52,651 bases of DNA from positions 1 through 52,651 of the IMG/VR virus record IMGVR_UViG_3300037010_002190. The stretch is one strand, 5' to 3'. Positions 1-52,651 of the stretch are shown piece after piece. A program made the position numbers and the translations under genes. The notes beneath the pieces were generated by a model. It ran no database searches. It was not told the origin of the DNA and saw only the letters and a program-made list of their open reading frames with translations. The DNA comes from a virus. Position 1 is the first letter of the stretch. Every line of letters starts with the position of its first letter.

Positions 1-1
1 T

Positions 2-289
2 CCAAGTCGGTTTGATTTGGTTAAGAAAATTGGAATGCCATCAAATGAAGCCCGAGAAGCATATTTTCGGGCTAAAAATTCAAGACTTTCACACAATCCC
101 GAAGAATTACGTACGTGGGTGGGTGATACAAAAGGTTTTTCCATTGCCCACATGAAAGAGTTGATTGTTTCTGTTGAAGTGTTTGAAGTAAGGTATGAAG
201 AAGCATTAGCTCGTCTAAAAAAGATGATGGATGTAAAAGTATCATCAGTTAATAACGATGAATCAAATTTTGGTTTTATGAACAGGTAA
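2..289 (+). CDS. AAA+ ATPase, C-terminal part (gene begins before the window)
   Basis: The frame is open from base 2 to the TAA ending at 289, so the 5' part of the gene lies outside the window. The visible 95 or so residues begin PSRFDLVKKIGMPS, which matches the arginine-finger 'RPSRFD' region of classical AAA ATPases, followed by a helical lid ending in GFSIAHMKELIVSVEV, typical of the small C-terminal AAA subdomain. Such proteins are ring-shaped ATP-driven unfoldases or remodelling factors. Walker A and B motifs would be upstream and cannot be checked. A TTG at 17 could be misread as a start, but the family match extends upstream of it. Assignment to the AAA clade is fairly secure; the substrate is unknown. 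It lies about 2.3 kb from the tmRNA and 3.7 kb from the ClpP-like gene. Confidence 0.7.
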   Translation, partial: PSRFDLVKKIGMPSNEAREAYFRAKNSRLSHNPEELRTWVGDTKGFSIAHMKELIVSVEVFEVRYEEALARLKKMMDVKVSSVNNDESNFGFMNR

Positions 290-292
290 AAT

Positions 293-532
293 ATGAAAAC
301 AGTAGAATATCCAATATGTGATGCGTGTGGAATAGTTTTATTCAAAGTAACATATATGCAGTATCAGTAGACGAGCGGCGTGGGTTGATAGGAAATGGCA
401 TTTCCAGATCCATCTGAAGATGGAACAATAATGGCTAATGATATCCAAGAATATTGTTATTGTGTGAAGTGTCTGTATGACATAATCATGGACAGATGGC
501 CGGGTATTAACCTGACTACAATCAGTGAATAA
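293..532 (+). pseudogene. Zinc-ribbon-like small protein gene interrupted by two compensating single-base indels
   Basis: An ATG at 293 opens a 25-codon frame with ICDACG (CxxC) that stops at 368. The same frame reopens at 395 as FPDPSEDG... with CYCVKC (CxCxxC) and stops at 530-532. Between them a different frame is open and reads AVSVDERRGLIGNG. Adding one base near 355-358 and removing the C at 399 joins the three pieces into one protein of roughly 80 residues with two Cys clusters, as in a zinc ribbon. As written the gene cannot make that protein. It is either a recently broken gene or an assembly or consensus error. The two short frames could still be expressed separately, but neither has an obvious domain alone. 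The function is unknown. Confidence 0.5.
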
Positions 533-535
533 ATA
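528..535 (+). promoter_or_regulatory. Possible late promoter (AATAAATA variant)
   Basis: AATAAATA differs by one base from the T4 late consensus TATAAATA and lies 22 bases before the ATG of the Acb1-like gene. It overlaps the end of the broken zinc-ribbon gene. The one-base mismatch makes this tentative. Confidence 0.3.
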
Positions 536-557
536 TATAAAATGCTTGGAGTGAGAG

Positions 558-1076
558 ATGAAATTGAGTGATATCTTAGAAGAGAATGAACCTAAAAAAG
601 GAACGTATGCTGGTGTTCGTTATTCACCGGAATCAATCGAAGCTGTTCAAACATTTTTGAAAGAACATTCTATTCCTAATCCAGTTGCAGACGATAAAAT
701 TCACACAACATTATTGTATAGTCGTAAATTTTTACCCAATTACGAACCTAAAGGCAAACTAGCTAAGCCAATGCAGGCTAAGTTTCATCAGTATGATGTA
801 TGGAAAACGTCACCACAAGATGAAACACAAGAAAAGTGGAACTGTTTAGTTATGAAGTTGAAGTGTCCAGAATTAGAAGCTCTACACAAACAGTATATGG
901 ATGAACACAAAGCAACGTATGATTATCCTGTTTATACTCCTCACGTGACACTATCCTATAATATTGGAGATTATGATATCACAAAATTACCCAACTTTAC
1001 TGCTCCGTTACATATTACTGAAGAGTATGGTGAAGAATTAAATTTGGATTGGGCTAACACGCACGGTACTAAGTAA
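558..1076 (+). CDS. Acb1-like 2H phosphodiesterase (putative anti-CBASS protein)
   Basis: This 172-residue protein has two HxT motifs, H49-T-T51 in KIHTTLLYSRK and H129-V-T131 in PHVTLSYN, about 80 residues apart. This is the catalytic signature of 2H phosphoesterases. The HTTLLYSRK context resembles T4 Acb1 (gene 57B product), which hydrolyses cyclic oligonucleotide messengers of the bacterial CBASS defence. The first eight residues, MKLSDILE, contain an IxE site placed like the cleavage site of T4 capsid-targeting peptides. The ATG at 558 follows a GGAG ribosome site. Other 2H families (RNA ligase-like, cyclic phosphodiesterase) remain possible. The fold is clear; the anti-CBASS role is inferred from family resemblance. 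Confidence 0.75.
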   Translation: MKLSDILEENEPKKGTYAGVRYSPESIEAVQTFLKEHSIPNPVADDKIHTTLLYSRKFLPNYEPKGKLAKPMQAKFHQYDVWKTSPQDETQEKWNCLVMKLKCPELEALHKQYMDEHKATYDYPVYTPHVTLSYNIGDYDITKLPNFTAPLHITEEYGEELNLDWANTHGTK

Positions 1077-1130
1077 GAAGTATACTTTGTTTTAAATGCA
1101 TAAATGACATATTAAATAAAGGAATATTAA

Positions 1131-1343
1131 ATGAGTTCTCATCTTCATGTAATTGCAAACACAAAAGGTTCCGGTGATTGTATAATCGTATATGATACAA
1201 CATGCGGAGATGTGTTGTTTGAAGGACATTCAGTTGGTCCAAAAGATTTGTTTGAATTACTGGATAATGGTGGTTACGATAAGATTCACTATCATGAAAT
1301 GACAGATGAACAAATTAAACACTGGAACGACTTTATACGTTAA
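1131..1343 (+). CDS. Hypothetical protein, 70 aa
   Basis: Small acidic protein beginning MSSHLHVIANTKGSGD. I recognise no domain. The segment CIIVYDTTCGDVLFEGHSVGPKDLFELLDN looks like a compact alpha/beta fold. Its stop codon overlaps the ATG of the HAD gene (TAATG at 1341-1345), so the two are probably translationally coupled. The start at 1131 follows AAAGGAATATTAA, a usable ribosome site. Function unknown. Confidence 0.6.
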   Translation: MSSHLHVIANTKGSGDCIIVYDTTCGDVLFEGHSVGPKDLFELLDNGGYDKIHYHEMTDEQIKHWNDFIR

Positions 1344-1876
1344 TGACAACACCAATCATATTTTTAGATTTTGATGGACCTTTATTTTCCGCAAGGGCTG
1401 AGTTATTACCTGAAAATGATATCAAATATTCTAAAACACCAGAATTAAAAAATATTCTTCATCCGTTCATATCATATTGGAAAATGGATCCAATTGCTGT
1501 TGCAATACTAAACAATGTAGTTGATATCGTTAACGCTGAAATCGTTATTTCGTCTTCATGGAGAGAACTTCATACTAAAGATGAGATACAAGCATTGTTT
1601 GATGTAAATGGACTAAGTGGACCAATTCATGAAGATTGGTGCACTCCGATTGGTTCAAAATATGATCCTAACGCCATGAGTTATATAGTAACATATAAAA
1701 ATCGAGCAGAAGAGATCCAAGGTTGGATTAACAAACATCCTGAAGTAACTCAGTGGGTTGCAGTTGATGACGATGAGTCAATTTTAAAGTTTGAAATTAA
1801 AAACCGAGTTCTAGTTGAATATGCAGATGGCATAATGTATGATCATTATCTTCATATGTTAAGGACACTAAAATGA
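1343..1876 (+). CDS. HAD-superfamily hydrolase-like protein
   Basis: The 177-residue protein starts MTTPIIFLDFDGPLFS, the HAD motif I (DxD at residues 9 and 11). Further on it has VISSSWRE (motif II, Ser and Thr region) and a late WVAVDDDE (motif IV-type acidic cluster). This fits small HAD phosphatases, including those associated with nucleic-acid repair proteins, and a nucleotide or polynucleotide 3'-phosphatase role is possible. It overlaps the upstream gene by one base and the downstream DHFR gene by four (ATGA), so it sits in a tight operon with a nucleotide-metabolism enzyme. The superfamily is well supported; the substrate is not. Confidence 0.7.
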   Translation: MTTPIIFLDFDGPLFSARAELLPENDIKYSKTPELKNILHPFISYWKMDPIAVAILNNVVDIVNAEIVISSSWRELHTKDEIQALFDVNGLSGPIHEDWCTPIGSKYDPNAMSYIVTYKNRAEEIQGWINKHPEVTQWVAVDDDESILKFEIKNRVLVEYADGIMYDHYLHMLRTLK

Positions 1877-2439
1877 AGTTGTTAGGATCTGAAATTGCTT
1901 TAAACATAATTGTGGCAGTTGATAAAAATGGAGTGTTTGGAGCTAATGGTGAAATTCCTTGGAAAGATGAACCATTTGCGAAGGACGATTTTAAAAGATT
2001 TCAGCAAATAACCAAAGATTCTATATGCATTATGGGATATAAAACGTATTTGGAAATTCTTGAGATGAAGACAGCCAGAGCTCAAACGAATAACACAAGT
2101 GTAGATCCCAATGAACCTCTCCTAAAAGGTCGTGAGTGTTATGTTATTACAAACACACCACAACAAAATTCAGGCATGGTTAAGTTTAACTCTGGAATCA
2201 GAGAAATTGTTCAAGATCTATCGGATGATGAAATCCGAAAAGTATTCATTTTAGGTGGAGAGAAAGTATTCATAGAAGCTCTACCTTGGACGTCTACTAT
2301 ATACATGACATTAATTGATCGAGAATATTCTGGAGAGAAAATATTTCCTGTAAAATATGTAGAAGAATATTTTAAAATTGTGGAAGGTGACAAAACAGAA
2401 GATCTCAAGTTTTTAACTCTTCAACGAATTAAATATTAG
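1873..2439 (+). CDS. frd: Dihydrofolate reductase
   Basis: The 188 residues have the DHFR plan. LNIIVAVDKNGVFGANGEIPW matches the N-terminal strand and Met20 loop, followed by KDDFKRF with the acidic active-site helix, then SICIMGYKTYLEI (NADPH-binding segment) and KVFILGGEKVFIEAL (GGxxvf motif). The length is close to that of T4 Frd (193 aa). The enzyme reduces dihydrofolate to tetrahydrofolate and supports phage thymidylate synthesis. No thymidylate synthase gene lies in this window. The ATG overlaps the HAD stop (ATGA). A later start just before LNIIV is conceivable, but the upstream codons are in frame and coupled. Confidence 0.9.
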   Translation: MKLLGSEIALNIIVAVDKNGVFGANGEIPWKDEPFAKDDFKRFQQITKDSICIMGYKTYLEILEMKTARAQTNNTSVDPNEPLLKGRECYVITNTPQQNSGMVKFNSGIREIVQDLSDDEIRKVFILGGEKVFIEALPWTSTIYMTLIDREYSGEKIFPVKYVEEYFKIVEGDKTEDLKFLTLQRIKY

Positions 2440-2449
2440 GAGAACATAC

Positions 2450-2602
2450 ATGATAGAAGAAACGTCATCAATTGTGAATGATCATATTAAATTATTAGAA
2501 AGTCAGGTTAAGTCTCAAGAAGAGATGATTAGTCAGCTACAGTCAACAGTAAAATTATTGAACCAAAAAATTATAAATCTAACACGTGAATGGCAAGACT
2601 GA
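2450..2602 (+). CDS. Small coiled-coil protein, 50 aa
   Basis: An ATG at 2450 preceded by TAGGAGAAC (a good ribosome site) opens 50 codons, ending at TGA 2600-2602. The protein starts MIEETSSIVNDHIKLLESQ and has regularly spaced Leu, Ile and Val (HIKLLESQVKSQEEMISQL...), a heptad pattern typical of a coiled coil. It is the last gene before the tmRNA promoter, which starts 19 bases after the stop. No family recognised. Confidence 0.55.
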   Translation: MIEETSSIVNDHIKLLESQVKSQEEMISQLQSTVKLLNQKIINLTREWQD

Positions 2603-2620
2603 AGATAATTAATTATTTTG

Positions 2621-2651
2621 TTGACATTTTTAGAAGAGTACTATATAAATA
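2621..2651 (+). promoter_or_regulatory. Overlapping sigma70 and late promoter of the tmRNA gene
   Basis: TTGACA at 2621-2626, a 17-base spacer and TATAAA at 2644-2649 form a near-perfect sigma70 promoter. The same -10 region reads TATAAATA at 2644-2651, an exact T4 late promoter. Both would start transcription near 2656-2661, just before the acceptor part of the tmRNA. The overlap would allow transcription before and after the switch to the late sigma factor. Confidence 0.75.
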
Positions 2652-2834
2652 TATGTAATGGTTGTTAACTTTCTTTTGGAAAGGGTTTCAAGACACGGGT
2701 TCGACTCCCGTCCGGTCCACTTAGAGCATTGAACCAGTGTTCTAAGTGGGCCGGTCCAGGCTTCGATTGGGACAATGAGTACTTAAGCAAGCAACTCGGT
2801 AGGCGATGACCGTAAATCAAGCAAAAGCAGAAAT

Positions 2835-2876
2835 GCAAACGACTCATATTACGGGGAAACTCGTCTAGCTGCTTAA
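2835..2876 (+). other. tmRNA tag-peptide reading frame (ANDSYYGETRLAA)
   Basis: The codons GCA AAC GAC ... GCT GCT TAA read A-N-D-S-Y-Y-G-E-T-R-L-A-A-stop. The AND start and LAA end are the conserved parts of proteobacterial tags (E. coli: ANDENYALAA); the middle is variable. LAA is the ClpX-recognised end. The resume codon is taken as GCA by analogy. Confidence 0.9.
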
Positions 2877-2920
2877 TGCTCTAGTGGGGTGCGAAACGCC
2901 TTATTAACCAACGTTTCATA

Positions 2921-2947
2921 AAGGGGGAACTTCGGTTCCCCTTTTTT
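2921..2947 (+). terminator. Rho-independent terminator of the tmRNA gene
   Basis: GGGGAAC (2924-2930), UUCG tetraloop (2931-2934) and GTTCCCC (2935-2941), followed by six T. This is a textbook terminator with a very stable loop. Confidence 0.93.
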
Positions 2948-2999
2948 ATTACACTCATCACATTATATATAGGTTAAGCAAAATCAATTTACACAAGAC

Positions 3000-3938
3000 A
3001 TGAAACGAACATCTACCAGCGAATTCATACAAAAGTCAGAAAAAATACACCAAGGACGTTATGATTACTCATTGGTAGTTTACATAAAAAATAATCAAAA
3101 GGTAAAAATAATTTGTCCTAGCCACGGAATATTCGAACAGACCCCAGTAAATCACTTATCGGGTGGAGGATGTGTCGTTTGTTGGAACCAGAAAAGAAAA
3201 AACGATTCAAATTGTCGCAGTTCTAGGGAAGCATTTATAGAAAAAGCTAGTGTGATACATCATGCGGTATATGATTATTCGTTGGTTGAATACACAAACG
3301 TACACACAAACGTAAAAATTATATGCAAAATTCATGGAATATTTGAACAAACACCTGGAAACCACCTTTCAAGAAAAACTAAATGCCCTCAATGTTCTTT
3401 AAACAATATGACATTAACAGTTGAACAACAAGAAAATGCACGTATGAAATTTATTCAAAAAGCAAACAATGTACATCAACGTAGATATGATTATTCATTG
3501 GTTAAATATATTTCATGTTCAAAAAAAGTAAAAATAATTTGTCCTAATCATGGAACATTCGAACAAACCCCAGACAAGCACATTTATGGGAAAAGTCCTA
3601 CTGGTTGTCCTCAATGTTCGCCTTCAGTATCACGTCCAGAAATAAATTGGTTAAATGTGTTAGGAATTACTTATCGTCAACATAAAATGAAACTGGATAA
3701 CAAAACCATTACGGTTGATGGTTTTGATCCTTCAACAAACACAGTGTATGAATTTTTAGGAGATTTTTGGCATGGAAATCCTCAAAAATATAAATCAGAT
3801 GACATCAATCCTAAAAATCATAAAACGTTTGGAGAGTTGTATCAAGCAACCGTAAACCGTAATACACTAATAACAAGTAATGGTTATAGGTTAGTACTTA
3901 TGTGGGAAAGTGATTGGAATATGCTACCCATTAAGTAA
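3000..3938 (+). CDS. Putative homing endonuclease with Cys/His repeats and Vsr-like nuclease end
   Basis: The 312-residue protein contains three copies of a repeat of about 60 residues: F-x-x-KA-x-x-VH-x-x-x-YDYS-x-V-x-Y, then I-x-CP-x-HG-x-F-x-Q-x-P and a closing CxxC. These look like small zinc-binding DNA-contact units (DUF723-type). The C-terminal part has VYEFLGDFWHGNP and LVLMWESDW, like the Vsr/EDxHD fold of phage homing endonucleases. Relatives with the same plan lie at 10258 and, on the minus strand, at 14791. It sits directly after the tmRNA terminator and before the ClpP-like operon, as expected of an inserted mobile gene. It would cut a cognate site in related genomes. The target is unknown, and the start has a poor ribosome site. 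Confidence 0.7.
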   Translation: MKRTSTSEFIQKSEKIHQGRYDYSLVVYIKNNQKVKIICPSHGIFEQTPVNHLSGGGCVVCWNQKRKNDSNCRSSREAFIEKASVIHHAVYDYSLVEYTNVHTNVKIICKIHGIFEQTPGNHLSRKTKCPQCSLNNMTLTVEQQENARMKFIQKANNVHQRRYDYSLVKYISCSKKVKIICPNHGTFEQTPDKHIYGKSPTGCPQCSPSVSRPEINWLNVLGITYRQHKMKLDNKTITVDGFDPSTNTVYEFLGDFWHGNPQKYKSDDINPKNHKTFGELYQATVNRNTLITSNGYRLVLMWESDWNMLPIK

Positions 3939-3941
3939 CAT

Positions 3942-3980
3942 TTGACATTTATGAGTATAGAGAGTAGAATAACATTCTAC
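3942..3980 (+). promoter_or_regulatory. Sigma70 promoter with palindrome over the -10 (ClpP-like/primase operon)
   Basis: TTGACA (3942-3947), a 17-base spacer and TAGAAT (3965-3970) lie 33 bases before the ClpP-like ATG. GTAGAAT AAC ATTCTAC (3964-3980) is a perfect 7-bp inverted repeat covering the -10 and the predicted start, an arrangement expected of a repressor operator. Confidence 0.65.
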
Positions 3981-4002
3981 AATCAACAGAGGACATTATA
4001 AT

Positions 4003-4743
4003 ATGAAAAAAAGTCAAAAACTATTTATGAAGTCGGAAGATTATGACACCGAATCAACAGTAAGTATTGTACATCCTCCTGCTTTCCAATATTACTCGAA
4101 TGTCAATCAAGCAGTTGAACATTGGTTTTATATTAGTTCAGCAATTCGTGATCCTAGTGAATATACAGATATGACGCATACAATCCGATCTGCCAGTCAA
4201 TATGATACAATTTATATTTGTCTCAATACTCCAGGAGGAAGACTGGATACAGGCATCCAACTAGTCAACGCTATGCGAGCTTCTCAAGCTAGTATCGTTG
4301 CTGTACTAGAAGCTGAGGCATCTTCCATGGGAGCTATTCTATTCTTAGCTGCAGATCAACATATTGTTCATGAAAATTGTAGGATGATGTTCCATGATTT
4401 TTCTGGAGGTGCAAGTTCAGGAAAGGGTAATGAACAATTCAAAGAATTAACAGCAGCAATCCAATTATATAATAAGTTAATGAAGAATGTCTGCGTTCCG
4501 TTCTTGTCTGAAGATGAAGTTGATCGAATTATCAAAGGAGAAGATTTTTGGATGGATTCAGACGAAATTACCAAACGATTGGAGTTGGTGTATAAACAAC
4601 GAGAAGAACCAGAAATTGAAGTAGGAGAAGTTGTAGTTGAACCTTCTAAAGTAAAGCGTTCGAAGAAAATGAAACCTGCACCAACACCACCGGCTGAAAT
4701 TCCAGTTGAAGCTGTAGTTGAAGCTAGGCGGCAACGCAAGTAA
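4003..4743 (+). CDS. ClpP-like serine protease
   Basis: The 246 residues contain the ClpP/crotonase-type core. LNTPGGRLDTGIQLVNAM is the GG-containing oxyanion segment. ASSMGA carries the catalytic Ser (S108), MFHDF the catalytic His (H131), and D181 in KGEDFWMDSDEI is the likely Asp. ClpP forms barrel peptidases that degrade substrates fed by AAA+ unfoldases. The C-terminus has a Lys/Pro-rich tail of about 45 residues, absent from bacterial ClpP. Some phages use ClpP-fold enzymes as prohead proteases, but this gene stands with primase and topoisomerase, far from the head genes, so a proteolytic role in the cell is more likely. It has its own sigma70 promoter and ends 6 bases before the primase ATG. 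Confidence 0.82.
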   Translation: MKKSQKLFMKSEDYDTESTVSIVHPPAFQYYSNVNQAVEHWFYISSAIRDPSEYTDMTHTIRSASQYDTIYICLNTPGGRLDTGIQLVNAMRASQASIVAVLEAEASSMGAILFLAADQHIVHENCRMMFHDFSGGASSGKGNEQFKELTAAIQLYNKLMKNVCVPFLSEDEVDRIIKGEDFWMDSDEITKRLELVYKQREEPEIEVGEVVVEPSKVKRSKKMKPAPTPPAEIPVEAVVEARRQRK

Positions 4744-4749
4744 CAGCTA

Positions 4750-5760
4750 ATGAATAATTTTGAGCAAACTATTAGGCAATATATTCCATTACCTAATAAA
4801 ACATCACCCACAGGATGGTACACTCTTCGTTGTCCAGTTTGTAACGACCATAAGTACAAGAAACGAGGAGGTTGGAGGTTTGATGGAGCAAAAACTTCTT
4901 ATCACTGTTTTAACTGTTCAATAGCAACAACGTACGATTCTGATACTGGGTTCATTTCCGAAAAGATGCAAACTGTATTAGACAGTTTTGGAGTTCCAGA
5001 TGACGTTATTAAACGGCTAAAATTTGAAGCATTTAAAAATAGTAAATTAAAAAGTGGTGAAACAACAAAACAAAAACAATGGAAAGAACTTGAATCTTTA
5101 ACTTTACCAAAATCATTTTATAGAGTAATAAGAGATGAAGATGATGTTTGGAGTCAAATTGCAGAAGAATATTTAAATAGTAGAAATATTGATATTGATG
5201 ATTATAAATTTTATCTCTCAAAAGGAAAGACTAAAGAAGATAAATTGTGGGATGGGAGACTAATACTTCCTGTATATAAAGACGATAAGTTAATATTTTG
5301 GCAAGGTCGAGATTTAACAGACACCAAGAAAACCAAATATCTAAGCACAGAGTTAGTTTCTAAGGGATCCTTAATATATGGGTTTGATAGGTTACACACA
5401 GATTATGAACAACCTTTGTTTGTAGTTGAAGGGTTTTTCGATGCATTTCATATTGGGGGTGTAGCAGTGTTTGGAAATGAGATGTCAGAACAGCAAATAG
5501 CGTACTTGAATACATCTCAAAGAAAGAAAGTTGTTGTTCCTGATAGAACTGGAGACGGGGGACTATTAGCTCAGCAAGGTATTAAACAGGGTTGGAGTGT
5601 ATCGGTCTTACCTTTTGATGACTGTAAGGATGTTAATGATGCTATAGTTAAATATGGAAAACTTTTTGTGATCAAAACTTTAGTTGAAAATATAAAAGTT
5701 GGATTGGACGCGGAAGTTAGTGTTAGTTTATTATGTGAAAGGAGTAAGAAGCGAAAATGA
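4750..5760 (+). CDS. 61: DNA primase (T4 gp61-like)
   Basis: The 336 residues show a zinc-binding head (C28-P-V-C31 ... H52-C53-F-N-C56), a TOPRIM segment FVVEGFFDAF (E227, D231) and a later acidic VPDRTGDGG (264-272). Between them is YLSTELVSKGSLIYGFD, characteristic of gp61-type primases. The enzyme makes RNA primers for lagging-strand synthesis together with the gp41 helicase, whose gene is at 23224. It lies in an operon with the ClpP-like gene (6 bases upstream) and overlaps the next ORF by four bases (ATGA). The length is close to T4 gp61 (342 aa). Confidence 0.85.
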   Translation: MNNFEQTIRQYIPLPNKTSPTGWYTLRCPVCNDHKYKKRGGWRFDGAKTSYHCFNCSIATTYDSDTGFISEKMQTVLDSFGVPDDVIKRLKFEAFKNSKLKSGETTKQKQWKELESLTLPKSFYRVIRDEDDVWSQIAEEYLNSRNIDIDDYKFYLSKGKTKEDKLWDGRLILPVYKDDKLIFWQGRDLTDTKKTKYLSTELVSKGSLIYGFDRLHTDYEQPLFVVEGFFDAFHIGGVAVFGNEMSEQQIAYLNTSQRKKVVVPDRTGDGGLLAQQGIKQGWSVSVLPFDDCKDVNDAIVKYGKLFVIKTLVENIKVGLDAEVSVSLLCERSKKRK

Positions 5761-5942
5761 TCACAGAAGCTGAACGAGAACTTATGGATAAATTACTCAA
5801 ACAGATACTTGAGCGAGCTGAAACACGAGAATACCAAGATAAAGTTCGCAAACGAATTAAAGAAGAAAATGAAAGGTTTGAGCAGTGGGACAAAGATCAC
5901 AAACCCACATGGGCAGATATGCATAAATCATATGACATATAA
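5757..5942 (+). CDS. Hypothetical charged helical protein, 61 aa
   Basis: MITEAERELMDKLLKQIL is followed by a long Lys/Glu/Arg-rich helix and a short tail PTWADMHKSYDI. The ATG overlaps the primase stop (ATGA), which implies coupled translation. It ends 11 bases before the topoisomerase large-subunit gene. Possibly a small partner of a replication protein; nothing in the sequence proves it. Confidence 0.6.
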   Translation: MITEAERELMDKLLKQILERAETREYQDKVRKRIKEENERFEQWDKDHKPTWADMHKSYDI

Positions 5943-5953
5943 TAAGGTTATAC

Positions 5954-7843
5954 ATGGCTAAAAATCAAGAATATACTGGACAAGATATTGTAGTACTAAG
6001 TGACTTTGAACACGTTCGGATGAGAACAAACGTGTACTTAGGAAATCTGGTTAAGACTCCATATCAAGTTCCTGTGTTTCTCAAAGATTCCAATTCTTCA
6101 TTAAACATACAAACGTTGGAGTTTGTTCCTGCTGTACTTAAAGCTTTTGGAGAAATCCTCGATAACACTGTAGATGAACATACGCAATCTGCTAAGCGTT
6201 CGAAATGGATTAAAATTACATCATTAGCGGAAGACGGTAGATACATTATTGAAGATAACGGCCGGGGTGTTCCTATTGATAAACATGAAACGGGAAAGTT
6301 TACTCCTGAAGTTGTGTTTGGGTCACTACGGTCAGGGCGAAATTTCAAGGATGATAAAACAGCGGGAGTTATTGGAGCAAATGGAGTCGGAAGTTCATGT
6401 GTTGTTGCTTGTAGCGAAAGATTTGAAGTTAAAATCACTCGAGATGGAAAACAATACGATCAACAATTCACAAAAGGGGGATCCGTTGTATCAACCCCAT
6501 TAATTACAGATCTTAAAAGTAGAGAGACTGGAACGAAAGTTGACTTTACATTAGACAAAACAGTTTTCGGTGATATCACTCTACCCGACGACTTGGTGAG
6601 AAATAAGGCTATTGAAGTGGCTTTTAACAATCCAGATATCGTCGTTCATTACAACAAAGAAAAGTTTCAATTTAAAAATGGTTTAGAAGATCTCATTAAA
6701 CCCATTTCATCAAATTATTTCAAATTTGGTCAGGGTGATTTTGATTTCTTTGTTATATTTGATGTAATTGAGTCGATTGATGAACAAGTATTCACATGGG
6801 TCAATAGTTCACTGTTATATGATGGTGGAATATGCAACACTCAATTTGTAAATGCGTTCGTGGACGCTGTGACAGAACAACTCCGAAAAGAAGCAAAAAA
6901 ACTTGGAGCTGAAGTAACAAAAAATGATATTAGACAAAATCTGTTAATTTTAGGATGTTTAAAGATATCAGATCCAAACTATGACAGTCAATCTAAAACC
7001 AGATTAACAGGACCAAATCTACGAAAAGAGTTTACTGATATTATTTCTTTAAACTGGCCCACATTTGTAAAAAAGAACAAAGATTGGTTAAATTTGGTTC
7101 TAGAAAAAGCAGCCGAGAGACATCATAAAGATGCGAACGCAAAAGCTATAAAAGAACATAAGAAAGTTTTAAAGAAAAAGGTTCCTGGATTGTTAGATGC
7201 AGTTGGTCGTGACCGTAATAAGTGTAGATTGTTCATCACAGAAGGTTTATCTGCAGCAAGCAGCCTCGTTGAGGTTCGGACACCGGAAACAATGGGAAGC
7301 TTCCCTCTTGGTGGAAAAATTAACAACGTGTATGGATCTACTGTCGCTCAAGTATTGCAAATGGGAAAACTGACAGATTTATTAGCTGCTATTGGGTTAA
7401 CTCCTGGGCAGAAAGCTGATAGATCAGAACTACGGTTTGGTGGAGGAGTTGTAATTGCAACTGATTCTGACCCTGATGGATCAGACATCGTCACGACACT
7501 ATTGTGTTTGTTTTACCAATTCTGGAAAGATTTATTTGGAACAAAGAATAAACCTTATTTTTACAGGTTAATTGCTCCTAACGTAGTTGCTATCAAGGGA
7601 ACAAAGCGACTTCATTTTTCAACGAGACAGGAATACGAAGCTCAACGAAGCAACCTTAAAGGTTGGACAATTCAATATTATAAGGGTCTTGGAAGTATGG
7701 AAAAAGAAGATTGGGAAATGATCATTAACGACGAAAAGTTTTATCTTCCAATAGTATATGATGAACATATGGATGAAGTAATGGAGTTATTATTTGGTAA
7801 TAATGTAGACGCTCGTAAAGAGTGGTTATCTGGAACTGTTTAA
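5954..7843 (+). CDS. 39: DNA topoisomerase II large subunit (T4 gp39-like, with TOPRIM domain)
   Basis: The 629 residues begin with a GHKL ATPase: GEILDNTVDE (E67, N71), EDNGRGVPI (100-108) and GVIGANGVGSS (138-148). These are followed by a transducer domain, then a TOPRIM domain with ITEGLSAASSL (Glu near 429) and ATDSDPDGSD (acidic cluster near 503). In T4 the TOPRIM part is split between genes 39 and 60; here it is one intact chain. With the gp52-like subunit (11390) it forms a type II topoisomerase that relaxes and untangles replicating phage DNA. The ribosome site AAGGTT lies 6 bases before ATG. Neither a frameshift nor an intein is visible. Confidence 0.93.
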   Translation: MAKNQEYTGQDIVVLSDFEHVRMRTNVYLGNLVKTPYQVPVFLKDSNSSLNIQTLEFVPAVLKAFGEILDNTVDEHTQSAKRSKWIKITSLAEDGRYIIEDNGRGVPIDKHETGKFTPEVVFGSLRSGRNFKDDKTAGVIGANGVGSSCVVACSERFEVKITRDGKQYDQQFTKGGSVVSTPLITDLKSRETGTKVDFTLDKTVFGDITLPDDLVRNKAIEVAFNNPDIVVHYNKEKFQFKNGLEDLIKPISSNYFKFGQGDFDFFVIFDVIESIDEQVFTWVNSSLLYDGGICNTQFVNAFVDAVTEQLRKEAKKLGAEVTKNDIRQNLLILGCLKISDPNYDSQSKTRLTGPNLRKEFTDIISLNWPTFVKKNKDWLNLVLEKAAERHHKDANAKAIKEHKKVLKKKVPGLLDAVGRDRNKCRLFITEGLSAASSLVEVRTPETMGSFPLGGKINNVYGSTVAQVLQMGKLTDLLAAIGLTPGQKADRSELRFGGGVVIATDSDPDGSDIVTTLLCLFYQFWKDLFGTKNKPYFYRLIAPNVVAIKGTKRLHFSTRQEYEAQRSNLKGWTIQYYKGLGSMEKEDWEMIINDEKFYLPIVYDEHMDEVMELLFGNNVDARKEWLSGTV

Positions 7844-7881
7844 TCTAATATTTTGATACAGTTATAGGACTAAAATTACTT

Positions 7882-8532
7882 ATGAAAAATCAAGCAAAAG
7901 CAGAAAAAGAAGTTAAATTACTCAAATTAAATTATGATCGTGACAGATCCTATTTAAATGAGCATGATGCAGATGTGGCTGCACGGAGTATTGAATTTTA
8001 TGACCAACAGTTGGAACTTGGAACATTTTCACCCGAGTATAAAAGCAAATGGTATCGTGGACCTTGGATGGAAACCTCAATGAGATATCAACACAACTCT
8101 GTTAGAGGATTCTGTACAGAGATGAGTTCAGTAATTTTGATAAATCTAGCGAATAAGGACGGTGGTCTTTACGCAAAGTTTGATGATCGGAAAACCAAAC
8201 AGAGAGAGGTAGATGGAACGGATATAATGCTGTGTAACTCAAACTGGCCTTATGATGTTCCTGCTCAAGTAAAAACGATTACCGTAAATAACAACAAGAC
8301 CACATTCACAGCATACAAACGTTTTTTTGATCCAAAGTACAAAATTGACCGGTTGATTCTTACTGACCCAGAAAATATGTTCTTGATCCATGTAGATTAT
8401 GTGTCATTTGAACGATATTTTAAAAGAATTTCAAAGGGGTCGTCAGAGGTAGAAATCAACATAGCACACATGTATGACCGTTACCACACACCTGTTAATT
8501 ACTGTTGGACAATAGATTATGATAAACTCTAA
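7882..8532 (+). CDS. Hypothetical protein, 216 aa
   Basis: No confident family. The protein has a charged N-terminal helix (MKNQAKAEKEVKLLKLNYDRD), then aromatic and basic segments. The stretch REVDGTDIML ... VPAQVKTITV resembles a PD-(D/E)xK active site in its degenerate D-x(n)-QxK form, which would make it a nuclease; this is only a hint. Bases 7887-7906 are identical over 20 nt to bases 2814-2833 in the tmRNA. It follows the topoisomerase gene after 38 bases and overlaps the next ORF by 14. Confidence 0.55.
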   Translation: MKNQAKAEKEVKLLKLNYDRDRSYLNEHDADVAARSIEFYDQQLELGTFSPEYKSKWYRGPWMETSMRYQHNSVRGFCTEMSSVILINLANKDGGLYAKFDDRKTKQREVDGTDIMLCNSNWPYDVPAQVKTITVNNNKTTFTAYKRFFDPKYKIDRLILTDPENMFLIHVDYVSFERYFKRISKGSSEVEINIAHMYDRYHTPVNYCWTIDYDKL

Positions 8533-8704
8533 ACATCTCAGGGATGCAGCTGACCAGATTGCTGAATCATATAATAAACTTAAACAAAATCCGTTAGATT
8601 TAAATCTGGTAATGAAGCACATAGGATTATTATCAGCGACAGTAGACAAAATGTTAAGAGATAATGCACAAGCGTGTGAATCGGAGAGAAAAAATGAGTA
8701 CTGA
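8519..8704 (+). CDS. Hypothetical helical protein, 61 aa
   Basis: MINSKHLRDAADQIAESYNK continues as a mainly helical acidic/basic protein. Its ATG lies inside the last codons of the upstream gene (14-base overlap) and its end overlaps the next gene by 11 bases, so all three are probably made from one message. No domain recognised. Confidence 0.55.
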   Translation: MINSKHLRDAADQIAESYNKLKQNPLDLNLVMKHIGLLSATVDKMLRDNAQACESERKNEY

Positions 8705-8957
8705 ATATATGGAGATACGTAAAGTTGCAGAACAGTTGACAGAATATGCTTCTTTAGATGGAACAGAATGGGGTGAAGTAAATCTACTTTTATGTCAAAC
8801 TGTATCACATCTCGATTATGTAAGTGTCGAGTTACGAGAACTTCTGTATAGTGAAATTAAAACTAATTTACAATATGTACAAAACCATGCTGTAGTTGTA
8901 GAAACAGAACAAACATATACTCGCAAAGTTAAAGAACTTGAATGGGTGGATTACTAA
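8694..8957 (+). CDS. Hypothetical protein, 87 aa
   Basis: The ATG at 8694 (MSTEYMEIRKVAEQL) is preferred over one 30 bases upstream because GGAGAG sits 7 bases before it. The protein is acidic and probably all-helical. The stop overlaps the metallophosphoesterase ATG (TAATG at 8955-8959). No domain recognised. Confidence 0.55.
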   Translation: MSTEYMEIRKVAEQLTEYASLDGTEWGEVNLLLCQTVSHLDYVSVELRELLYSEIKTNLQYVQNHAVVVETEQTYTRKVKELEWVDY

Positions 8958-9595
8958 TGCAACTTAATATAAGAGATCATGTTATTACACAGTTAACAAA
9001 AAAAAGCAAAGATATTCCATTTAGTCCTATGGTTAAGATGATTAAACCGTATGAGGATTTCAAATCTTTTGTTAAACATAGCCAACTTGATCTGAATAAA
9101 GTTGATCCAAATAAATTAAAATTTTGGAGCGATGTTCATTTTGGACATACAAACATTATTAAATATTGTGATAGGCCTTTTAACTCAGCAGCGGAAATGG
9201 ATGCTATGCTAATCCAGAACTACGTAGATAATGTCGAAGTAGATGACGTAGTTGTATGGGTTGGTGATGTTAGTTTTTCGAGTCCAACGAAAATCAATCA
9301 AGAATATTTACCATCTCTTCCAGGTTATAAGATTTTAATCATGGGAAACCACGATTTTGATAACCACGACAAAAGACCAATTCATTATGATTTTGATGAG
9401 ATTCATTTGTGTTCTTCAGTAAGGAATTTTGCAATCTCACATCATCCATGGTGGGACATTCCAGATGGTTGGTTTCACATTCATGGACACATTCACAATA
9501 AGGTTATATTAAATAGTATCAGACATATTAATGTGAGTGTTGAACAAATTGATTATAAACCAATATCTTTTGCAACAATATTAGAGAGATTGTAA
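8957..9595 (+). CDS. Calcineurin-like metallophosphoesterase
   Basis: The order of motifs is that of the calcineurin-like family: FWSDVHFGHTNII (DxH), VVWVGDVSF (GD), IMGNHDFDN (GNHD), AISHHPWW (H) and HIHGHIHN (GHxH), which together bind two metal ions. The length of 212 residues suits small phage phosphoesterases, which act on nucleotides, nucleic-acid ends or proteins. The substrate cannot be told from sequence. The start at 8957 overlaps the upstream stop (TAATG) and follows GGTGGA; an in-frame ATG at 8942 is also possible. The N-terminal 50 residues before the first motif are extra compared with minimal family members. Confidence 0.85.
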   Translation: MQLNIRDHVITQLTKKSKDIPFSPMVKMIKPYEDFKSFVKHSQLDLNKVDPNKLKFWSDVHFGHTNIIKYCDRPFNSAAEMDAMLIQNYVDNVEVDDVVVWVGDVSFSSPTKINQEYLPSLPGYKILIMGNHDFDNHDKRPIHYDFDEIHLCSSVRNFAISHHPWWDIPDGWFHIHGHIHNKVILNSIRHINVSVEQIDYKPISFATILERL

Positions 9596-9606
9596 ATTTG
9601 AACTGA

Positions 9607-9639
9607 TAATATTAGCAGATAAATTTTATCTCAATATTA
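9607..9639. terminator. Bidirectional hairpin between convergent genes
   Basis: TAATATT (9607-9613) pairs with AATATTA (9633-9639), and inside them AGATAAA (9617-9623) pairs with TTTATCT (9625-9631). The AT-rich hairpin lies exactly between the ends of the plus-strand phosphoesterase and the minus-strand HTH gene, and could end transcription in both directions. Confidence 0.5.
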
Positions 9640-10188
9640 ACGTCTACCCATCAGACGAGCGACTTTATTAAACTCTTTCGTTTCTAACCATCTATTAATT
9701 GTTCTTGCTGTAGTATCAAAATGGTGAGCAATTTCTTCTGCAGTGATTTTCTCAACACCATCATTTGTAGCTGATTTAACATACTTATACATCTTTTCGG
9801 CAATACCCGCTTGACCACCTTCTTCCGCACGAGCCTTGTTGTTAGAATTTAACCCAGCACTTACGGCCTTCCCAAATCGTTCTTTTTTTTCTTCTGCGGT
9901 TTCTGCAGCTTGTTTCCCTGCATAGTTGCTATTAAATTCGTGAGAATCTTTGTGTGCTTTTTCACGATCTTCTAACTTTTTAAGATCTGATTCAGTACTT
10001 GACTTAGCTGTTTTTAGTCGGTCCCACTGTTGTTTATATTGAGGGGCAATTCCACTTTGTACATGTGAAGCAGATTTCCTTTGGAGTTCAGCTATATCTT
10101 TTTTAATATCCCGAATCTTATTAATTAATCCAGATTTTTCTTTTTCACTATCAAATTCTTTATCCTCACACAAATCTCGTAACTTCAT
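9637..10188 (-). CDS. Charged coiled-coil protein with C-terminal helix-turn-helix
   Basis: The start at 10188 is chosen because AGGAGA lies 6 bases before that ATG; the upstream ATG at 10203 overlaps this ribosome site. The 183 residues begin MKLRDLCEDKEFDSEKEK. Long Lys/Glu-rich helices follow, and near the C-terminus comes ITAEEIAHHFDTTARTINRW, a clear helix-turn-helix. The protein may bind DNA. A late promoter TATAAATA precedes it on the same strand, so it is made late. Its N-terminus matches the MKLxD(I/L)xE pattern of the Acb1-like protein and so could be a capsid-targeting peptide. It is the only minus-strand gene in this part of the window. Confidence 0.65.
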   Translation of the reverse strand: MKLRDLCEDKEFDSEKEKSGLINKIRDIKKDIAELQRKSASHVQSGIAPQYKQQWDRLKTAKSSTESDLKKLEDREKAHKDSHEFNSNYAGKQAAETAEEKKERFGKAVSAGLNSNNKARAEEGGQAGIAEKMYKYVKSATNDGVEKITAEEIAHHFDTTARTINRWLETKEFNKVARLMGRR

Positions 10189-10219
10189 TTGTTGTCTCCT
10201 CATATATACTCAAGTATAA

Positions 10220-10227
10220 TATTTATA
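10220..10227 (-). promoter_or_regulatory. Late promoter (TATAAATA, minus strand)
   Basis: TATTTATA on the plus strand is an exact late box on the minus strand, 32 bases before the ATG at 10188. The predicted leader is about 25 bases. Confidence 0.65.
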
Positions 10228-10257
10228 TGATTCTTAAAATAGGAAGACACGATTAAC

Positions 10258-11397
10258 TTGTCTGATATCAGTTTTAGCACAATCACTTTTATTGATAAAG
10301 CTAACTATGTACATCAATTCAAGTACACATATGAAAATTGTATATACGATTCAGTGCATACAAAAGTTGTCATAACATGTCCAACTCATGGGGATTTTAA
10401 GCAAACACCAGGAAATCATCTGTCTAAGCGTAGTGGTTGTCCTAAGTGTGCAACAGATTACAGAATACAAAAGAACACAAAATCTGTTGAACTGTTTTTA
10501 CATAACGCGCAGGTGCGTTTTCATAACAAATATGATTATTCTAAGATAAAATACGTGAACACAAAGACAAAGATTGAAATAGTATGTCCAGAACACGGAT
10601 CTTTTTTTCAGTCTCCGGAGAAGCATATAACATCAAAAATTGGATGTCCAGCATGTGCTTCAAAACACACAGCTAAACTATTAAGTATGTCATTTGAAGA
10701 ATTTGAAAAAAAGTCTTCTGTTGTACACAACAACAAGTATGATTATTCAATATCTAAAGACAATTTTGGGGATCACGATAAGATTGACATTCAGTGTAAC
10801 CAGCATGGAATATTTAACCAAACGATCACCAACCACTTGCATGGGAATGGATGCCCACTCTGTGCGAAAGAAAATCAATTTTTAACTCAAGCTGAATTTA
10901 TAAGTAAGTCTACACAAATTCACGGAAATGTATATGATTACAGACATGTTAATTATGTTAACACAAAAACCCCTGTTATCATATTATGCAGTCACCACGG
11001 ACGATTTAACCAAATACCACAAATTCATTTGCAAGGAAGTGGGTGTCAACTGTGTAGTCGTTCTGGTTTTTCAAAGAAAGCTATAGGTTGGTTAGATTCA
11101 GTATCCAATATAGAACATATTTTTATACAGCATGCTGGGAACGGTGGTGAATTTGTATTACCTGGGAGTAAAAAACGTGTTGACGGGTACTGCAAGGAAA
11201 CAAACACCGTGTATGAGTTTCATGGAGATTGTTGGCATGGCAACCCAAAAAAATTTAAAGATACTGATCATTGTCATCCATTAAATAAACGTATAACTGC
11301 AGGTGAATTGTACACACGAACAGTTGACAAAGACTTATTGATACAACAGTTAGGATTTAACTTAATTATTATGTGGGAATCAGATTACAATGAATGA
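10258..11397 (+). CDS. Putative homing endonuclease with four Cys/His repeats
   Basis: Same architecture as the protein at 3000, but with four repeats. Each has a (Y/F)-x-YDYS-type segment, CP-x-HG-x-F-x-Q and a CxxC pair. The nuclease-like end contains VDGYCKETNTVYEFHGDCWHGNP and LIIMWESDY. The frame begins at a TTG (10258). An upstream ATG in this frame is blocked by TAA, and the first repeat starts only a dozen residues in, so TTG is the likely start; its ribosome site is weak. The 3' end overlaps the gp52-like start by 8 bases, so the element is inserted exactly at the boundary of the topoisomerase gene, a favoured homing target in T4-like phages. Confidence 0.7.
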   Translation: MSDISFSTITFIDKANYVHQFKYTYENCIYDSVHTKVVITCPTHGDFKQTPGNHLSKRSGCPKCATDYRIQKNTKSVELFLHNAQVRFHNKYDYSKIKYVNTKTKIEIVCPEHGSFFQSPEKHITSKIGCPACASKHTAKLLSMSFEEFEKKSSVVHNNKYDYSISKDNFGDHDKIDIQCNQHGIFNQTITNHLHGNGCPLCAKENQFLTQAEFISKSTQIHGNVYDYRHVNYVNTKTPVIILCSHHGRFNQIPQIHLQGSGCQLCSRSGFSKKAIGWLDSVSNIEHIFIQHAGNGGEFVLPGSKKRVDGYCKETNTVYEFHGDCWHGNPKKFKDTDHCHPLNKRITAGELYTRTVDKDLLIQQLGFNLIIMWESDYNE

Positions 11398-12745
11398 GAA
11401 ATCAATAGATAAAAACAGAGCTGTTTCGTCTGATTACATAAAGGATCAACGGCGACAATATTTTTTGTACACAATTAATTTCAGAGCCTTGCCTAGTCTG
11501 TCAGATGGACTCAAACCAGCTCAACGCCGAGTTCTGTGGACCGGACGGAATGGAGAAAAGACTAAAACTGCTACACTAGCTGGAGCAACTATGCCTATTC
11601 ATCCACATGCATCTCCAGATGATGTGATTAGCAACATGGCTGGTCCTTGGTGCAACAACGTTCCTCTGTTTACTGGTATTGGGGCGTTTGGGACAATGTT
11701 AGCTCCAAATAGTTATGGTGCATCTAGGTATACATCAGTTAAAGTCTCTGATTTCACAAAGGATGTTGTATTTGCGGATATCGAAATTATACCAATGCAA
11801 CCCAACTATGATGATACACTGGAAGAACCAAAACACTTTCTTCCTTTGATCCCCATAGTGTTGCTCAATCCAACGTTTGGAATTGCAGGGGGGTTCCAGT
11901 GCAACATTCTTCCCTTTGATCTTAGAGATATTATAGAGAATCAAATCAGATTTTTGGAAAAGAAAGAAGTAAAAGAAACACTTCCATATTTTAAACCATT
12001 AGATTGTAGAGCATCTCCTGATATAATTGTTGACACAAAAACTGGCAACAAAAAGTATACATTCAATGGAGGGTATCAACAAATAAACGCTTCAGAGATT
12101 CGTATTACCAAAATTCCTTACGGAATGGAACACACGAAGTTCACTGATCATTTGGCAAAACTCGAAGAAGAATATAAGATTGTTGGGTTTGACGACTTGT
12201 CTAAAGATTCAATTAATATCGTTGTTAAGTTTTCGAGAGGGTTTGTAAACAGAACTACACAACAAGAAATGATAAAGTTGTTGAAGTTATTTAACACCGA
12301 AACAGACAATATGAATGTAATTAGCCTCAATGATGATTCCGTGTGTAGTACAAACTTCGTTGATGTTATAGAGCAGTTTACGTTTTGGCGGTTTGGGTTT
12401 TATTATAAGCGGTATGAACGTCTAGCTAAGCTATTGGAGAAAGACATTCAGAAACTCAAAGATGTTATACTTGCCATTGAAAAGAATGTAGGTGGAATTG
12501 CTGTTAAAACAAAATCAAAAGGTGAACTTGAAGATTATCTGGAATATATCGGTATTGTGAATTTGGAATATATTTCTTCACTACCAGTTTATAGATTTAC
12601 GGAAGACGAAAAGCAGAAAACACAGAAACGAATTGATGACGCACTGGAACAGCAAAAATATTATCTTGATCTGTTGTCAGATGAAGGGAAAAGAACTAAA
12701 ATCTACATATCTGAACTTAAAGAAATATTAAAGAAATATGGATAA
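11390..12745 (+). CDS. 52: DNA topoisomerase II medium subunit (T4 gp52-like)
   Basis: The 451 residues match the GyrA/gp52 DNA-cleavage domain. FRALPSLSDGLKPAQRRVLW (31-50) is the signature entry segment, and the catalytic tyrosine is Y114 in GASRYTSVKVS, equivalent to T4 gp52 AASRY. PIVLLNPTFGIAGGFQCNILPF (about 176-197) is the conserved GIAxG region. C-terminal coiled coils follow. T4 gp52 has 442 residues, so the length is normal. It pairs with the gp39-like subunit. Its ATG lies inside the end of the homing endonuclease gene, so its expression may depend on translation of that gene or on an internal start. Confidence 0.93.
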   Translation: MNEKSIDKNRAVSSDYIKDQRRQYFLYTINFRALPSLSDGLKPAQRRVLWTGRNGEKTKTATLAGATMPIHPHASPDDVISNMAGPWCNNVPLFTGIGAFGTMLAPNSYGASRYTSVKVSDFTKDVVFADIEIIPMQPNYDDTLEEPKHFLPLIPIVLLNPTFGIAGGFQCNILPFDLRDIIENQIRFLEKKEVKETLPYFKPLDCRASPDIIVDTKTGNKKYTFNGGYQQINASEIRITKIPYGMEHTKFTDHLAKLEEEYKIVGFDDLSKDSINIVVKFSRGFVNRTTQQEMIKLLKLFNTETDNMNVISLNDDSVCSTNFVDVIEQFTFWRFGFYYKRYERLAKLLEKDIQKLKDVILAIEKNVGGIAVKTKSKGELEDYLEYIGIVNLEYISSLPVYRFTEDEKQKTQKRIDDALEQQKYYLDLLSDEGKRTKIYISELKEILKKYG

Positions 12746-12824
12746 AGAACTTAAGGGCAAATTAATACAATCAATTAGGGAGGAATACCCTCGTCTGTTT
12801 GTTGAAGATGTGGTAGGCGTCTAA
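12738..12824 (+). CDS. Very small ORF, 28 aa
   Basis: ATGGATAA at 12738 overlaps the gp52-like stop and opens MDKELKGKLIQSIREEYPRL..., ending at TAA 12822-12824. The segment EEYPRLFVEDV looks like the start of a longer helical phage protein rather than a finished one, so this may be a remnant. See the following intergenic entry. Confidence 0.3.
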   Translation: MDKELKGKLIQSIREEYPRLFVEDVVGV

Positions 12825-12967
12825 CCAATGCTCAATATTGATTTGAGTAAGATCGTGGAACGTCCCCATGGAAATCATTCGTAAATAGACATTTTCCGGA
12901 ACCGATTGACTGGGTCTCGAACACGATAAACTCAACGGAAAACGCACACACAAATCTTGGAGTTAGA
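12825..12967 (+). other. Intergenic stretch, possible gene remnant
   Basis: There is no intact gene. An ATG at 12828 opens 18 codons (MLNIDLSKIVERPHGNHS). From about 12868 another frame is open and reads WKSFVNRHFPEPIDW and onward, through to the lipoprotein ATG. Joined by a single frameshift they would give a short protein. I see no RNA gene and no clear promoter here. Confidence 0.25.
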
Positions 12968-13360
12968 ATGAAAAATATTGTCACACTGGGAATCATCTTT
13001 GGTTTATCAGGTTGTTCGGTGCTAGGTGCTAAATACGATACGAATGAATATGCTGCATTTACGAATATAGCATATTCAGCTGCATTATCGAACCGAAGTT
13101 GTAACGATCCATCAACACAATCATCCCAAATTGAACGTCTCAAAGGATCTTCGTTTTTTGCTGTATTGTACACTGAGTATCAACCCAACAACGAAGAAAC
13201 CTACAAAATTGCTCAAGATATCGATTTAATGGTTGATCAGTTGTCAACTTTGAGTAAAACTGGTAAAATGTCAGAAACCTATTGTCAACTGAAGACTACA
13301 GACATTCAACAAGCTGCAGAAACTGCTATGAAAACTACCGCTTATAAGAGGAGTCAATAA
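12968..13360 (+). CDS. Putative lipoprotein, 130 aa
   Basis: The N-terminus MKNIVTLGIIFGLSGCSVLG is a signal peptide with a lipobox (LSGC), so Cys16 would be lipidated and the protein anchored in a cell membrane after export. The rest is soluble and contains two further Cys (NRSCND, SETYCQ) that could form a disulfide in the periplasm. GGAG lies 7 bases before ATG. The stop overlaps the next ORF by one base (TAATG). Possible roles include lysis (an outer spanin-like part) or superinfection exclusion. No family recognised. Confidence 0.65.
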   Translation: MKNIVTLGIIFGLSGCSVLGAKYDTNEYAAFTNIAYSAALSNRSCNDPSTQSSQIERLKGSSFFAVLYTEYQPNNEETYKIAQDIDLMVDQLSTLSKTGKMSETYCQLKTTDIQQAAETAMKTTAYKRSQ

Positions 13361-13596
13361 TGAACATTAATGATATTATTAGTTCAACAGACCCAATTGT
13401 CGCAAATTTGGGAAAACGAGCACAAACGATTAAAGAGGCATACACTACAGGTCATATTACCGAAGCAGAGTATGATGATTTGGTTTGTGATTTGACTACT
13501 CTTCAAAATATAGAAGATTTGTCTCGACGAGTACACGAAAAAGCATTATTGAATGATGCAATTAAATTTATTACAAACTTTTTAACTAAGAAATGA
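13360..13596 (+). CDS. Hypothetical helical protein, 78 aa
   Basis: MNINDIISSTDPIVANLGKR continues as a mostly helical protein with EAYTTGHITEAEYDDLVCDL, reminiscent of short-helix repeat regions that organise around a Gly-His-Ile turn. The start overlaps the lipoprotein stop (TAATG). No TM segment. Function unknown. Confidence 0.6.
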   Translation: MNINDIISSTDPIVANLGKRAQTIKEAYTTGHITEAEYDDLVCDLTTLQNIEDLSRRVHEKALLNDAIKFITNFLTKK

Positions 13597-13609
13597 TCTA
13601 GGAGATAAC

Positions 13610-13795
13610 ATGAAAAATTATAGTGATTCAATAGTAACACCAGAAAAACAAAGTCAAGCAATGACAGAACATCACAACATCTTGATGAATCAATTCAATG
13701 CTGCTCTTATCCCAATCTCCCAGAAACTTAATATAGTTCTTGTAATTGGAGTTGCGATTGTATCCATGCTTACCTATATACTCATTCAACTATAA
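13610..13795 (+). CDS. Small single-pass membrane protein, 61 aa
   Basis: The first 40 residues are polar (MKNYSDSIVTPEKQSQAMTE...). They are followed by one hydrophobic helix, NIVLVIGVAIVSMLTYILI, that ends at the C-terminus: a tail-anchored or N-in membrane protein. AGGAGATAAC precedes the ATG. It sits 14 bases after the previous gene, in the same cluster as the lipoprotein. The size and form allow a holin-associated or envelope role, without proof. Confidence 0.6.
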   Translation: MKNYSDSIVTPEKQSQAMTEHHNILMNQFNAALIPISQKLNIVLVIGVAIVSMLTYILIQL

Positions 13796-13812
13796 GGAGT
13801 CTTCGATCTAAA

Positions 13813-14046
13813 ATGAAACGCACTAATTATGAAGTTCTTCGTTTGGTTAATTATGCAAAAAAAGCAACACCCGAGGAACTAATGGATGATTATGGGATTG
13901 AAATTGTTGAAAATAGTAAAGTGTATGATACCATTTATGATACATACTTCAAGAATTTGACCGAATGGGCTGAAGATGTTGTTGGGATAATCGAAGAAGA
14001 TGTTGGAAACAGAAAAACTAGCAAGTATGAGGATGAGGAGTATTGA
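13813..14046 (+). CDS. Hypothetical acidic protein, 77 aa
   Basis: MKRTNYEVLRLVNYAKKATP begins a small protein that ends in the very acidic VVGIIEEDVGNRKTSKYEDEEY. AAGGAGTCTTCG lies upstream, although rather far from the ATG. The stop is 1 base before the next ATG. No family recognised. Confidence 0.55.
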   Translation: MKRTNYEVLRLVNYAKKATPEELMDDYGIEIVENSKVYDTIYDTYFKNLTEWAEDVVGIIEEDVGNRKTSKYEDEEY

Positions 14047-14047
14047 T

Positions 14048-14287
14048 ATGTCAAGATCTCTTGTAGAGTCTGCTTTATTGCAATGTCTCATGGATGCTCA
14101 TACTACTATTTTAAATCTAACACTAAATGCTGAGAAGACTAAATCAACAAACATTGCACTACATGAAGCACAAAAAGTGCAGGAATTTTTAATGGATGCT
14201 ATCAGAGAATATAGAGAATCAGATCATCCATTTTGTTATGGATTGGATGACTGTTCTACAAACATGTTGTCTGTTTGCACATGGTAA
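14048..14287 (+). CDS. Hypothetical protein, 79 aa
   Basis: The ATG at 14048 is preferred over those at 14000-14036 because GAGGAG ends 8 bases before it. The protein is helical, with four Cys including CYGLDDCS near the end. It is the last plus-strand gene before a convergent minus-strand cluster. Function unknown. Confidence 0.55.
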   Translation: MSRSLVESALLQCLMDAHTTILNLTLNAEKTKSTNIALHEAQKVQEFLMDAIREYRESDHPFCYGLDDCSTNMLSVCTW

Positions 14288-14337
14288 GACAGTTGTGGAA
14301 CTCCTGAAAGTGTCCAAATTTACAACACAAGGACTGA

Positions 14338-14526
14338 TCAAGTCTGATTATTTAAATAATTATCTATCGTATTTTTTATAACCTCCCATTCCTGTTTTAA
14401 CGAGTGAATATTTCCACACCGTTTTTCAATGATGGGTGTTTCTCCCTCAATCTTGTCATAAACTAGTTTATGATTTTGTCCATCTACACTAACAACTAAA
14501 AACTCCAATTGTTTATATTTCTGCAT
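14338..14526 (-). CDS. Hypothetical protein, 62 aa
   Basis: The start at 14526 (MQKYKQLEFLVVSVDGQNHK) is chosen because AAGGA lies 7 bases upstream; an upstream ATG (14610) would overlap the neighbouring gene. The protein alternates strands and ends in a helix (QEWEVIKNTIDNYLNNQT). It is the last gene of the minus-strand cluster. No family recognised. Confidence 0.5.
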   Translation of the reverse strand: MQKYKQLEFLVVSVDGQNHKLVYDKIEGETPIIEKRCGNIHSLKQEWEVIKNTIDNYLNNQT

Positions 14527-14536
14527 AATATTTCCT

Positions 14537-14776
14537 TCATAATGATATAAAGTCTCGACCAAGAAGAGATTGTAAGTACTTTTTATCTCGACTTGACATT
14601 TCACTACCATAATATTCCAACATTTGTTTTGGACTCATACACTCATCTTGGATTTGATCCATTGGAAAACGGAATGATAAATCATTACACCAACATTTTG
14701 AACTTTGTGTACAACAAACTGGTTTTGGTTTTAGTTGAAGTGGTTTCATTTTATACAGCAAATTTTCATCACACAT
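14537..14776 (-). CDS. Cysteine-rich small protein (CWC-like)
   Basis: The 79 residues include KPVCCTQSSKCWCND, a dense Cys cluster (CC-x(5)-C-x-C) like the cysteine-rich CWC family, which probably binds zinc. The rest (PKQMLEYYGSEMSSRDKKYL) is helical. It starts 14 bases after the homing endonuclease stop on the same strand. Biological role unknown. Confidence 0.6.
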   Translation of the reverse strand: MCDENLLYKMKPLQLKPKPVCCTQSSKCWCNDLSFRFPMDQIQDECMSPKQMLEYYGSEMSSRDKKYLQSLLGRDFISL

Positions 14777-14790
14777 TATAACTCAATCCT

Positions 14791-15750
14791 CTATTTCATG
14801 TTTTTGTGGTGGTTATCTCTAAAATCGCTCTCCCAACACGTAATTAGATTATATCCCATGTTAATTATTGTTTGTTCTCTGGTTACTGTTCGGTCATATA
14901 GTTGTTTTGATGTTAAACGTTTGTTAAATGGATGACATAACTCCTCTGGTTTAAATATTTGTGGATTTCCGTGAACTGCGTCTCCGTAAAACTCATATAT
15001 CGTATTTGTTTCCCTACAGTACCCATCAGCTCTAAATCTTGTTCCGGGAATTTTGAATTCCCCAACATTCCCCGCATGTTCTATATACAAGTTATTGTCA
15101 GTTGATTGTATGGTTAACCATCTAATAGACTTCTTTGAAAACCCCTGAGGTTGACATTTTGGACAACCTATACCCCGTAAGTGTACTACTGGAGCTTGTT
15201 TAAATACGCCATGCTCATGACATAATATATTGATTTTGTCATGAGTTGACTTATACTCAACATCATCATAAGCATATGTGGTTCCATGTACCATATATGC
15301 TTGTGATTTAAATTCTACTAATGATTTTCTCTTATGTTCTGCTTTATATGAGTTTGCACATATCGGACATCCCGATTTTCTAGTGATGTGATTAGTCGGG
15401 GTAGATGTAAACCATCCGTGAACAGGACACCCTATAATAACGGGTGTTTTACTGTTTTTATATACAACTTTTGAGTAATCGTATTTTGAATCATGTGTTG
15501 CGTTACCTTTATGTATAAACTCCTGAACTGTTGATGTTCGTATTTTTGTTCTAGTATTAACCCCACAACCAGGACACCCATTGCCACGTAAGTGGTCGTT
15601 TGGTCGTTGGTTAAAGACACCATGTACGTCACAAACGATCGAAACTTTATCAGCACTTGTTTTATAATTTACCAAACTATAGTTAAATTTATCTCCATGT
15701 ACCTTTTTAGCTTTTTCAATGAATATCACTGTGTTATGTTTTGATGTCAT
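14791..15750 (-). CDS. Putative homing endonuclease with three Cys/His repeats
   Basis: Third member of the family seen at 3000 and 10258. Repeats contain VHGDKFNYSLVNY, CDVHGVFNQRP, CPGCG, CPVHGWF and CPICA. The nuclease-like end has ADGYCRETNTIYEFYGDAVHGNP and LITCWESDF. FYGDAVHGNP has Ala where the other two have Phe or Cys before WHG, so one aromatic of the motif is lost. The gene follows the ribonucleotide reductase stop with TGATAATG, suggesting reinitiation; an overlapping ATG at 15762 is also possible. It lies directly downstream of an intein-bearing gene. Confidence 0.7.
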   Translation of the reverse strand: MTSKHNTVIFIEKAKKVHGDKFNYSLVNYKTSADKVSIVCDVHGVFNQRPNDHLRGNGCPGCGVNTRTKIRTSTVQEFIHKGNATHDSKYDYSKVVYKNSKTPVIIGCPVHGWFTSTPTNHITRKSGCPICANSYKAEHKRKSLVEFKSQAYMVHGTTYAYDDVEYKSTHDKINILCHEHGVFKQAPVVHLRGIGCPKCQPQGFSKKSIRWLTIQSTDNNLYIEHAGNVGEFKIPGTRFRADGYCRETNTIYEFYGDAVHGNPQIFKPEELCHPFNKRLTSKQLYDRTVTREQTIINMGYNLITCWESDFRDNHHKNMK

Positions 15751-15752
15751 TA

Positions 15753-18700
15753 TCAGCCACATTTACTATTTGAACACGATAAACATCTACGACAACCTTC
15801 TTGAAAAATCAACTGACCACCACACTCTCCACACGTCTCACCTTCTATTTTTTCCCCATCTTTAATGTATGTTGAAAGGAATTTACGAATTTGAAACAAG
15901 AATGATCCAACAAAAACGTCATCAACTTTATCTAACACGGCCACAACATTTTTGATAAGAACTCCATGGCGAAGGTTTAAACTGATAGCCCGTGCAATTT
16001 TGGTTGGATTATTGTCTACCTCAATTTTCTTTTGTGTGTCTTCAATCCATTTTGTGGGAATACCCTTATCATAAGCAAGATTAATCAATCGTTCAACCGC
16101 ATCGTGTGTGGTGACAGACTTCTCATAATGATTTGTGTGTACAAAAAAAGCGATTGGACGAGTACCAGAATTATCAAGAATTGTTGTCAAGTACCATTTT
16201 TTCCCATCAGCTTTAATAGTAGAAATTGTAGCTGGAGCTTGGTTTGGAACTTTTACATCTTCGATAATAATTTCTTCTTCACTGACATGCTCTGTTGATT
16301 CTTCTTTTGCTGACAATACAGTTGACATCGTTCCACTGCGGTATGTAGTTAGTCCTTTAATGAAACCAGTATTGTATGCATTCAAATACAACTCTTTAAA
16401 CTGATCAAACGAATACTCATTTGGCAAATTAACAGTTTTTGATATTGCAGAATCTATGTATCGTGCAAAACCTACGAGATCTGTTACGTGTTGATCAGCT
16501 GAAAGTTGAGTTGTCGTTGATGCCCAGTCTGCAGTTGCATCCCATTCACCCCGTCTCTTGAGCCAACGAACACCATAATCTTCACACAGAACTTCTTTAA
16601 CAAGTCCACGGTTTTTATCGATCTTGTATGTAATTCCATTGTGTGTACCTTTTAACATCTCTTCATCACCTTCTTTGGTGAATTTAAACATGTCTGTTTC
16701 ATACCACTCACCTTCATACCATTTAGGGCACACATCACGTATCTCTTCTGGCATTGTGTTGACAATAACAGTTCGGACATATTCAGCCATAAATACAGGT
16801 TCAATGCCACCAGACACAATGTTAGACATTATGCTCGAATTACCTGTAGGTTGAATTGACATTAGAGAACTGTTCCGAATTCCAGTTTTGGTCATATCAT
16901 CGATCACAGATACAGGAAGACCCAAACTCTGAATGAATGGAGATTTAACGTGTAACTCCGGTACACAATACTTAAACATACCTTTCTCTTTCGCTAAATT
17001 GACAGAAGCTGTGTATGTTGCTTTTGAGAATATTTGCATTAAATCATTTTGTAATTTAAGAGCTCGTTCAGATGCAAATGGTATTTTTAGCATATACAAC
17101 GCACTTCCCCACCCCATTAACCCACAACCAATTCGACGTTTGTTTCTCATAGAATCGATGTATTCTGGCAACGGCGCTGATGAATATTCGTTAACATTAT
17201 CAAGAAAACGGACCATATATTCTGCATGTTTTTCTATTTGATCAAAATCAAATCCTGTATGATCTTTGTTAATAAACTGTGTTAAGTTCAACGACGACAA
17301 ACAACAGATGTTACCCGGAGCAAGTACTTGTTCACCGCAGTTTCCTGTATAACACCACTCTGTTGGAAATACATGTTGATTGTGATATACACTAATGTCC
17401 CACACTTTACTAGTACCACATGGAACGACAGAGCTTACTTCTAAGTAACTGTTCGATATGTGAGATCTGGTTTTATTGGAAACAAAATTGACAACATCTT
17501 CCAACTTAGAACTTTTACTTGGGTGTGAAATGTTAAACACATTAAAAAAGTTAATTATGGCACTTCCATTAATTGCAACATCCCATCTTTCATATTCACG
17601 ATCATGCGTTTTTCCATTAGGAAACGATACTTGAGAATTTGACAGCGTTCGAGACTGTAAACTAACGGGAACTCCAGCAAACCCTAATAGTTTTCCAAAA
17701 TTCTTTGCTAGGTTTGATCCTGATGTGGTTAGTGTAATTCGCTGGTTTTTGTCATCAAACAACACACACCCATCTGCACTTAGTAGTCCATCCACAAATC
17801 CCTGGATGTAGAGATCATTACTACACCACACACTTGATGGAATATCTTTTTCACCAGGAATCATCCCATACTTCGTAAGCAAGTTGTTTACAAATTCTTG
17901 ATCAGCCCACTGGATGTACAATTCACCTTCTCTTTCACAGATTGTTGATGGATTAGACTTTAAAGAATTTACAATGCTTAACACACGTTCAGCCATTTCA
18001 CGCTCGTGTATCCCAAACGTAATCCCAACATCATATTCGTTGTTTGTGGGATCGTCTTTGTATTTCTTATCAAACCAACCATCACCAACCATATAACCCA
18101 TTAAAAATCCTTCATCGTGGGTTAGCGACATATCACCATATATTCCTATATTTTCATTTCGGTTTAATGGGATAAGGTCTCCAGGTTTAAGATCAGACGC
18201 ATCTACTTTATACAATCGGTTCATTCGTTCATCATACACAGGCCACCGATGTTGTTTTGTTGATTTTACTGATTTGTTTACACCAAATGTAATTTCTAAT
18301 AGTTCCTCGTTTTCACCAGACATTCTACACTCAGCCTCTGCCCATACACCATCAAGAGATTTGACCTCAAACTTTAACCCCTCTAACTGTTCTATTGGAA
18401 CAATCTTGTTTTTTGTGTGAACTAGTGTTCCTGCAGGCATCGATGGATTAGTTGCCATTATATGTTCACCATATGATAACGGATTAAAGTTATTTGCCCG
18501 ATCTAAAAACAATACTCCAGGTTCCGCACGTTGGTATGTAGAATCCATAATTAAATTCCATAACCAAGTTGCGGATATAACAGCATGAACTATGATTGGA
18601 TGACCCAAACTTTTCCATCGTTGAATGTTTCCATCCCAATCAGTTTTATAATTAATGTGTGTGGTATCTGGAAAAACTAATTCCCATTGATTCAACTGAT

Positions 18701-19463
18701 CTTTTTCTTGCTGTAGATCACTTATTAGTTGTTTGTTTGATTCAGTTAACTCATCAGTTTGTAATAATATAGTTTCAATTTGGTTGATTCGCCCAATTCT
18801 GTACATAAAATCATCAGTACAATTGACAGAGATATTAAACTTTGTTAGACGACCGGCTTGTTGTTTTGCTGTAATAAATTCGACAATGTCTGGATGCCAC
18901 ACATCTAGAACAGACATCATAGCACCTTTTCGGATCTTGCCTTTGGCCTTTTTGTTTACTGAAGTTCTTCCAGATCCTGCAGTAATAATTTCAGATGATT
19001 TATCAAACAATTCCATGTATTTAACAGCGCCTGGTGTCTCAACCCCTACTCCAGCAATAAATGAACCTCTGGGGCGGATATATGAAAAGTTTTCTCCCCA
19101 TCCACCTTCTGATTTTAAAGTAAATGCTTGCCCTTGCAGATTTTTTAAAATTCCATCTAAAGAGTCAATATCAAACTGTGCTCTTGGGGCAACGAAACAG
19201 TTTGCAAGTGTTGTTCCCTTCCATTCTGTTCCAGCATTTGACATAATTCTGCCACCTGGAACAACTTTAAAATTGGATAGCATGTTATAAAATATATTTT
19301 CCCATTCATGTTTCAGTGTATCCGTGGTTTCTACGCTGGAAATAGCCTTTGCAACTCTACGTAATGTATCATCTATTGTTTTATCTTTGTGATCTTTATA
19401 TGTCGTTCTCCAAACTTCTTCGGAAAAAGAATCCTCAAATATTGTACTGGGTGTGTTAAGCAT
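15753..19463 (-). CDS. nrdJ: Ribonucleoside reductase, class II (adenosylcobalamin-dependent), with intein
   Basis: The 1,236-residue reading frame consists of an RNR of about 868 residues plus a 368-residue intein (341-708). VPGGRIMSNAG (68-78), NCFVAPR with Cys89, EPGVLFLDRAN and NPCGEQVLAPG (after splicing) are RNR motifs. The C-terminal CGECGGQLIFQEGC with CLSC and SKCG is the zinc-finger-like tail typical of NrdJ. The enzyme reduces ribonucleotides using vitamin B12 and needs no small subunit, unlike T4 NrdAB; this suits a cobalamin-containing host. The spliced NPCGE motif supplies the thiyl-radical Cys (residue 709), so splicing is needed for activity. It is downstream of dCMP deaminase on the minus strand. 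Confidence 0.9.
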   Translation of the reverse strand: MLNTPSTIFEDSFSEEVWRTTYKDHKDKTIDDTLRRVAKAISSVETTDTLKHEWENIFYNMLSNFKVVPGGRIMSNAGTEWKGTTLANCFVAPRAQFDIDSLDGILKNLQGQAFTLKSEGGWGENFSYIRPRGSFIAGVGVETPGAVKYMELFDKSSEIITAGSGRTSVNKKAKGKIRKGAMMSVLDVWHPDIVEFITAKQQAGRLTKFNISVNCTDDFMYRIGRINQIETILLQTDELTESNKQLISDLQQEKDQLNQWELVFPDTTHINYKTDWDGNIQRWKSLGHPIIVHAVISATWLWNLIMDSTYQRAEPGVLFLDRANNFNPLSYGEHIMATNPSMPAGTLVHTKNKIVPIEQLEGLKFEVKSLDGVWAEAECRMSGENEELLEITFGVNKSVKSTKQHRWPVYDERMNRLYKVDASDLKPGDLIPLNRNENIGIYGDMSLTHDEGFLMGYMVGDGWFDKKYKDDPTNNEYDVGITFGIHEREMAERVLSIVNSLKSNPSTICEREGELYIQWADQEFVNNLLTKYGMIPGEKDIPSSVWCSNDLYIQGFVDGLLSADGCVLFDDKNQRITLTTSGSNLAKNFGKLLGFAGVPVSLQSRTLSNSQVSFPNGKTHDREYERWDVAINGSAIINFFNVFNISHPSKSSKLEDVVNFVSNKTRSHISNSYLEVSSVVPCGTSKVWDISVYHNQHVFPTEWCYTGNCGEQVLAPGNICCLSSLNLTQFINKDHTGFDFDQIEKHAEYMVRFLDNVNEYSSAPLPEYIDSMRNKRRIGCGLMGWGSALYMLKIPFASERALKLQNDLMQIFSKATYTASVNLAKEKGMFKYCVPELHVKSPFIQSLGLPVSVIDDMTKTGIRNSSLMSIQPTGNSSIMSNIVSGGIEPVFMAEYVRTVIVNTMPEEIRDVCPKWYEGEWYETDMFKFTKEGDEEMLKGTHNGITYKIDKNRGLVKEVLCEDYGVRWLKRRGEWDATADWASTTTQLSADQHVTDLVGFARYIDSAISKTVNLPNEYSFDQFKELYLNAYNTGFIKGLTTYRSGTMSTVLSAKEESTEHVSEEEIIIEDVKVPNQAPATISTIKADGKKWYLTTILDNSGTRPIAFFVHTNHYEKSVTTHDAVERLINLAYDKGIPTKWIEDTQKKIEVDNNPTKIARAISLNLRHGVLIKNVVAVLDKVDDVFVGSFLFQIRKFLSTYIKDGEKIEGETCGECGGQLIFQEGCRRCLSCSNSKCG
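17340..18443 (-). mobile_element. Intein with LAGLIDADG homing endonuclease in nrdJ
   Basis: It occupies residues 341-708 of the NrdJ frame. The N-terminal splice block is SMPAGTLVHT (Ser1), and block B is STKQHRWP with the T-x-x-H pair. Two LAGLIDADG motifs, GFLMGYMVGDG (452-462) and FVDGLLSADG (556-565), form the homing endonuclease. The C-terminal block is VWDISVYHNQHVF ... CYTGN followed by extein Cys. The penultimate residue is Gly rather than the usual His, while the terminal Asn and +1 Cys are intact. All parts for splicing and homing appear present. Confidence 0.9.
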
Positions 19464-19480
19464 TAGTTATTCTCCTGTTG

Positions 19481-19900
19481 TTATAATTTTATTATCTGCT
19501 CTGTATATATTTCATGTTTTTTGAGATATTCCAAACCCTCATTGTTATTGGTTCTAGAGGTTTCACAATAATATACTTCACTAACTTTGTTCTTTACAAT
19601 CTGTTCTGCACATCGTATACAAGGCTGCTTCGTGATGAACATAGAGGCACCTGCTACTGATTGGTACCTTTGTTTAATTTTGTTCAATGCATTAGCTTCT
19701 GCATGGGATACATTTGGTTTTGTGTTTCCGTATTCATCTTCACAGCAATTGTTTTCTCCAGCTGGGGTACCATTGAAACCATATGAAAGGATAGAATCAT
19801 CCAACACAATAGTACAACCAACTTTTCGTTTATTGCAGTGAGATAGAGATGCATACACAAAGGCGGCTGCCATGTGTGCTTTTTTGTATCGTTCTTTCAT
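19481..19900 (-). CDS. cd: Deoxycytidylate (dCMP) deaminase
   Basis: The 139 residues have the zinc deaminase signature: H66-A-E68 in NVSHAEANAL, and P-C94-I-R-C97 in KQPCIRCAEQI. An N-terminal CNKRKVGCTIV and GFNGTPAGENNC match the dCMP deaminase family. It makes dUMP, the substrate for thymidylate synthesis, and so works with RNR and DHFR. It is shorter than T4 Cd (193 aa) and lacks its longer N-terminal region. It is the first gene of the minus-strand cluster, 17 bases before nrdJ. Confidence 0.9.
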   Translation of the reverse strand: MKERYKKAHMAAAFVYASLSHCNKRKVGCTIVLDDSILSYGFNGTPAGENNCCEDEYGNTKPNVSHAEANALNKIKQRYQSVAGASMFITKQPCIRCAEQIVKNKVSEVYYCETSRTNNNEGLEYLKKHEIYTEQIIKL

Positions 19901-19923
19901 GTTATATTTTTATTGGTAGGTGC

Positions 19924-19931
19924 TATTTATT
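19924..19931 (-). promoter_or_regulatory. Possible late-type promoter (AATAAATA) for the minus-strand nucleotide operon
   Basis: Plus-strand TATTTATT reads AATAAATA on the minus strand, 24 bases before the dCMP deaminase ATG. It has one mismatch to the late consensus. I would have expected an early promoter for these genes but see no convincing one. Confidence 0.25.
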
Positions 19932-19985
19932 ATCTATTTTTTGTTTTTTGTAAGTTGTTGTTTTTTGTGTTTTAGTTATAAAACT

Positions 19986-20135
19986 GAGATACTATTATCT
20001 CAAATATGACAAAATTTAACAACAGAAAAAAGTTGTTGACATAAAAGCAGAACATGAGGAGAATAGACTCATGGTTAAGTAACCATACCAAGCCCCTCTA
20101 ACGATAGAGGATTTTAAAAACCTTTAAAAAGGGTT
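19986..20135 (+). promoter_or_regulatory. Promoter and multi-hairpin leader of the 20140 gene
   Basis: TTGACA (20036-20041) with 17 bases to GAGAAT (20059-20064) is a plausible sigma70 promoter. Around it are five inverted repeats: GAGATA/TATCTC (19986-20001), AACAAC/GTTGTT (20018-20037), ATGGTT/AACCAT (20071-20086), CCTCTA/TAGAGG with loop ACGA (20095-20110), and AACCTTT/AAAGGGTT (20119-20135), which covers the AAGGG ribosome site. An AGGAG-preceded mini-ORF Met-Val-Lys lies in the third repeat. The last hairpin could control translation of the downstream gene. Confidence 0.5.
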
Positions 20136-20139
20136 AAAA

Positions 20140-20418
20140 ATGTCTGAAAATATTACACATGGTGTATCCAAGACGATTGATTATCTCAATCGTGCATTCC
20201 AAGAGGTCACGCGTGGTCTTCCACTTGCCCAACGTATTTTGTGGGAAAATCCAACGGACCGTGAAGTAGAAGGTCTACAACATTACAAGTGGCAAAAGGA
20301 CTTTGCTTATATGATGGATGACATCCAGCGTGGTGCTCCATATATTGTACCAAAGATGGTTGCGGATTGTAACAAGTTGATTGAAAGTATTAAGGTAGTA
20401 CGTCAAGCAGTTAAGTAA
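20140..20418 (+). CDS. Hypothetical protein, 92 aa, probably highly expressed
   Basis: MSENITHGVSKTIDYLNRAF begins a helical protein with no domain I recognise. Every arginine codon is CGT, whereas neighbouring genes mix AGA, CGA and CGG; this bias is typical of strongly expressed genes. It has its own structured leader and is followed by a GNRA-loop hairpin terminator, so it is a single-gene transcription unit. This isolation and bias suggest an abundant early protein, for example a host-takeover or DNA-binding factor, but there is no motif to support a specific role. Confidence 0.65.
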   Translation: MSENITHGVSKTIDYLNRAFQEVTRGLPLAQRILWENPTDREVEGLQHYKWQKDFAYMMDDIQRGAPYIVPKMVADCNKLIESIKVVRQAVK

Positions 20419-20425
20419 CACAAAA

Positions 20426-20450
20426 GGGTCAGAGCAATCTGGCCCGTTTC
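20426..20450 (+). terminator. Hairpin terminator after the 20140 gene
   Basis: GGGTCAGA (20426-20433), loop GCAA (a GNRA tetraloop) and TCTGGCCC (20438-20445) pair over 8 bp with one G-U, followed by the modest T-rich run GTTTC. Stable stem, weak tail. Confidence 0.6.
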
Positions 20451-20454
20451 TTAT

Positions 20455-20462
20455 GATAAATA
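20455..20462 (+). promoter_or_regulatory. Possible late promoter (GATAAATA variant)
   Basis: GATAAATA lies directly after the hairpin terminator and 22 bases before the ATG at 20485. One mismatch to TATAAATA, at the first position. Confidence 0.45.
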
Positions 20463-20484
20463 GAAGCAAATTATTGATTATAAG

Positions 20485-21096
20485 ATGAAAATTCAAGAAA
20501 TATTCAAAACAAATGACCAGACGTTGTTAAGTTATAACCAAAAAAGGTTATTACAGTCTTCGTGTAATCATTTTATTAATAGTACCAACACACCTCTCCT
20601 TAAAAACATATTGGGAAAAGATGAAACTTTTATAAAAAGCAAGGTTAGGTTTCACAAAAGACATAACGATTTGATTTCTGCTTTTAATGAAGCTCTCTCA
20701 GAGAAGTACCAAATATCAAACATTCACCAACGTGCAATATTTGCAAATGGTCCAGCATCATTTGTTCCCAACGAAGAAAGTTGCACATATTACATTTTTC
20801 CAATAAACGGTTACAAATTTTTATACAATAAACAAGTACAAAATTGTAATCAACAGTTTAAAAATACCTTTGAAGTTTTGTTACGTGAATTCAACGAAGA
20901 CAATCAACAAGCTACTGAAATAATCAAAGAAATTTTATCATCAACATATGTTTCGGAAAACCTAGAACAAGGCATCGTTGAAGGTAGTGAAATATTAATA
21001 TATAATATTCCGTATTATTACGCAATCAGTGCTTCGGACTTTCCATCTTATCAAGCGTTGTTGAATGTTCTCCAGGATAAAAAATGTCAGACGTGA
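20485..21096 (+). CDS. Hypothetical protein, 203 aa
   Basis: MKIQEIFKTNDQTLLSYNQK starts a protein with no family I recognise. It is basic in the first half and acidic in the second, with YYIFPINGYKFLYNKQVQN in the middle. The N-terminus loosely resembles the MKLxDIxE start of the Acb1-like protein but has Lys instead of Glu at position 8. The stop overlaps the LysM-like gene by 13 bases. A possible late promoter suggests a virion or assembly role. Confidence 0.55.
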   Translation: MKIQEIFKTNDQTLLSYNQKRLLQSSCNHFINSTNTPLLKNILGKDETFIKSKVRFHKRHNDLISAFNEALSEKYQISNIHQRAIFANGPASFVPNEESCTYYIFPINGYKFLYNKQVQNCNQQFKNTFEVLLREFNEDNQQATEIIKEILSSTYVSENLEQGIVEGSEILIYNIPYYYAISASDFPSYQALLNVLQDKKCQT

Positions 21097-21299
21097 ATGA
21101 TAGTAACGAATCTTTTGTATATCACTGTTTCGGTTTAGGGGAAACCATTCATGCAATTATTAGAAAATATAATGATCACGGAATGGGGACTGTAAAGTTA
21201 CAACAATTAGTACAGAAATATAACACACTCAACGACAATAACGTTCCACATCTTGGAGATAGAGTTAAGATTCCAATTTCAGGGGAAACCAGTGATTGA
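21084..21299 (+). CDS. LysM-like small protein, 71 aa
   Basis: VYHCFGLGETIHAIIRKYND ... TVKLQQLVQKYNTLND ... HLGDRVKIPI follows the LysM pattern (Y-x-V, G-E/D-T-hydrophobic, I-x-x-x-Y/N, N-x-L, G-x-x-hydrophobic-x-IP). LysM modules bind peptidoglycan or serve as small folding units in phage baseplate proteins. There is no signal peptide, so a structural or baseplate role is more likely than export. It overlaps both neighbours. Confidence 0.6.
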   Translation: MSDVNDSNESFVYHCFGLGETIHAIIRKYNDHGMGTVKLQQLVQKYNTLNDNNVPHLGDRVKIPISGETSD

Positions 21300-21471
21300 T
21301 TTATACTATTTGTACAACAAAGTCCAGTTAATAACTCTGGGTCACCCAAAAGTTGTAGAATGGACCGTCAACATATGTTTATTGATAGCCACCGTGTCCA
21401 TGCTCAGTCCACAAATTGCAGCACAGGCAGCCTTCCCCTGGATATTGTTTGTCATAGGGAATATTGTTTGA
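21292..21471 (+). CDS. Small membrane protein, 59 aa, two hydrophobic segments
   Basis: GTG at 21292 with AGGGGA 6 bases upstream is the best start, overlapping the LysM-like stop. The second half, VVEWTVNICLLIATVSMLSP then QIAAQAAFPWILFVIGNIV, is strongly hydrophobic and fits two membrane helices joined at a PQ turn, like half of a PQ-loop repeat. The function could be envelope-related; holins of this size exist, but the position away from lysis genes gives no support. Confidence 0.5.
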   Translation: MIDLYYLYNKVQLITLGHPKVVEWTVNICLLIATVSMLSPQIAAQAAFPWILFVIGNIV

Positions 21472-21641
21472 ACCATTGATGTCTTTTCACATAAACGATA
21501 CTCTTGGGTGTTGCTGGGAAGTTTTTTGCTGTGTATGATGTACTAATTTTATTTGTAAGAATTATACAAGATGATACCTTATATTGGGTTCGTCCTTTTG
21601 TAAATTAATTAAACCATTATTTGATATAGGAGAAGAATGAT

Positions 21642-21923
21642 ATGGATACTATTGGACTTAAATTAGTTAGTGGAGAAGAAATAATCGCTCGGTTGATAAG
21701 TACTGACTCACATAAATATGTTGTTGAAAGACCACGGTCGTTAGTTCCTCGGCAAATCGGGAATCAATTTACGATTGGTTTGATTCCATGGATCATCAGT
21801 GCTGAAGAAACAGCATCTTTTGAGATTGACAAAGATAAAGTTGTCGCAACTTTTGTACCAATGGGTGATGTGGAAAAAGAATTCCTGCAACAAACTTCTG
21901 GAATTCAACTTGTAACGGGATAA
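21642..21923 (+). CDS. Sm-like (LSm/Hfq-type fold) phage protein
   Basis: The 93 residues begin LKLVSGEEIIARLISTDSHKYVVERPRSLV, the strand-turn-strand pattern of Sm1 in marine-phage Sm-like proteins, followed by a second half with TIGLIPWI and KVVATFVPMGDVEKEFLQ. Such proteins form ring oligomers. An RNA-binding role is often assumed from the fold, but was not, as far as I know, proven for the phage versions. AGGAGAAG lies upstream and the gene ends 3 bases before the next. The 170-base gap before it (21472-21641) shows no gene. Confidence 0.6.
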   Translation: MDTIGLKLVSGEEIIARLISTDSHKYVVERPRSLVPRQIGNQFTIGLIPWIISAEETASFEIDKDKVVATFVPMGDVEKEFLQQTSGIQLVTG

Positions 21924-21926
21924 CAG

Positions 21927-23186
21927 ATGGCTATTGTAGTATATAATTGTGACACATGTAAAAGAGAAATACAACTTGTCCAGAATGTAAGTGGATTGGA
22001 AGTAATGTCTCGTTGCATCATCACGGATGGTTGTAAGGGGAATCTCATTTCTCAGAAGGTCCTAACCTCTTACTCAAGTGGAGAAGTTCCAGCCCCTTCT
22101 TTGAAGGGGCTACAGGATTGGGTACAACGAAAAATATACTACAAATTTAATCAGCAAATTCCACTCAGATTGTGGAAGATAAAACACAATCTGGGGACAA
22201 ATCCTGTACTTCAAATATATAAACCGGATGGGCGGACAGTATATACTGATTTGGATATCGTATCAACTAAGTTCGTAGATCCATTCAGTGTTGAAATTCT
22301 ATTCAGAGATCCATGTGCTGGAATTATTGAATGTTTTGCATTATCACCGGCCTCAACACAAAGCATTGAGACTAAAGTTGTGCAGTTACAAAATCAAACC
22401 ACAACTTTGAATGATGTTACAGGTGGCAATATTTTAACATTGGCTGTTCCTCCAGCTATTTCAACCAAAGATATCAAAATTTGGTTCATTTCACCAAACA
22501 CAAACCAGATTAGTCTTTCAAGTAACCTTTTGTTTACAACAAAGACCTCATCTACATCTCCATGGTTTTCACAGCTACAATCAGGTTTAAATAACGACCA
22601 AGTGTTTTTCTTTGGGAAGACATGGAATGTGGTAACTGCCAGAGTAGATGATATAATTTTGGCAGCAGGATCACCTGTAGCAGACTACTCCCCATTCTTC
22701 TTTTCGAGTAAAAAATCTTTTTCTATAATTGGAATTGATATTAATTTGAAGACAATTACAGTAAATGGATTATTCGATGACACCATATTACCAACTCGAA
22801 TAATTAATACGAAGAATTTAGTAACGGAAACTACACAAACGTTTACCATTGTTAAGGTGACGACACAAACATCTTCATCGTCAATTACCTCTACAATAAC
22901 TGTTAAAGAGTCTCAGTTAATTATAGATCCATCCAATAGCGTAGTTGAAGCAGATTATCCAATAACATCTCCTGAAGTTGCCATTTTGTTAACTAAATCA
23001 CCATACACGTCGACCGATCGTGATCTTAACAATATTATTAATTTAAAGAACTTATCATATAGCAACATAACACAGTCTCTTAATCAAGGTGATATTGTAA
23101 CCCAACAGAGAGGTGGTCAGCTTCACATTGAATCTTCCTTGATACAATTCGTATATCCCCCTATTGTTGTGAGCTCTAATCAATAA
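21927..23186 (+). CDS. Putative virion structural protein with N-terminal zinc-ribbon
   Basis: 419 residues. The N-terminus has a possible zinc ribbon, YNCDTCKREIQL with Cys8 and Cys11 and a second Cys pair in RCIITDGCKG. Next comes WKIKHNLGTNPVLQIYKPDG, a strand pattern common at phage tail and fibre proteins (K-x-x-HNLGT-x-P). The remaining 270 residues are Ser/Thr/Asn-rich beta structure without cysteines. There is neither signal peptide nor TM segment. It lies between the Sm-like gene and the helicase. Tail or fibre attachment is plausible; the exact role is not identified. Confidence 0.5.
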   Translation: MAIVVYNCDTCKREIQLVQNVSGLEVMSRCIITDGCKGNLISQKVLTSYSSGEVPAPSLKGLQDWVQRKIYYKFNQQIPLRLWKIKHNLGTNPVLQIYKPDGRTVYTDLDIVSTKFVDPFSVEILFRDPCAGIIECFALSPASTQSIETKVVQLQNQTTTLNDVTGGNILTLAVPPAISTKDIKIWFISPNTNQISLSSNLLFTTKTSSTSPWFSQLQSGLNNDQVFFFGKTWNVVTARVDDIILAAGSPVADYSPFFFSSKKSFSIIGIDINLKTITVNGLFDDTILPTRIINTKNLVTETTQTFTIVKVTTQTSSSSITSTITVKESQLIIDPSNSVVEADYPITSPEVAILLTKSPYTSTDRDLNNIINLKNLSYSNITQSLNQGDIVTQQRGGQLHIESSLIQFVYPPIVVSSNQ

Positions 23187-23207
23187 TTTTGTTGTATAAT
23201 AACAAAA
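23187..23207 (+). promoter_or_regulatory. TATAAT in a palindrome before the helicase gene
   Basis: TTTTGTT (23187-23193) and AACAAAA (23201-23207) are a perfect inverted repeat enclosing TATAAT (23195-23200), 24 bases before the helicase ATG. There is no good -35, so an activator or middle-type promoter, or an operator, is possible. Confidence 0.4.
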
Positions 23208-23223
23208 ATTAATAGGAATTTAT

Positions 23224-24558
23224 ATGGAATTGGAAAATCCACAAAAACAAAAATTATTGATTGAGTATTTAATCTCATCGGTTGATGTGTTTAGTCTATG
23301 TCAACCAATACTACAGGTAAAATACTTTGATATAACACTGGAAAAAACAGTTAAGTTTTTATTAGATTATTATAATCAATACAGAGCAATTCCGTCGATC
23401 AGTCAAATTAAAGCAGAGACTGGGTTACAACTAACAACACACGAACTAACTCGAGATCAGACAGAGTACTGTATCAAAGAGACAGAACTGTTTTGTCGAA
23501 GATCAGCAATCAAAAAATCGATTCTTGATTCTGTAACTCTATACGAAGATGAAGACTATGGGCAGATTGAATCTAATCTAAAAAATGCGATTGCTACATC
23601 CGTTCACAAACGAGCTGGTGTTGGCTTGTTTGAAGACATAGATGAAATTTTGTTAAAATTAGAACAACAACCTGCTTTGCCATCTGGTTATACTGAATTT
23701 GATGAGGTGTTAGGAGGTGGTTTACGTAGGAAAGAACTGTTACTACTATCAGCAAACTCTGGTGGTGGTAAGTCAATTGTTATGGCTAATTTTGCATTAA
23801 ATTATTTGCTATCTGATCTACACATCCTATATCTGAGCTTTGAACTTCCTGTTGAAATGATCTCAAAGAGGTACCTTAGTATGGTAACAGGGATTGGGCA
23901 AAGAGATATAATAGACAGGTCTTCAGAGATCAGTACTATAATGAAACAAGCACAGACAAAGACTGCAAATGACTTGATAATAGAACGATTGCCTGCAGGG
24001 ACAACTCCTAACCAAGTTAGAGCTTTTCTGAAAGAGTTTGAGTTGAGAAGAAAGTATGTTCCTGACCTTATAGTGTTTGATTACATCGATCTAATGAGTC
24101 CAAATGAAAAGGTTTCAGCAGATAATGTATTTGAAAAGGACAAAAGAGTAACTGAACAAGTGTGTGAAATTCTTGTTGATTATGATATGATTGGAATTAC
24201 AGCATCTCAACAGAATAGATCTGCAGTTACTACGAACGAATTAAACCACAGCCATATTGCTGGTGGAATAAGTAAGATTAATACAACGGATATATACGTT
24301 TCTATCGTATTTAATGATATGATGCGAGCTGCTGGTGAAATACATTTTGAATTTCTAAAAACTAGATCTAGTGATGGTGTTGGAAAGCGGGTAGAGTTAG
24401 CTTGGAATTCAAAGACTTTGCGGGTTGAAAATCCTAAGAATACTTCAGGACCCTTGACATTTTCAGGCAAAAAAACGTATAATAATTCTGCAGTAAATAA
24501 ACAGTCTTCACCAGAAGAAAAACATATTACTAATTTACGAAACTTAATTGACATTTAA
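23224..24558 (+). CDS. 41: Replicative DNA helicase (T4 gp41-like, DnaB family)
   Basis: The 444 residues have a helical N-terminal domain and a RecA-type motor. ELLLLSANSGGGKS (171-184) is Walker A, YLSFELPVEMISKRYLS follows as in DnaB/gp41, and DLIVFDYIDLMSP is Walker B. TASQQNRSA is the sensor-type motif and GGISKINTTDIYVS the arginine-finger region. It unwinds the fork and works with the gp61-like primase. T4 gp41 has 475 residues, so the length is normal. A palindromic promoter-like site lies before it. The next gene starts 12 bases downstream. Confidence 0.92.
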   Translation: MELENPQKQKLLIEYLISSVDVFSLCQPILQVKYFDITLEKTVKFLLDYYNQYRAIPSISQIKAETGLQLTTHELTRDQTEYCIKETELFCRRSAIKKSILDSVTLYEDEDYGQIESNLKNAIATSVHKRAGVGLFEDIDEILLKLEQQPALPSGYTEFDEVLGGGLRRKELLLLSANSGGGKSIVMANFALNYLLSDLHILYLSFELPVEMISKRYLSMVTGIGQRDIIDRSSEISTIMKQAQTKTANDLIIERLPAGTTPNQVRAFLKEFELRRKYVPDLIVFDYIDLMSPNEKVSADNVFEKDKRVTEQVCEILVDYDMIGITASQQNRSAVTTNELNHSHIAGGISKINTTDIYVSIVFNDMMRAAGEIHFEFLKTRSSDGVGKRVELAWNSKTLRVENPKNTSGPLTFSGKKTYNNSAVNKQSSPEEKHITNLRNLIDI

Positions 24559-24570
24559 AAGGAGAAAACT

Positions 24571-24834
24571 ATGGCAATTGAAACATTGAACATCGATGGA
24601 AAAGAATTAAAGGTAGCAGATCTTACACCAGAAATTCAACGACTTGTGGCAGTATATGATATCACAAGCACAAAGCGTGTAGAAGTTGAAAATGATCACA
24701 TCCAGCTTTCTGCTGCAATTCGTCAACTATCTTCTGACATTTCAACAGCGGTTCAGAAGTACTTCGAATCACAAACTGCTGAGAGTGAAGCACCTGCAGA
24801 CACTTCAGCTGAATCTGCTGAAACAGTTGAATAA
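24571..24834 (+). CDS. Hypothetical acidic protein, 87 aa
   Basis: MAIETLNIDGKELKVADLTP is followed by an alpha-helical coiled-coil stretch and an Ala/Glu/Ser-rich disordered tail (ESEAPADTSAESAETVE). AAGGAGAAAACT precedes the ATG. Proteins of this type occur near structural genes in T4-like phages; I do not know their role. Confidence 0.6.
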   Translation: MAIETLNIDGKELKVADLTPEIQRLVAVYDITSTKRVEVENDHIQLSAAIRQLSSDISTAVQKYFESQTAESEAPADTSAESAETVE

Positions 24835-24845
24835 TCGGAACAAAT

Positions 24846-25163
24846 ATGATTCGCGCATACCATCCAATTGATATCAAGTATGAAAAAGATTCCGGGGAAG
24901 TGTCTACGCGGACAATTATACCAACAACAAATGTTCCGCACAATGTAAAGGCAGTTGATATTTCCAGTTTATCAGAAGATGAACAACTCCATATGATTGC
25001 TTTATTTGAAGCGTATGATGAATACACTTCAAATCATATGAAAAAAATGTTTGATTTTCAGAACTGGGTAGAACACACAACAGGAGAGGGTGTGGGTAGT
25101 AACAATAGTGGAAGTCCTTTATCATGGAGAACTTTCAAATTGAGTAATACTACGATCTTGTAG
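24846..25163 (+). CDS. Hypothetical protein, 105 aa
   Basis: MIRAYHPIDIKYEKDSGEVS begins a small alpha/beta protein with VDISSLSEDEQLHMIALFEAY and a C-terminal PLSWRTFKLSNTTIL. It follows the 87-aa gene after 11 bases and ends in front of a strong terminator, so it closes the helicase operon. No family recognised. Confidence 0.6.
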   Translation: MIRAYHPIDIKYEKDSGEVSTRTIIPTTNVPHNVKAVDISSLSEDEQLHMIALFEAYDEYTSNHMKKMFDFQNWVEHTTGEGVGSNNSGSPLSWRTFKLSNTTIL

Positions 25164-25190
25164 TTCTAAATAGCCATATTAAGACATATA

Positions 25191-25222
25191 GGGAAGGTTT
25201 TTAAAACCTTCCCTTTCTTTTT
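25191..25222 (+). terminator. Rho-independent terminator closing the helicase operon
   Basis: GGGAAGGTTTT and AAAACCTTCCC form an 11-bp perfect stem (25191-25212), followed by TTTCTTTTT. It is directly in front of a late promoter, a clean early/late boundary. Confidence 0.9.
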
Positions 25223-25229
25223 ATAAATA
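25222..25229 (+). promoter_or_regulatory. Late promoter (TATAAATA)
   Basis: Exact late consensus, immediately after the terminator T-run and 33 bases before the ATG of the acidic prohead-like gene. Confidence 0.8.
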
Positions 25230-25261
25230 CATAAAAACTATTAGTAAAAGGCGAATGGTAC

Positions 25262-26209
25262 ATGAAAAATCTTCGTAATCTTCTTAGAGAGACTGCTGCA
25301 GCTGGTTCCACAGGAGCTGGAAGTATTGCTGGGAGTCGAGGTTTATTGTTTGGGGGGAAACCTGCAAAACGTGTAAACAATTCCAACACGATTAAGGTTC
25401 AGAGAATAAAATTTCACAATGATTCTAGAGGACTGAGTGAGAGTTTGTTGAAACAATTTTTGGATGAAAAGGAAGATGGAAATTTTAAAAATATTGATAT
25501 TCTATCAAAATTGAAGGCAGCTCAGGCAAACTTTGATTTTGGCAAAGATTCTACCGCTTTTGGTTTAGAAGATGAAGAAGGCAACACAGTAAAAATTTAT
25601 GTAAGATATGATCAAGCTGAACAATTCGAGAGAACATTGTCAGAAATTTTACACGATTCATCTGAAGAAAAACAAGAAATCCCTGAAATTATTTTTAATC
25701 TTAAAGATAAATTTGATATTGTACATGTTGACTGGGGACGTATAGAAGAGGATGAAGAAGAAACACAAGGCCCTGACCAGGAGGGTGGTCAACCATCACT
25801 CGATCAAACCGCCGACAGTTCTGGAGAACAGTTGGATTTGGATCAGAGCACAGATGGTGCTGATGATAGTACCAGTGAAGATTCTGAAGATACCGATTCT
25901 GGTGATGAATCTTCAATCCTAGATAAAGTAATTTCAATGCTGAAGGCTGATGCAGACGCACGAACAGCAGAAGCAAAAGCAAAAGAAGCTGAATACAACT
26001 CAAAGGAAGCTGAGTATGCTGCCAAAGCAGCAGAAGAGAAGATTAAAGGTGAAGAAGAAGTTTTAGATATGGAAACATATTTCAAACAACAAAATGATGA
26101 GAAAAAAGAAGCTACTAAGTTAGCAAAATTGGCTCGGTTCCGTCATGAAAAAGCTCTTGAACAACGAGGGCAAGAAACTGATGATGAAATGGACACAGAT
26201 GAACTATAA
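25262..26209 (+). CDS. Putative prohead core or internal structural protein (acidic, coiled coil)
   Basis: 315 residues starting MKNLRNLLRETAAAGSTGAG, a start typical of a conserved protein of marine T4-like phages. Residues 160-215 are an Asp/Ser/Glu/Gln-rich acidic linker. Residues 215-300 form an Ala/Glu/Lys-rich coiled coil (AKAKEAEYNSKEAEYAAKAA), similar to a scaffold's helical rod. It is read from a late promoter. A scaffold or prohead-core role fits composition and timing, but homology to a T4 core gene is not shown. It overlaps the next ORF. Confidence 0.5.
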   Translation: MKNLRNLLRETAAAGSTGAGSIAGSRGLLFGGKPAKRVNNSNTIKVQRIKFHNDSRGLSESLLKQFLDEKEDGNFKNIDILSKLKAAQANFDFGKDSTAFGLEDEEGNTVKIYVRYDQAEQFERTLSEILHDSSEEKQEIPEIIFNLKDKFDIVHVDWGRIEEDEEETQGPDQEGGQPSLDQTADSSGEQLDLDQSTDGADDSTSEDSEDTDSGDESSILDKVISMLKADADARTAEAKAKEAEYNSKEAEYAAKAAEEKIKGEEEVLDMETYFKQQNDEKKEATKLAKLARFRHEKALEQRGQETDDEMDTDEL

Positions 26210-26615
26210 ACTAACTTTCAAACAATTTTTAATGGGGGAAGATGGAGCTCCAACAGCTCCAACAGCTCCAACACCACAATCAACTTCTGATTCAAGTAAC
26301 GTTGCTCAAATTAATCAACAATTAAGCCAAGTGCAACAACAGATCAACGTTGTGCAGAAGCGGATTAGTCAATTACAACCTGCAGCACAAGGGCCTAATC
26401 AGCAAGCAAACACTGCAAATGCTGCTCAACTAGCTTCTTTAACAAACAGCCTGAAGGGGTTTCAACAAAGACAACAACAGTTACAAGCTAGCCTGGCTGC
26501 AGCACAATCTCAACAAAACAATCAACAAAACAATCAACAAAATAATCAACAAAATAATCAACAACAAAGTCAGACAAATACTGGAAATGGACAAACCTCA
26601 AATGGTGTTGGCTGA
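26199..26615 (+). CDS. Q/N-rich protein with CTS-like N-terminus
   Basis: From the ATG at 26199 (138 aa) it reads MNYKLTFKQFLMGEDGAPTA. FKQFL resembles T4 capsid-targeting peptides (for example MKTYQEFIAE), so packaging into the head is possible. The rest is Gln-rich, with QVQQQINVVQKRISQLQ as a coiled coil and a QQNN repeat tail ending SQTNTGNGQTSNGVG. In-frame ATGs further upstream (from 26145) lie inside the previous gene. Function unknown. Confidence 0.45.
   Translation: MNYKLTFKQFLMGEDGAPTAPTAPTPQSTSDSSNVAQINQQLSQVQQQINVVQKRISQLQPAAQGPNQQANTANAAQLASLTNSLKGFQQRQQQLQASLAAAQSQQNNQQNNQQNNQQNNQQQSQTNTGNGQTSNGVG
26511..26558 (+). repeat. Four tandem 12-bp repeats (QQNN-coding)
   Basis: CAACAAAACAAT twice, then CAACAAAATAAT twice. 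The period is a multiple of three, so the repeat number can change without a frameshift and would alter the length of the Q/N tail. Confidence 0.9.
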
Positions 26616-26618
26616 TCA

Positions 26619-27284
26619 ATGACTTTTCAACACGTACACATTCCAAAGTTCGAAGAAATGTCAACAAAGACCATTGACGGTCGTCGTTGGTATAAAACTC
26701 CGGAAGGTAATTATTATCCTTCAATCACTTCCGTGCTTGGAGCTAAAGAAAAACCGCATTTGGATCAATGGAGGAAGATGTTGGGAAACGAAAACGCTGA
26801 CAAAGAAACCGCTCGGTGTGCTGATCGTGGAACAGCTATCCATCTTATGGCAGAAAAGTATTTGAACAATGAAGAAGGGTTTACCACAGACCAGCCAATA
26901 GAATATATTAAATTGTTCAATCAGCTTAAACTTGCTTTAAAACGTATCAACAACATCCGCATTCAAGAAATCCCTCTCTACAGTGACACTTTGATGGTTG
27001 CTGGAAGAGTTGATTGCATCGCGGAGTTTGATGGAGTTCTGTCGGTAATAGATTTTAAAACTTCAAATAACAACAAAACTGACAGTATGATTGAAGATTA
27101 TTTTCTACAAGAAACATTCTATGCTCTTGCATATTACGAATTATATAAAGAGCATGTTAAACAAATCGTCACACTTATAACGGTGGAAAAGGGTATTGTT
27201 CCGCTTGTGTTCAAAAAAGACACAACTCCGTTTATCAACACTCTAGCTGATCGTATAGAAGAGTTCTACCAAAAACACGTTTAA
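26619..27284 (+). CDS. RecB-family PD-(D/E)xK exonuclease
   Basis: 221 residues with the RecB/Cas4-type nuclease pattern: RGTAIHLMAEKY (His75), then GRVDCIAEFDG (Asp132), VIDFKTSNN (Asp145, Lys147) and QETFYALAYYE, the Q/Y-x-x-x-Y motif. No Fe-S cysteine cluster is visible. A role in recombination, end processing or DNA packaging is possible. It starts 3 bases after the Q/N-rich gene and lies in a late unit. Confidence 0.8.
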   Translation: MTFQHVHIPKFEEMSTKTIDGRRWYKTPEGNYYPSITSVLGAKEKPHLDQWRKMLGNENADKETARCADRGTAIHLMAEKYLNNEEGFTTDQPIEYIKLFNQLKLALKRINNIRIQEIPLYSDTLMVAGRVDCIAEFDGVLSVIDFKTSNNNKTDSMIEDYFLQETFYALAYYELYKEHVKQIVTLITVEKGIVPLVFKKDTTPFINTLADRIEEFYQKHV

Positions 27285-27311
27285 TTTGTTACCTTTTGTG
27301 CTTTAACAGGC

Positions 27312-27341
27312 AGTTTTAGTTTTTGATAAATAACTAAAACT
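27312..27341 (+). promoter_or_regulatory. Late-type promoter GATAAATA inside a 10-bp inverted repeat
   Basis: AGTTTTAGTT (27312-27321) and AACTAAAACT (27332-27341) are perfect inverted arms; the loop and first arm base carry GATAAATA (27325-27332). The protease ATG is at 27356. The palindrome would place the promoter in a possible operator. Confidence 0.5.
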
Positions 27342-27355
27342 TGAGGTTAAGCAAT

Positions 27356-28318
27356 ATGAATAATTTTGATTCAATAGACCAACTAAACAACACGTTCACA
27401 AAACAAGAACTACATCATATTCCTTCAGAGATTGTGATAGGTGAAATTCCGTTTGTCAAACGTGAAAGTCTTATCCCTACTAATATGGATGAACTGTTTG
27501 GTAGCAAAAAACTAGCTGTGTTGTATAGCGCCAAAGCTAACTCCTCTGATAAACGTCTCATCCTGGTTTGGAAGATGACTCGTGGTCTCACAATATCCCC
27601 CCTCGTTGCAAAGCTTATCAGTAAATATCGAACTGATGATCGAACTGTGAATGAGGCTACAAAAACTAAAGTAGACAAAGAACCAGAACCTGTTATTGGA
27701 GCTCACATAGAAGTAGTGTTAAACTCTTTTAACAACAGCAAACCTATCAGAGGCAAGGTTGATACAGGAGCTACCGTTTGTTCTTTGGATGCATCGAATA
27801 TCAACGTGAGGAAAGATCCATACGACTCAGAACAACATATTGTGGATTTTACATTTGAAGGCACAAAGTATTCCGTAGGTTTAGCTGAATTCCAATCTGT
27901 ACAATCAGCGTCTGGGGGAATGGAAAACCGACCTGTTGTAAGTTTTACTGTTAAATGTGAAGGGAAAACAATTCCTAATGTGCTATTTAATTTGAATGAT
28001 CGTAGTGGTATGGAGGACAAGATATTGGTTGGAATGAATTTATTGAATGCATTAGGAATTAAGATTGATCCTAAAAAAGAATCATTCGAAGATACGAGCC
28101 ATATAATTGAAGAAGATGAAATTGGAGATATGGAATACATAATGGAACAAATTGATGAAATCGATGAAGAAGAGATATACCAAACTCAGAAACACGAACA
28201 GTATGAAAAATTAAGTTCTTTGTATGAATATCTTTTGCAACAAAATATCCCTATGTCAGAATTATTACACTTTGTAAAAGAACACACAATAACAATTATA
28301 GAAAAAATGGAGTCATAA
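27356..28318 (+). CDS. Retropepsin-like aspartic protease (RimK-associated/PF05618-type)
   Basis: The 320 residues contain IRGKVDTGATVCSLDASNI, the DTGA active site (Asp136) of retropepsin-like proteases, followed by a flap-type region and KILVGMNLLNALGIKID, the closing ILG-like segment. The domain of about 130 residues would need to dimerise. N-terminal residues 1-100 are a separate domain, and the C-terminus is a long acidic helix. Proteins of this family occur in marine T4-like phages; the substrate is unknown. The start at 27356 is preferred over the upstream frame start because of GAGG 8 bases before it. Confidence 0.75.
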   Translation: MNNFDSIDQLNNTFTKQELHHIPSEIVIGEIPFVKRESLIPTNMDELFGSKKLAVLYSAKANSSDKRLILVWKMTRGLTISPLVAKLISKYRTDDRTVNEATKTKVDKEPEPVIGAHIEVVLNSFNNSKPIRGKVDTGATVCSLDASNINVRKDPYDSEQHIVDFTFEGTKYSVGLAEFQSVQSASGGMENRPVVSFTVKCEGKTIPNVLFNLNDRSGMEDKILVGMNLLNALGIKIDPKKESFEDTSHIIEEDEIGDMEYIMEQIDEIDEEEIYQTQKHEQYEKLSSLYEYLLQQNIPMSELLHFVKEHTITIIEKMES

Positions 28319-28322
28319 TTAT

Positions 28323-28952
28323 ATGAGAGCTGTAAACAAATCCCCTTTCCTTGTTTTTCAGAATTTTATATCCCCTTTATTATGTGAAAGCATTATTGAG
28401 ACATCAAACTTCACAGTACCAGATCTTGATAAAAAGGGGAAGCCAGTGAAGACTGTTCGAAGAAACGAAGAAGCAGAAGACATTATTTTTGAACGAATTC
28501 AAAATATCATTCCTCAAATCGAATCTCACTATGGGTCAAAGTATAAAGGAACAGAGAAACCAATTCTTGTAGAATGGTTTGATCAAGAGTCTGTAGGTGT
28601 GCTGGGATGTGAAAACAGTTCCTTCTTACGCTCTAAATGGGTTAGAACAAAGGATCGTGAATTTACTGGAATACTGTTTTTGACGGATTATCAAGAAGAT
28701 ACACCATTTGATTCTGATTTTGAAGTATATGGTGGGAAATTAGAATTTCCACAATGGAATTTTGGTTTCAACCCTCAGAGAGGAACGTTAATCATATTTC
28801 CGAGTGGTCCACATTTCATAAATGCGAATGCTAGTGTACACTATGGAGAATTACATCAAGTGAGATTCCACATCTCAGCTCAGACACCGTTTATGTTTGA
28901 TATTAGTAACTTTCCTGGGGATATAGATTCCTGGTTTAAAGATATTAAATAA
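28323..28952 (+). CDS. 2OG-Fe(II) oxygenase-like protein
   Basis: 209 residues. REFTGILFLTDYQ ... GGKLEFPQ ... GTLIIFPSGPHFINANAS ... VRFHI resembles phage 2-oxoglutarate/iron dioxygenases in the double-stranded beta-helix core. However, where HxD is expected (SKWVRTKDREF) there is T109-K-D111, so one iron ligand appears missing. H164 and R181 could be the distal His and the 2OG-binding Arg. It may be inactive or use another ligand. It lies between the protease and the baseplate hub, so modification or assembly of a virion protein is possible. Confidence 0.5.
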   Translation: MRAVNKSPFLVFQNFISPLLCESIIETSNFTVPDLDKKGKPVKTVRRNEEAEDIIFERIQNIIPQIESHYGSKYKGTEKPILVEWFDQESVGVLGCENSSFLRSKWVRTKDREFTGILFLTDYQEDTPFDSDFEVYGGKLEFPQWNFGFNPQRGTLIIFPSGPHFINANASVHYGELHQVRFHISAQTPFMFDISNFPGDIDSWFKDIK

Positions 28953-28954
28953 TT

Positions 28955-30352
28955 ATGAACAGACGTGAATATTCTGATGCTTTTCAAAATCCAAACTATC
29001 TTGGGGTAACAGTTGGCACTGTTGTAGATACAAACGACCCACAACAGTGCGGACGTCTTAAAGTTTTATGTCCAAGCTATGGGGACCATCCAAGTATAGA
29101 TGTGGGAGATCTTCCGTGGGCAATTTATTCTTCTCCATTTGGTGGAACGGTGAATAATGAGTATATAAAACGAGGAACAGATCAAAAAGAGTCATCTGGT
29201 CCTGTTGGATACGGGTTCTGGAATATTCCAAAGTTGGGGTCATCAGTATTGGTGACATGTATTGATGGAAATGCAATGTCGAGGGTTTGGGTAGGTTGCT
29301 TACACACAGAACGATTGAGCCACACTCTTCCACACGGAAGATTCATAATTGGGGAGGGAGGGGAGCCAGATGGACCTCTTGACTCATTTGAAGAACCCAT
29401 TCAACCTTTATATGATAATCAAACGAATGTGTTTGGAACTAGAAAAGGAAACTACGAATGGAGAACAAGGGGTGCAGATTACTCATTATCTTCTACTTCT
29501 CCAGGTTTTTATGTTCAGGATGGAATCAATGAAAAAGCTGATGACTTAGATGTGACACTAACATCAGCTGATGGGAAATCTGTTAATATAAGACAAGGGT
29601 ATGCATTGAGTCAGGTGGAACCGTTACTAGAATCTAAAACAACGGGAAAAAATTATGACTCTCAAGTGTATTCATGGACAACTCCTGGGTTTCACGCTAT
29701 TTCGATGGATGATAGAAAGGAAAACTGCAGGATTCGTGTAAGAACAACTGGAGGACATCAGATCATTTTAGATGATACGAATGAAAGAATTTATATAAGC
29801 ACGGCAAATGGGGCAAACTGGTTGGAGATGGATGAAGATGGAAACATTGATGTGTATTCTTCTAAAAAAATAAACATGCATACAGAAGGAGATATAAATT
29901 TTACATCAAATAAAACAATACGTATGTTTGCTGATGAAGCGATTCACATGTATACCAAAGATGTGCGTATTCAGACGATAAATGATTTTCATGTCCGTAC
30001 TGGAAAATCTTTAAAATTACACTCAGCTAGCACAATGATGTTACAATCCGATCAAACTTATCACTTAGACGTGTCATCGAGTATAATGATAACTACAGGG
30101 AAAACACTGAATCTCAAAGCAAGTGGGCAGATTCTGGAACAAGGTTCACAAATTCACTTTAATGGACCTGTTCCTGCATCAGCAGCTCCTGCGAATGAGG
30201 AGCCTGCAAAGTGGACGAATAGAATTCCTACTCATGAACCATACGCTAGAGGGACAACAGCATCTGATTTTTCTCACGCTCCTAAATACAGTTACGATGA
30301 CCCAACAGTGGGAAGTGAAGATAAAACTAGAGGACCTCATTGGAGACGGTGA
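28955..30352 (+). CDS. 5: Baseplate hub protein (T4 gp5-like: OB fold and beta-helix, no lysozyme domain)
   Basis: 465 residues. Residues 13-120 (NPNYLGVTVGTVVDTNDPQQCGRLKVLCP) match the gp5 OB-fold domain. Residues about 245-400 are regular strand repeats (KKINMHTEGDINFTSNKTIRM, with MHT, MYT and LKASG elements) like the triple beta-helix spike of gp5 and VgrG. Between them no T4-lysozyme-type domain is evident. The protein would form the central spike that pierces the outer membrane. It is followed by gp25 as expected for the T4 module. Confidence 0.8.
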   Translation: MNRREYSDAFQNPNYLGVTVGTVVDTNDPQQCGRLKVLCPSYGDHPSIDVGDLPWAIYSSPFGGTVNNEYIKRGTDQKESSGPVGYGFWNIPKLGSSVLVTCIDGNAMSRVWVGCLHTERLSHTLPHGRFIIGEGGEPDGPLDSFEEPIQPLYDNQTNVFGTRKGNYEWRTRGADYSLSSTSPGFYVQDGINEKADDLDVTLTSADGKSVNIRQGYALSQVEPLLESKTTGKNYDSQVYSWTTPGFHAISMDDRKENCRIRVRTTGGHQIILDDTNERIYISTANGANWLEMDEDGNIDVYSSKKINMHTEGDINFTSNKTIRMFADEAIHMYTKDVRIQTINDFHVRTGKSLKLHSASTMMLQSDQTYHLDVSSSIMITTGKTLNLKASGQILEQGSQIHFNGPVPASAAPANEEPAKWTNRIPTHEPYARGTTASDFSHAPKYSYDDPTVGSEDKTRGPHWRR

Positions 30353-30360
30353 CGTTTTAA

Positions 30361-30368
30361 TATAAATA
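30361..30368 (+). promoter_or_regulatory. Late promoter (TATAAATA)
   Basis: Exact consensus between the gp5-like and gp25-like genes, 25 bases before the gp25 ATG. Confidence 0.75.
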
Positions 30369-30392
30369 TTTTATCTTATTGGATTTTAGATC

Positions 30393-30779
30393 ATGGCTCT
30401 ATATAAAGGTTTTACGACAAAAACTTACGGAAAATGTGTCGGAACAAAAGCAACTAATACAGGATTTTCTTTAACCGACATAGACCTCGTAAAACAAGAT
30501 TTGATAAACAATATCTTCACCCTTAGGGGGGAACGAGTGATGCAGCCGACATTTGGGACAACTATTCCAAATCTTCTGTTTGAACCGTTGGATGAAATTA
30601 CAGTATCATTAGTTGAAGAACAATTATTACAAGTGATAAGAAACGATCCTAGGGTACACCTACTCAATCTTTCAATGAATGTAGATCAAGATAACCATAT
30701 TGTAGCTGCAAACATTTTGTTGCAGTACGTAGAATTGAATATGGTTGATGGTTTTGAGCTCAACATTCAATTCGAATGA
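30393..30779 (+). CDS. 25: Baseplate wedge protein gp25
   Basis: 128 residues with the gp25 fold: DIDLVKQDLINNIFTLRGER, then PTFGTTIPNLLFEPLDEIT, the conserved FGT-x-x-x-x-L-FEP core, and EEQLLQVIRNDPRV. It is the inner wedge subunit that connects the baseplate to the sheath. T4 gp25 has 132 residues. The stop codon abuts the convergent homing endonuclease stop at 30780 with no gap. Confidence 0.92.
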   Translation: MALYKGFTTKTYGKCVGTKATNTGFSLTDIDLVKQDLINNIFTLRGERVMQPTFGTTIPNLLFEPLDEITVSLVEEQLLQVIRNDPRVHLLNLSMNVDQDNHIVAANILLQYVELNMVDGFELNIQFE

Positions 30780-32354
30780 TTACTTTTGTGATGGAAGATT
30801 ATAAACCCAGACTGAATTACCACAATCCCATATTCGCTCATATTTGTTGAGTTTCATGTTTTGATATTCCGTAAGCAGTGGGTCAAACGTTTTTAATATT
30901 TTTGACAATTTGTGTTTTTGAAATTGTATTCTAGAATACGTTATATAATTACCTTTTTCTTGGTTAAAGTAAAAATAATTAGGAGCAGAGTTGTGTGACA
31001 AAACAAATCCTAATTGTTTATACATATTCCCAGTATTCCATCGTTTATCTGAGTATGTTACAATTGATGCATTGTTATATTTCCGTACGAAATACTTGAA
31101 CAATTTAGATGGACCTCCAACAACTGTAGTATAAAGTTCAGAACAATATCGGAGTAACTCAAATGAAGTCTTTTTCGTGTATCTTGCTTTTGAAAAAGAC
31201 ATACATGCTACCAATGTTTCGTTATAGAATAATCCTATAGTTAGGAATGCTGATTTGCAACTTCCTTGTATATGTGTGCGTTCAAAAAAATCATTTCCTA
31301 CCTGAGATGTAATTTCTCTCACTACACACTTTCTTGCGAATATCTTAGTATTAAAACCGAGCAGTGAAGATAGTCGTGATTTGATTTTTTCTGCAGACTT
31401 TAAATATTCGTGTTCAAATATGTGAATCAAACGAATTCCTTGTGTTTCACATTGTTGTGTTTTGTGTAAATGGTATAATGGTTCTTTGTAATGTTGACTG
31501 TGCCAGTATAAACCATCACACTCTATTGCTAGATTATAACTTGGAATGTATATGTCCAACTCTTGTGGGGATATAATATTTCTACTTTTTTCACAATACA
31601 CTCCTAACGATTGAACATATTCTCGTATTAAATTTTCAAACGATGAACTATGGTCTTGTGTTGGAATTTCCAGATGATCCAAAATCTTCGAAATATATGC
31701 TTGACTTACACCCAATTTTTCTGCTACCACAAAAGTGCTTTTGTACTGTTCATATAACTCAATCATTTGTTCCTTATTAGAAAGAATGTTTCTTGTTATA
31801 TCATTAATTTTAGATCTGTTATAATTAGTGTCACCATATCTGTCAATCATAGTTAAATCACGTTTAATTTTTACATTTTTATCTTGATATGCATACTCAA
31901 CACCCCGTTTTAATAAATTAGTTTGTCTACGTCTGGTGTCTGAATCTGAAATGCAAGCAGGACAATTAGGACTACAGAATTCGTTGAATGCTCTTTGTGT
32001 GGTAGTATTCCAACCTAGTTTACCCCCACATTTACATGTGGGTGCTTCTGTTGTATTATTTTTAATATAATACAATCGTTCACGTAATGTGCTCGTTTGA
32101 GGCAAGAATTGTGTTTTTGTCTGTATATGCTCCCAAATCTCAGCATCACTTTTACTTCTTGCAGATATGATTTTTCTTGTATCATCAACGACATCACACC
32201 ATTTAACAACATCATCTATAGTTTTGATATTTAGATATTGTCTAAGACGTTTGGATAGTGTACTAACATATATTCCATTATTAGCAGCAACTTCAGTTAT
32301 GGAAGCTGTTGTATTCAATATTGTTTGGATCATTTCTTCAGTATTTGTTATCAA
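30780..32354 (-). CDS. Putative homing endonuclease (Vsr/EDxHD-like), minus strand
   Basis: 524 residues with a different plan from the three Cys/His-repeat enzymes. The N-terminal part has HTH-like segments (SITEVAANNGIYVSTLSKRL) and CKCGGKLGW with a second Cys pair. A middle KLGVSQAYISKILDHLEIP is another HTH. The nuclease core is ELDIYIPSYNLAIECDGLYW then LIHIFEHEY, as in EDxHD homing endonucleases. It lies between gp25 and gp6, opposite to all other baseplate genes, with a late promoter of its own. The start is TTG at 32354; an ATG at 32333 is an alternative. Insertion splits what is normally a continuous gp25-gp6 order. Confidence 0.75.
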   Translation of the reverse strand: MITNTEEMIQTILNTTASITEVAANNGIYVSTLSKRLRQYLNIKTIDDVVKWCDVVDDTRKIISARSKSDAEIWEHIQTKTQFLPQTSTLRERLYYIKNNTTEAPTCKCGGKLGWNTTTQRAFNEFCSPNCPACISDSDTRRRQTNLLKRGVEYAYQDKNVKIKRDLTMIDRYGDTNYNRSKINDITRNILSNKEQMIELYEQYKSTFVVAEKLGVSQAYISKILDHLEIPTQDHSSSFENLIREYVQSLGVYCEKSRNIISPQELDIYIPSYNLAIECDGLYWHSQHYKEPLYHLHKTQQCETQGIRLIHIFEHEYLKSAEKIKSRLSSLLGFNTKIFARKCVVREITSQVGNDFFERTHIQGSCKSAFLTIGLFYNETLVACMSFSKARYTKKTSFELLRYCSELYTTVVGGPSKLFKYFVRKYNNASIVTYSDKRWNTGNMYKQLGFVLSHNSAPNYFYFNQEKGNYITYSRIQFQKHKLSKILKTFDPLLTEYQNMKLNKYERIWDCGNSVWVYNLPSQK

Positions 32355-32380
32355 TTTGATTCACTATTGTGTATTACATG

Positions 32381-32388
32381 TATTTATA
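32381..32388 (-). promoter_or_regulatory. Late promoter (TATAAATA, minus strand)
   Basis: TATTTATA on the plus strand gives an exact late box on the minus strand, 26 bases before the endonuclease start codon. Confidence 0.65.
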
Positions 32389-32433
32389 CTGAGTCGTCAG
32401 AGTTTGTAAGTATCAACTGTTGTTGGGGTTGAT

Positions 32434-32441
32434 GATAAATA
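32434..32441 (+). promoter_or_regulatory. Possible late promoter (GATAAATA) for gp6
   Basis: GATAAATA, one mismatch to the consensus, 25 bases before the gp6-like ATG. With the endonuclease promoter it makes a divergent pair. Confidence 0.5.
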
Positions 32442-32466
32442 AGTAAAAATAAAGTGGAACACATAT

Positions 32467-35400
32467 ATGAGCGGAAGAATAATATCAGTAGCTGAAAGTT
32501 GGCAAGCCGTTTATCAAGCCTATCAAAATGTAAATTTTACTGCGTTTGATTACCAAACAATTAAACAGAGTTTAATTGATTACATCAAGTTATACTTTCC
32601 AGAAAATTTTAACGATTTCATAGAATCATCTGAATTCATTGCTTTAATAGAATTATTTGCTTATCTCGGTGAGTTGATGGCGTATCGCGTTGATATGATG
32701 ACTCATGAGAATTTTTTACCAACTGCTCAGAGAAAACAGTCTGTTCTTAGATTAGCAAAGTTAATCGCTTATAATGCTTCTAGAAATATCCCTGCTCGTG
32801 GAATGGTTAAAATTACATCAGTATCTACCACAGAAACTGTATACGACTCGAATGGAACTAACCTAGCGGGGAGGAAAATAAATTGGAACGATCCTTCCAA
32901 CAGTAATTGGAAAGATCAATTTATTCTTGTAATGGACAGAGCTTTATCACAACCATTTGGAAGCGTGTTCCCTGCCGATCGCGTTCAAGTACAAAATGTG
33001 TTATTTGAATTATATTCTATGGAAAATGTTCCATTTAACCCTAACGTGATCCCATATTCGGTATCAGTTTCGGGACAGAATTATAACATGGAACTTGTTT
33101 CCGCCGCATTGAACGATAATGGTCCATACGAAAAACGACCTGAAATCAATGTTCCAATGAATATTTTATATGGCTCAGATGGTTTAGGAGATAGTTCATC
33201 CGGGACTGGCTTTTTCTTTTATACAAAACAAGGAAAACTGAATTTAATCTCTCAAACATTTGATGGTGTGACTCCTAACCAAACATTTGATATTGGTGTT
33301 ACAAATATCAACCAAACAGACGTTTGGGTTAATAATGTTAGTTCGGATACGCTTCAAATCATTACTGGCTCTGTTTCTTCAGGATCACCATTAATACAAT
33401 CAAATCGTAGTGGTGAATGGGTTCCAGTAGATTTAGCTCAAGCTCAAAACATTATATACAACACGAATATAATAAGAAATAAATATGAGATTGAAACTCT
33501 GAATAATGATGATGTGTTGTTTATATTTGGAGACGGAGAATTTGCAACTATCCCCAATGGGTTATTCCATTTTTGGGTTAGAACATCAGCCAACCTCGAT
33601 TTGGTTATCCCACAAAGTGCAATTAATAACATACCATCCAGTTTGACATATATCGACGTGAATGGAAACGGTCAAACTCTTTCTTTTACATTCTCAGCAA
33701 CAACTACTTTTCAGAATGCTGCTCCGTCTGAAGATATAGAACACATTCGCAGAATGGCTCCATCTGTATATTATACACAAGATCGGATGGTTAATGGAAA
33801 TGACTATAACTCATTCATGCTTCAAGATCAAACAATTTTAAAAATTGTTTCGTTTAACAGAACATTTGCAGGTGAGTCCAATTACACAAAATATCTAGAA
33901 TTTAATGATCCAAGTGGAGAGTATGATAATATTAAGATATTTGGGGATGATTTGTCATTGTTTGTTGATACAAACACAATAAATCTTCCTGATATCAATG
34001 CAGCTCTAAGTTCAACTGTTGTGGTTCAAAATTACGTTCAACCTCTATTGTCAAATATTGATTTATACATGACTAGGGCCATGAACGGGAATGATGGATA
34101 TGTAAATGTAACAACGTTCACACAAAGTGAAATTAATACCATATCAAACGTTGATTATTCTAGTCTAACAGCATATTTATTCTATAACACGTCTGTTAAT
34201 CCAGCAATATGGGATGTAGAAACAATCCAAGATGGAGCAAGTTTAGACCCTGTAACTGGTGACCCAATTGGGTTGGTCCATAATAGTAGTTATGCTTTAC
34301 CATGGGTAATTAGCATTACAAAAGGTTCCACCTCAGATTCGTGGAAAGTTTCATATAAGGGTTCAAAAATTATAGCTGAAAGTCCAAGCACAAAATTCTT
34401 CTCTGCAAATCAAAATCAAGTAGTAAATTTTGATTCCTTGGTTTCTGGGTATGACAGTATAGTAATTTTAAAAGCAAATGAACATAAAAACCGAACGGGG
34501 GTTTTGACATCCAATGTTGCTTTGACTGTAACTGGTCAGGAGTTTGTAACAACTGGTAGTGGGCCTATAACCGATATTGGTTTGCCAAACACGAGTCAAC
34601 TTAATGTCACATATCCCAACACTAATGGAAATTTGTTACCTGATTTTCCAAGTTCTGGTGTTCCTCTTAGTGATCTAATTGGGCCATCTATTAGCATAAC
34701 ACAGACAATGGTGACAGGGGCGGGTGGATCATATTTTTACGAATTCCCATTTCCTATACTTAGATCAGGATCAATCTCTGACATTCTAATAAGTCCGGCA
34801 ACTGCAATCGATACTTCTCACTCAGGTACTGCTGGTGGATTTATAACTCCTGTAACTGGTGTTGTTACAGGAGTATATCTCAAGAGTGCTGCATCAATCC
34901 AGATATCAGAGTATGTGTACTTAACAAGACCCACAACAGACAGTTATTGGTCTGTGATGGATACGACTCCAACAAACTTGGAGTTATTCCTCACAGATAC
35001 GGGAAATCTTTATGAGAGGAAGACCGGACGTAGTGGTTTTAATTTTATGTGGATGCACCGGACTCCAAACAACCGTTTGATTGACCCAGCTGCAATGAAT
35101 ATAATTGATACGTATATCGTAACTCGTGGATATTATCTAAATATGAGAAATTGGTTAAGTGGATTCTTACCAAATGAACCAGATGCCCCAACTCCATTAG
35201 ATTTATTGACATCTTATTCATATTTAATTAACAATAAGATGATATCTGACAGCTTGATATTACATACGGGTAAATTTAAAATTCTATTTGGAACTAATGC
35301 CCCTAATGAATTACAAGCTAGATTTAAGGTAATCAAATCTCAGAATTCGACACTAACGGACAATCAGATTAAGCTATCCATCATATCCAAAATTCAAAGT

Positions 35401-35646
35401 TTCTTCGATATTACGCAGTGGGAATTTGGAGATACATTTTATTTTACAGAATTAGCTGCAGTGATTCATGCAACACTTCCTGTTGATATTGAGTCTGTTG
35501 TGATTGTTCCACAATATTCGTCAAACTATTTTGGAGATTTATTCCAAGTATATGCTAATGTTGATGAACTGTTTATTCCCGATGTGACGATTAATGACAT
35601 TGACATTGTTAGCTCATTTGGAAGGTCTACAATTAAACAAAGTTAG
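32467..35646 (+). CDS. 6: Baseplate wedge protein gp6, enlarged
   Basis: The N-terminal domain matches gp6: TIKQSLIDYIKLYFPENFNDF, LFAYLGELMAYRVDMMTHENFLPTA and SVLRLAKLIAY. Later come FIFGDGEFATIPNG and EDIEHIRRMAPSVYYTQDRM with NDYNSF, aligning with T4 EDIERIRELG and DYDTF. With 1,059 residues it is much longer than T4 gp6 (660). The additional sequence is mainly Ser/Thr/Gly-rich beta structure in the C-terminal two thirds. gp6 dimers bring adjacent wedges together in the baseplate inner ring. No intein or break seen. Confidence 0.88.
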   Translation: MSGRIISVAESWQAVYQAYQNVNFTAFDYQTIKQSLIDYIKLYFPENFNDFIESSEFIALIELFAYLGELMAYRVDMMTHENFLPTAQRKQSVLRLAKLIAYNASRNIPARGMVKITSVSTTETVYDSNGTNLAGRKINWNDPSNSNWKDQFILVMDRALSQPFGSVFPADRVQVQNVLFELYSMENVPFNPNVIPYSVSVSGQNYNMELVSAALNDNGPYEKRPEINVPMNILYGSDGLGDSSSGTGFFFYTKQGKLNLISQTFDGVTPNQTFDIGVTNINQTDVWVNNVSSDTLQIITGSVSSGSPLIQSNRSGEWVPVDLAQAQNIIYNTNIIRNKYEIETLNNDDVLFIFGDGEFATIPNGLFHFWVRTSANLDLVIPQSAINNIPSSLTYIDVNGNGQTLSFTFSATTTFQNAAPSEDIEHIRRMAPSVYYTQDRMVNGNDYNSFMLQDQTILKIVSFNRTFAGESNYTKYLEFNDPSGEYDNIKIFGDDLSLFVDTNTINLPDINAALSSTVVVQNYVQPLLSNIDLYMTRAMNGNDGYVNVTTFTQSEINTISNVDYSSLTAYLFYNTSVNPAIWDVETIQDGASLDPVTGDPIGLVHNSSYALPWVISITKGSTSDSWKVSYKGSKIIAESPSTKFFSANQNQVVNFDSLVSGYDSIVILKANEHKNRTGVLTSNVALTVTGQEFVTTGSGPITDIGLPNTSQLNVTYPNTNGNLLPDFPSSGVPLSDLIGPSISITQTMVTGAGGSYFYEFPFPILRSGSISDILISPATAIDTSHSGTAGGFITPVTGVVTGVYLKSAASIQISEYVYLTRPTTDSYWSVMDTTPTNLELFLTDTGNLYERKTGRSGFNFMWMHRTPNNRLIDPAAMNIIDTYIVTRGYYLNMRNWLSGFLPNEPDAPTPLDLLTSYSYLINNKMISDSLILHTGKFKILFGTNAPNELQARFKVIKSQNSTLTDNQIKLSIISKIQSFFDITQWEFGDTFYFTELAAVIHATLPVDIESVVIVPQYSSNYFGDLFQVYANVDELFIPDVTINDIDIVSSFGRSTIKQS

Positions 35647-35677
35647 TAACCCCCGGATTTTTGTTTTATTGAACAAT

Positions 35678-35685
35678 TATAAATA
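35678..35685 (+). promoter_or_regulatory. Late promoter (TATAAATA)
   Basis: Exact consensus, 32 bases before the ATG of the 3,872-residue structural gene. Confidence 0.75.
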
Positions 35686-35717
35686 GAAGTTGATAATATA
35701 ACAATTGGTGTTAATTG

Positions 35718-38700
35718 ATGACAAACTTTTCCGATTACAAAAAAGTCAGAACAAACCTCTTTGAACAATTACCAGAAACGCTTCAGACAGATGTAAACGA
35801 AGCGTTTTTAGAAAACACGGTTAATCGTTATTTAACTAAATCTGAACTTTCCACTATATTTGGTACTATCGGAGAACAATCCCCATCCGTAGCTACATCC
35901 ACAAACATTGTAGAGTCTGAGGTTCAAAGACAAGCATATCAACTCCAGCCACTACTGTTCTCAAATATTGCGACTGTTAATCACATTTCATCTTACTCTG
36001 ACATTTTACGAGAAGCAGAAAATTTGGGTGTGGATCCACTCAGGCTACCACAATGGGGTAATACTACATCTTTTAACTTTGCTCCTCCGATAGATTTTGA
36101 TAAACTAGTTAACTGGTATCAATATTTTTGGTATGACGTTGGGAATCCAAATTCTTCTCCACAATACATCACGATAAAAAACAATTGTGCTGTTTCTACT
36201 GCACAATTGAAAACAAAGCAAACACAATATGATAATTTAATTCAATCTGGAGGAACACCGGCTGAGTTAGCCGCAATCCAAGTAGAACTTAATATTCTTG
36301 AGATTGCAAACAATTGTGCATGTTATGGAAACAACAACACAGGATGGGGAACAACACAATGGGATGATAATCCACTAAATTGGTGGAAAGAAATTAACCC
36401 AAGTATAATAACACCAAGCTCTCCATCTAGCGGTGACTTGTGGTTTAATACCAGTACATCTCAGTTGATGTACTATGATGGAACAGCATGGGAAATATTC
36501 ATTCCGGCTGAAACATCTTTTGGTAGTTTTGCATGGGATATGATTTCAAGCAGTATAGCTGGGATATCATGTAAAATGCAAAATGATCCATGGTCTCAAC
36601 AAAATAAATGGGTCCACCAAGAAGATGTACCAAACGTCGCTATTGCTAAGCGGGCTCAAATGCCAATAATTGAATATAATCCATTCCTTGAACTCAATGA
36701 GTGGACATACACGAAACGTATTTGGTCATACAGAGATTCATATTTGGATAACTGGACCACAGTAACAACATCCCCATCTTTATATGAGATGGGAATACCA
36801 ATAAATGTTACCAATATACAGAATCCAAAGTTAATCACAGTATCTGGAGACCATACAGAAATATTAACTAGAACGAATAAAATCAGGATTAGTGTTGGAT
36901 CGATAAATTCATTTTTCACTGTTGTATCTTCATCGTTTTCAGCAGCTAGTAATACTACAACGATGGTAGTGGTAGAATCTATTTCAACATTACTCCCATT
37001 CTCAAGTAATACTGTGGTAAAATTTGAATTAACAACAACTCAGAGTGGGAAGCCATGGGGTGGGTTTTTAAAACATTGGGCGTTGCTGACATCTGAAACT
37101 CCTGTTCCAATCAATACTCAGGTTGAGAATCCTGTAGTACTCTTGGAATCGTTCACTCAAAACTCTGTCGATCAACAAGTTTTTATGTTAACAAGTAATA
37201 CCTTTCTTACATCTCAAGACACAATCAGAGTATATGTTAATGGTCAGAGACAATATGGGACTTTCTTGGAGGGTTGGTCAACTACAGGAACCAACTTTAT
37301 TAGTACAGATGATGCTACATATAGTAGCATCAGTGGAACGAACTATGTCGGTCAGTCCGGAAAAATATATAATGGAGTATTAGGAAATGCTATTAGTTTC
37401 TTAAGAGTCCCAAAATTTGGATCAACGATTAGAATAGAACTTCATCCAGCTGCTTTGTCTGATCAATATCTCGGAGCTGTAGAAGTCAGAACAAGCACTG
37501 ATGCTGATTTTAACACAACACTGTTTCAAACAGATTATATAACTTTAGCAAATTTTAGAAAAGTTGATCAAGTTAAAACACAGACAAACCAGTACCCTAT
37601 ATTCGATTTGTTTGACGCAGCTGGGAACACCGCATATCAAGCGAACAGCATATTTGTATTTGAAGAAAATCAAAACTTTGCAATAAACACTAATATTGGG
37701 AAACGAATCGTTGTTAAATCAACAAACGCATCTCCCAAAGATTATAGTTTTCAGCAACTGTTAGTTGACCCATTGACGGGAAGTTTACTGTGTTATAAGG
37801 ATATGTGGGGGGTCAGTTCAACAAATCCTGAAGGTCTCCAGTCAATTTGGAGAACTGGAGTAACAGACAATGAATATATCCCAAAATATGTTAATGAATA
37901 TAGATTAACAGATGGAGAACAGTACACAGACTCCACAGGAGCAGTACAAACCGTTGATTTGCAAATAGGAAGTTCAGGAGGTTGTTGGGAGATTCCACAA
38001 CAACTGGTTTATAATGTTCATCACGAAAACAGATCCACGTTGTTATTTTCTGAATTGTATTCTCACTTAAAATCGATAATTGATGCTCAACCACAGCCTC
38101 AAGGATTTGAGAACATGACATCTAGTTATTATAGACTCATTGAAAATCCAAACTATGGGTTAGGTGGAACTATAAAGGAGTTTAACGACAGTTATGATAC
38201 GTTCTTGTCTGCATTGTTCCAAACAACCAGCACACCGAGATCTATTATCGATTTTGCTCAGACCCAAAATGACTATAATATTTTATCGTTACAGGATTAT
38301 TGTATTAAGAATTTTGTATCTCTTATTACTGGAACAACCAACACATTTGTTGTTGCATCAGATGTTTATGATTTGTTTGCAACTAAAGCGATTGAGAACT
38401 TTGAACAAAATAGTTTGAATATTTCTGTGTTTGGTGACACGACGGCTTATGATTCTGTATCAGGGAAGGGTGTTAAGAACTGGATAGCAACACTACCATT
38501 TCTCAAATTAGCATATCCAGTAACACCACTCGTTATGATAGATGAACAACTTGGAATCAAACAAGTGATGCATCATGACGGACACATATCTAGTATTAAT
38601 CTTCCAACTTCAACTGTTCAGTCATTGAACAATCAAGTAATTACCATTACAAATGGAGCTAAAGGATCACACAACTCAAGACCTATATGGACTGGAGTAT

Positions 38701-41700
38701 ATAATGGAATGTTCTGGTTAAATGTAGTGACAAACACTCTTTACAGGTTTACTGTAGCTGAAGTAGGTCCAACAATTCCTCCAACAACATACGAAATTGG
38801 ATCTTTGTGGTTGAACGATTTAACAGGATTATTATATAAGAGGTCATCAGCAAATCCACAGGGATGGGAATTAGTTTCAGGTGTTGTTGGAGATGTTGAA
38901 ATGGCTTGGGTTCAAGCAGATATTGAAACAATTATTGTTAATGTTATATATCAAACAGAAATGAAGTTGTATGAAGCTGTGCCTGCATTTGAGCAGCTTG
39001 TGTTTGACTTTAACTCATTAGTGACTACTCAACCTAACAACTCAGTTCAAGGAACAGAACAAAATACATTCGTTAGCTATTTACAAAATCAATATTATGA
39101 TTACGTCCAACAAACTCATTCCGATCCATTAACAACCACGTTCAAACTGAGTGACCCATTTACTTGGAACTATAGCAGTGTAACTAATATTCCTCCTGTA
39201 AAAAGCAATGGTTCTGCAACAGAGTGGAGTGGTAGTTGGGAATCAATATATGAACTCAACTTTGGGACTGCATACCCTCACATTCTTCCGTGGAGACTGC
39301 AAGGGTATTTTGATAAACCAACATGGTGGGATCTTGAGTATGCAGATCACACCGGAGTTCGTCGTTGGTCAACTCAGATGTGGACTAATATCAAAAATGG
39401 TGTAATTCCAGTTGGATATAATACCCCTACAGGGGTAGCTGGAACTGGTTTTGTTAGTCAAGTAGATGGTTATTATTTTATGTGTGTGGATACATTGACA
39501 GATCAGTTATTACCACCATATGTTTCCGGTAGCACACAGACGTTTTTAAATGATTATAGCATATACATTGCTCCTGTGGGGTCAACGTTGAATGATTCGT
39601 TTAGTTTTGGAAATCAGGGTCCAACAGAAAGGTCCTGGAGAATTTCAACATATTTCAATTATGGTTTATTGCACATTGCTTTTAGAATGCAGCCTGTTAA
39701 ATTCTTACATTCGACGTTTGGTCCATCGTTCATAGAAGTTGCTGGATTGCAGGTTGATCTAAGTTCACAAAAAGTGTATTCACACAAAGACGCAGTGTTT
39801 CATGGAGATTTAGACCAGAACAACCAAGTTATTAAAATAGCTGGTCTAAACCAGTGGTATGTTAATTTCAATAGATTTAATGATTTAGATATTAATGTAT
39901 CTAATTTTAGAGAAACATGGACAAGCTGGGATGCATTATTATCATACCAAACCGAATCTTTTGTTAATACCAAATCTTTACAAATATATAATGACAATTT
40001 TTCTGTTATTCCAGAAGATTATCAAGTTTTAGTTAAAAAAACTCCTGATTTGTCTGATTATTGGATTGATACATTGTTGGTGACTACCCAAACTGTTGGT
40101 AAAGATTGGTCAGTATCTGATAATTTTAAAATCCCACGGTATGATGGAGATGATTGGACATTTAGTGTACACACACCTTCACCAATCCAACATGGATTAA
40201 CTTACTATGGTGTTAAGAAATATCCTTGTGTTTTTGATCCTATATCAGACAAGGGATTTATTCCGAACACGATGTCTCTCCCTTGGGCTATACTAAAAGG
40301 ATCTATCCAACCTGGACAAGAGGTAATATACGAACCGGATGATACATTAACTTGGTTTACAGGATCTCCAGTTCAGGTATCTTCTTTGGGATCTTTACCT
40401 GCTCCGTTAATTGCAAATACTACGTATTATATCATCAAAGAAGATGACCAAACGTTTAAGCTGGCAACTTCTTATACAGATGCAGTTGTGGGTTTAGCGA
40501 TTGATATAATTACAACTACAACAAGCCAAGTTTATGTTGAGGAAGTTGCATCAACATTCATTGCTTTGGATGGAGTTAGGACTTCAAATGTTTGGAACCA
40601 CCTATCAATCGATAAACGTTTTGTCTATCAAGATAACACTCCTGGAGTTTATAGAGGAGTACAAACTTTAATTAACGTAATTGATGGGTATGTTTCCTAT
40701 TTGAAAGATCTGGGTTGGAGTTTTAATCAATCTGAATCAACGGAAATTGACATCGATACAGGGAAAATTGTAAGTTGGCAAAATGAGATTGAACGCTTGA
40801 TCACAAGCATATACACTGGTTTGGGGACTGTTACTGTAATGTACAATACAGGTTCTCACGTATCTAATGTGGTTGAATATCAAGAGGTTAATCCATTCAG
40901 AAATAATGTTTGGTTCAATACACCTCGTGGAATCGTGTCAGACATATACACAGGGTCATATACCGACATCCGTACAGAGACTACAGTGTACGACCAATCC
41001 GGAAATACACTTCCAAGTGATTATTTGTATGTATTCCGCTCAGACTTGAGAACTAGACTTCGTGGATGTTCTTTAAGTGGTAGTGTATATTCTCAGTCCG
41101 GCAGAACTAATATGACTGATGATGAAACGATAAGACCATATAATGATCCACACATTGGTGGTATGCACTTATTTATCGATGGTTATGAACATATTATTAT
41201 GTTTAATGATTACACTTCAGAAGGATATCTTGTTTTTGATCCTTTCTTGGGTCTTAGTGCTTCTAAATTTACCTTAGATTTTGAGAAGAACACATCGATT
41301 ACATATAGACCGAACGTCGGAGGTTATTATCTCAGTGAAGGTCAATTGGTACAGAATATAGAAAATTCTGTTGAAACTATGGGTATGTATTATGATACAT
41401 ATCAAGTCAATGAAACTTCGAATTATATTGATTACGCACGATCATTATTAGGATACCAACCTCCAAAGTATCTTGATCAACTAGGAATGAGTTCAAAATC
41501 TAAGTTCATATTCTGGAGAGGTATGATTCAAGACAAAGGCTCAGTGAATGCTCTTACGTCTTTCATAAATGCAAAAGATTTTGTGAGTGTAAAAGTTGAT
41601 GAAATATGGGCTTATAAAATCGGTGAATTTGGAAACGTTGATAATAAACAATATTATGACATCAACATTCAACCAAAAGATATTGGAAAAAATGAATTAA

Positions 41701-44700
41701 GACTACAATTCACAACAGCAGATAATCCTGTTGAACAAACATTCGTTGAAATTGCTACCAACGATCAAGTTCGTTGGGAACATCTACCAGATCAACAACA
41801 ATATGTCAATTCAACCACTAATTTATATTTTGAAGCAGATATTACAAATTCAACAACGATTCAAGTAAACAACTCACTAGAGGTTTACGAGCCAGGATTT
41901 AACGGTCCGAACATCGACGTTCATATTCCAAACGTCGGAGTTGTCGACGGGGTGATGGTTGTAGTGCATGATACAAAAGATTCTGTTTCTTCTGTTTTAG
42001 TTCCAAATGAGGATTATGTGAGAGATAATAATGACGTTCTGACAATTCTCTCAGATTTTGATAGTCAAATTGGTTTTGATAATGATGTGTACATTACTAC
42101 TTATCTAACCACAATGAATAAGTCAAAATACAATCCAGCATTCTTGATCGATAAGAAGACTATGAGTAAATTGGCTACAATAATGTTGTGGCACCCTGCA
42201 GTTGGATTCCACTATCAGGTCCCCATGAGTTTAATTGACTCATATCAGGATTTGGATAATGCTGTGTACAACAACACTTTATTGTTAAATAATGTGGATG
42301 CTCCTAATCCTTTAAAGGCTTGGAGTGTAGCTGAGAGTGGCAAGATTTGGTTAAGAACAAACTCTATTGATTATGTTCCATATTACAATTCTACAATATT
42401 CCCTGATGTTCGAGACCGAATTCGTAATTGGGGAAGATTGGCTGATTGGAGTGCCTTTGATGTTTATCAATGGACAGAATCTCCTGTTCCACCAGCACAA
42501 TGGACTCAGTATGTAACCCAATCTGTTAATAATGTACAGATTGCCCAAAATGATAAGCCAACAGGTATTCCGTTACAAAATCTGTTACGCAGATGTACGT
42601 ATGTTGCTTCGGATCTTACAACGCAGACAACAGATTGGGAATCTTTGATTTATGATCCATTTATTGAACGGAACGTTTACGTTGATGGGAACGGTGTAAT
42701 TATTCCTTCCAACTCCGGACAAATACAGGCTGTGAGTGTTACTTTTGGTGGAGGGGGGTACGAAACATCTCCAAACATTGCAATATCAGGGGGAGGTGGT
42801 TCTGGGTGTGTAACAACAGCACAGATTGGGATTGTAAATCCTGTACCCACAGGATATCCGCTTAGTACAACAATGAAAGTTATAAATGGTGGCACGGGGT
42901 ATTCTGTAAGTTCTCCTCCGTCTATCAACATTGTAGGTCCTACAATCGGAACCGTAGCAACAGCAACTGCCACTGTAGTTCAAAAAACTATTAAGTACGT
43001 TTCAAACATCACATTAACAAACGGAGGAAGCAATTTCTCTTCTGGTTCTACTGTACAGGTTACAATCGAGAGTGTTGATGGAAATGGATCTGGAGCAGAG
43101 GCAGAAGTAGTGCTGGCTCCTATTTCGACTACAACAGGGTTGTTTATTGAAGACATTGTTGTTTCAAATGGTGGAGATAATTATCGTTACGATGAAGTTA
43201 AGCCAATCTTTGTACCAAACAACAACCCAAATATTCCAACTCTTCTGGCTGTTGGTTATGCCCAGGTAGTGTCGGGAGGAATTTTTGAACTGGAAATTCA
43301 TAACTCTGGATCTGGCTACACTGTTGATGGAGTGTTTGATGTTCGTCTTTATTCAGTTGATGGTTCCGGTTACGGAGCTGCTGGAACAGTAACAATTTCT
43401 GGAGGATCAGTATCTGATGCTCAAATCACAAACCCAGGATCTGGATATTCACAGAATGCTATCGTAGAACTTTCTAGTTCATATTCTGGCTCTGCAACAA
43501 CTACTTTTTCCATAGTTGGAGTTATGAAGGGGTCTATTGGTTCGGTTACTTTAGCGTCAGATGTAGGTGCTATTAATTGGTATAATCCTCCTCTGTGGGA
43601 TTGGACAAACAAAACAGTTCCTTTAACGATGACTACTCCTTCTGGAAGTGGAACTGGAGCACTTTTCAGTGTTGAACTTGGAAATGCTGGTTTCACATAT
43701 GTTCAAAGTATCAAGGTTACTAATGGTGGTTCTGGATTTACATCAGCTCCAATTATAACAATAACCGATCTTACAGGAAAAGGTGCTGGTGCATCAGCAA
43801 CAGCTCAGGTTAGTCAAGAAATAACTGGGGTAGTTGATACGATTACAGTAACAAATGTTGGAAGTGGATACACAATAGTACCTACTGTTGTGATTGACAG
43901 CCCTCCAGGATACAGTCCAGGTTCAATTGCTTACTCAAAGGCCTCAGCTATCGCGTCAATTTCAGCAAATAACTCATCTGGTGTAACAGGAATAACACTG
44001 AAGAGTAGTGGTGAAGGATATACAATTGCTCCATCAGTCGTGTTTGAAAATACTGGGACTGGTGGAATTGGTGCAGAAGCTCATGCTGTATTAAAGTTTA
44101 TTGAAACGGGACGAGTTGATAGCATTGTTGTTACAAATGGTGGTTTAGGATATACATCAGTTCCAGAGATTAAAATAAACGACGATGGAGTTTTCGGGGC
44201 CCCTGCAGGTAATGGAGCGACAGCAGTTGCTACATTAACACAAATTCCTACCGGAACAGTATCTTCTATTACTATTAATGATGGTGGAACTTACTTGTTT
44301 GAACCTAACTCATTAGCAGACACAGGATCGGTAGCAATTGATATTAATTCTTCTGGTTCTGGAATTGGAGCAACTGCAACTGCAACATTATCTGACGTAA
44401 AAACTATGTCAAATTACATTAAAACTCTTTCGTTGGGTTCTGGAGGAAATAAGTATGAGCTCGAAGATGTTAGAAATAACCTAGTTCAAGTTTTAGCTTC
44501 CGACCCAAATGGAGGTGGAGTCCCAGCATTGGTTGGATATGGAGTTATGGATTCTGGAGGAGTTACAAGAGTTGAGGTTGAGAATCCTGGAAGTGGTTTA
44601 CAAGATAACACATATTCACTAGACTTCTTCGGAAGTGGATATGGAGCTTCTGCAACTGCTATTGTATCAGGTGGAAGAGTTGTATCAGTTTCCGTAACCA

Positions 44701-47336
44701 ATAGTGGAGGAGGATTTATTGAGAACCCAACTGCTATTTTAACTTCATCAGAAGCTAGTAATCTTCAGTCTGGTGTACATCTGTTCACAAATTATGTTGA
44801 AGCTCCAATTTTCAGTGTATCAACAAACTTCAACATAACAGCTGTAACAATTGCGACTGCTGGAACCGGATTAACCGATGGGGATTACCATTTTGATGAT
44901 GGTTTAGGTTTCGTTGTTGTGTCAGGAGGTGTTGCAGTTTCAGCTACAGTGACGAATCCTGTCATATATAATACCAACACCAAACCAACAATGACTGTGT
45001 CATCACTTGCAGGGGTAACGTTGAACACATTCGGATATTTCTCTGTTGCAAGCGTTGATACGACATTTTTCGGGAAGAATCTAACAGACGGACGATATCC
45101 ACTAGAGTTCACCGGTGGAAATGGTGGAGGTGCTTCGGCGTATATCAATGTGTACAATGGAACTGTTAGTGGGAATCCTATTAACAGTTCCGCTGGATCA
45201 TACGATTCAGTGCCATCGGCACAACTCAACAGTACTGTTCTTTCTGATATGAATATTATTACAGGAAATGCACTTCCTTCGTTTAAAGTACACATCGGAG
45301 GTGCTTTAACAGGGGTTTCGTTAGTTACACAAAATGTTGGAGGATGGGTTACTCAACCAACACTAAATGTAACGTCTCCGAGAGGAACCGGAGCTACAGT
45401 CAATGCAACATTTGGAAATATGATAGTGAAAACTATATCAAGAGTAACAATAACAAATGGTGGACTTAACTATACAACAGCTCCAACAATCCAATTTATA
45501 CCAATTGGATTAACGATGCAAAGACCAGCTTCTGGAACTGCCGTGATACAGTCAATTATGACTGGAACAATTTCAAAAATTTCCATGATATCAAAGGGTG
45601 CTGGATATTATGGAAAGGATAATGTATATAATGGTCCAGTTAATATGAGTATTTCTATTAACAATAAAAACGCCATTAACTCCACTGTTGTTGCTGCTCA
45701 AGCGTATCCAGTATTAGAAACTACATATGAAGTTGATAGTATTGTCATCGACAAACCTGGATTTGACTATAGTGTAAGTCCAACAGTTTCTTTGGTAGGA
45801 GGAGATGGAACAGGGGCAACAATTGATACGGTAACAATTAGCAGCATCACCAACCAAAGTGTTGTAGGAATGACTATCCAGTCTCCAGGAACAAATTACG
45901 TAGCAAACCCTGCTGTGGTAATAACTGGTGGTGGGGGTGTAGGAGCAACTGCTGAAGCTACAGCTAGTATCAACGTGTATGGATTTACTTTAGAGTTCCC
46001 AACAACTCTTGTTGATTATAAAACTGGAGATTCACTAGCTAAGAACAAGGAGTTACTAGTTGCAAACAAACAAACTGTAAACGTGTACAGGAATGGATTC
46101 AGTGTTGGATCAATTCCAGTATGGAATATCATTGATTCTACATTAGTAACTCCTCCTACAACTCCAGGTGTTGGAGATCTTTACGTTGTGTCTCAAGGGG
46201 GGTTAGGTGCATGGGTTGGTTTAGATAATCACCTCGTGATGTGGAATGGTTCTAAGTGGTATGATTATGGAAACACCACAAAAACAAGCTCAGAGGGTGG
46301 AAGTATTTTATATGAACACTTACCTCTTGCTGATCTATCCGGAGAAGGTTATTTTTCCAAGATACAAAATCAAGCAACCATTATCGATCCAACAAATATG
46401 AATAACTACGATAATATTCGTTTTGTGTTACCATTGTTCAACCAAACAACAGATCAACTAACTACAAACAACGTTGAATATCAGTTTGAGACTCCATATA
46501 CAAGTGTGGATTATTACAATGAACCTGACACAACCAGGAAGACAACAAAATACTATTTCTGGGTGAAAGATAAAACTAACACATCTTCAAGTCAACCACT
46601 GTCTCTGTTAGAAATTGCTGAACAATTAAAATCACCATCAACACCTTATATGTTTATGCAAGGATTCCAACCTACTAATACAGATACTGGAGCTCCGGCA
46701 AGATTTACTCAAGTTATAATTCGAGGAATATCAGATTTTATAACTGATGAAAATAGATATAAAATTCGGTTCCAACATAACCCAACCTTAAGAGATGAGA
46801 CTGACATCACTGCGAACTTAACTAAAAAGATTATGCACACAGAATGGGAGATGTTTAGACAGAATCAAACGTTTGCTGTATCAAAATTTTTGTGGACAAA
46901 ATTAACTGAGGCTGTTGTTGGTTATAAAGTAACAGATTCTTCTGTTGTAGTTCCAACGTTAAATAGGGTGTTATATGATCAAATGTTTGGCTCAGCAACT
47001 CGAATCGGTTTAGGGGAAGGACAAGCTTTTACAGATAAGAGTCTTTCTCTAAATACTATTGTTCAAACTATTGAAGATCCAAAGTATGATTTATCACCAG
47101 TTGACAAATCTTTGTTCTTGGATACTTATAGTTTTGATACCCCAGACGAAATTTTGAAGGCTATGAATTACATATATAATACATTCGCATATTCAGACAT
47201 TAACAGAATTTTCTTTGCATGTTTGCATGATGCACTTTCACTCAAAGAACAGTATGGAGATATAATGAAAACCTCTGCAATCGCAATTCATAGCGTCAAC
47301 GTTTTACAGACAGCTAATCAGGTGACAAATGGCTAA
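35718..47336 (+). CDS. Giant baseplate/tail structural protein (position of T4 gene 7)
   Basis: 3,872 residues from ATG 35718 (a TTG lies one codon upstream). The N-terminus has PIDFDKLVNWYQYFWYDVGN. Residues about 2335-3420 are a glycine-rich array of more than 20 degenerate units of the form VTNGGSGYTSAP ... GGGxGAxAxAxV. Residues 3420-3870 include GVGDLYVV...WNGSKWYDYG, a large wedge-like segment and the helical end DINRIFFACLHDALSLKEQYGD. The location after gp6 suggests gp7, but T4 gp7 has only 1,032 residues and I see no clear alignment by eye. It probably forms an extended outer part of the baseplate and fibre attachment. There are no stop codons or frameshifts. The stop overlaps the next gene by 8 bases. 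Confidence 0.75.
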   Translation: MTNFSDYKKVRTNLFEQLPETLQTDVNEAFLENTVNRYLTKSELSTIFGTIGEQSPSVATSTNIVESEVQRQAYQLQPLLFSNIATVNHISSYSDILREAENLGVDPLRLPQWGNTTSFNFAPPIDFDKLVNWYQYFWYDVGNPNSSPQYITIKNNCAVSTAQLKTKQTQYDNLIQSGGTPAELAAIQVELNILEIANNCACYGNNNTGWGTTQWDDNPLNWWKEINPSIITPSSPSSGDLWFNTSTSQLMYYDGTAWEIFIPAETSFGSFAWDMISSSIAGISCKMQNDPWSQQNKWVHQEDVPNVAIAKRAQMPIIEYNPFLELNEWTYTKRIWSYRDSYLDNWTTVTTSPSLYEMGIPINVTNIQNPKLITVSGDHTEILTRTNKIRISVGSINSFFTVVSSSFSAASNTTTMVVVESISTLLPFSSNTVVKFELTTTQSGKPWGGFLKHWALLTSETPVPINTQVENPVVLLESFTQNSVDQQVFMLTSNTFLTSQDTIRVYVNGQRQYGTFLEGWSTTGTNFISTDDATYSSISGTNYVGQSGKIYNGVLGNAISFLRVPKFGSTIRIELHPAALSDQYLGAVEVRTSTDADFNTTLFQTDYITLANFRKVDQVKTQTNQYPIFDLFDAAGNTAYQANSIFVFEENQNFAINTNIGKRIVVKSTNASPKDYSFQQLLVDPLTGSLLCYKDMWGVSSTNPEGLQSIWRTGVTDNEYIPKYVNEYRLTDGEQYTDSTGAVQTVDLQIGSSGGCWEIPQQLVYNVHHENRSTLLFSELYSHLKSIIDAQPQPQGFENMTSSYYRLIENPNYGLGGTIKEFNDSYDTFLSALFQTTSTPRSIIDFAQTQNDYNILSLQDYCIKNFVSLITGTTNTFVVASDVYDLFATKAIENFEQNSLNISVFGDTTAYDSVSGKGVKNWIATLPFLKLAYPVTPLVMIDEQLGIKQVMHHDGHISSINLPTSTVQSLNNQVITITNGAKGSHNSRPIWTGVYNGMFWLNVVTNTLYRFTVAEVGPTIPPTTYEIGSLWLNDLTGLLYKRSSANPQGWELVSGVVGDVEMAWVQADIETIIVNVIYQTEMKLYEAVPAFEQLVFDFNSLVTTQPNNSVQGTEQNTFVSYLQNQYYDYVQQTHSDPLTTTFKLSDPFTWNYSSVTNIPPVKSNGSATEWSGSWESIYELNFGTAYPHILPWRLQGYFDKPTWWDLEYADHTGVRRWSTQMWTNIKNGVIPVGYNTPTGVAGTGFVSQVDGYYFMCVDTLTDQLLPPYVSGSTQTFLNDYSIYIAPVGSTLNDSFSFGNQGPTERSWRISTYFNYGLLHIAFRMQPVKFLHSTFGPSFIEVAGLQVDLSSQKVYSHKDAVFHGDLDQNNQVIKIAGLNQWYVNFNRFNDLDINVSNFRETWTSWDALLSYQTESFVNTKSLQIYNDNFSVIPEDYQVLVKKTPDLSDYWIDTLLVTTQTVGKDWSVSDNFKIPRYDGDDWTFSVHTPSPIQHGLTYYGVKKYPCVFDPISDKGFIPNTMSLPWAILKGSIQPGQEVIYEPDDTLTWFTGSPVQVSSLGSLPAPLIANTTYYIIKEDDQTFKLATSYTDAVVGLAIDIITTTTSQVYVEEVASTFIALDGVRTSNVWNHLSIDKRFVYQDNTPGVYRGVQTLINVIDGYVSYLKDLGWSFNQSESTEIDIDTGKIVSWQNEIERLITSIYTGLGTVTVMYNTGSHVSNVVEYQEVNPFRNNVWFNTPRGIVSDIYTGSYTDIRTETTVYDQSGNTLPSDYLYVFRSDLRTRLRGCSLSGSVYSQSGRTNMTDDETIRPYNDPHIGGMHLFIDGYEHIIMFNDYTSEGYLVFDPFLGLSASKFTLDFEKNTSITYRPNVGGYYLSEGQLVQNIENSVETMGMYYDTYQVNETSNYIDYARSLLGYQPPKYLDQLGMSSKSKFIFWRGMIQDKGSVNALTSFINAKDFVSVKVDEIWAYKIGEFGNVDNKQYYDINIQPKDIGKNELRLQFTTADNPVEQTFVEIATNDQVRWEHLPDQQQYVNSTTNLYFEADITNSTTIQVNNSLEVYEPGFNGPNIDVHIPNVGVVDGVMVVVHDTKDSVSSVLVPNEDYVRDNNDVLTILSDFDSQIGFDNDVYITTYLTTMNKSKYNPAFLIDKKTMSKLATIMLWHPAVGFHYQVPMSLIDSYQDLDNAVYNNTLLLNNVDAPNPLKAWSVAESGKIWLRTNSIDYVPYYNSTIFPDVRDRIRNWGRLADWSAFDVYQWTESPVPPAQWTQYVTQSVNNVQIAQNDKPTGIPLQNLLRRCTYVASDLTTQTTDWESLIYDPFIERNVYVDGNGVIIPSNSGQIQAVSVTFGGGGYETSPNIAISGGGGSGCVTTAQIGIVNPVPTGYPLSTTMKVINGGTGYSVSSPPSINIVGPTIGTVATATATVVQKTIKYVSNITLTNGGSNFSSGSTVQVTIESVDGNGSGAEAEVVLAPISTTTGLFIEDIVVSNGGDNYRYDEVKPIFVPNNNPNIPTLLAVGYAQVVSGGIFELEIHNSGSGYTVDGVFDVRLYSVDGSGYGAAGTVTISGGSVSDAQITNPGSGYSQNAIVELSSSYSGSATTTFSIVGVMKGSIGSVTLASDVGAINWYNPPLWDWTNKTVPLTMTTPSGSGTGALFSVELGNAGFTYVQSIKVTNGGSGFTSAPIITITDLTGKGAGASATAQVSQEITGVVDTITVTNVGSGYTIVPTVVIDSPPGYSPGSIAYSKASAIASISANNSSGVTGITLKSSGEGYTIAPSVVFENTGTGGIGAEAHAVLKFIETGRVDSIVVTNGGLGYTSVPEIKINDDGVFGAPAGNGATAVATLTQIPTGTVSSITINDGGTYLFEPNSLADTGSVAIDINSSGSGIGATATATLSDVKTMSNYIKTLSLGSGGNKYELEDVRNNLVQVLASDPNGGGVPALVGYGVMDSGGVTRVEVENPGSGLQDNTYSLDFFGSGYGASATAIVSGGRVVSVSVTNSGGGFIENPTAILTSSEASNLQSGVHLFTNYVEAPIFSVSTNFNITAVTIATAGTGLTDGDYHFDDGLGFVVVSGGVAVSATVTNPVIYNTNTKPTMTVSSLAGVTLNTFGYFSVASVDTTFFGKNLTDGRYPLEFTGGNGGGASAYINVYNGTVSGNPINSSAGSYDSVPSAQLNSTVLSDMNIITGNALPSFKVHIGGALTGVSLVTQNVGGWVTQPTLNVTSPRGTGATVNATFGNMIVKTISRVTITNGGLNYTTAPTIQFIPIGLTMQRPASGTAVIQSIMTGTISKISMISKGAGYYGKDNVYNGPVNMSISINNKNAINSTVVAAQAYPVLETTYEVDSIVIDKPGFDYSVSPTVSLVGGDGTGATIDTVTISSITNQSVVGMTIQSPGTNYVANPAVVITGGGGVGATAEATASINVYGFTLEFPTTLVDYKTGDSLAKNKELLVANKQTVNVYRNGFSVGSIPVWNIIDSTLVTPPTTPGVGDLYVVSQGGLGAWVGLDNHLVMWNGSKWYDYGNTTKTSSEGGSILYEHLPLADLSGEGYFSKIQNQATIIDPTNMNNYDNIRFVLPLFNQTTDQLTTNNVEYQFETPYTSVDYYNEPDTTRKTTKYYFWVKDKTNTSSSQPLSLLEIAEQLKSPSTPYMFMQGFQPTNTDTGAPARFTQVIIRGISDFITDENRYKIRFQHNPTLRDETDITANLTKKIMHTEWEMFRQNQTFAVSKFLWTKLTEAVVGYKVTDSSVVVPTLNRVLYDQMFGSATRIGLGEGQAFTDKSLSLNTIVQTIEDPKYDLSPVDKSLFLDTYSFDTPDEILKAMNYIYNTFAYSDINRIFFACLHDALSLKEQYGDIMKTSAIAIHSVNVLQTANQVTNG
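42718..45981 (+). repeat. Glycine-rich repeat array within the giant structural gene
   Basis: At protein level a unit of roughly 35-55 residues repeats more than 20 times with consensus (V/I)-x-x-(I/V)-x-(V/I)-TNGGSGY-x-x-x-P-x-(I/V)-x-(I/F), then a Gly-rich turn with GAxAxAxV. Examples: VTNGGSGFTSAPIITI, VTNGGLGYTSVPEIKI, ITNGGLNYTTAPTIQF, IQSPGTNYVANPAVVI. DNA identity between units is low, so the array is old. It probably forms a long beta-structured stalk. Confidence 0.85.
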
Positions 47337-49956
47337 AGATCCAATTGCTGCTCTTATATCTTTTGTAAAGGATATTAAACCGTATCATACTAAAATCATC
47401 GAAGTTTTAGAGGATTATATTTACACCGATTTGATGTTTGTATCTTTCAAAGAAACTTTTAGTATGACAGGGACACTCGAGTTTGGGACTACGGATGAAA
47501 CCACACATTGTCCAGCAGGGTGGGGGATTCCTCCTTGGGGTGCACCATATTCAATTTCTCTTGAAGCAACTGTGGTTGGAAACATAACAGTAAATTCCAA
47601 TATGCTTAGCATATACAACATAATAACTCCGAATACGGTTGTCGTCCAAGGAGATCAGTCTTCTACAATTTCAGTTGGAGATATTTCTACTATCACTGAT
47701 TCATTTTTTAATGATGGGTCCTGGATTGTAGAAAATATATTTTATGATAGTACGAATGATAATACTAGACTTAATGTCGTGAATGTCACAAACCAGATCA
47801 ATCTAAACGTATATGGTGGATATACAACTGAACAACATCCACCAGGATATATTTGGGTGAATCCAACCAATTCAACAGCTTCGGAACAGTTAAAATTTTA
47901 TACAGGGGGAGTGTGGGTTTCCAGTTCAGTTTTATATCCACTTAATACAGATCCACAATTTATACAAGGATACACGGCACCAACTGGCTCAAACCCAGTT
48001 GGATCATATTGGTTCAATCTAAATGATAACACACTAAATCAATATGTTGGTGGGGTTTGGACCACAGTAAGTTCTTCAAACTATTTTGTTGGTACATCAA
48101 ACAACGAACTTAAAGCTAACCGTAACACTTTCTATATTGCTGGTAATGTTTCCAATTACATCGGTCCAGCTGATTCGATAGAAATATCAAATTCGGTTGA
48201 TAACCAAAATGGAGCTTGGTATGTACGAAGCGCGTGCTACAACACAAAAAACACTGCTTTACAGGTTCAGCACATTACAGACTCAACTGTTGATGGTGCT
48301 ATCTATACTAGAATTACTCAACCACCAACAACTCCAAGGTGGCCTTCTGGATTATATTGGTTTGATACTTTATCTAATGTATCAAACCCACTTAAAGTGT
48401 GGAATGGTGCGACCTGGGTTGTCCCATCTGGAACAATTTCGGTAACTGATACCACGCCAGTAACAGCCATTGTTGGGGATTTGTGGTACAAACCGACTAC
48501 AAATTTATTATTCAAATATACAACGACATGGGATCAGATTGCTGCAACCAATTACGTATTCGGGTTAGTTCCGGAAACGAATGACTTTAGTCCTGGTTTT
48601 ATTTTTGAAGGTCCAAAGGTTGTGGATTGGTCATTCAAATTTGACTTAATCGGTGTTGAACCATTGATGTCATCATTTATTCCTAATGAAGATTTTACTA
48701 ATGGGCTATCCAGTTGCAAACATGCTCAAATGTTACCAGATCCTACAGCACCAGGAGTTGTGTTTGTTATTGATGGAGATCAACTTTCTGCGTTCACTGG
48801 AAAACGAAACTTTATCGTACAAGGGTCTACTGGCAATGATGGTGTGTGGCAAATTGTTTCTTTAACATATGATCCAATATTGAAAACGACCTCGATCGTA
48901 GCTTCGTTCAATAACATCTCTAACATTTCCGTAGATCCGACTGCAACGTCGTCTGAATTCACGATGAAATGGAACTCTGACGTTGGATATTCATTAACCG
49001 GATCAGACTTATTTCTACCTATGACAAAGGCTGTTGTAACATCATTTGTAATTTCCAATTTTGATGAACCTCAGATATGTAGTTCTACTTCATCAACTGG
49101 GGTTACTTCAATATTTAAAGAATCATACACAATGGATGTATCGCTTCCAACCACAACAGCACCATTCAACATTTTAGGCGTTAACAGTTTAATCAATCCA
49201 ACAATTTTTATCATATCTGGAAATCAATCAAGATACTTTCCCGTTGGAGCAGTTTTTGATATTACAAACTCAGGTTCAAATGATGGTTTGTGGACTGTAC
49301 AAGCTTCGCAGTTTAATATAACTACCGGTAATACAGAAGTAATTCCTGTTGAACCAATCCCTGAGTTTATATTACCAAACGGAAACGTCGTTTTTGAACG
49401 TTTCGGGTTGACTGAAGTAATTACCACTGGAATCACAGAAAATAATATCCCACCAGCTTGGGAATTTTATTACCATGCAGCACCAACGACAAAAATCGAA
49501 ACAATTGATGGAGTAACCAATTCAGTGGTATTAAAAGGAGACATGCGAAGATTTTATCCGGCTGGATCAGTTGTTACAATTCAGAACTCGAAGAATGATA
49601 CTGGTTCGTGGAACTGGACTACAACACAAACAACATACGTTCAACCGACTATATCTCACCCTGAAGGTCAAACTTTTGTTAAAATATTCGAACCAATGAT
49701 AATAACAGCACCTTATGGAACCATATCCAGTGTGCCTAGTTGGGTGAGAGGAATTGGTTGGGATACCGTGGGCTGGTCTGACGAAAACAATTATTGGTTA
49801 ACAATAACTGAGTCTAACCCATTGGGAGGCCCTGGGGCTGTTACCATTGTAAATTATGACGTTGGGATGGAAAACCTTGGATCGTACGACGAGACTACAT
49901 TTGGGGAGGGAGGGTACGGGGATTCTTTACAACAATCACTACAGTTCCCTATCTAA
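47329..49956 (+). CDS. Large baseplate/tail structural protein (position of T4 gene 8)
   Basis: 875 residues beginning MAKDPIAALISFVKDIKPYH and containing several copies of the G-D/S-x-W-F-N...L...W-N-G-x-x-W beta-hairpin unit (for example NPVGSYWFNLNDNTLNQY and IVGDLWYKPTTNLLFKY). T4 gp8 has 334 residues; I cannot align it by eye, so the gp8 name is withheld. The start overlaps the giant gene by 8 bases, so the two are translationally coupled, and a structural role in the baseplate follows from position. The C-terminal 400 residues have repeated IXNSGSNDGLWTV-like strands. Confidence 0.65.
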   Translation: MAKDPIAALISFVKDIKPYHTKIIEVLEDYIYTDLMFVSFKETFSMTGTLEFGTTDETTHCPAGWGIPPWGAPYSISLEATVVGNITVNSNMLSIYNIITPNTVVVQGDQSSTISVGDISTITDSFFNDGSWIVENIFYDSTNDNTRLNVVNVTNQINLNVYGGYTTEQHPPGYIWVNPTNSTASEQLKFYTGGVWVSSSVLYPLNTDPQFIQGYTAPTGSNPVGSYWFNLNDNTLNQYVGGVWTTVSSSNYFVGTSNNELKANRNTFYIAGNVSNYIGPADSIEISNSVDNQNGAWYVRSACYNTKNTALQVQHITDSTVDGAIYTRITQPPTTPRWPSGLYWFDTLSNVSNPLKVWNGATWVVPSGTISVTDTTPVTAIVGDLWYKPTTNLLFKYTTTWDQIAATNYVFGLVPETNDFSPGFIFEGPKVVDWSFKFDLIGVEPLMSSFIPNEDFTNGLSSCKHAQMLPDPTAPGVVFVIDGDQLSAFTGKRNFIVQGSTGNDGVWQIVSLTYDPILKTTSIVASFNNISNISVDPTATSSEFTMKWNSDVGYSLTGSDLFLPMTKAVVTSFVISNFDEPQICSSTSSTGVTSIFKESYTMDVSLPTTTAPFNILGVNSLINPTIFIISGNQSRYFPVGAVFDITNSGSNDGLWTVQASQFNITTGNTEVIPVEPIPEFILPNGNVVFERFGLTEVITTGITENNIPPAWEFYYHAAPTTKIETIDGVTNSVVLKGDMRRFYPAGSVVTIQNSKNDTGSWNWTTTQTTYVQPTISHPEGQTFVKIFEPMIITAPYGTISSVPSWVRGIGWDTVGWSDENNYWLTITESNPLGGPGAVTIVNYDVGMENLGSYDETTFGEGGYGDSLQQSLQFPI

Positions 49957-50009
49957 AAATAAAAATACGACCAAAAAATATAGACTAAATATATAAAAAT
50001 ACCATATCA

Positions 50010-50017
50010 TATAAATA
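50010..50017 (+). promoter_or_regulatory. Late promoter (TATAAATA)
   Basis: Exact consensus, 22 bases before the ATG at 50040, in an 83-base AT-rich gap after the large structural gene. Confidence 0.75.
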
Positions 50018-50039
50018 ACATAAAGGGGTAATAATTTAA

Positions 50040-51005
50040 ATGAACATACCTTTTCGTCAAGGGTTGGTGAGTTATCAAACTGATAACAACTCAAATCCAG
50101 CTTTCCTACAAAAGGCTTCCAGTGGAAACTATATCAATTTGTTTATTTCACCTATTCCAACTGTAGTAGCCTTTGCTCATGAAAACACAGATTATCTTTT
50201 TGAAGAAGTGAATACTGTACTCAATGCTTGGGGACCATTTAATGACTCCACACAGTATTGGTTGTACTGGGATATTAACTTATTAACCGCTGTCAGAACG
50301 TTTGGGTTAACAAAGTGGAGTCCAATAACATCATTAACTGCACCTCAAAACCCAAAGGTAGATCAACATTGGTTTAACCTCGCTAACACATCTATGAATT
50401 TCTGGAATGGAAGTAGGTGGGTTGAGGTAGTCCGCTGTTTTGCTGGATCGTATGATGGTTCTACACCAAATCCACACCGTTCAGGTACTCAGGTTAGTTT
50501 GGGTTTCCCAGTTAAAGCTGGATATATACTGTTCGATGACGACGAAAAACCTGTAAAGAAATGGAAACGAGATAACTCAGGTTTATTTTTAACAACTGAG
50601 ACACCAATGCTTACTCACAGTTCCAGAATATCGAATATAGTTCTTGATGGAGCTACTCAGGTAGTAAAAGCAAATCAAAACATTCCTGCTTGGTCAGCAG
50701 TTACACTGGATGGATATGATTCTATAGTACTTGCATCACATTTCGATCAAACTAGACCTTCAATCGGAATTACCAGATGGGATATGAGTCCAGGGGATGT
50801 TGGAATAATAACATCCCGTGGATATATTACAAACAATAATTGGAACTGGTCCGTACCAGCCACGTCTCCGTTGTTCGTGGGTGAGTCAGGACAAATAACA
50901 ACCACTGTTCCCCAGACTGGATCAATTCAACAGATAGGTGTAGTTGTAAATTCTGACACTATCCTCGTTGATATTAAAACTCAAATAATTTTAGAAGCAG
51001 TATGA
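50040..51005 (+). CDS. Putative virion structural protein (baseplate or fibre-associated)
   Basis: 321 residues starting MNIPFRQGLVSYQTDNNSNP. Residues 95-125 (NPKVDQHWFNLANTSMNFWN then GSRW) are the same small beta-hairpin unit seen in the two large upstream genes. The C-terminal SVPATSPLFVGESGQITTTV and SIQQIGVVVNSDTILVDI are strand repeats common at the ends of phage structural proteins. It is read from a late promoter. Position fits a T4 gp9/gp10-like connector for fibres, but no sequence match is visible. Confidence 0.6.
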   Translation: MNIPFRQGLVSYQTDNNSNPAFLQKASSGNYINLFISPIPTVVAFAHENTDYLFEEVNTVLNAWGPFNDSTQYWLYWDINLLTAVRTFGLTKWSPITSLTAPQNPKVDQHWFNLANTSMNFWNGSRWVEVVRCFAGSYDGSTPNPHRSGTQVSLGFPVKAGYILFDDDEKPVKKWKRDNSGLFLTTETPMLTHSSRISNIVLDGATQVVKANQNIPAWSAVTLDGYDSIVLASHFDQTRPSIGITRWDMSPGDVGIITSRGYITNNNWNWSVPATSPLFVGESGQITTTVPQTGSIQQIGVVVNSDTILVDIKTQIILEAV

Positions 51006-51010
51006 GGAGT

Positions 51011-51064
51011 ATGATAATGAAAAAAACATATTTCAATTATTTGACAAAGACTGTGGAGGAATAA
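51011..51064 (+). CDS. Mini-ORF, 17 aa
   Basis: ATG at 51011 after GAGGAGT opens MIMKKTYFNYLTKTVEE and stops at 51062-51064, directly before the next ATG. GGAGG inside its last codons is the ribosome site of the following gene, so its translation could affect that gene. It may be an accidental frame. Confidence 0.25.
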   Translation: MIMKKTYFNYLTKTVEE

Positions 51065-51394
51065 ATGGGAAATTTTACTCCTCCAAATACATTAAATACA
51101 TACAATCTAGTTCCTTTATATGTTGATAAAGAAACAGGTAAAACGGTTGCAACAGGAGAAAGAACAGCTGCATCACCTGGAACAACAGAAGGAAATGCTT
51201 TCTTTCAAACTGTTGAATCTACTACATGGACGATCACACATAATAAAAACACCACAACTTTTGTTTATCAAATTTTTACTAACACAATGGAACAGGTTTG
51301 GCCTGATTTTGTTACAATTAACGATCCAAATGAGATGACAATACACTTTCTGACTGCTATGTCAGGTGTTGTATATATCATCTTCTTTAAATGA
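51065..51394 (+). CDS. Small tail-fibre-type structural protein, 109 aa
   Basis: The C-terminal half, TWTITHNKNTTTFVYQIFTN ... VWPDFVTIND ... TIHFLTAMSGVVYIIF, follows the W-x-I-x-HN...Q-x-F...V-x-PD...TI-x-F...SG pattern of small fibre-tip and decoration domains in phages. The N-terminal half (TPPNTLNTYNLVPLYVDKET) is flexible. GGAGG lies 7 bases before ATG. It might be a baseplate- or fibre-bound receptor-contact protein. Confidence 0.55.
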   Translation: MGNFTPPNTLNTYNLVPLYVDKETGKTVATGERTAASPGTTEGNAFFQTVESTTWTITHNKNTTTFVYQIFTNTMEQVWPDFVTINDPNEMTIHFLTAMSGVVYIIFFK

Positions 51395-51399
51395 CTTAC

Positions 51400-51407
51400 C
51401 ATAAATA
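51400..51407 (+). promoter_or_regulatory. Possible late promoter (CATAAATA)
   Basis: One mismatch to the late consensus, 24 bases before the ATG at 51432. Confidence 0.45.
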
Positions 51408-51431
51408 AAAAGACACATAGGAATATAACAA

Positions 51432-51671
51432 ATGGAATATAAAACATCTGATATTGTGTTAGCGTCCTGCTTAAAGATTAATGCTTATAATCTAAGCACT
51501 ATCACAGTCGACTCTTTTGGAAAAGGGACATTCGTATTCGAAAATGTCGACGACAATTTCATACAAAATTTTGACTTGGGTAAGGTTCTTGTTGAGCCAG
51601 TCATCTTTAACAACACAATCAAACAACTAACAACTTCCGTTAGAAGGATCAATAAAGGAAGTCAGGTTTAA
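51432..51671 (+). CDS. DUF5659-like small protein, 79 aa
   Basis: MEYKTSDIVLASCLKINAYN with FVFENVDDNF and KVLVEPVIFNNTIKQLTTSV follows the pattern of DUF5659: a short (Y/F)KTSD-x-hydrophobic start, then VFE and VEP-x-x-F. These small proteins occur in phage structural regions. Function unknown. Confidence 0.6.
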   Translation: MEYKTSDIVLASCLKINAYNLSTITVDSFGKGTFVFENVDDNFIQNFDLGKVLVEPVIFNNTIKQLTTSVRRINKGSQV

Positions 51672-51712
51672 AGGGGTATTTGACTCAGGTTGTAATTTGT
51701 GTGAATAATAAT

Positions 51713-51720
51713 AATAAATA
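51713..51720 (+). promoter_or_regulatory. Possible late promoter (AATAAATA)
   Basis: AATAAATA, one mismatch to the consensus, 66 bases before the ATG at 51787. The gap also has a short AGTCA/TGACT inverted repeat just after it. Confidence 0.4.
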
Positions 51721-51786
51721 TGGTAGTCAATAGATGACTGTTTTTGCAAAAACAATAAAAACGATTTTAAAACAAGGAGATTTGCA

Positions 51787-52651
51787 ATGAAACTCAATGG
51801 TAATTTAACATTCTTTAACCTTGGTGATGGCGAAATTCAAAACGCTATTATTGAGCGTAAAACAACAGCAACAATGCCAAGTGCATCCTTAGCGGGATCT
51901 GCTGGTCGTATTGTTTACAACACAACAGACAGCGTATACTACTATTCTGATGGTACAGCTTGGGTTGCTTTTGCAACTGGTGGAAGTGCTACCACTCTAC
52001 AAGCAGAAGTTGATGCAATCGAATCTACATTAGGTACAATGATCAATGGTGATGGTACAACTAACATTGGAAATGTTTTAACAGATACTGTTTTTGGTGG
52101 TGCTACTAATTTGACATCTGCGTTAAATAGTTTAGCGACATTCGTTAAAGGTCACGACAATTTATCAGAATTAGGTGACGTTAATACAGGTACTGCAAAT
52201 GCTTCTGCAACAGCTGGTCAGTCTTTAGTTTGGAACGCTGGTACAAGTAAGTGGGTTAACCATTCATTGGTTCTTGCTGATGTAACCGATGTTACAACAA
52301 CAGCAACAGAAGTTAATCAACTTCATTCTGCTGGTGCAGTAAATGCAGACTTCGTTAAGCTTCATGCAATTACAGAAACAGCTGCTAAGATCAATGGTTT
52401 TGATGCACGTATTACAAACAACGAAGGTGATGTTCTAAATCTAGAAACATTCACAGGTATGACTGATGGTTCAGCTGCTCATAGCTACTCTTCAACAGCA
52501 ATTGTTGGTTCGACTGACAGTCTTGAAGTTGCTATCGGTAAGTTGGATGCAGCCACAGGTGCAGTTGCTACAGGCGGTACCGGAATTCTTGCTTCTAATG
52601 GTACAACAATTTCCTATCGTACATTAACAGCTCCTGCAGCTGGTATTACAG
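51787..52651 (+). CDS. Tail-fibre-type protein, 5' part (runs off the window)
   Basis: The frame is open from ATG 51787 (AGGAG 7 bases upstream) to the window end, giving at least 288 residues. It starts MKLNGNLTFFNLGDGEIQNA and has RIVYNTTDSVYYYSDGTAW, the short beta-hairpin unit that recurs in the neighbouring structural genes. It goes on with Ala/Thr/Asn-rich repeats (LADVTDVTTTATEVNQLHSA) typical of trimeric fibre shafts. Arginine codons are mainly CGT, suggesting strong expression. It would be the first gene of the fibre region; the receptor-binding end is not visible. Confidence 0.75.
   Translation, partial: MKLNGNLTFFNLGDGEIQNAIIERKTTATMPSASLAGSAGRIVYNTTDSVYYYSDGTAWVAFATGGSATTLQAEVDAIESTLGTMINGDGTTNIGNVLTDTVFGGATNLTSALNSLATFVKGHDNLSELGDVNTGTANASATAGQSLVWNAGTSKWVNHSLVLADVTDVTTTATEVNQLHSAGAVNADFVKLHAITETAAKINGFDARITNNEGDVLNLETFTGMTDGSAAHSYSSTAIVGSTDSLEVAIGKLDAATGAVATGGTGILASNGTTISYRTLTAPAAGIT

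Follow-up and report, generated by a model that had tools for sequence, protein, structure and literature searches.

A permuted tmRNA gene of betaproteobacterial type with an apparently virus-only tag and a ClpP neighbour in a divergent T4-like phage

The DNA analyzed here (the window) is a 52.7-kb linear virus record of IMG/VR. Among its proteins are T4-type topoisomerase subunits, a primase, a DnaB-like helicase and a PDDEXK exonuclease. The topoisomerase subunit tested is about 35% identical or less to its best cultured relatives, and the window is part of the genome of a divergent T4-like myovirus. The features considered below are collected in Table 1.

Table 1. Position and evidence for features of the tmRNA locus and its neighbours in the window
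Feature	Position	Strand	Evidence
Anti-CBASS Acb1-like protein	558-1073	+	Pfam PF23474, 118.6 bits
Permuted (two-piece) tmRNA gene, betaproteobacterial type	2607-2948	+	RF01850, RF04321, ARAGORN
Sigma-70-like promoter, TTGACA-17-TATAAA (11 of 12 consensus bases)	2621-2649	+	Sequence reading
T-arm ACGGG TTCGACT CCCGT (stem 2695-2699/2707-2711, loop TTCGACT)	2695-2711	+	Sequence reading, RF01850 alignment
3' acceptor strand CCGGTCC (2712-2718) and discriminator A2719	2712-2719	+	Sequence reading
Intervening segment, 28 nt, presumably removed in two-piece maturation	2720-2747	+	Permuted layout
5' acceptor strand GGGCCGG, 7/7 pairs with 2712-2718, the third G-U	2748-2754	+	Sequence reading; covariation
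Tag frame GCA AAC GAC TCA TAT TAC GGG GAA ACT CGT CTA GCT GCT TAA, encoding ANDSYYGETRLAA and stop	2835-2876	+	Sequence reading; tag class conserved
Intrinsic terminator hairpin, then T run	2920-2944	+	Terminator scan; last helix of RF01850
HNH/DUF723-type endonuclease-like gene between tmRNA and ClpP	3000-3938	+	PHROG 559
ClpP-type serine protease, syntenic tmRNA partner in the lineage	4003-4743	+	PF00574, PHROG 1827, PDB profiles, fold, triad

A preliminary description of this DNA had proposed a circularly permuted phage tmRNA, to be checked with the Rfam covariance models. Both two-piece models match above their gathering score: beta_tmRNA (RF01850) aligns with 2607-2948 over its full length (138.3 bits for a gathering score of 84, E = 3.3e-42, model positions 1-331 of 331), and tmRNA_permuted (RF04321) with 2660-2876 (120.8 bits). 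The ARAGORN prediction is likewise a permuted tmRNA (2630-2967), with a longer reading frame that continues into the true tag. The interval given earlier, 2621-2947, spans the promoter-like sequence to the terminator hairpin. The arrangement then described, a T-arm and 3' acceptor strand ahead of the 5' acceptor strand and tag frame, can be read directly from the sequence, and all seven pairs of the GGGCCGG/CCGGTCC acceptor stem form, the third being the G-U pair G3-U70, which gives alanine identity. The beta type of the gene hints at a betaproteobacterial host, a hint qualified by the wider spread of such genes described below.

The 3' end of the tmRNA reads A-C-T-T; CCA is thus encoded incompletely, and the host would have to supply it. 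The tag frame has both an Ala resume codon and a Clp-type C-terminal end. Upstream, promoter-like sites (at most two mismatches) were found at 30 of 67 related loci, against 5 of 67 after shuffling; the TATAAA site of the window is unlisted in the automated promoter scan, which required a T at the last -10 base. A cultured-phage counterpart was sought by DNA similarity to the window tmRNA, and the candidates were rejected, the matches being limited to terminator-like or short T-arm stretches.

The stems keep pairing in related phages, a point on which the preliminary description depended. Acceptor stems of the set of phages sharing the tag class were located through a sequence motif, independently of pairing. 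Twelve combinations were obtained; nine are in register, and these nine all pair at 7 of 7 positions, the 5' strands GGGCCAG, GGGCCCG, GGGCCGG, GGGCCTG, GGGCTAG, GGGGATG, GGGGCCG, GGGGCTG and GGGGGCG each occurring with its complement. Compensatory differences fall at acceptor positions 4-6, while G3-U70 is constant in all nine. Overall, 194 of 203 acceptor cells were paired, whereas 1000 shuffles averaged 154 paired cells and never exceeded 175; as the sequences are akin, this comparison is not a formal probability. Such compensatory change counts against the idea of a host ssrA gene recently captured or decaying, for example an integration-site fragment. Although tmRNA genes are often integration sites (PMC11915505), the present gene is complete, has a conserved position in many phage genomes and carries a tag that was not found in the bacterial genomes searched, and we hold a captured or decaying copy to be the most improbable of the explanations considered.

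The close phages L122 (7900-8420) and L123 (9480-9860) have the tmRNA coding part in common; in L122, the tRNA-like part is swapped for another with an odd T-loop, and a remnant of the old one persists. This difference is a natural domain swap within a tmRNA. The odd T-loops of some phage tmRNAs were considered as a possible novelty and set aside, GGCRGUA being the normal alpha-type T-loop. In L124 (9440-9580), a tRNA-like element with a T-arm and the acceptor strands AACACTC/GAGTGTT, which has no ARAGORN call, lies directly upstream of the tmRNA.

The window gene shares its permuted layout, its covariance model and the ANDxxY start of its tag with betaproteobacterial tmRNAs (RF01850; for example in Alcaligenaceae and Cupriavidus). 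The tags of these bacteria are 10 residues long (ANDESYALAA, ANDEKFALAA), whereas that of the phage has 13. Relative to ANDESYALAA, GExR (GETR in the window) replaces one Ala before LAA, so that three extra residues separate LAA from the counterpart of the SspB site. The pattern ANDxxYG(E/D)xx(L/F)AA, with ATGC immediately ahead, matched 100 viral contigs, nearly all of them permuted tmRNAs by ARAGORN. The same pattern, ATGC prefix included, gave no match among 84,980 bacterial and archaeal species; as a positive control, an ANDxx(F/Y/L)ALAA-like pattern with the same prefix was found at 67 places in these genomes, mostly betaproteobacterial tmRNAs. Two wider YG patterns, one of them without the ATGC requirement, had no match in 369 genomes of one class. 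An extended YG form is known from Xanthomonas as well (YGSDFAIAA); the main pattern would miss it, and 'virus-only' is therefore restricted to YG(E/D) tags. Within this limit, the searches support ANDxxYG(E/D)xx(L/F)AA as a virus-only tag class so far as tested, and with it the earlier suggestion that the tag is a phage-specific version. The further idea of the preliminary description, that such a version might outcompete or alter rescue by the host, is a conjecture.

The class comprises 24 different peptides, of which ANDAFYGEDRLAA and ANDAFYGEERLAA are the commonest, and is conserved at the peptide level over about 70 distinct viral sequences. Codons vary synonymously all along the tag, including at the positions left free by the pattern (Ala4, Phe5 and Arg10), which shows selection acting on the peptide. 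This weighs against the proposal of a decoy that would occupy host SmpB or AlaRS and block host rescue. Decoy action has been proposed for mycobacteriophage DS6A, whose RNA consists of the tRNA-like domain only, and inhibition of tmRNA is known for a similar molecule (PMC4131195, PMC11915505). In the phages studied here, however, the entire molecule is kept, including the 3' terminator; as a tag would be superfluous for a decoy, one that is retained and selected counts against this explanation, which we regard as very unlikely.

The window ClpP is recognized by Pfam PF00574 (45 bits) and PHROG 1827, and among the PDB profile matches listed all are ClpP. Its predicted fold (single-chain model, mean pLDDT 75) matches those of E. 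coli and Thermus ClpP, and the triad S108, H131 and D181 is invariant in nine sequences. An 'internal TAG' in several ClpP matches was discarded as a candidate; it looks like a normal stop inside the HMM match, and the one locus checked (L427) has an intact open reading frame.

ClpP-family matches occurred in 7 of 25 control contigs, such proteins being not rare in large phages. Presence of ClpP as such is thus not strongly associated with the tmRNA, and gene order was used as evidence instead. A ClpP search run blind to the tmRNA returned 21 loci. Once near-identical copies, a remote match (L461) and a contig cut just upstream (L452) were excluded, a permuted tmRNA was found upstream of ClpP on the same strand in 14 of 16 distinct phages, or 15 of 17 with the window, usually at a distance of up to about 1.2 kb; L444 and L456 belong to the ClpP lineage and have no tmRNA upstream. 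The order persists down to about 39 to 45% ClpP identity. In the nearest phages (L122 to L125; ClpP 68 to 76% identical in the best segment), the permuted tmRNA lies between a DHFR gene and the ClpP gene, and no gene separates it from the latter. The endonuclease-like gene found at this place in the window was not found in these four phages and is probably a mobile insertion of this phage only. In the unrelated phage L013, located through a tRNA-like pattern, ClpP is 30% identical and begins 2 nt past the tmRNA match.

In the larger group of phages with the tag class, an exonuclease gene precedes the tmRNA, as in phage Melnitz, and ClpP is elsewhere. Within the ClpP-linked lineage the tags differ, with ANDSVYALAA in L443, ANEGNFRLAA in L446 and ANDMAYDVEALYGVAA in L451; the extended YG(E/D) tag is therefore not required beside ClpP.

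The phage might, as large phages do with tRNAs, simply carry an ordinary spare copy of tmRNA that keeps host trans-translation running, the tag and the ClpP neighbour being without meaning. The several forms of phage tmRNA already known (PMC9004378, PMC11915505, PMC4131195), the host-like tags, such as ANDEQFALAA, of many phage permuted tmRNAs and the frequency of ClpP among control contigs would fit such a copy. It would not account for a tag class conserved as a peptide and absent from the bacterial genomes searched, nor for a tmRNA-ClpP order that withstands deep ClpP divergence and recurs in an unrelated phage, and we consider a mere spare copy unlikely.

We favour, as the probable explanation, a tag-and-degrade unit maintained by the phage, which would use host SmpB and AlaRS and probably feed ClpXP. 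As read from the sequence features, transcription of the phage tmRNA would begin at its own promoter and stop at its own terminator, and host tRNA-processing enzymes would cut the precursor in two, one RNA with the coding part and one with the acceptor part. The host would add CCA, and its AlaRS would charge the molecule with alanine through G3-U70. Host SmpB would then load it on stalled ribosomes, and the rescued ribosome would append the tag (A)ANDSYYGETRLAA. This tag ends in a Clp-type LAA and begins with an ANDxxY that resembles the part bound by SspB in E. coli; it would direct proteins to ClpX, and the adjoining phage ClpP of the lineage probably acts in the same degradation step. Neither SmpB nor SspB was found in 16 related phage records, many of which are incomplete.

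The length of the tag has an engineered parallel. Like the phage tag, the DAS+4 ssrA tag (PMC9382460) has added residues that set the SspB-binding part further apart from the ClpX-binding end; it was designed (AANDENY-SENY-ADAS) with a weakened end, whereas the phage tag retains LAA, and the parallel is an analogy. Since the LAA end and the ANDxxY start are kept and the linker is longer, proteins tagged by the phage are probably delivered to ClpX efficiently. A natural tag with a longer linker would offer a ready way to ask whether DAS+4 and other engineered tags mirror a solution reached by evolution.

The preliminary description had considered phage copies of permuted tmRNA to be rarely described, which was too strong. 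Two-piece phage tmRNA as a kind is already known: phage Melnitz was reported in 2022 to carry one, and 53 of 402 phage tmRNAs were two-piece (PMC9004378). A 2025 database holds 79 phage tmRNAs (PMC11915505), and older cases are on record (PMC4131195). Melnitz, a phage of Methylophilales, and its relatives resemble the window phage in being aquatic T4-like myoviruses with a permuted tmRNA and a promoter-like TTGACA-17-TATAAA sequence. The Melnitz gene is of the alpha type (RF01849) with the tag ANDNYVPVDYALAA, whereas that of the window is of the beta type; the Melnitz gene follows a PDDEXK nuclease gene and is accompanied by a glutamine riboswitch, whereas the window gene has a simple terminator and a ClpP partner. 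The same protease family is found in T4-like phages such as KVP40 (clpP, PHROG 1827). In the literature searched, outside of which lay most subscription journals and all preprints, we found neither the tag strings nor a description of the conserved permuted-tmRNA/ClpP neighbourhood. As far as tested, both the virus-only class of tags and the conserved position of ClpP beside the tmRNA thus appear to be new.

Beta-type permuted tmRNA genes are spread beyond this lineage. They are present in cultured phages of Pseudomonas aeruginosa, Stenotrophomonas maltophilia and Xanthomonas citri; the Pseudomonas, Stenotrophomonas and Xanthomonas hosts have a one-piece tmRNA. Stenotrophomonas phage Marzo and Pseudomonas phage SM1 are examples. 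In four such genomes (L462 to L465), these genes are mostly unannotated. One of them, Xanthomonas phage XacN1 (L462), also has a GOLLD RNA (RF02032, 227 bits) at 3359-3772, about 1 kb downstream of the permuted tmRNA. A tree of phage and bacterial tmRNA genes (116 columns), in which the window sequence is absent because it was lost in automatic extraction, is largely unresolved, and the bacterial permuted genes fall at several places among those of phages. This broad spread, which includes phages of hosts thought to have the one-piece form, makes the origin and spread of permuted tmRNA directly testable. A more far-reaching proposal joins two ideas, namely that the virus-specific tag, its lengthened linker and the phage ClpP form a tag-and-destroy system of large phages that, in infected cells, diverts what stalled ribosomes have made to fast degradation, and that phages may be a reservoir from which beta-type permuted tmRNA has moved among bacteria; we regard this combination as speculative and rather doubtful. 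The favoured explanation, if true, would mean that phages do not merely borrow ribosome rescue but mark proteins for degradation in a way of their own, possibly with a protease to match.

Several other genes of the window deserve mention. The Acb1-like gene is retained close to the tmRNA-ClpP locus in most relatives. A ribonucleotide-reductase-like gene on the minus strand (15753-19463) has an apparent intein, recognized by eye only, between ...NP and CGEQVL.... Four open reading frames (3000-3938, 10258-11397, 14791-15762 and 30780-32354) look like related HNH/treble-clef endonucleases and are probably mobile genes; the profile scan covered the first of them alone. Finally, an open reading frame of 3873 residues with many glycine-rich repeats lies on the plus strand at 35715-47336, and baseplate-like genes adjoin it.
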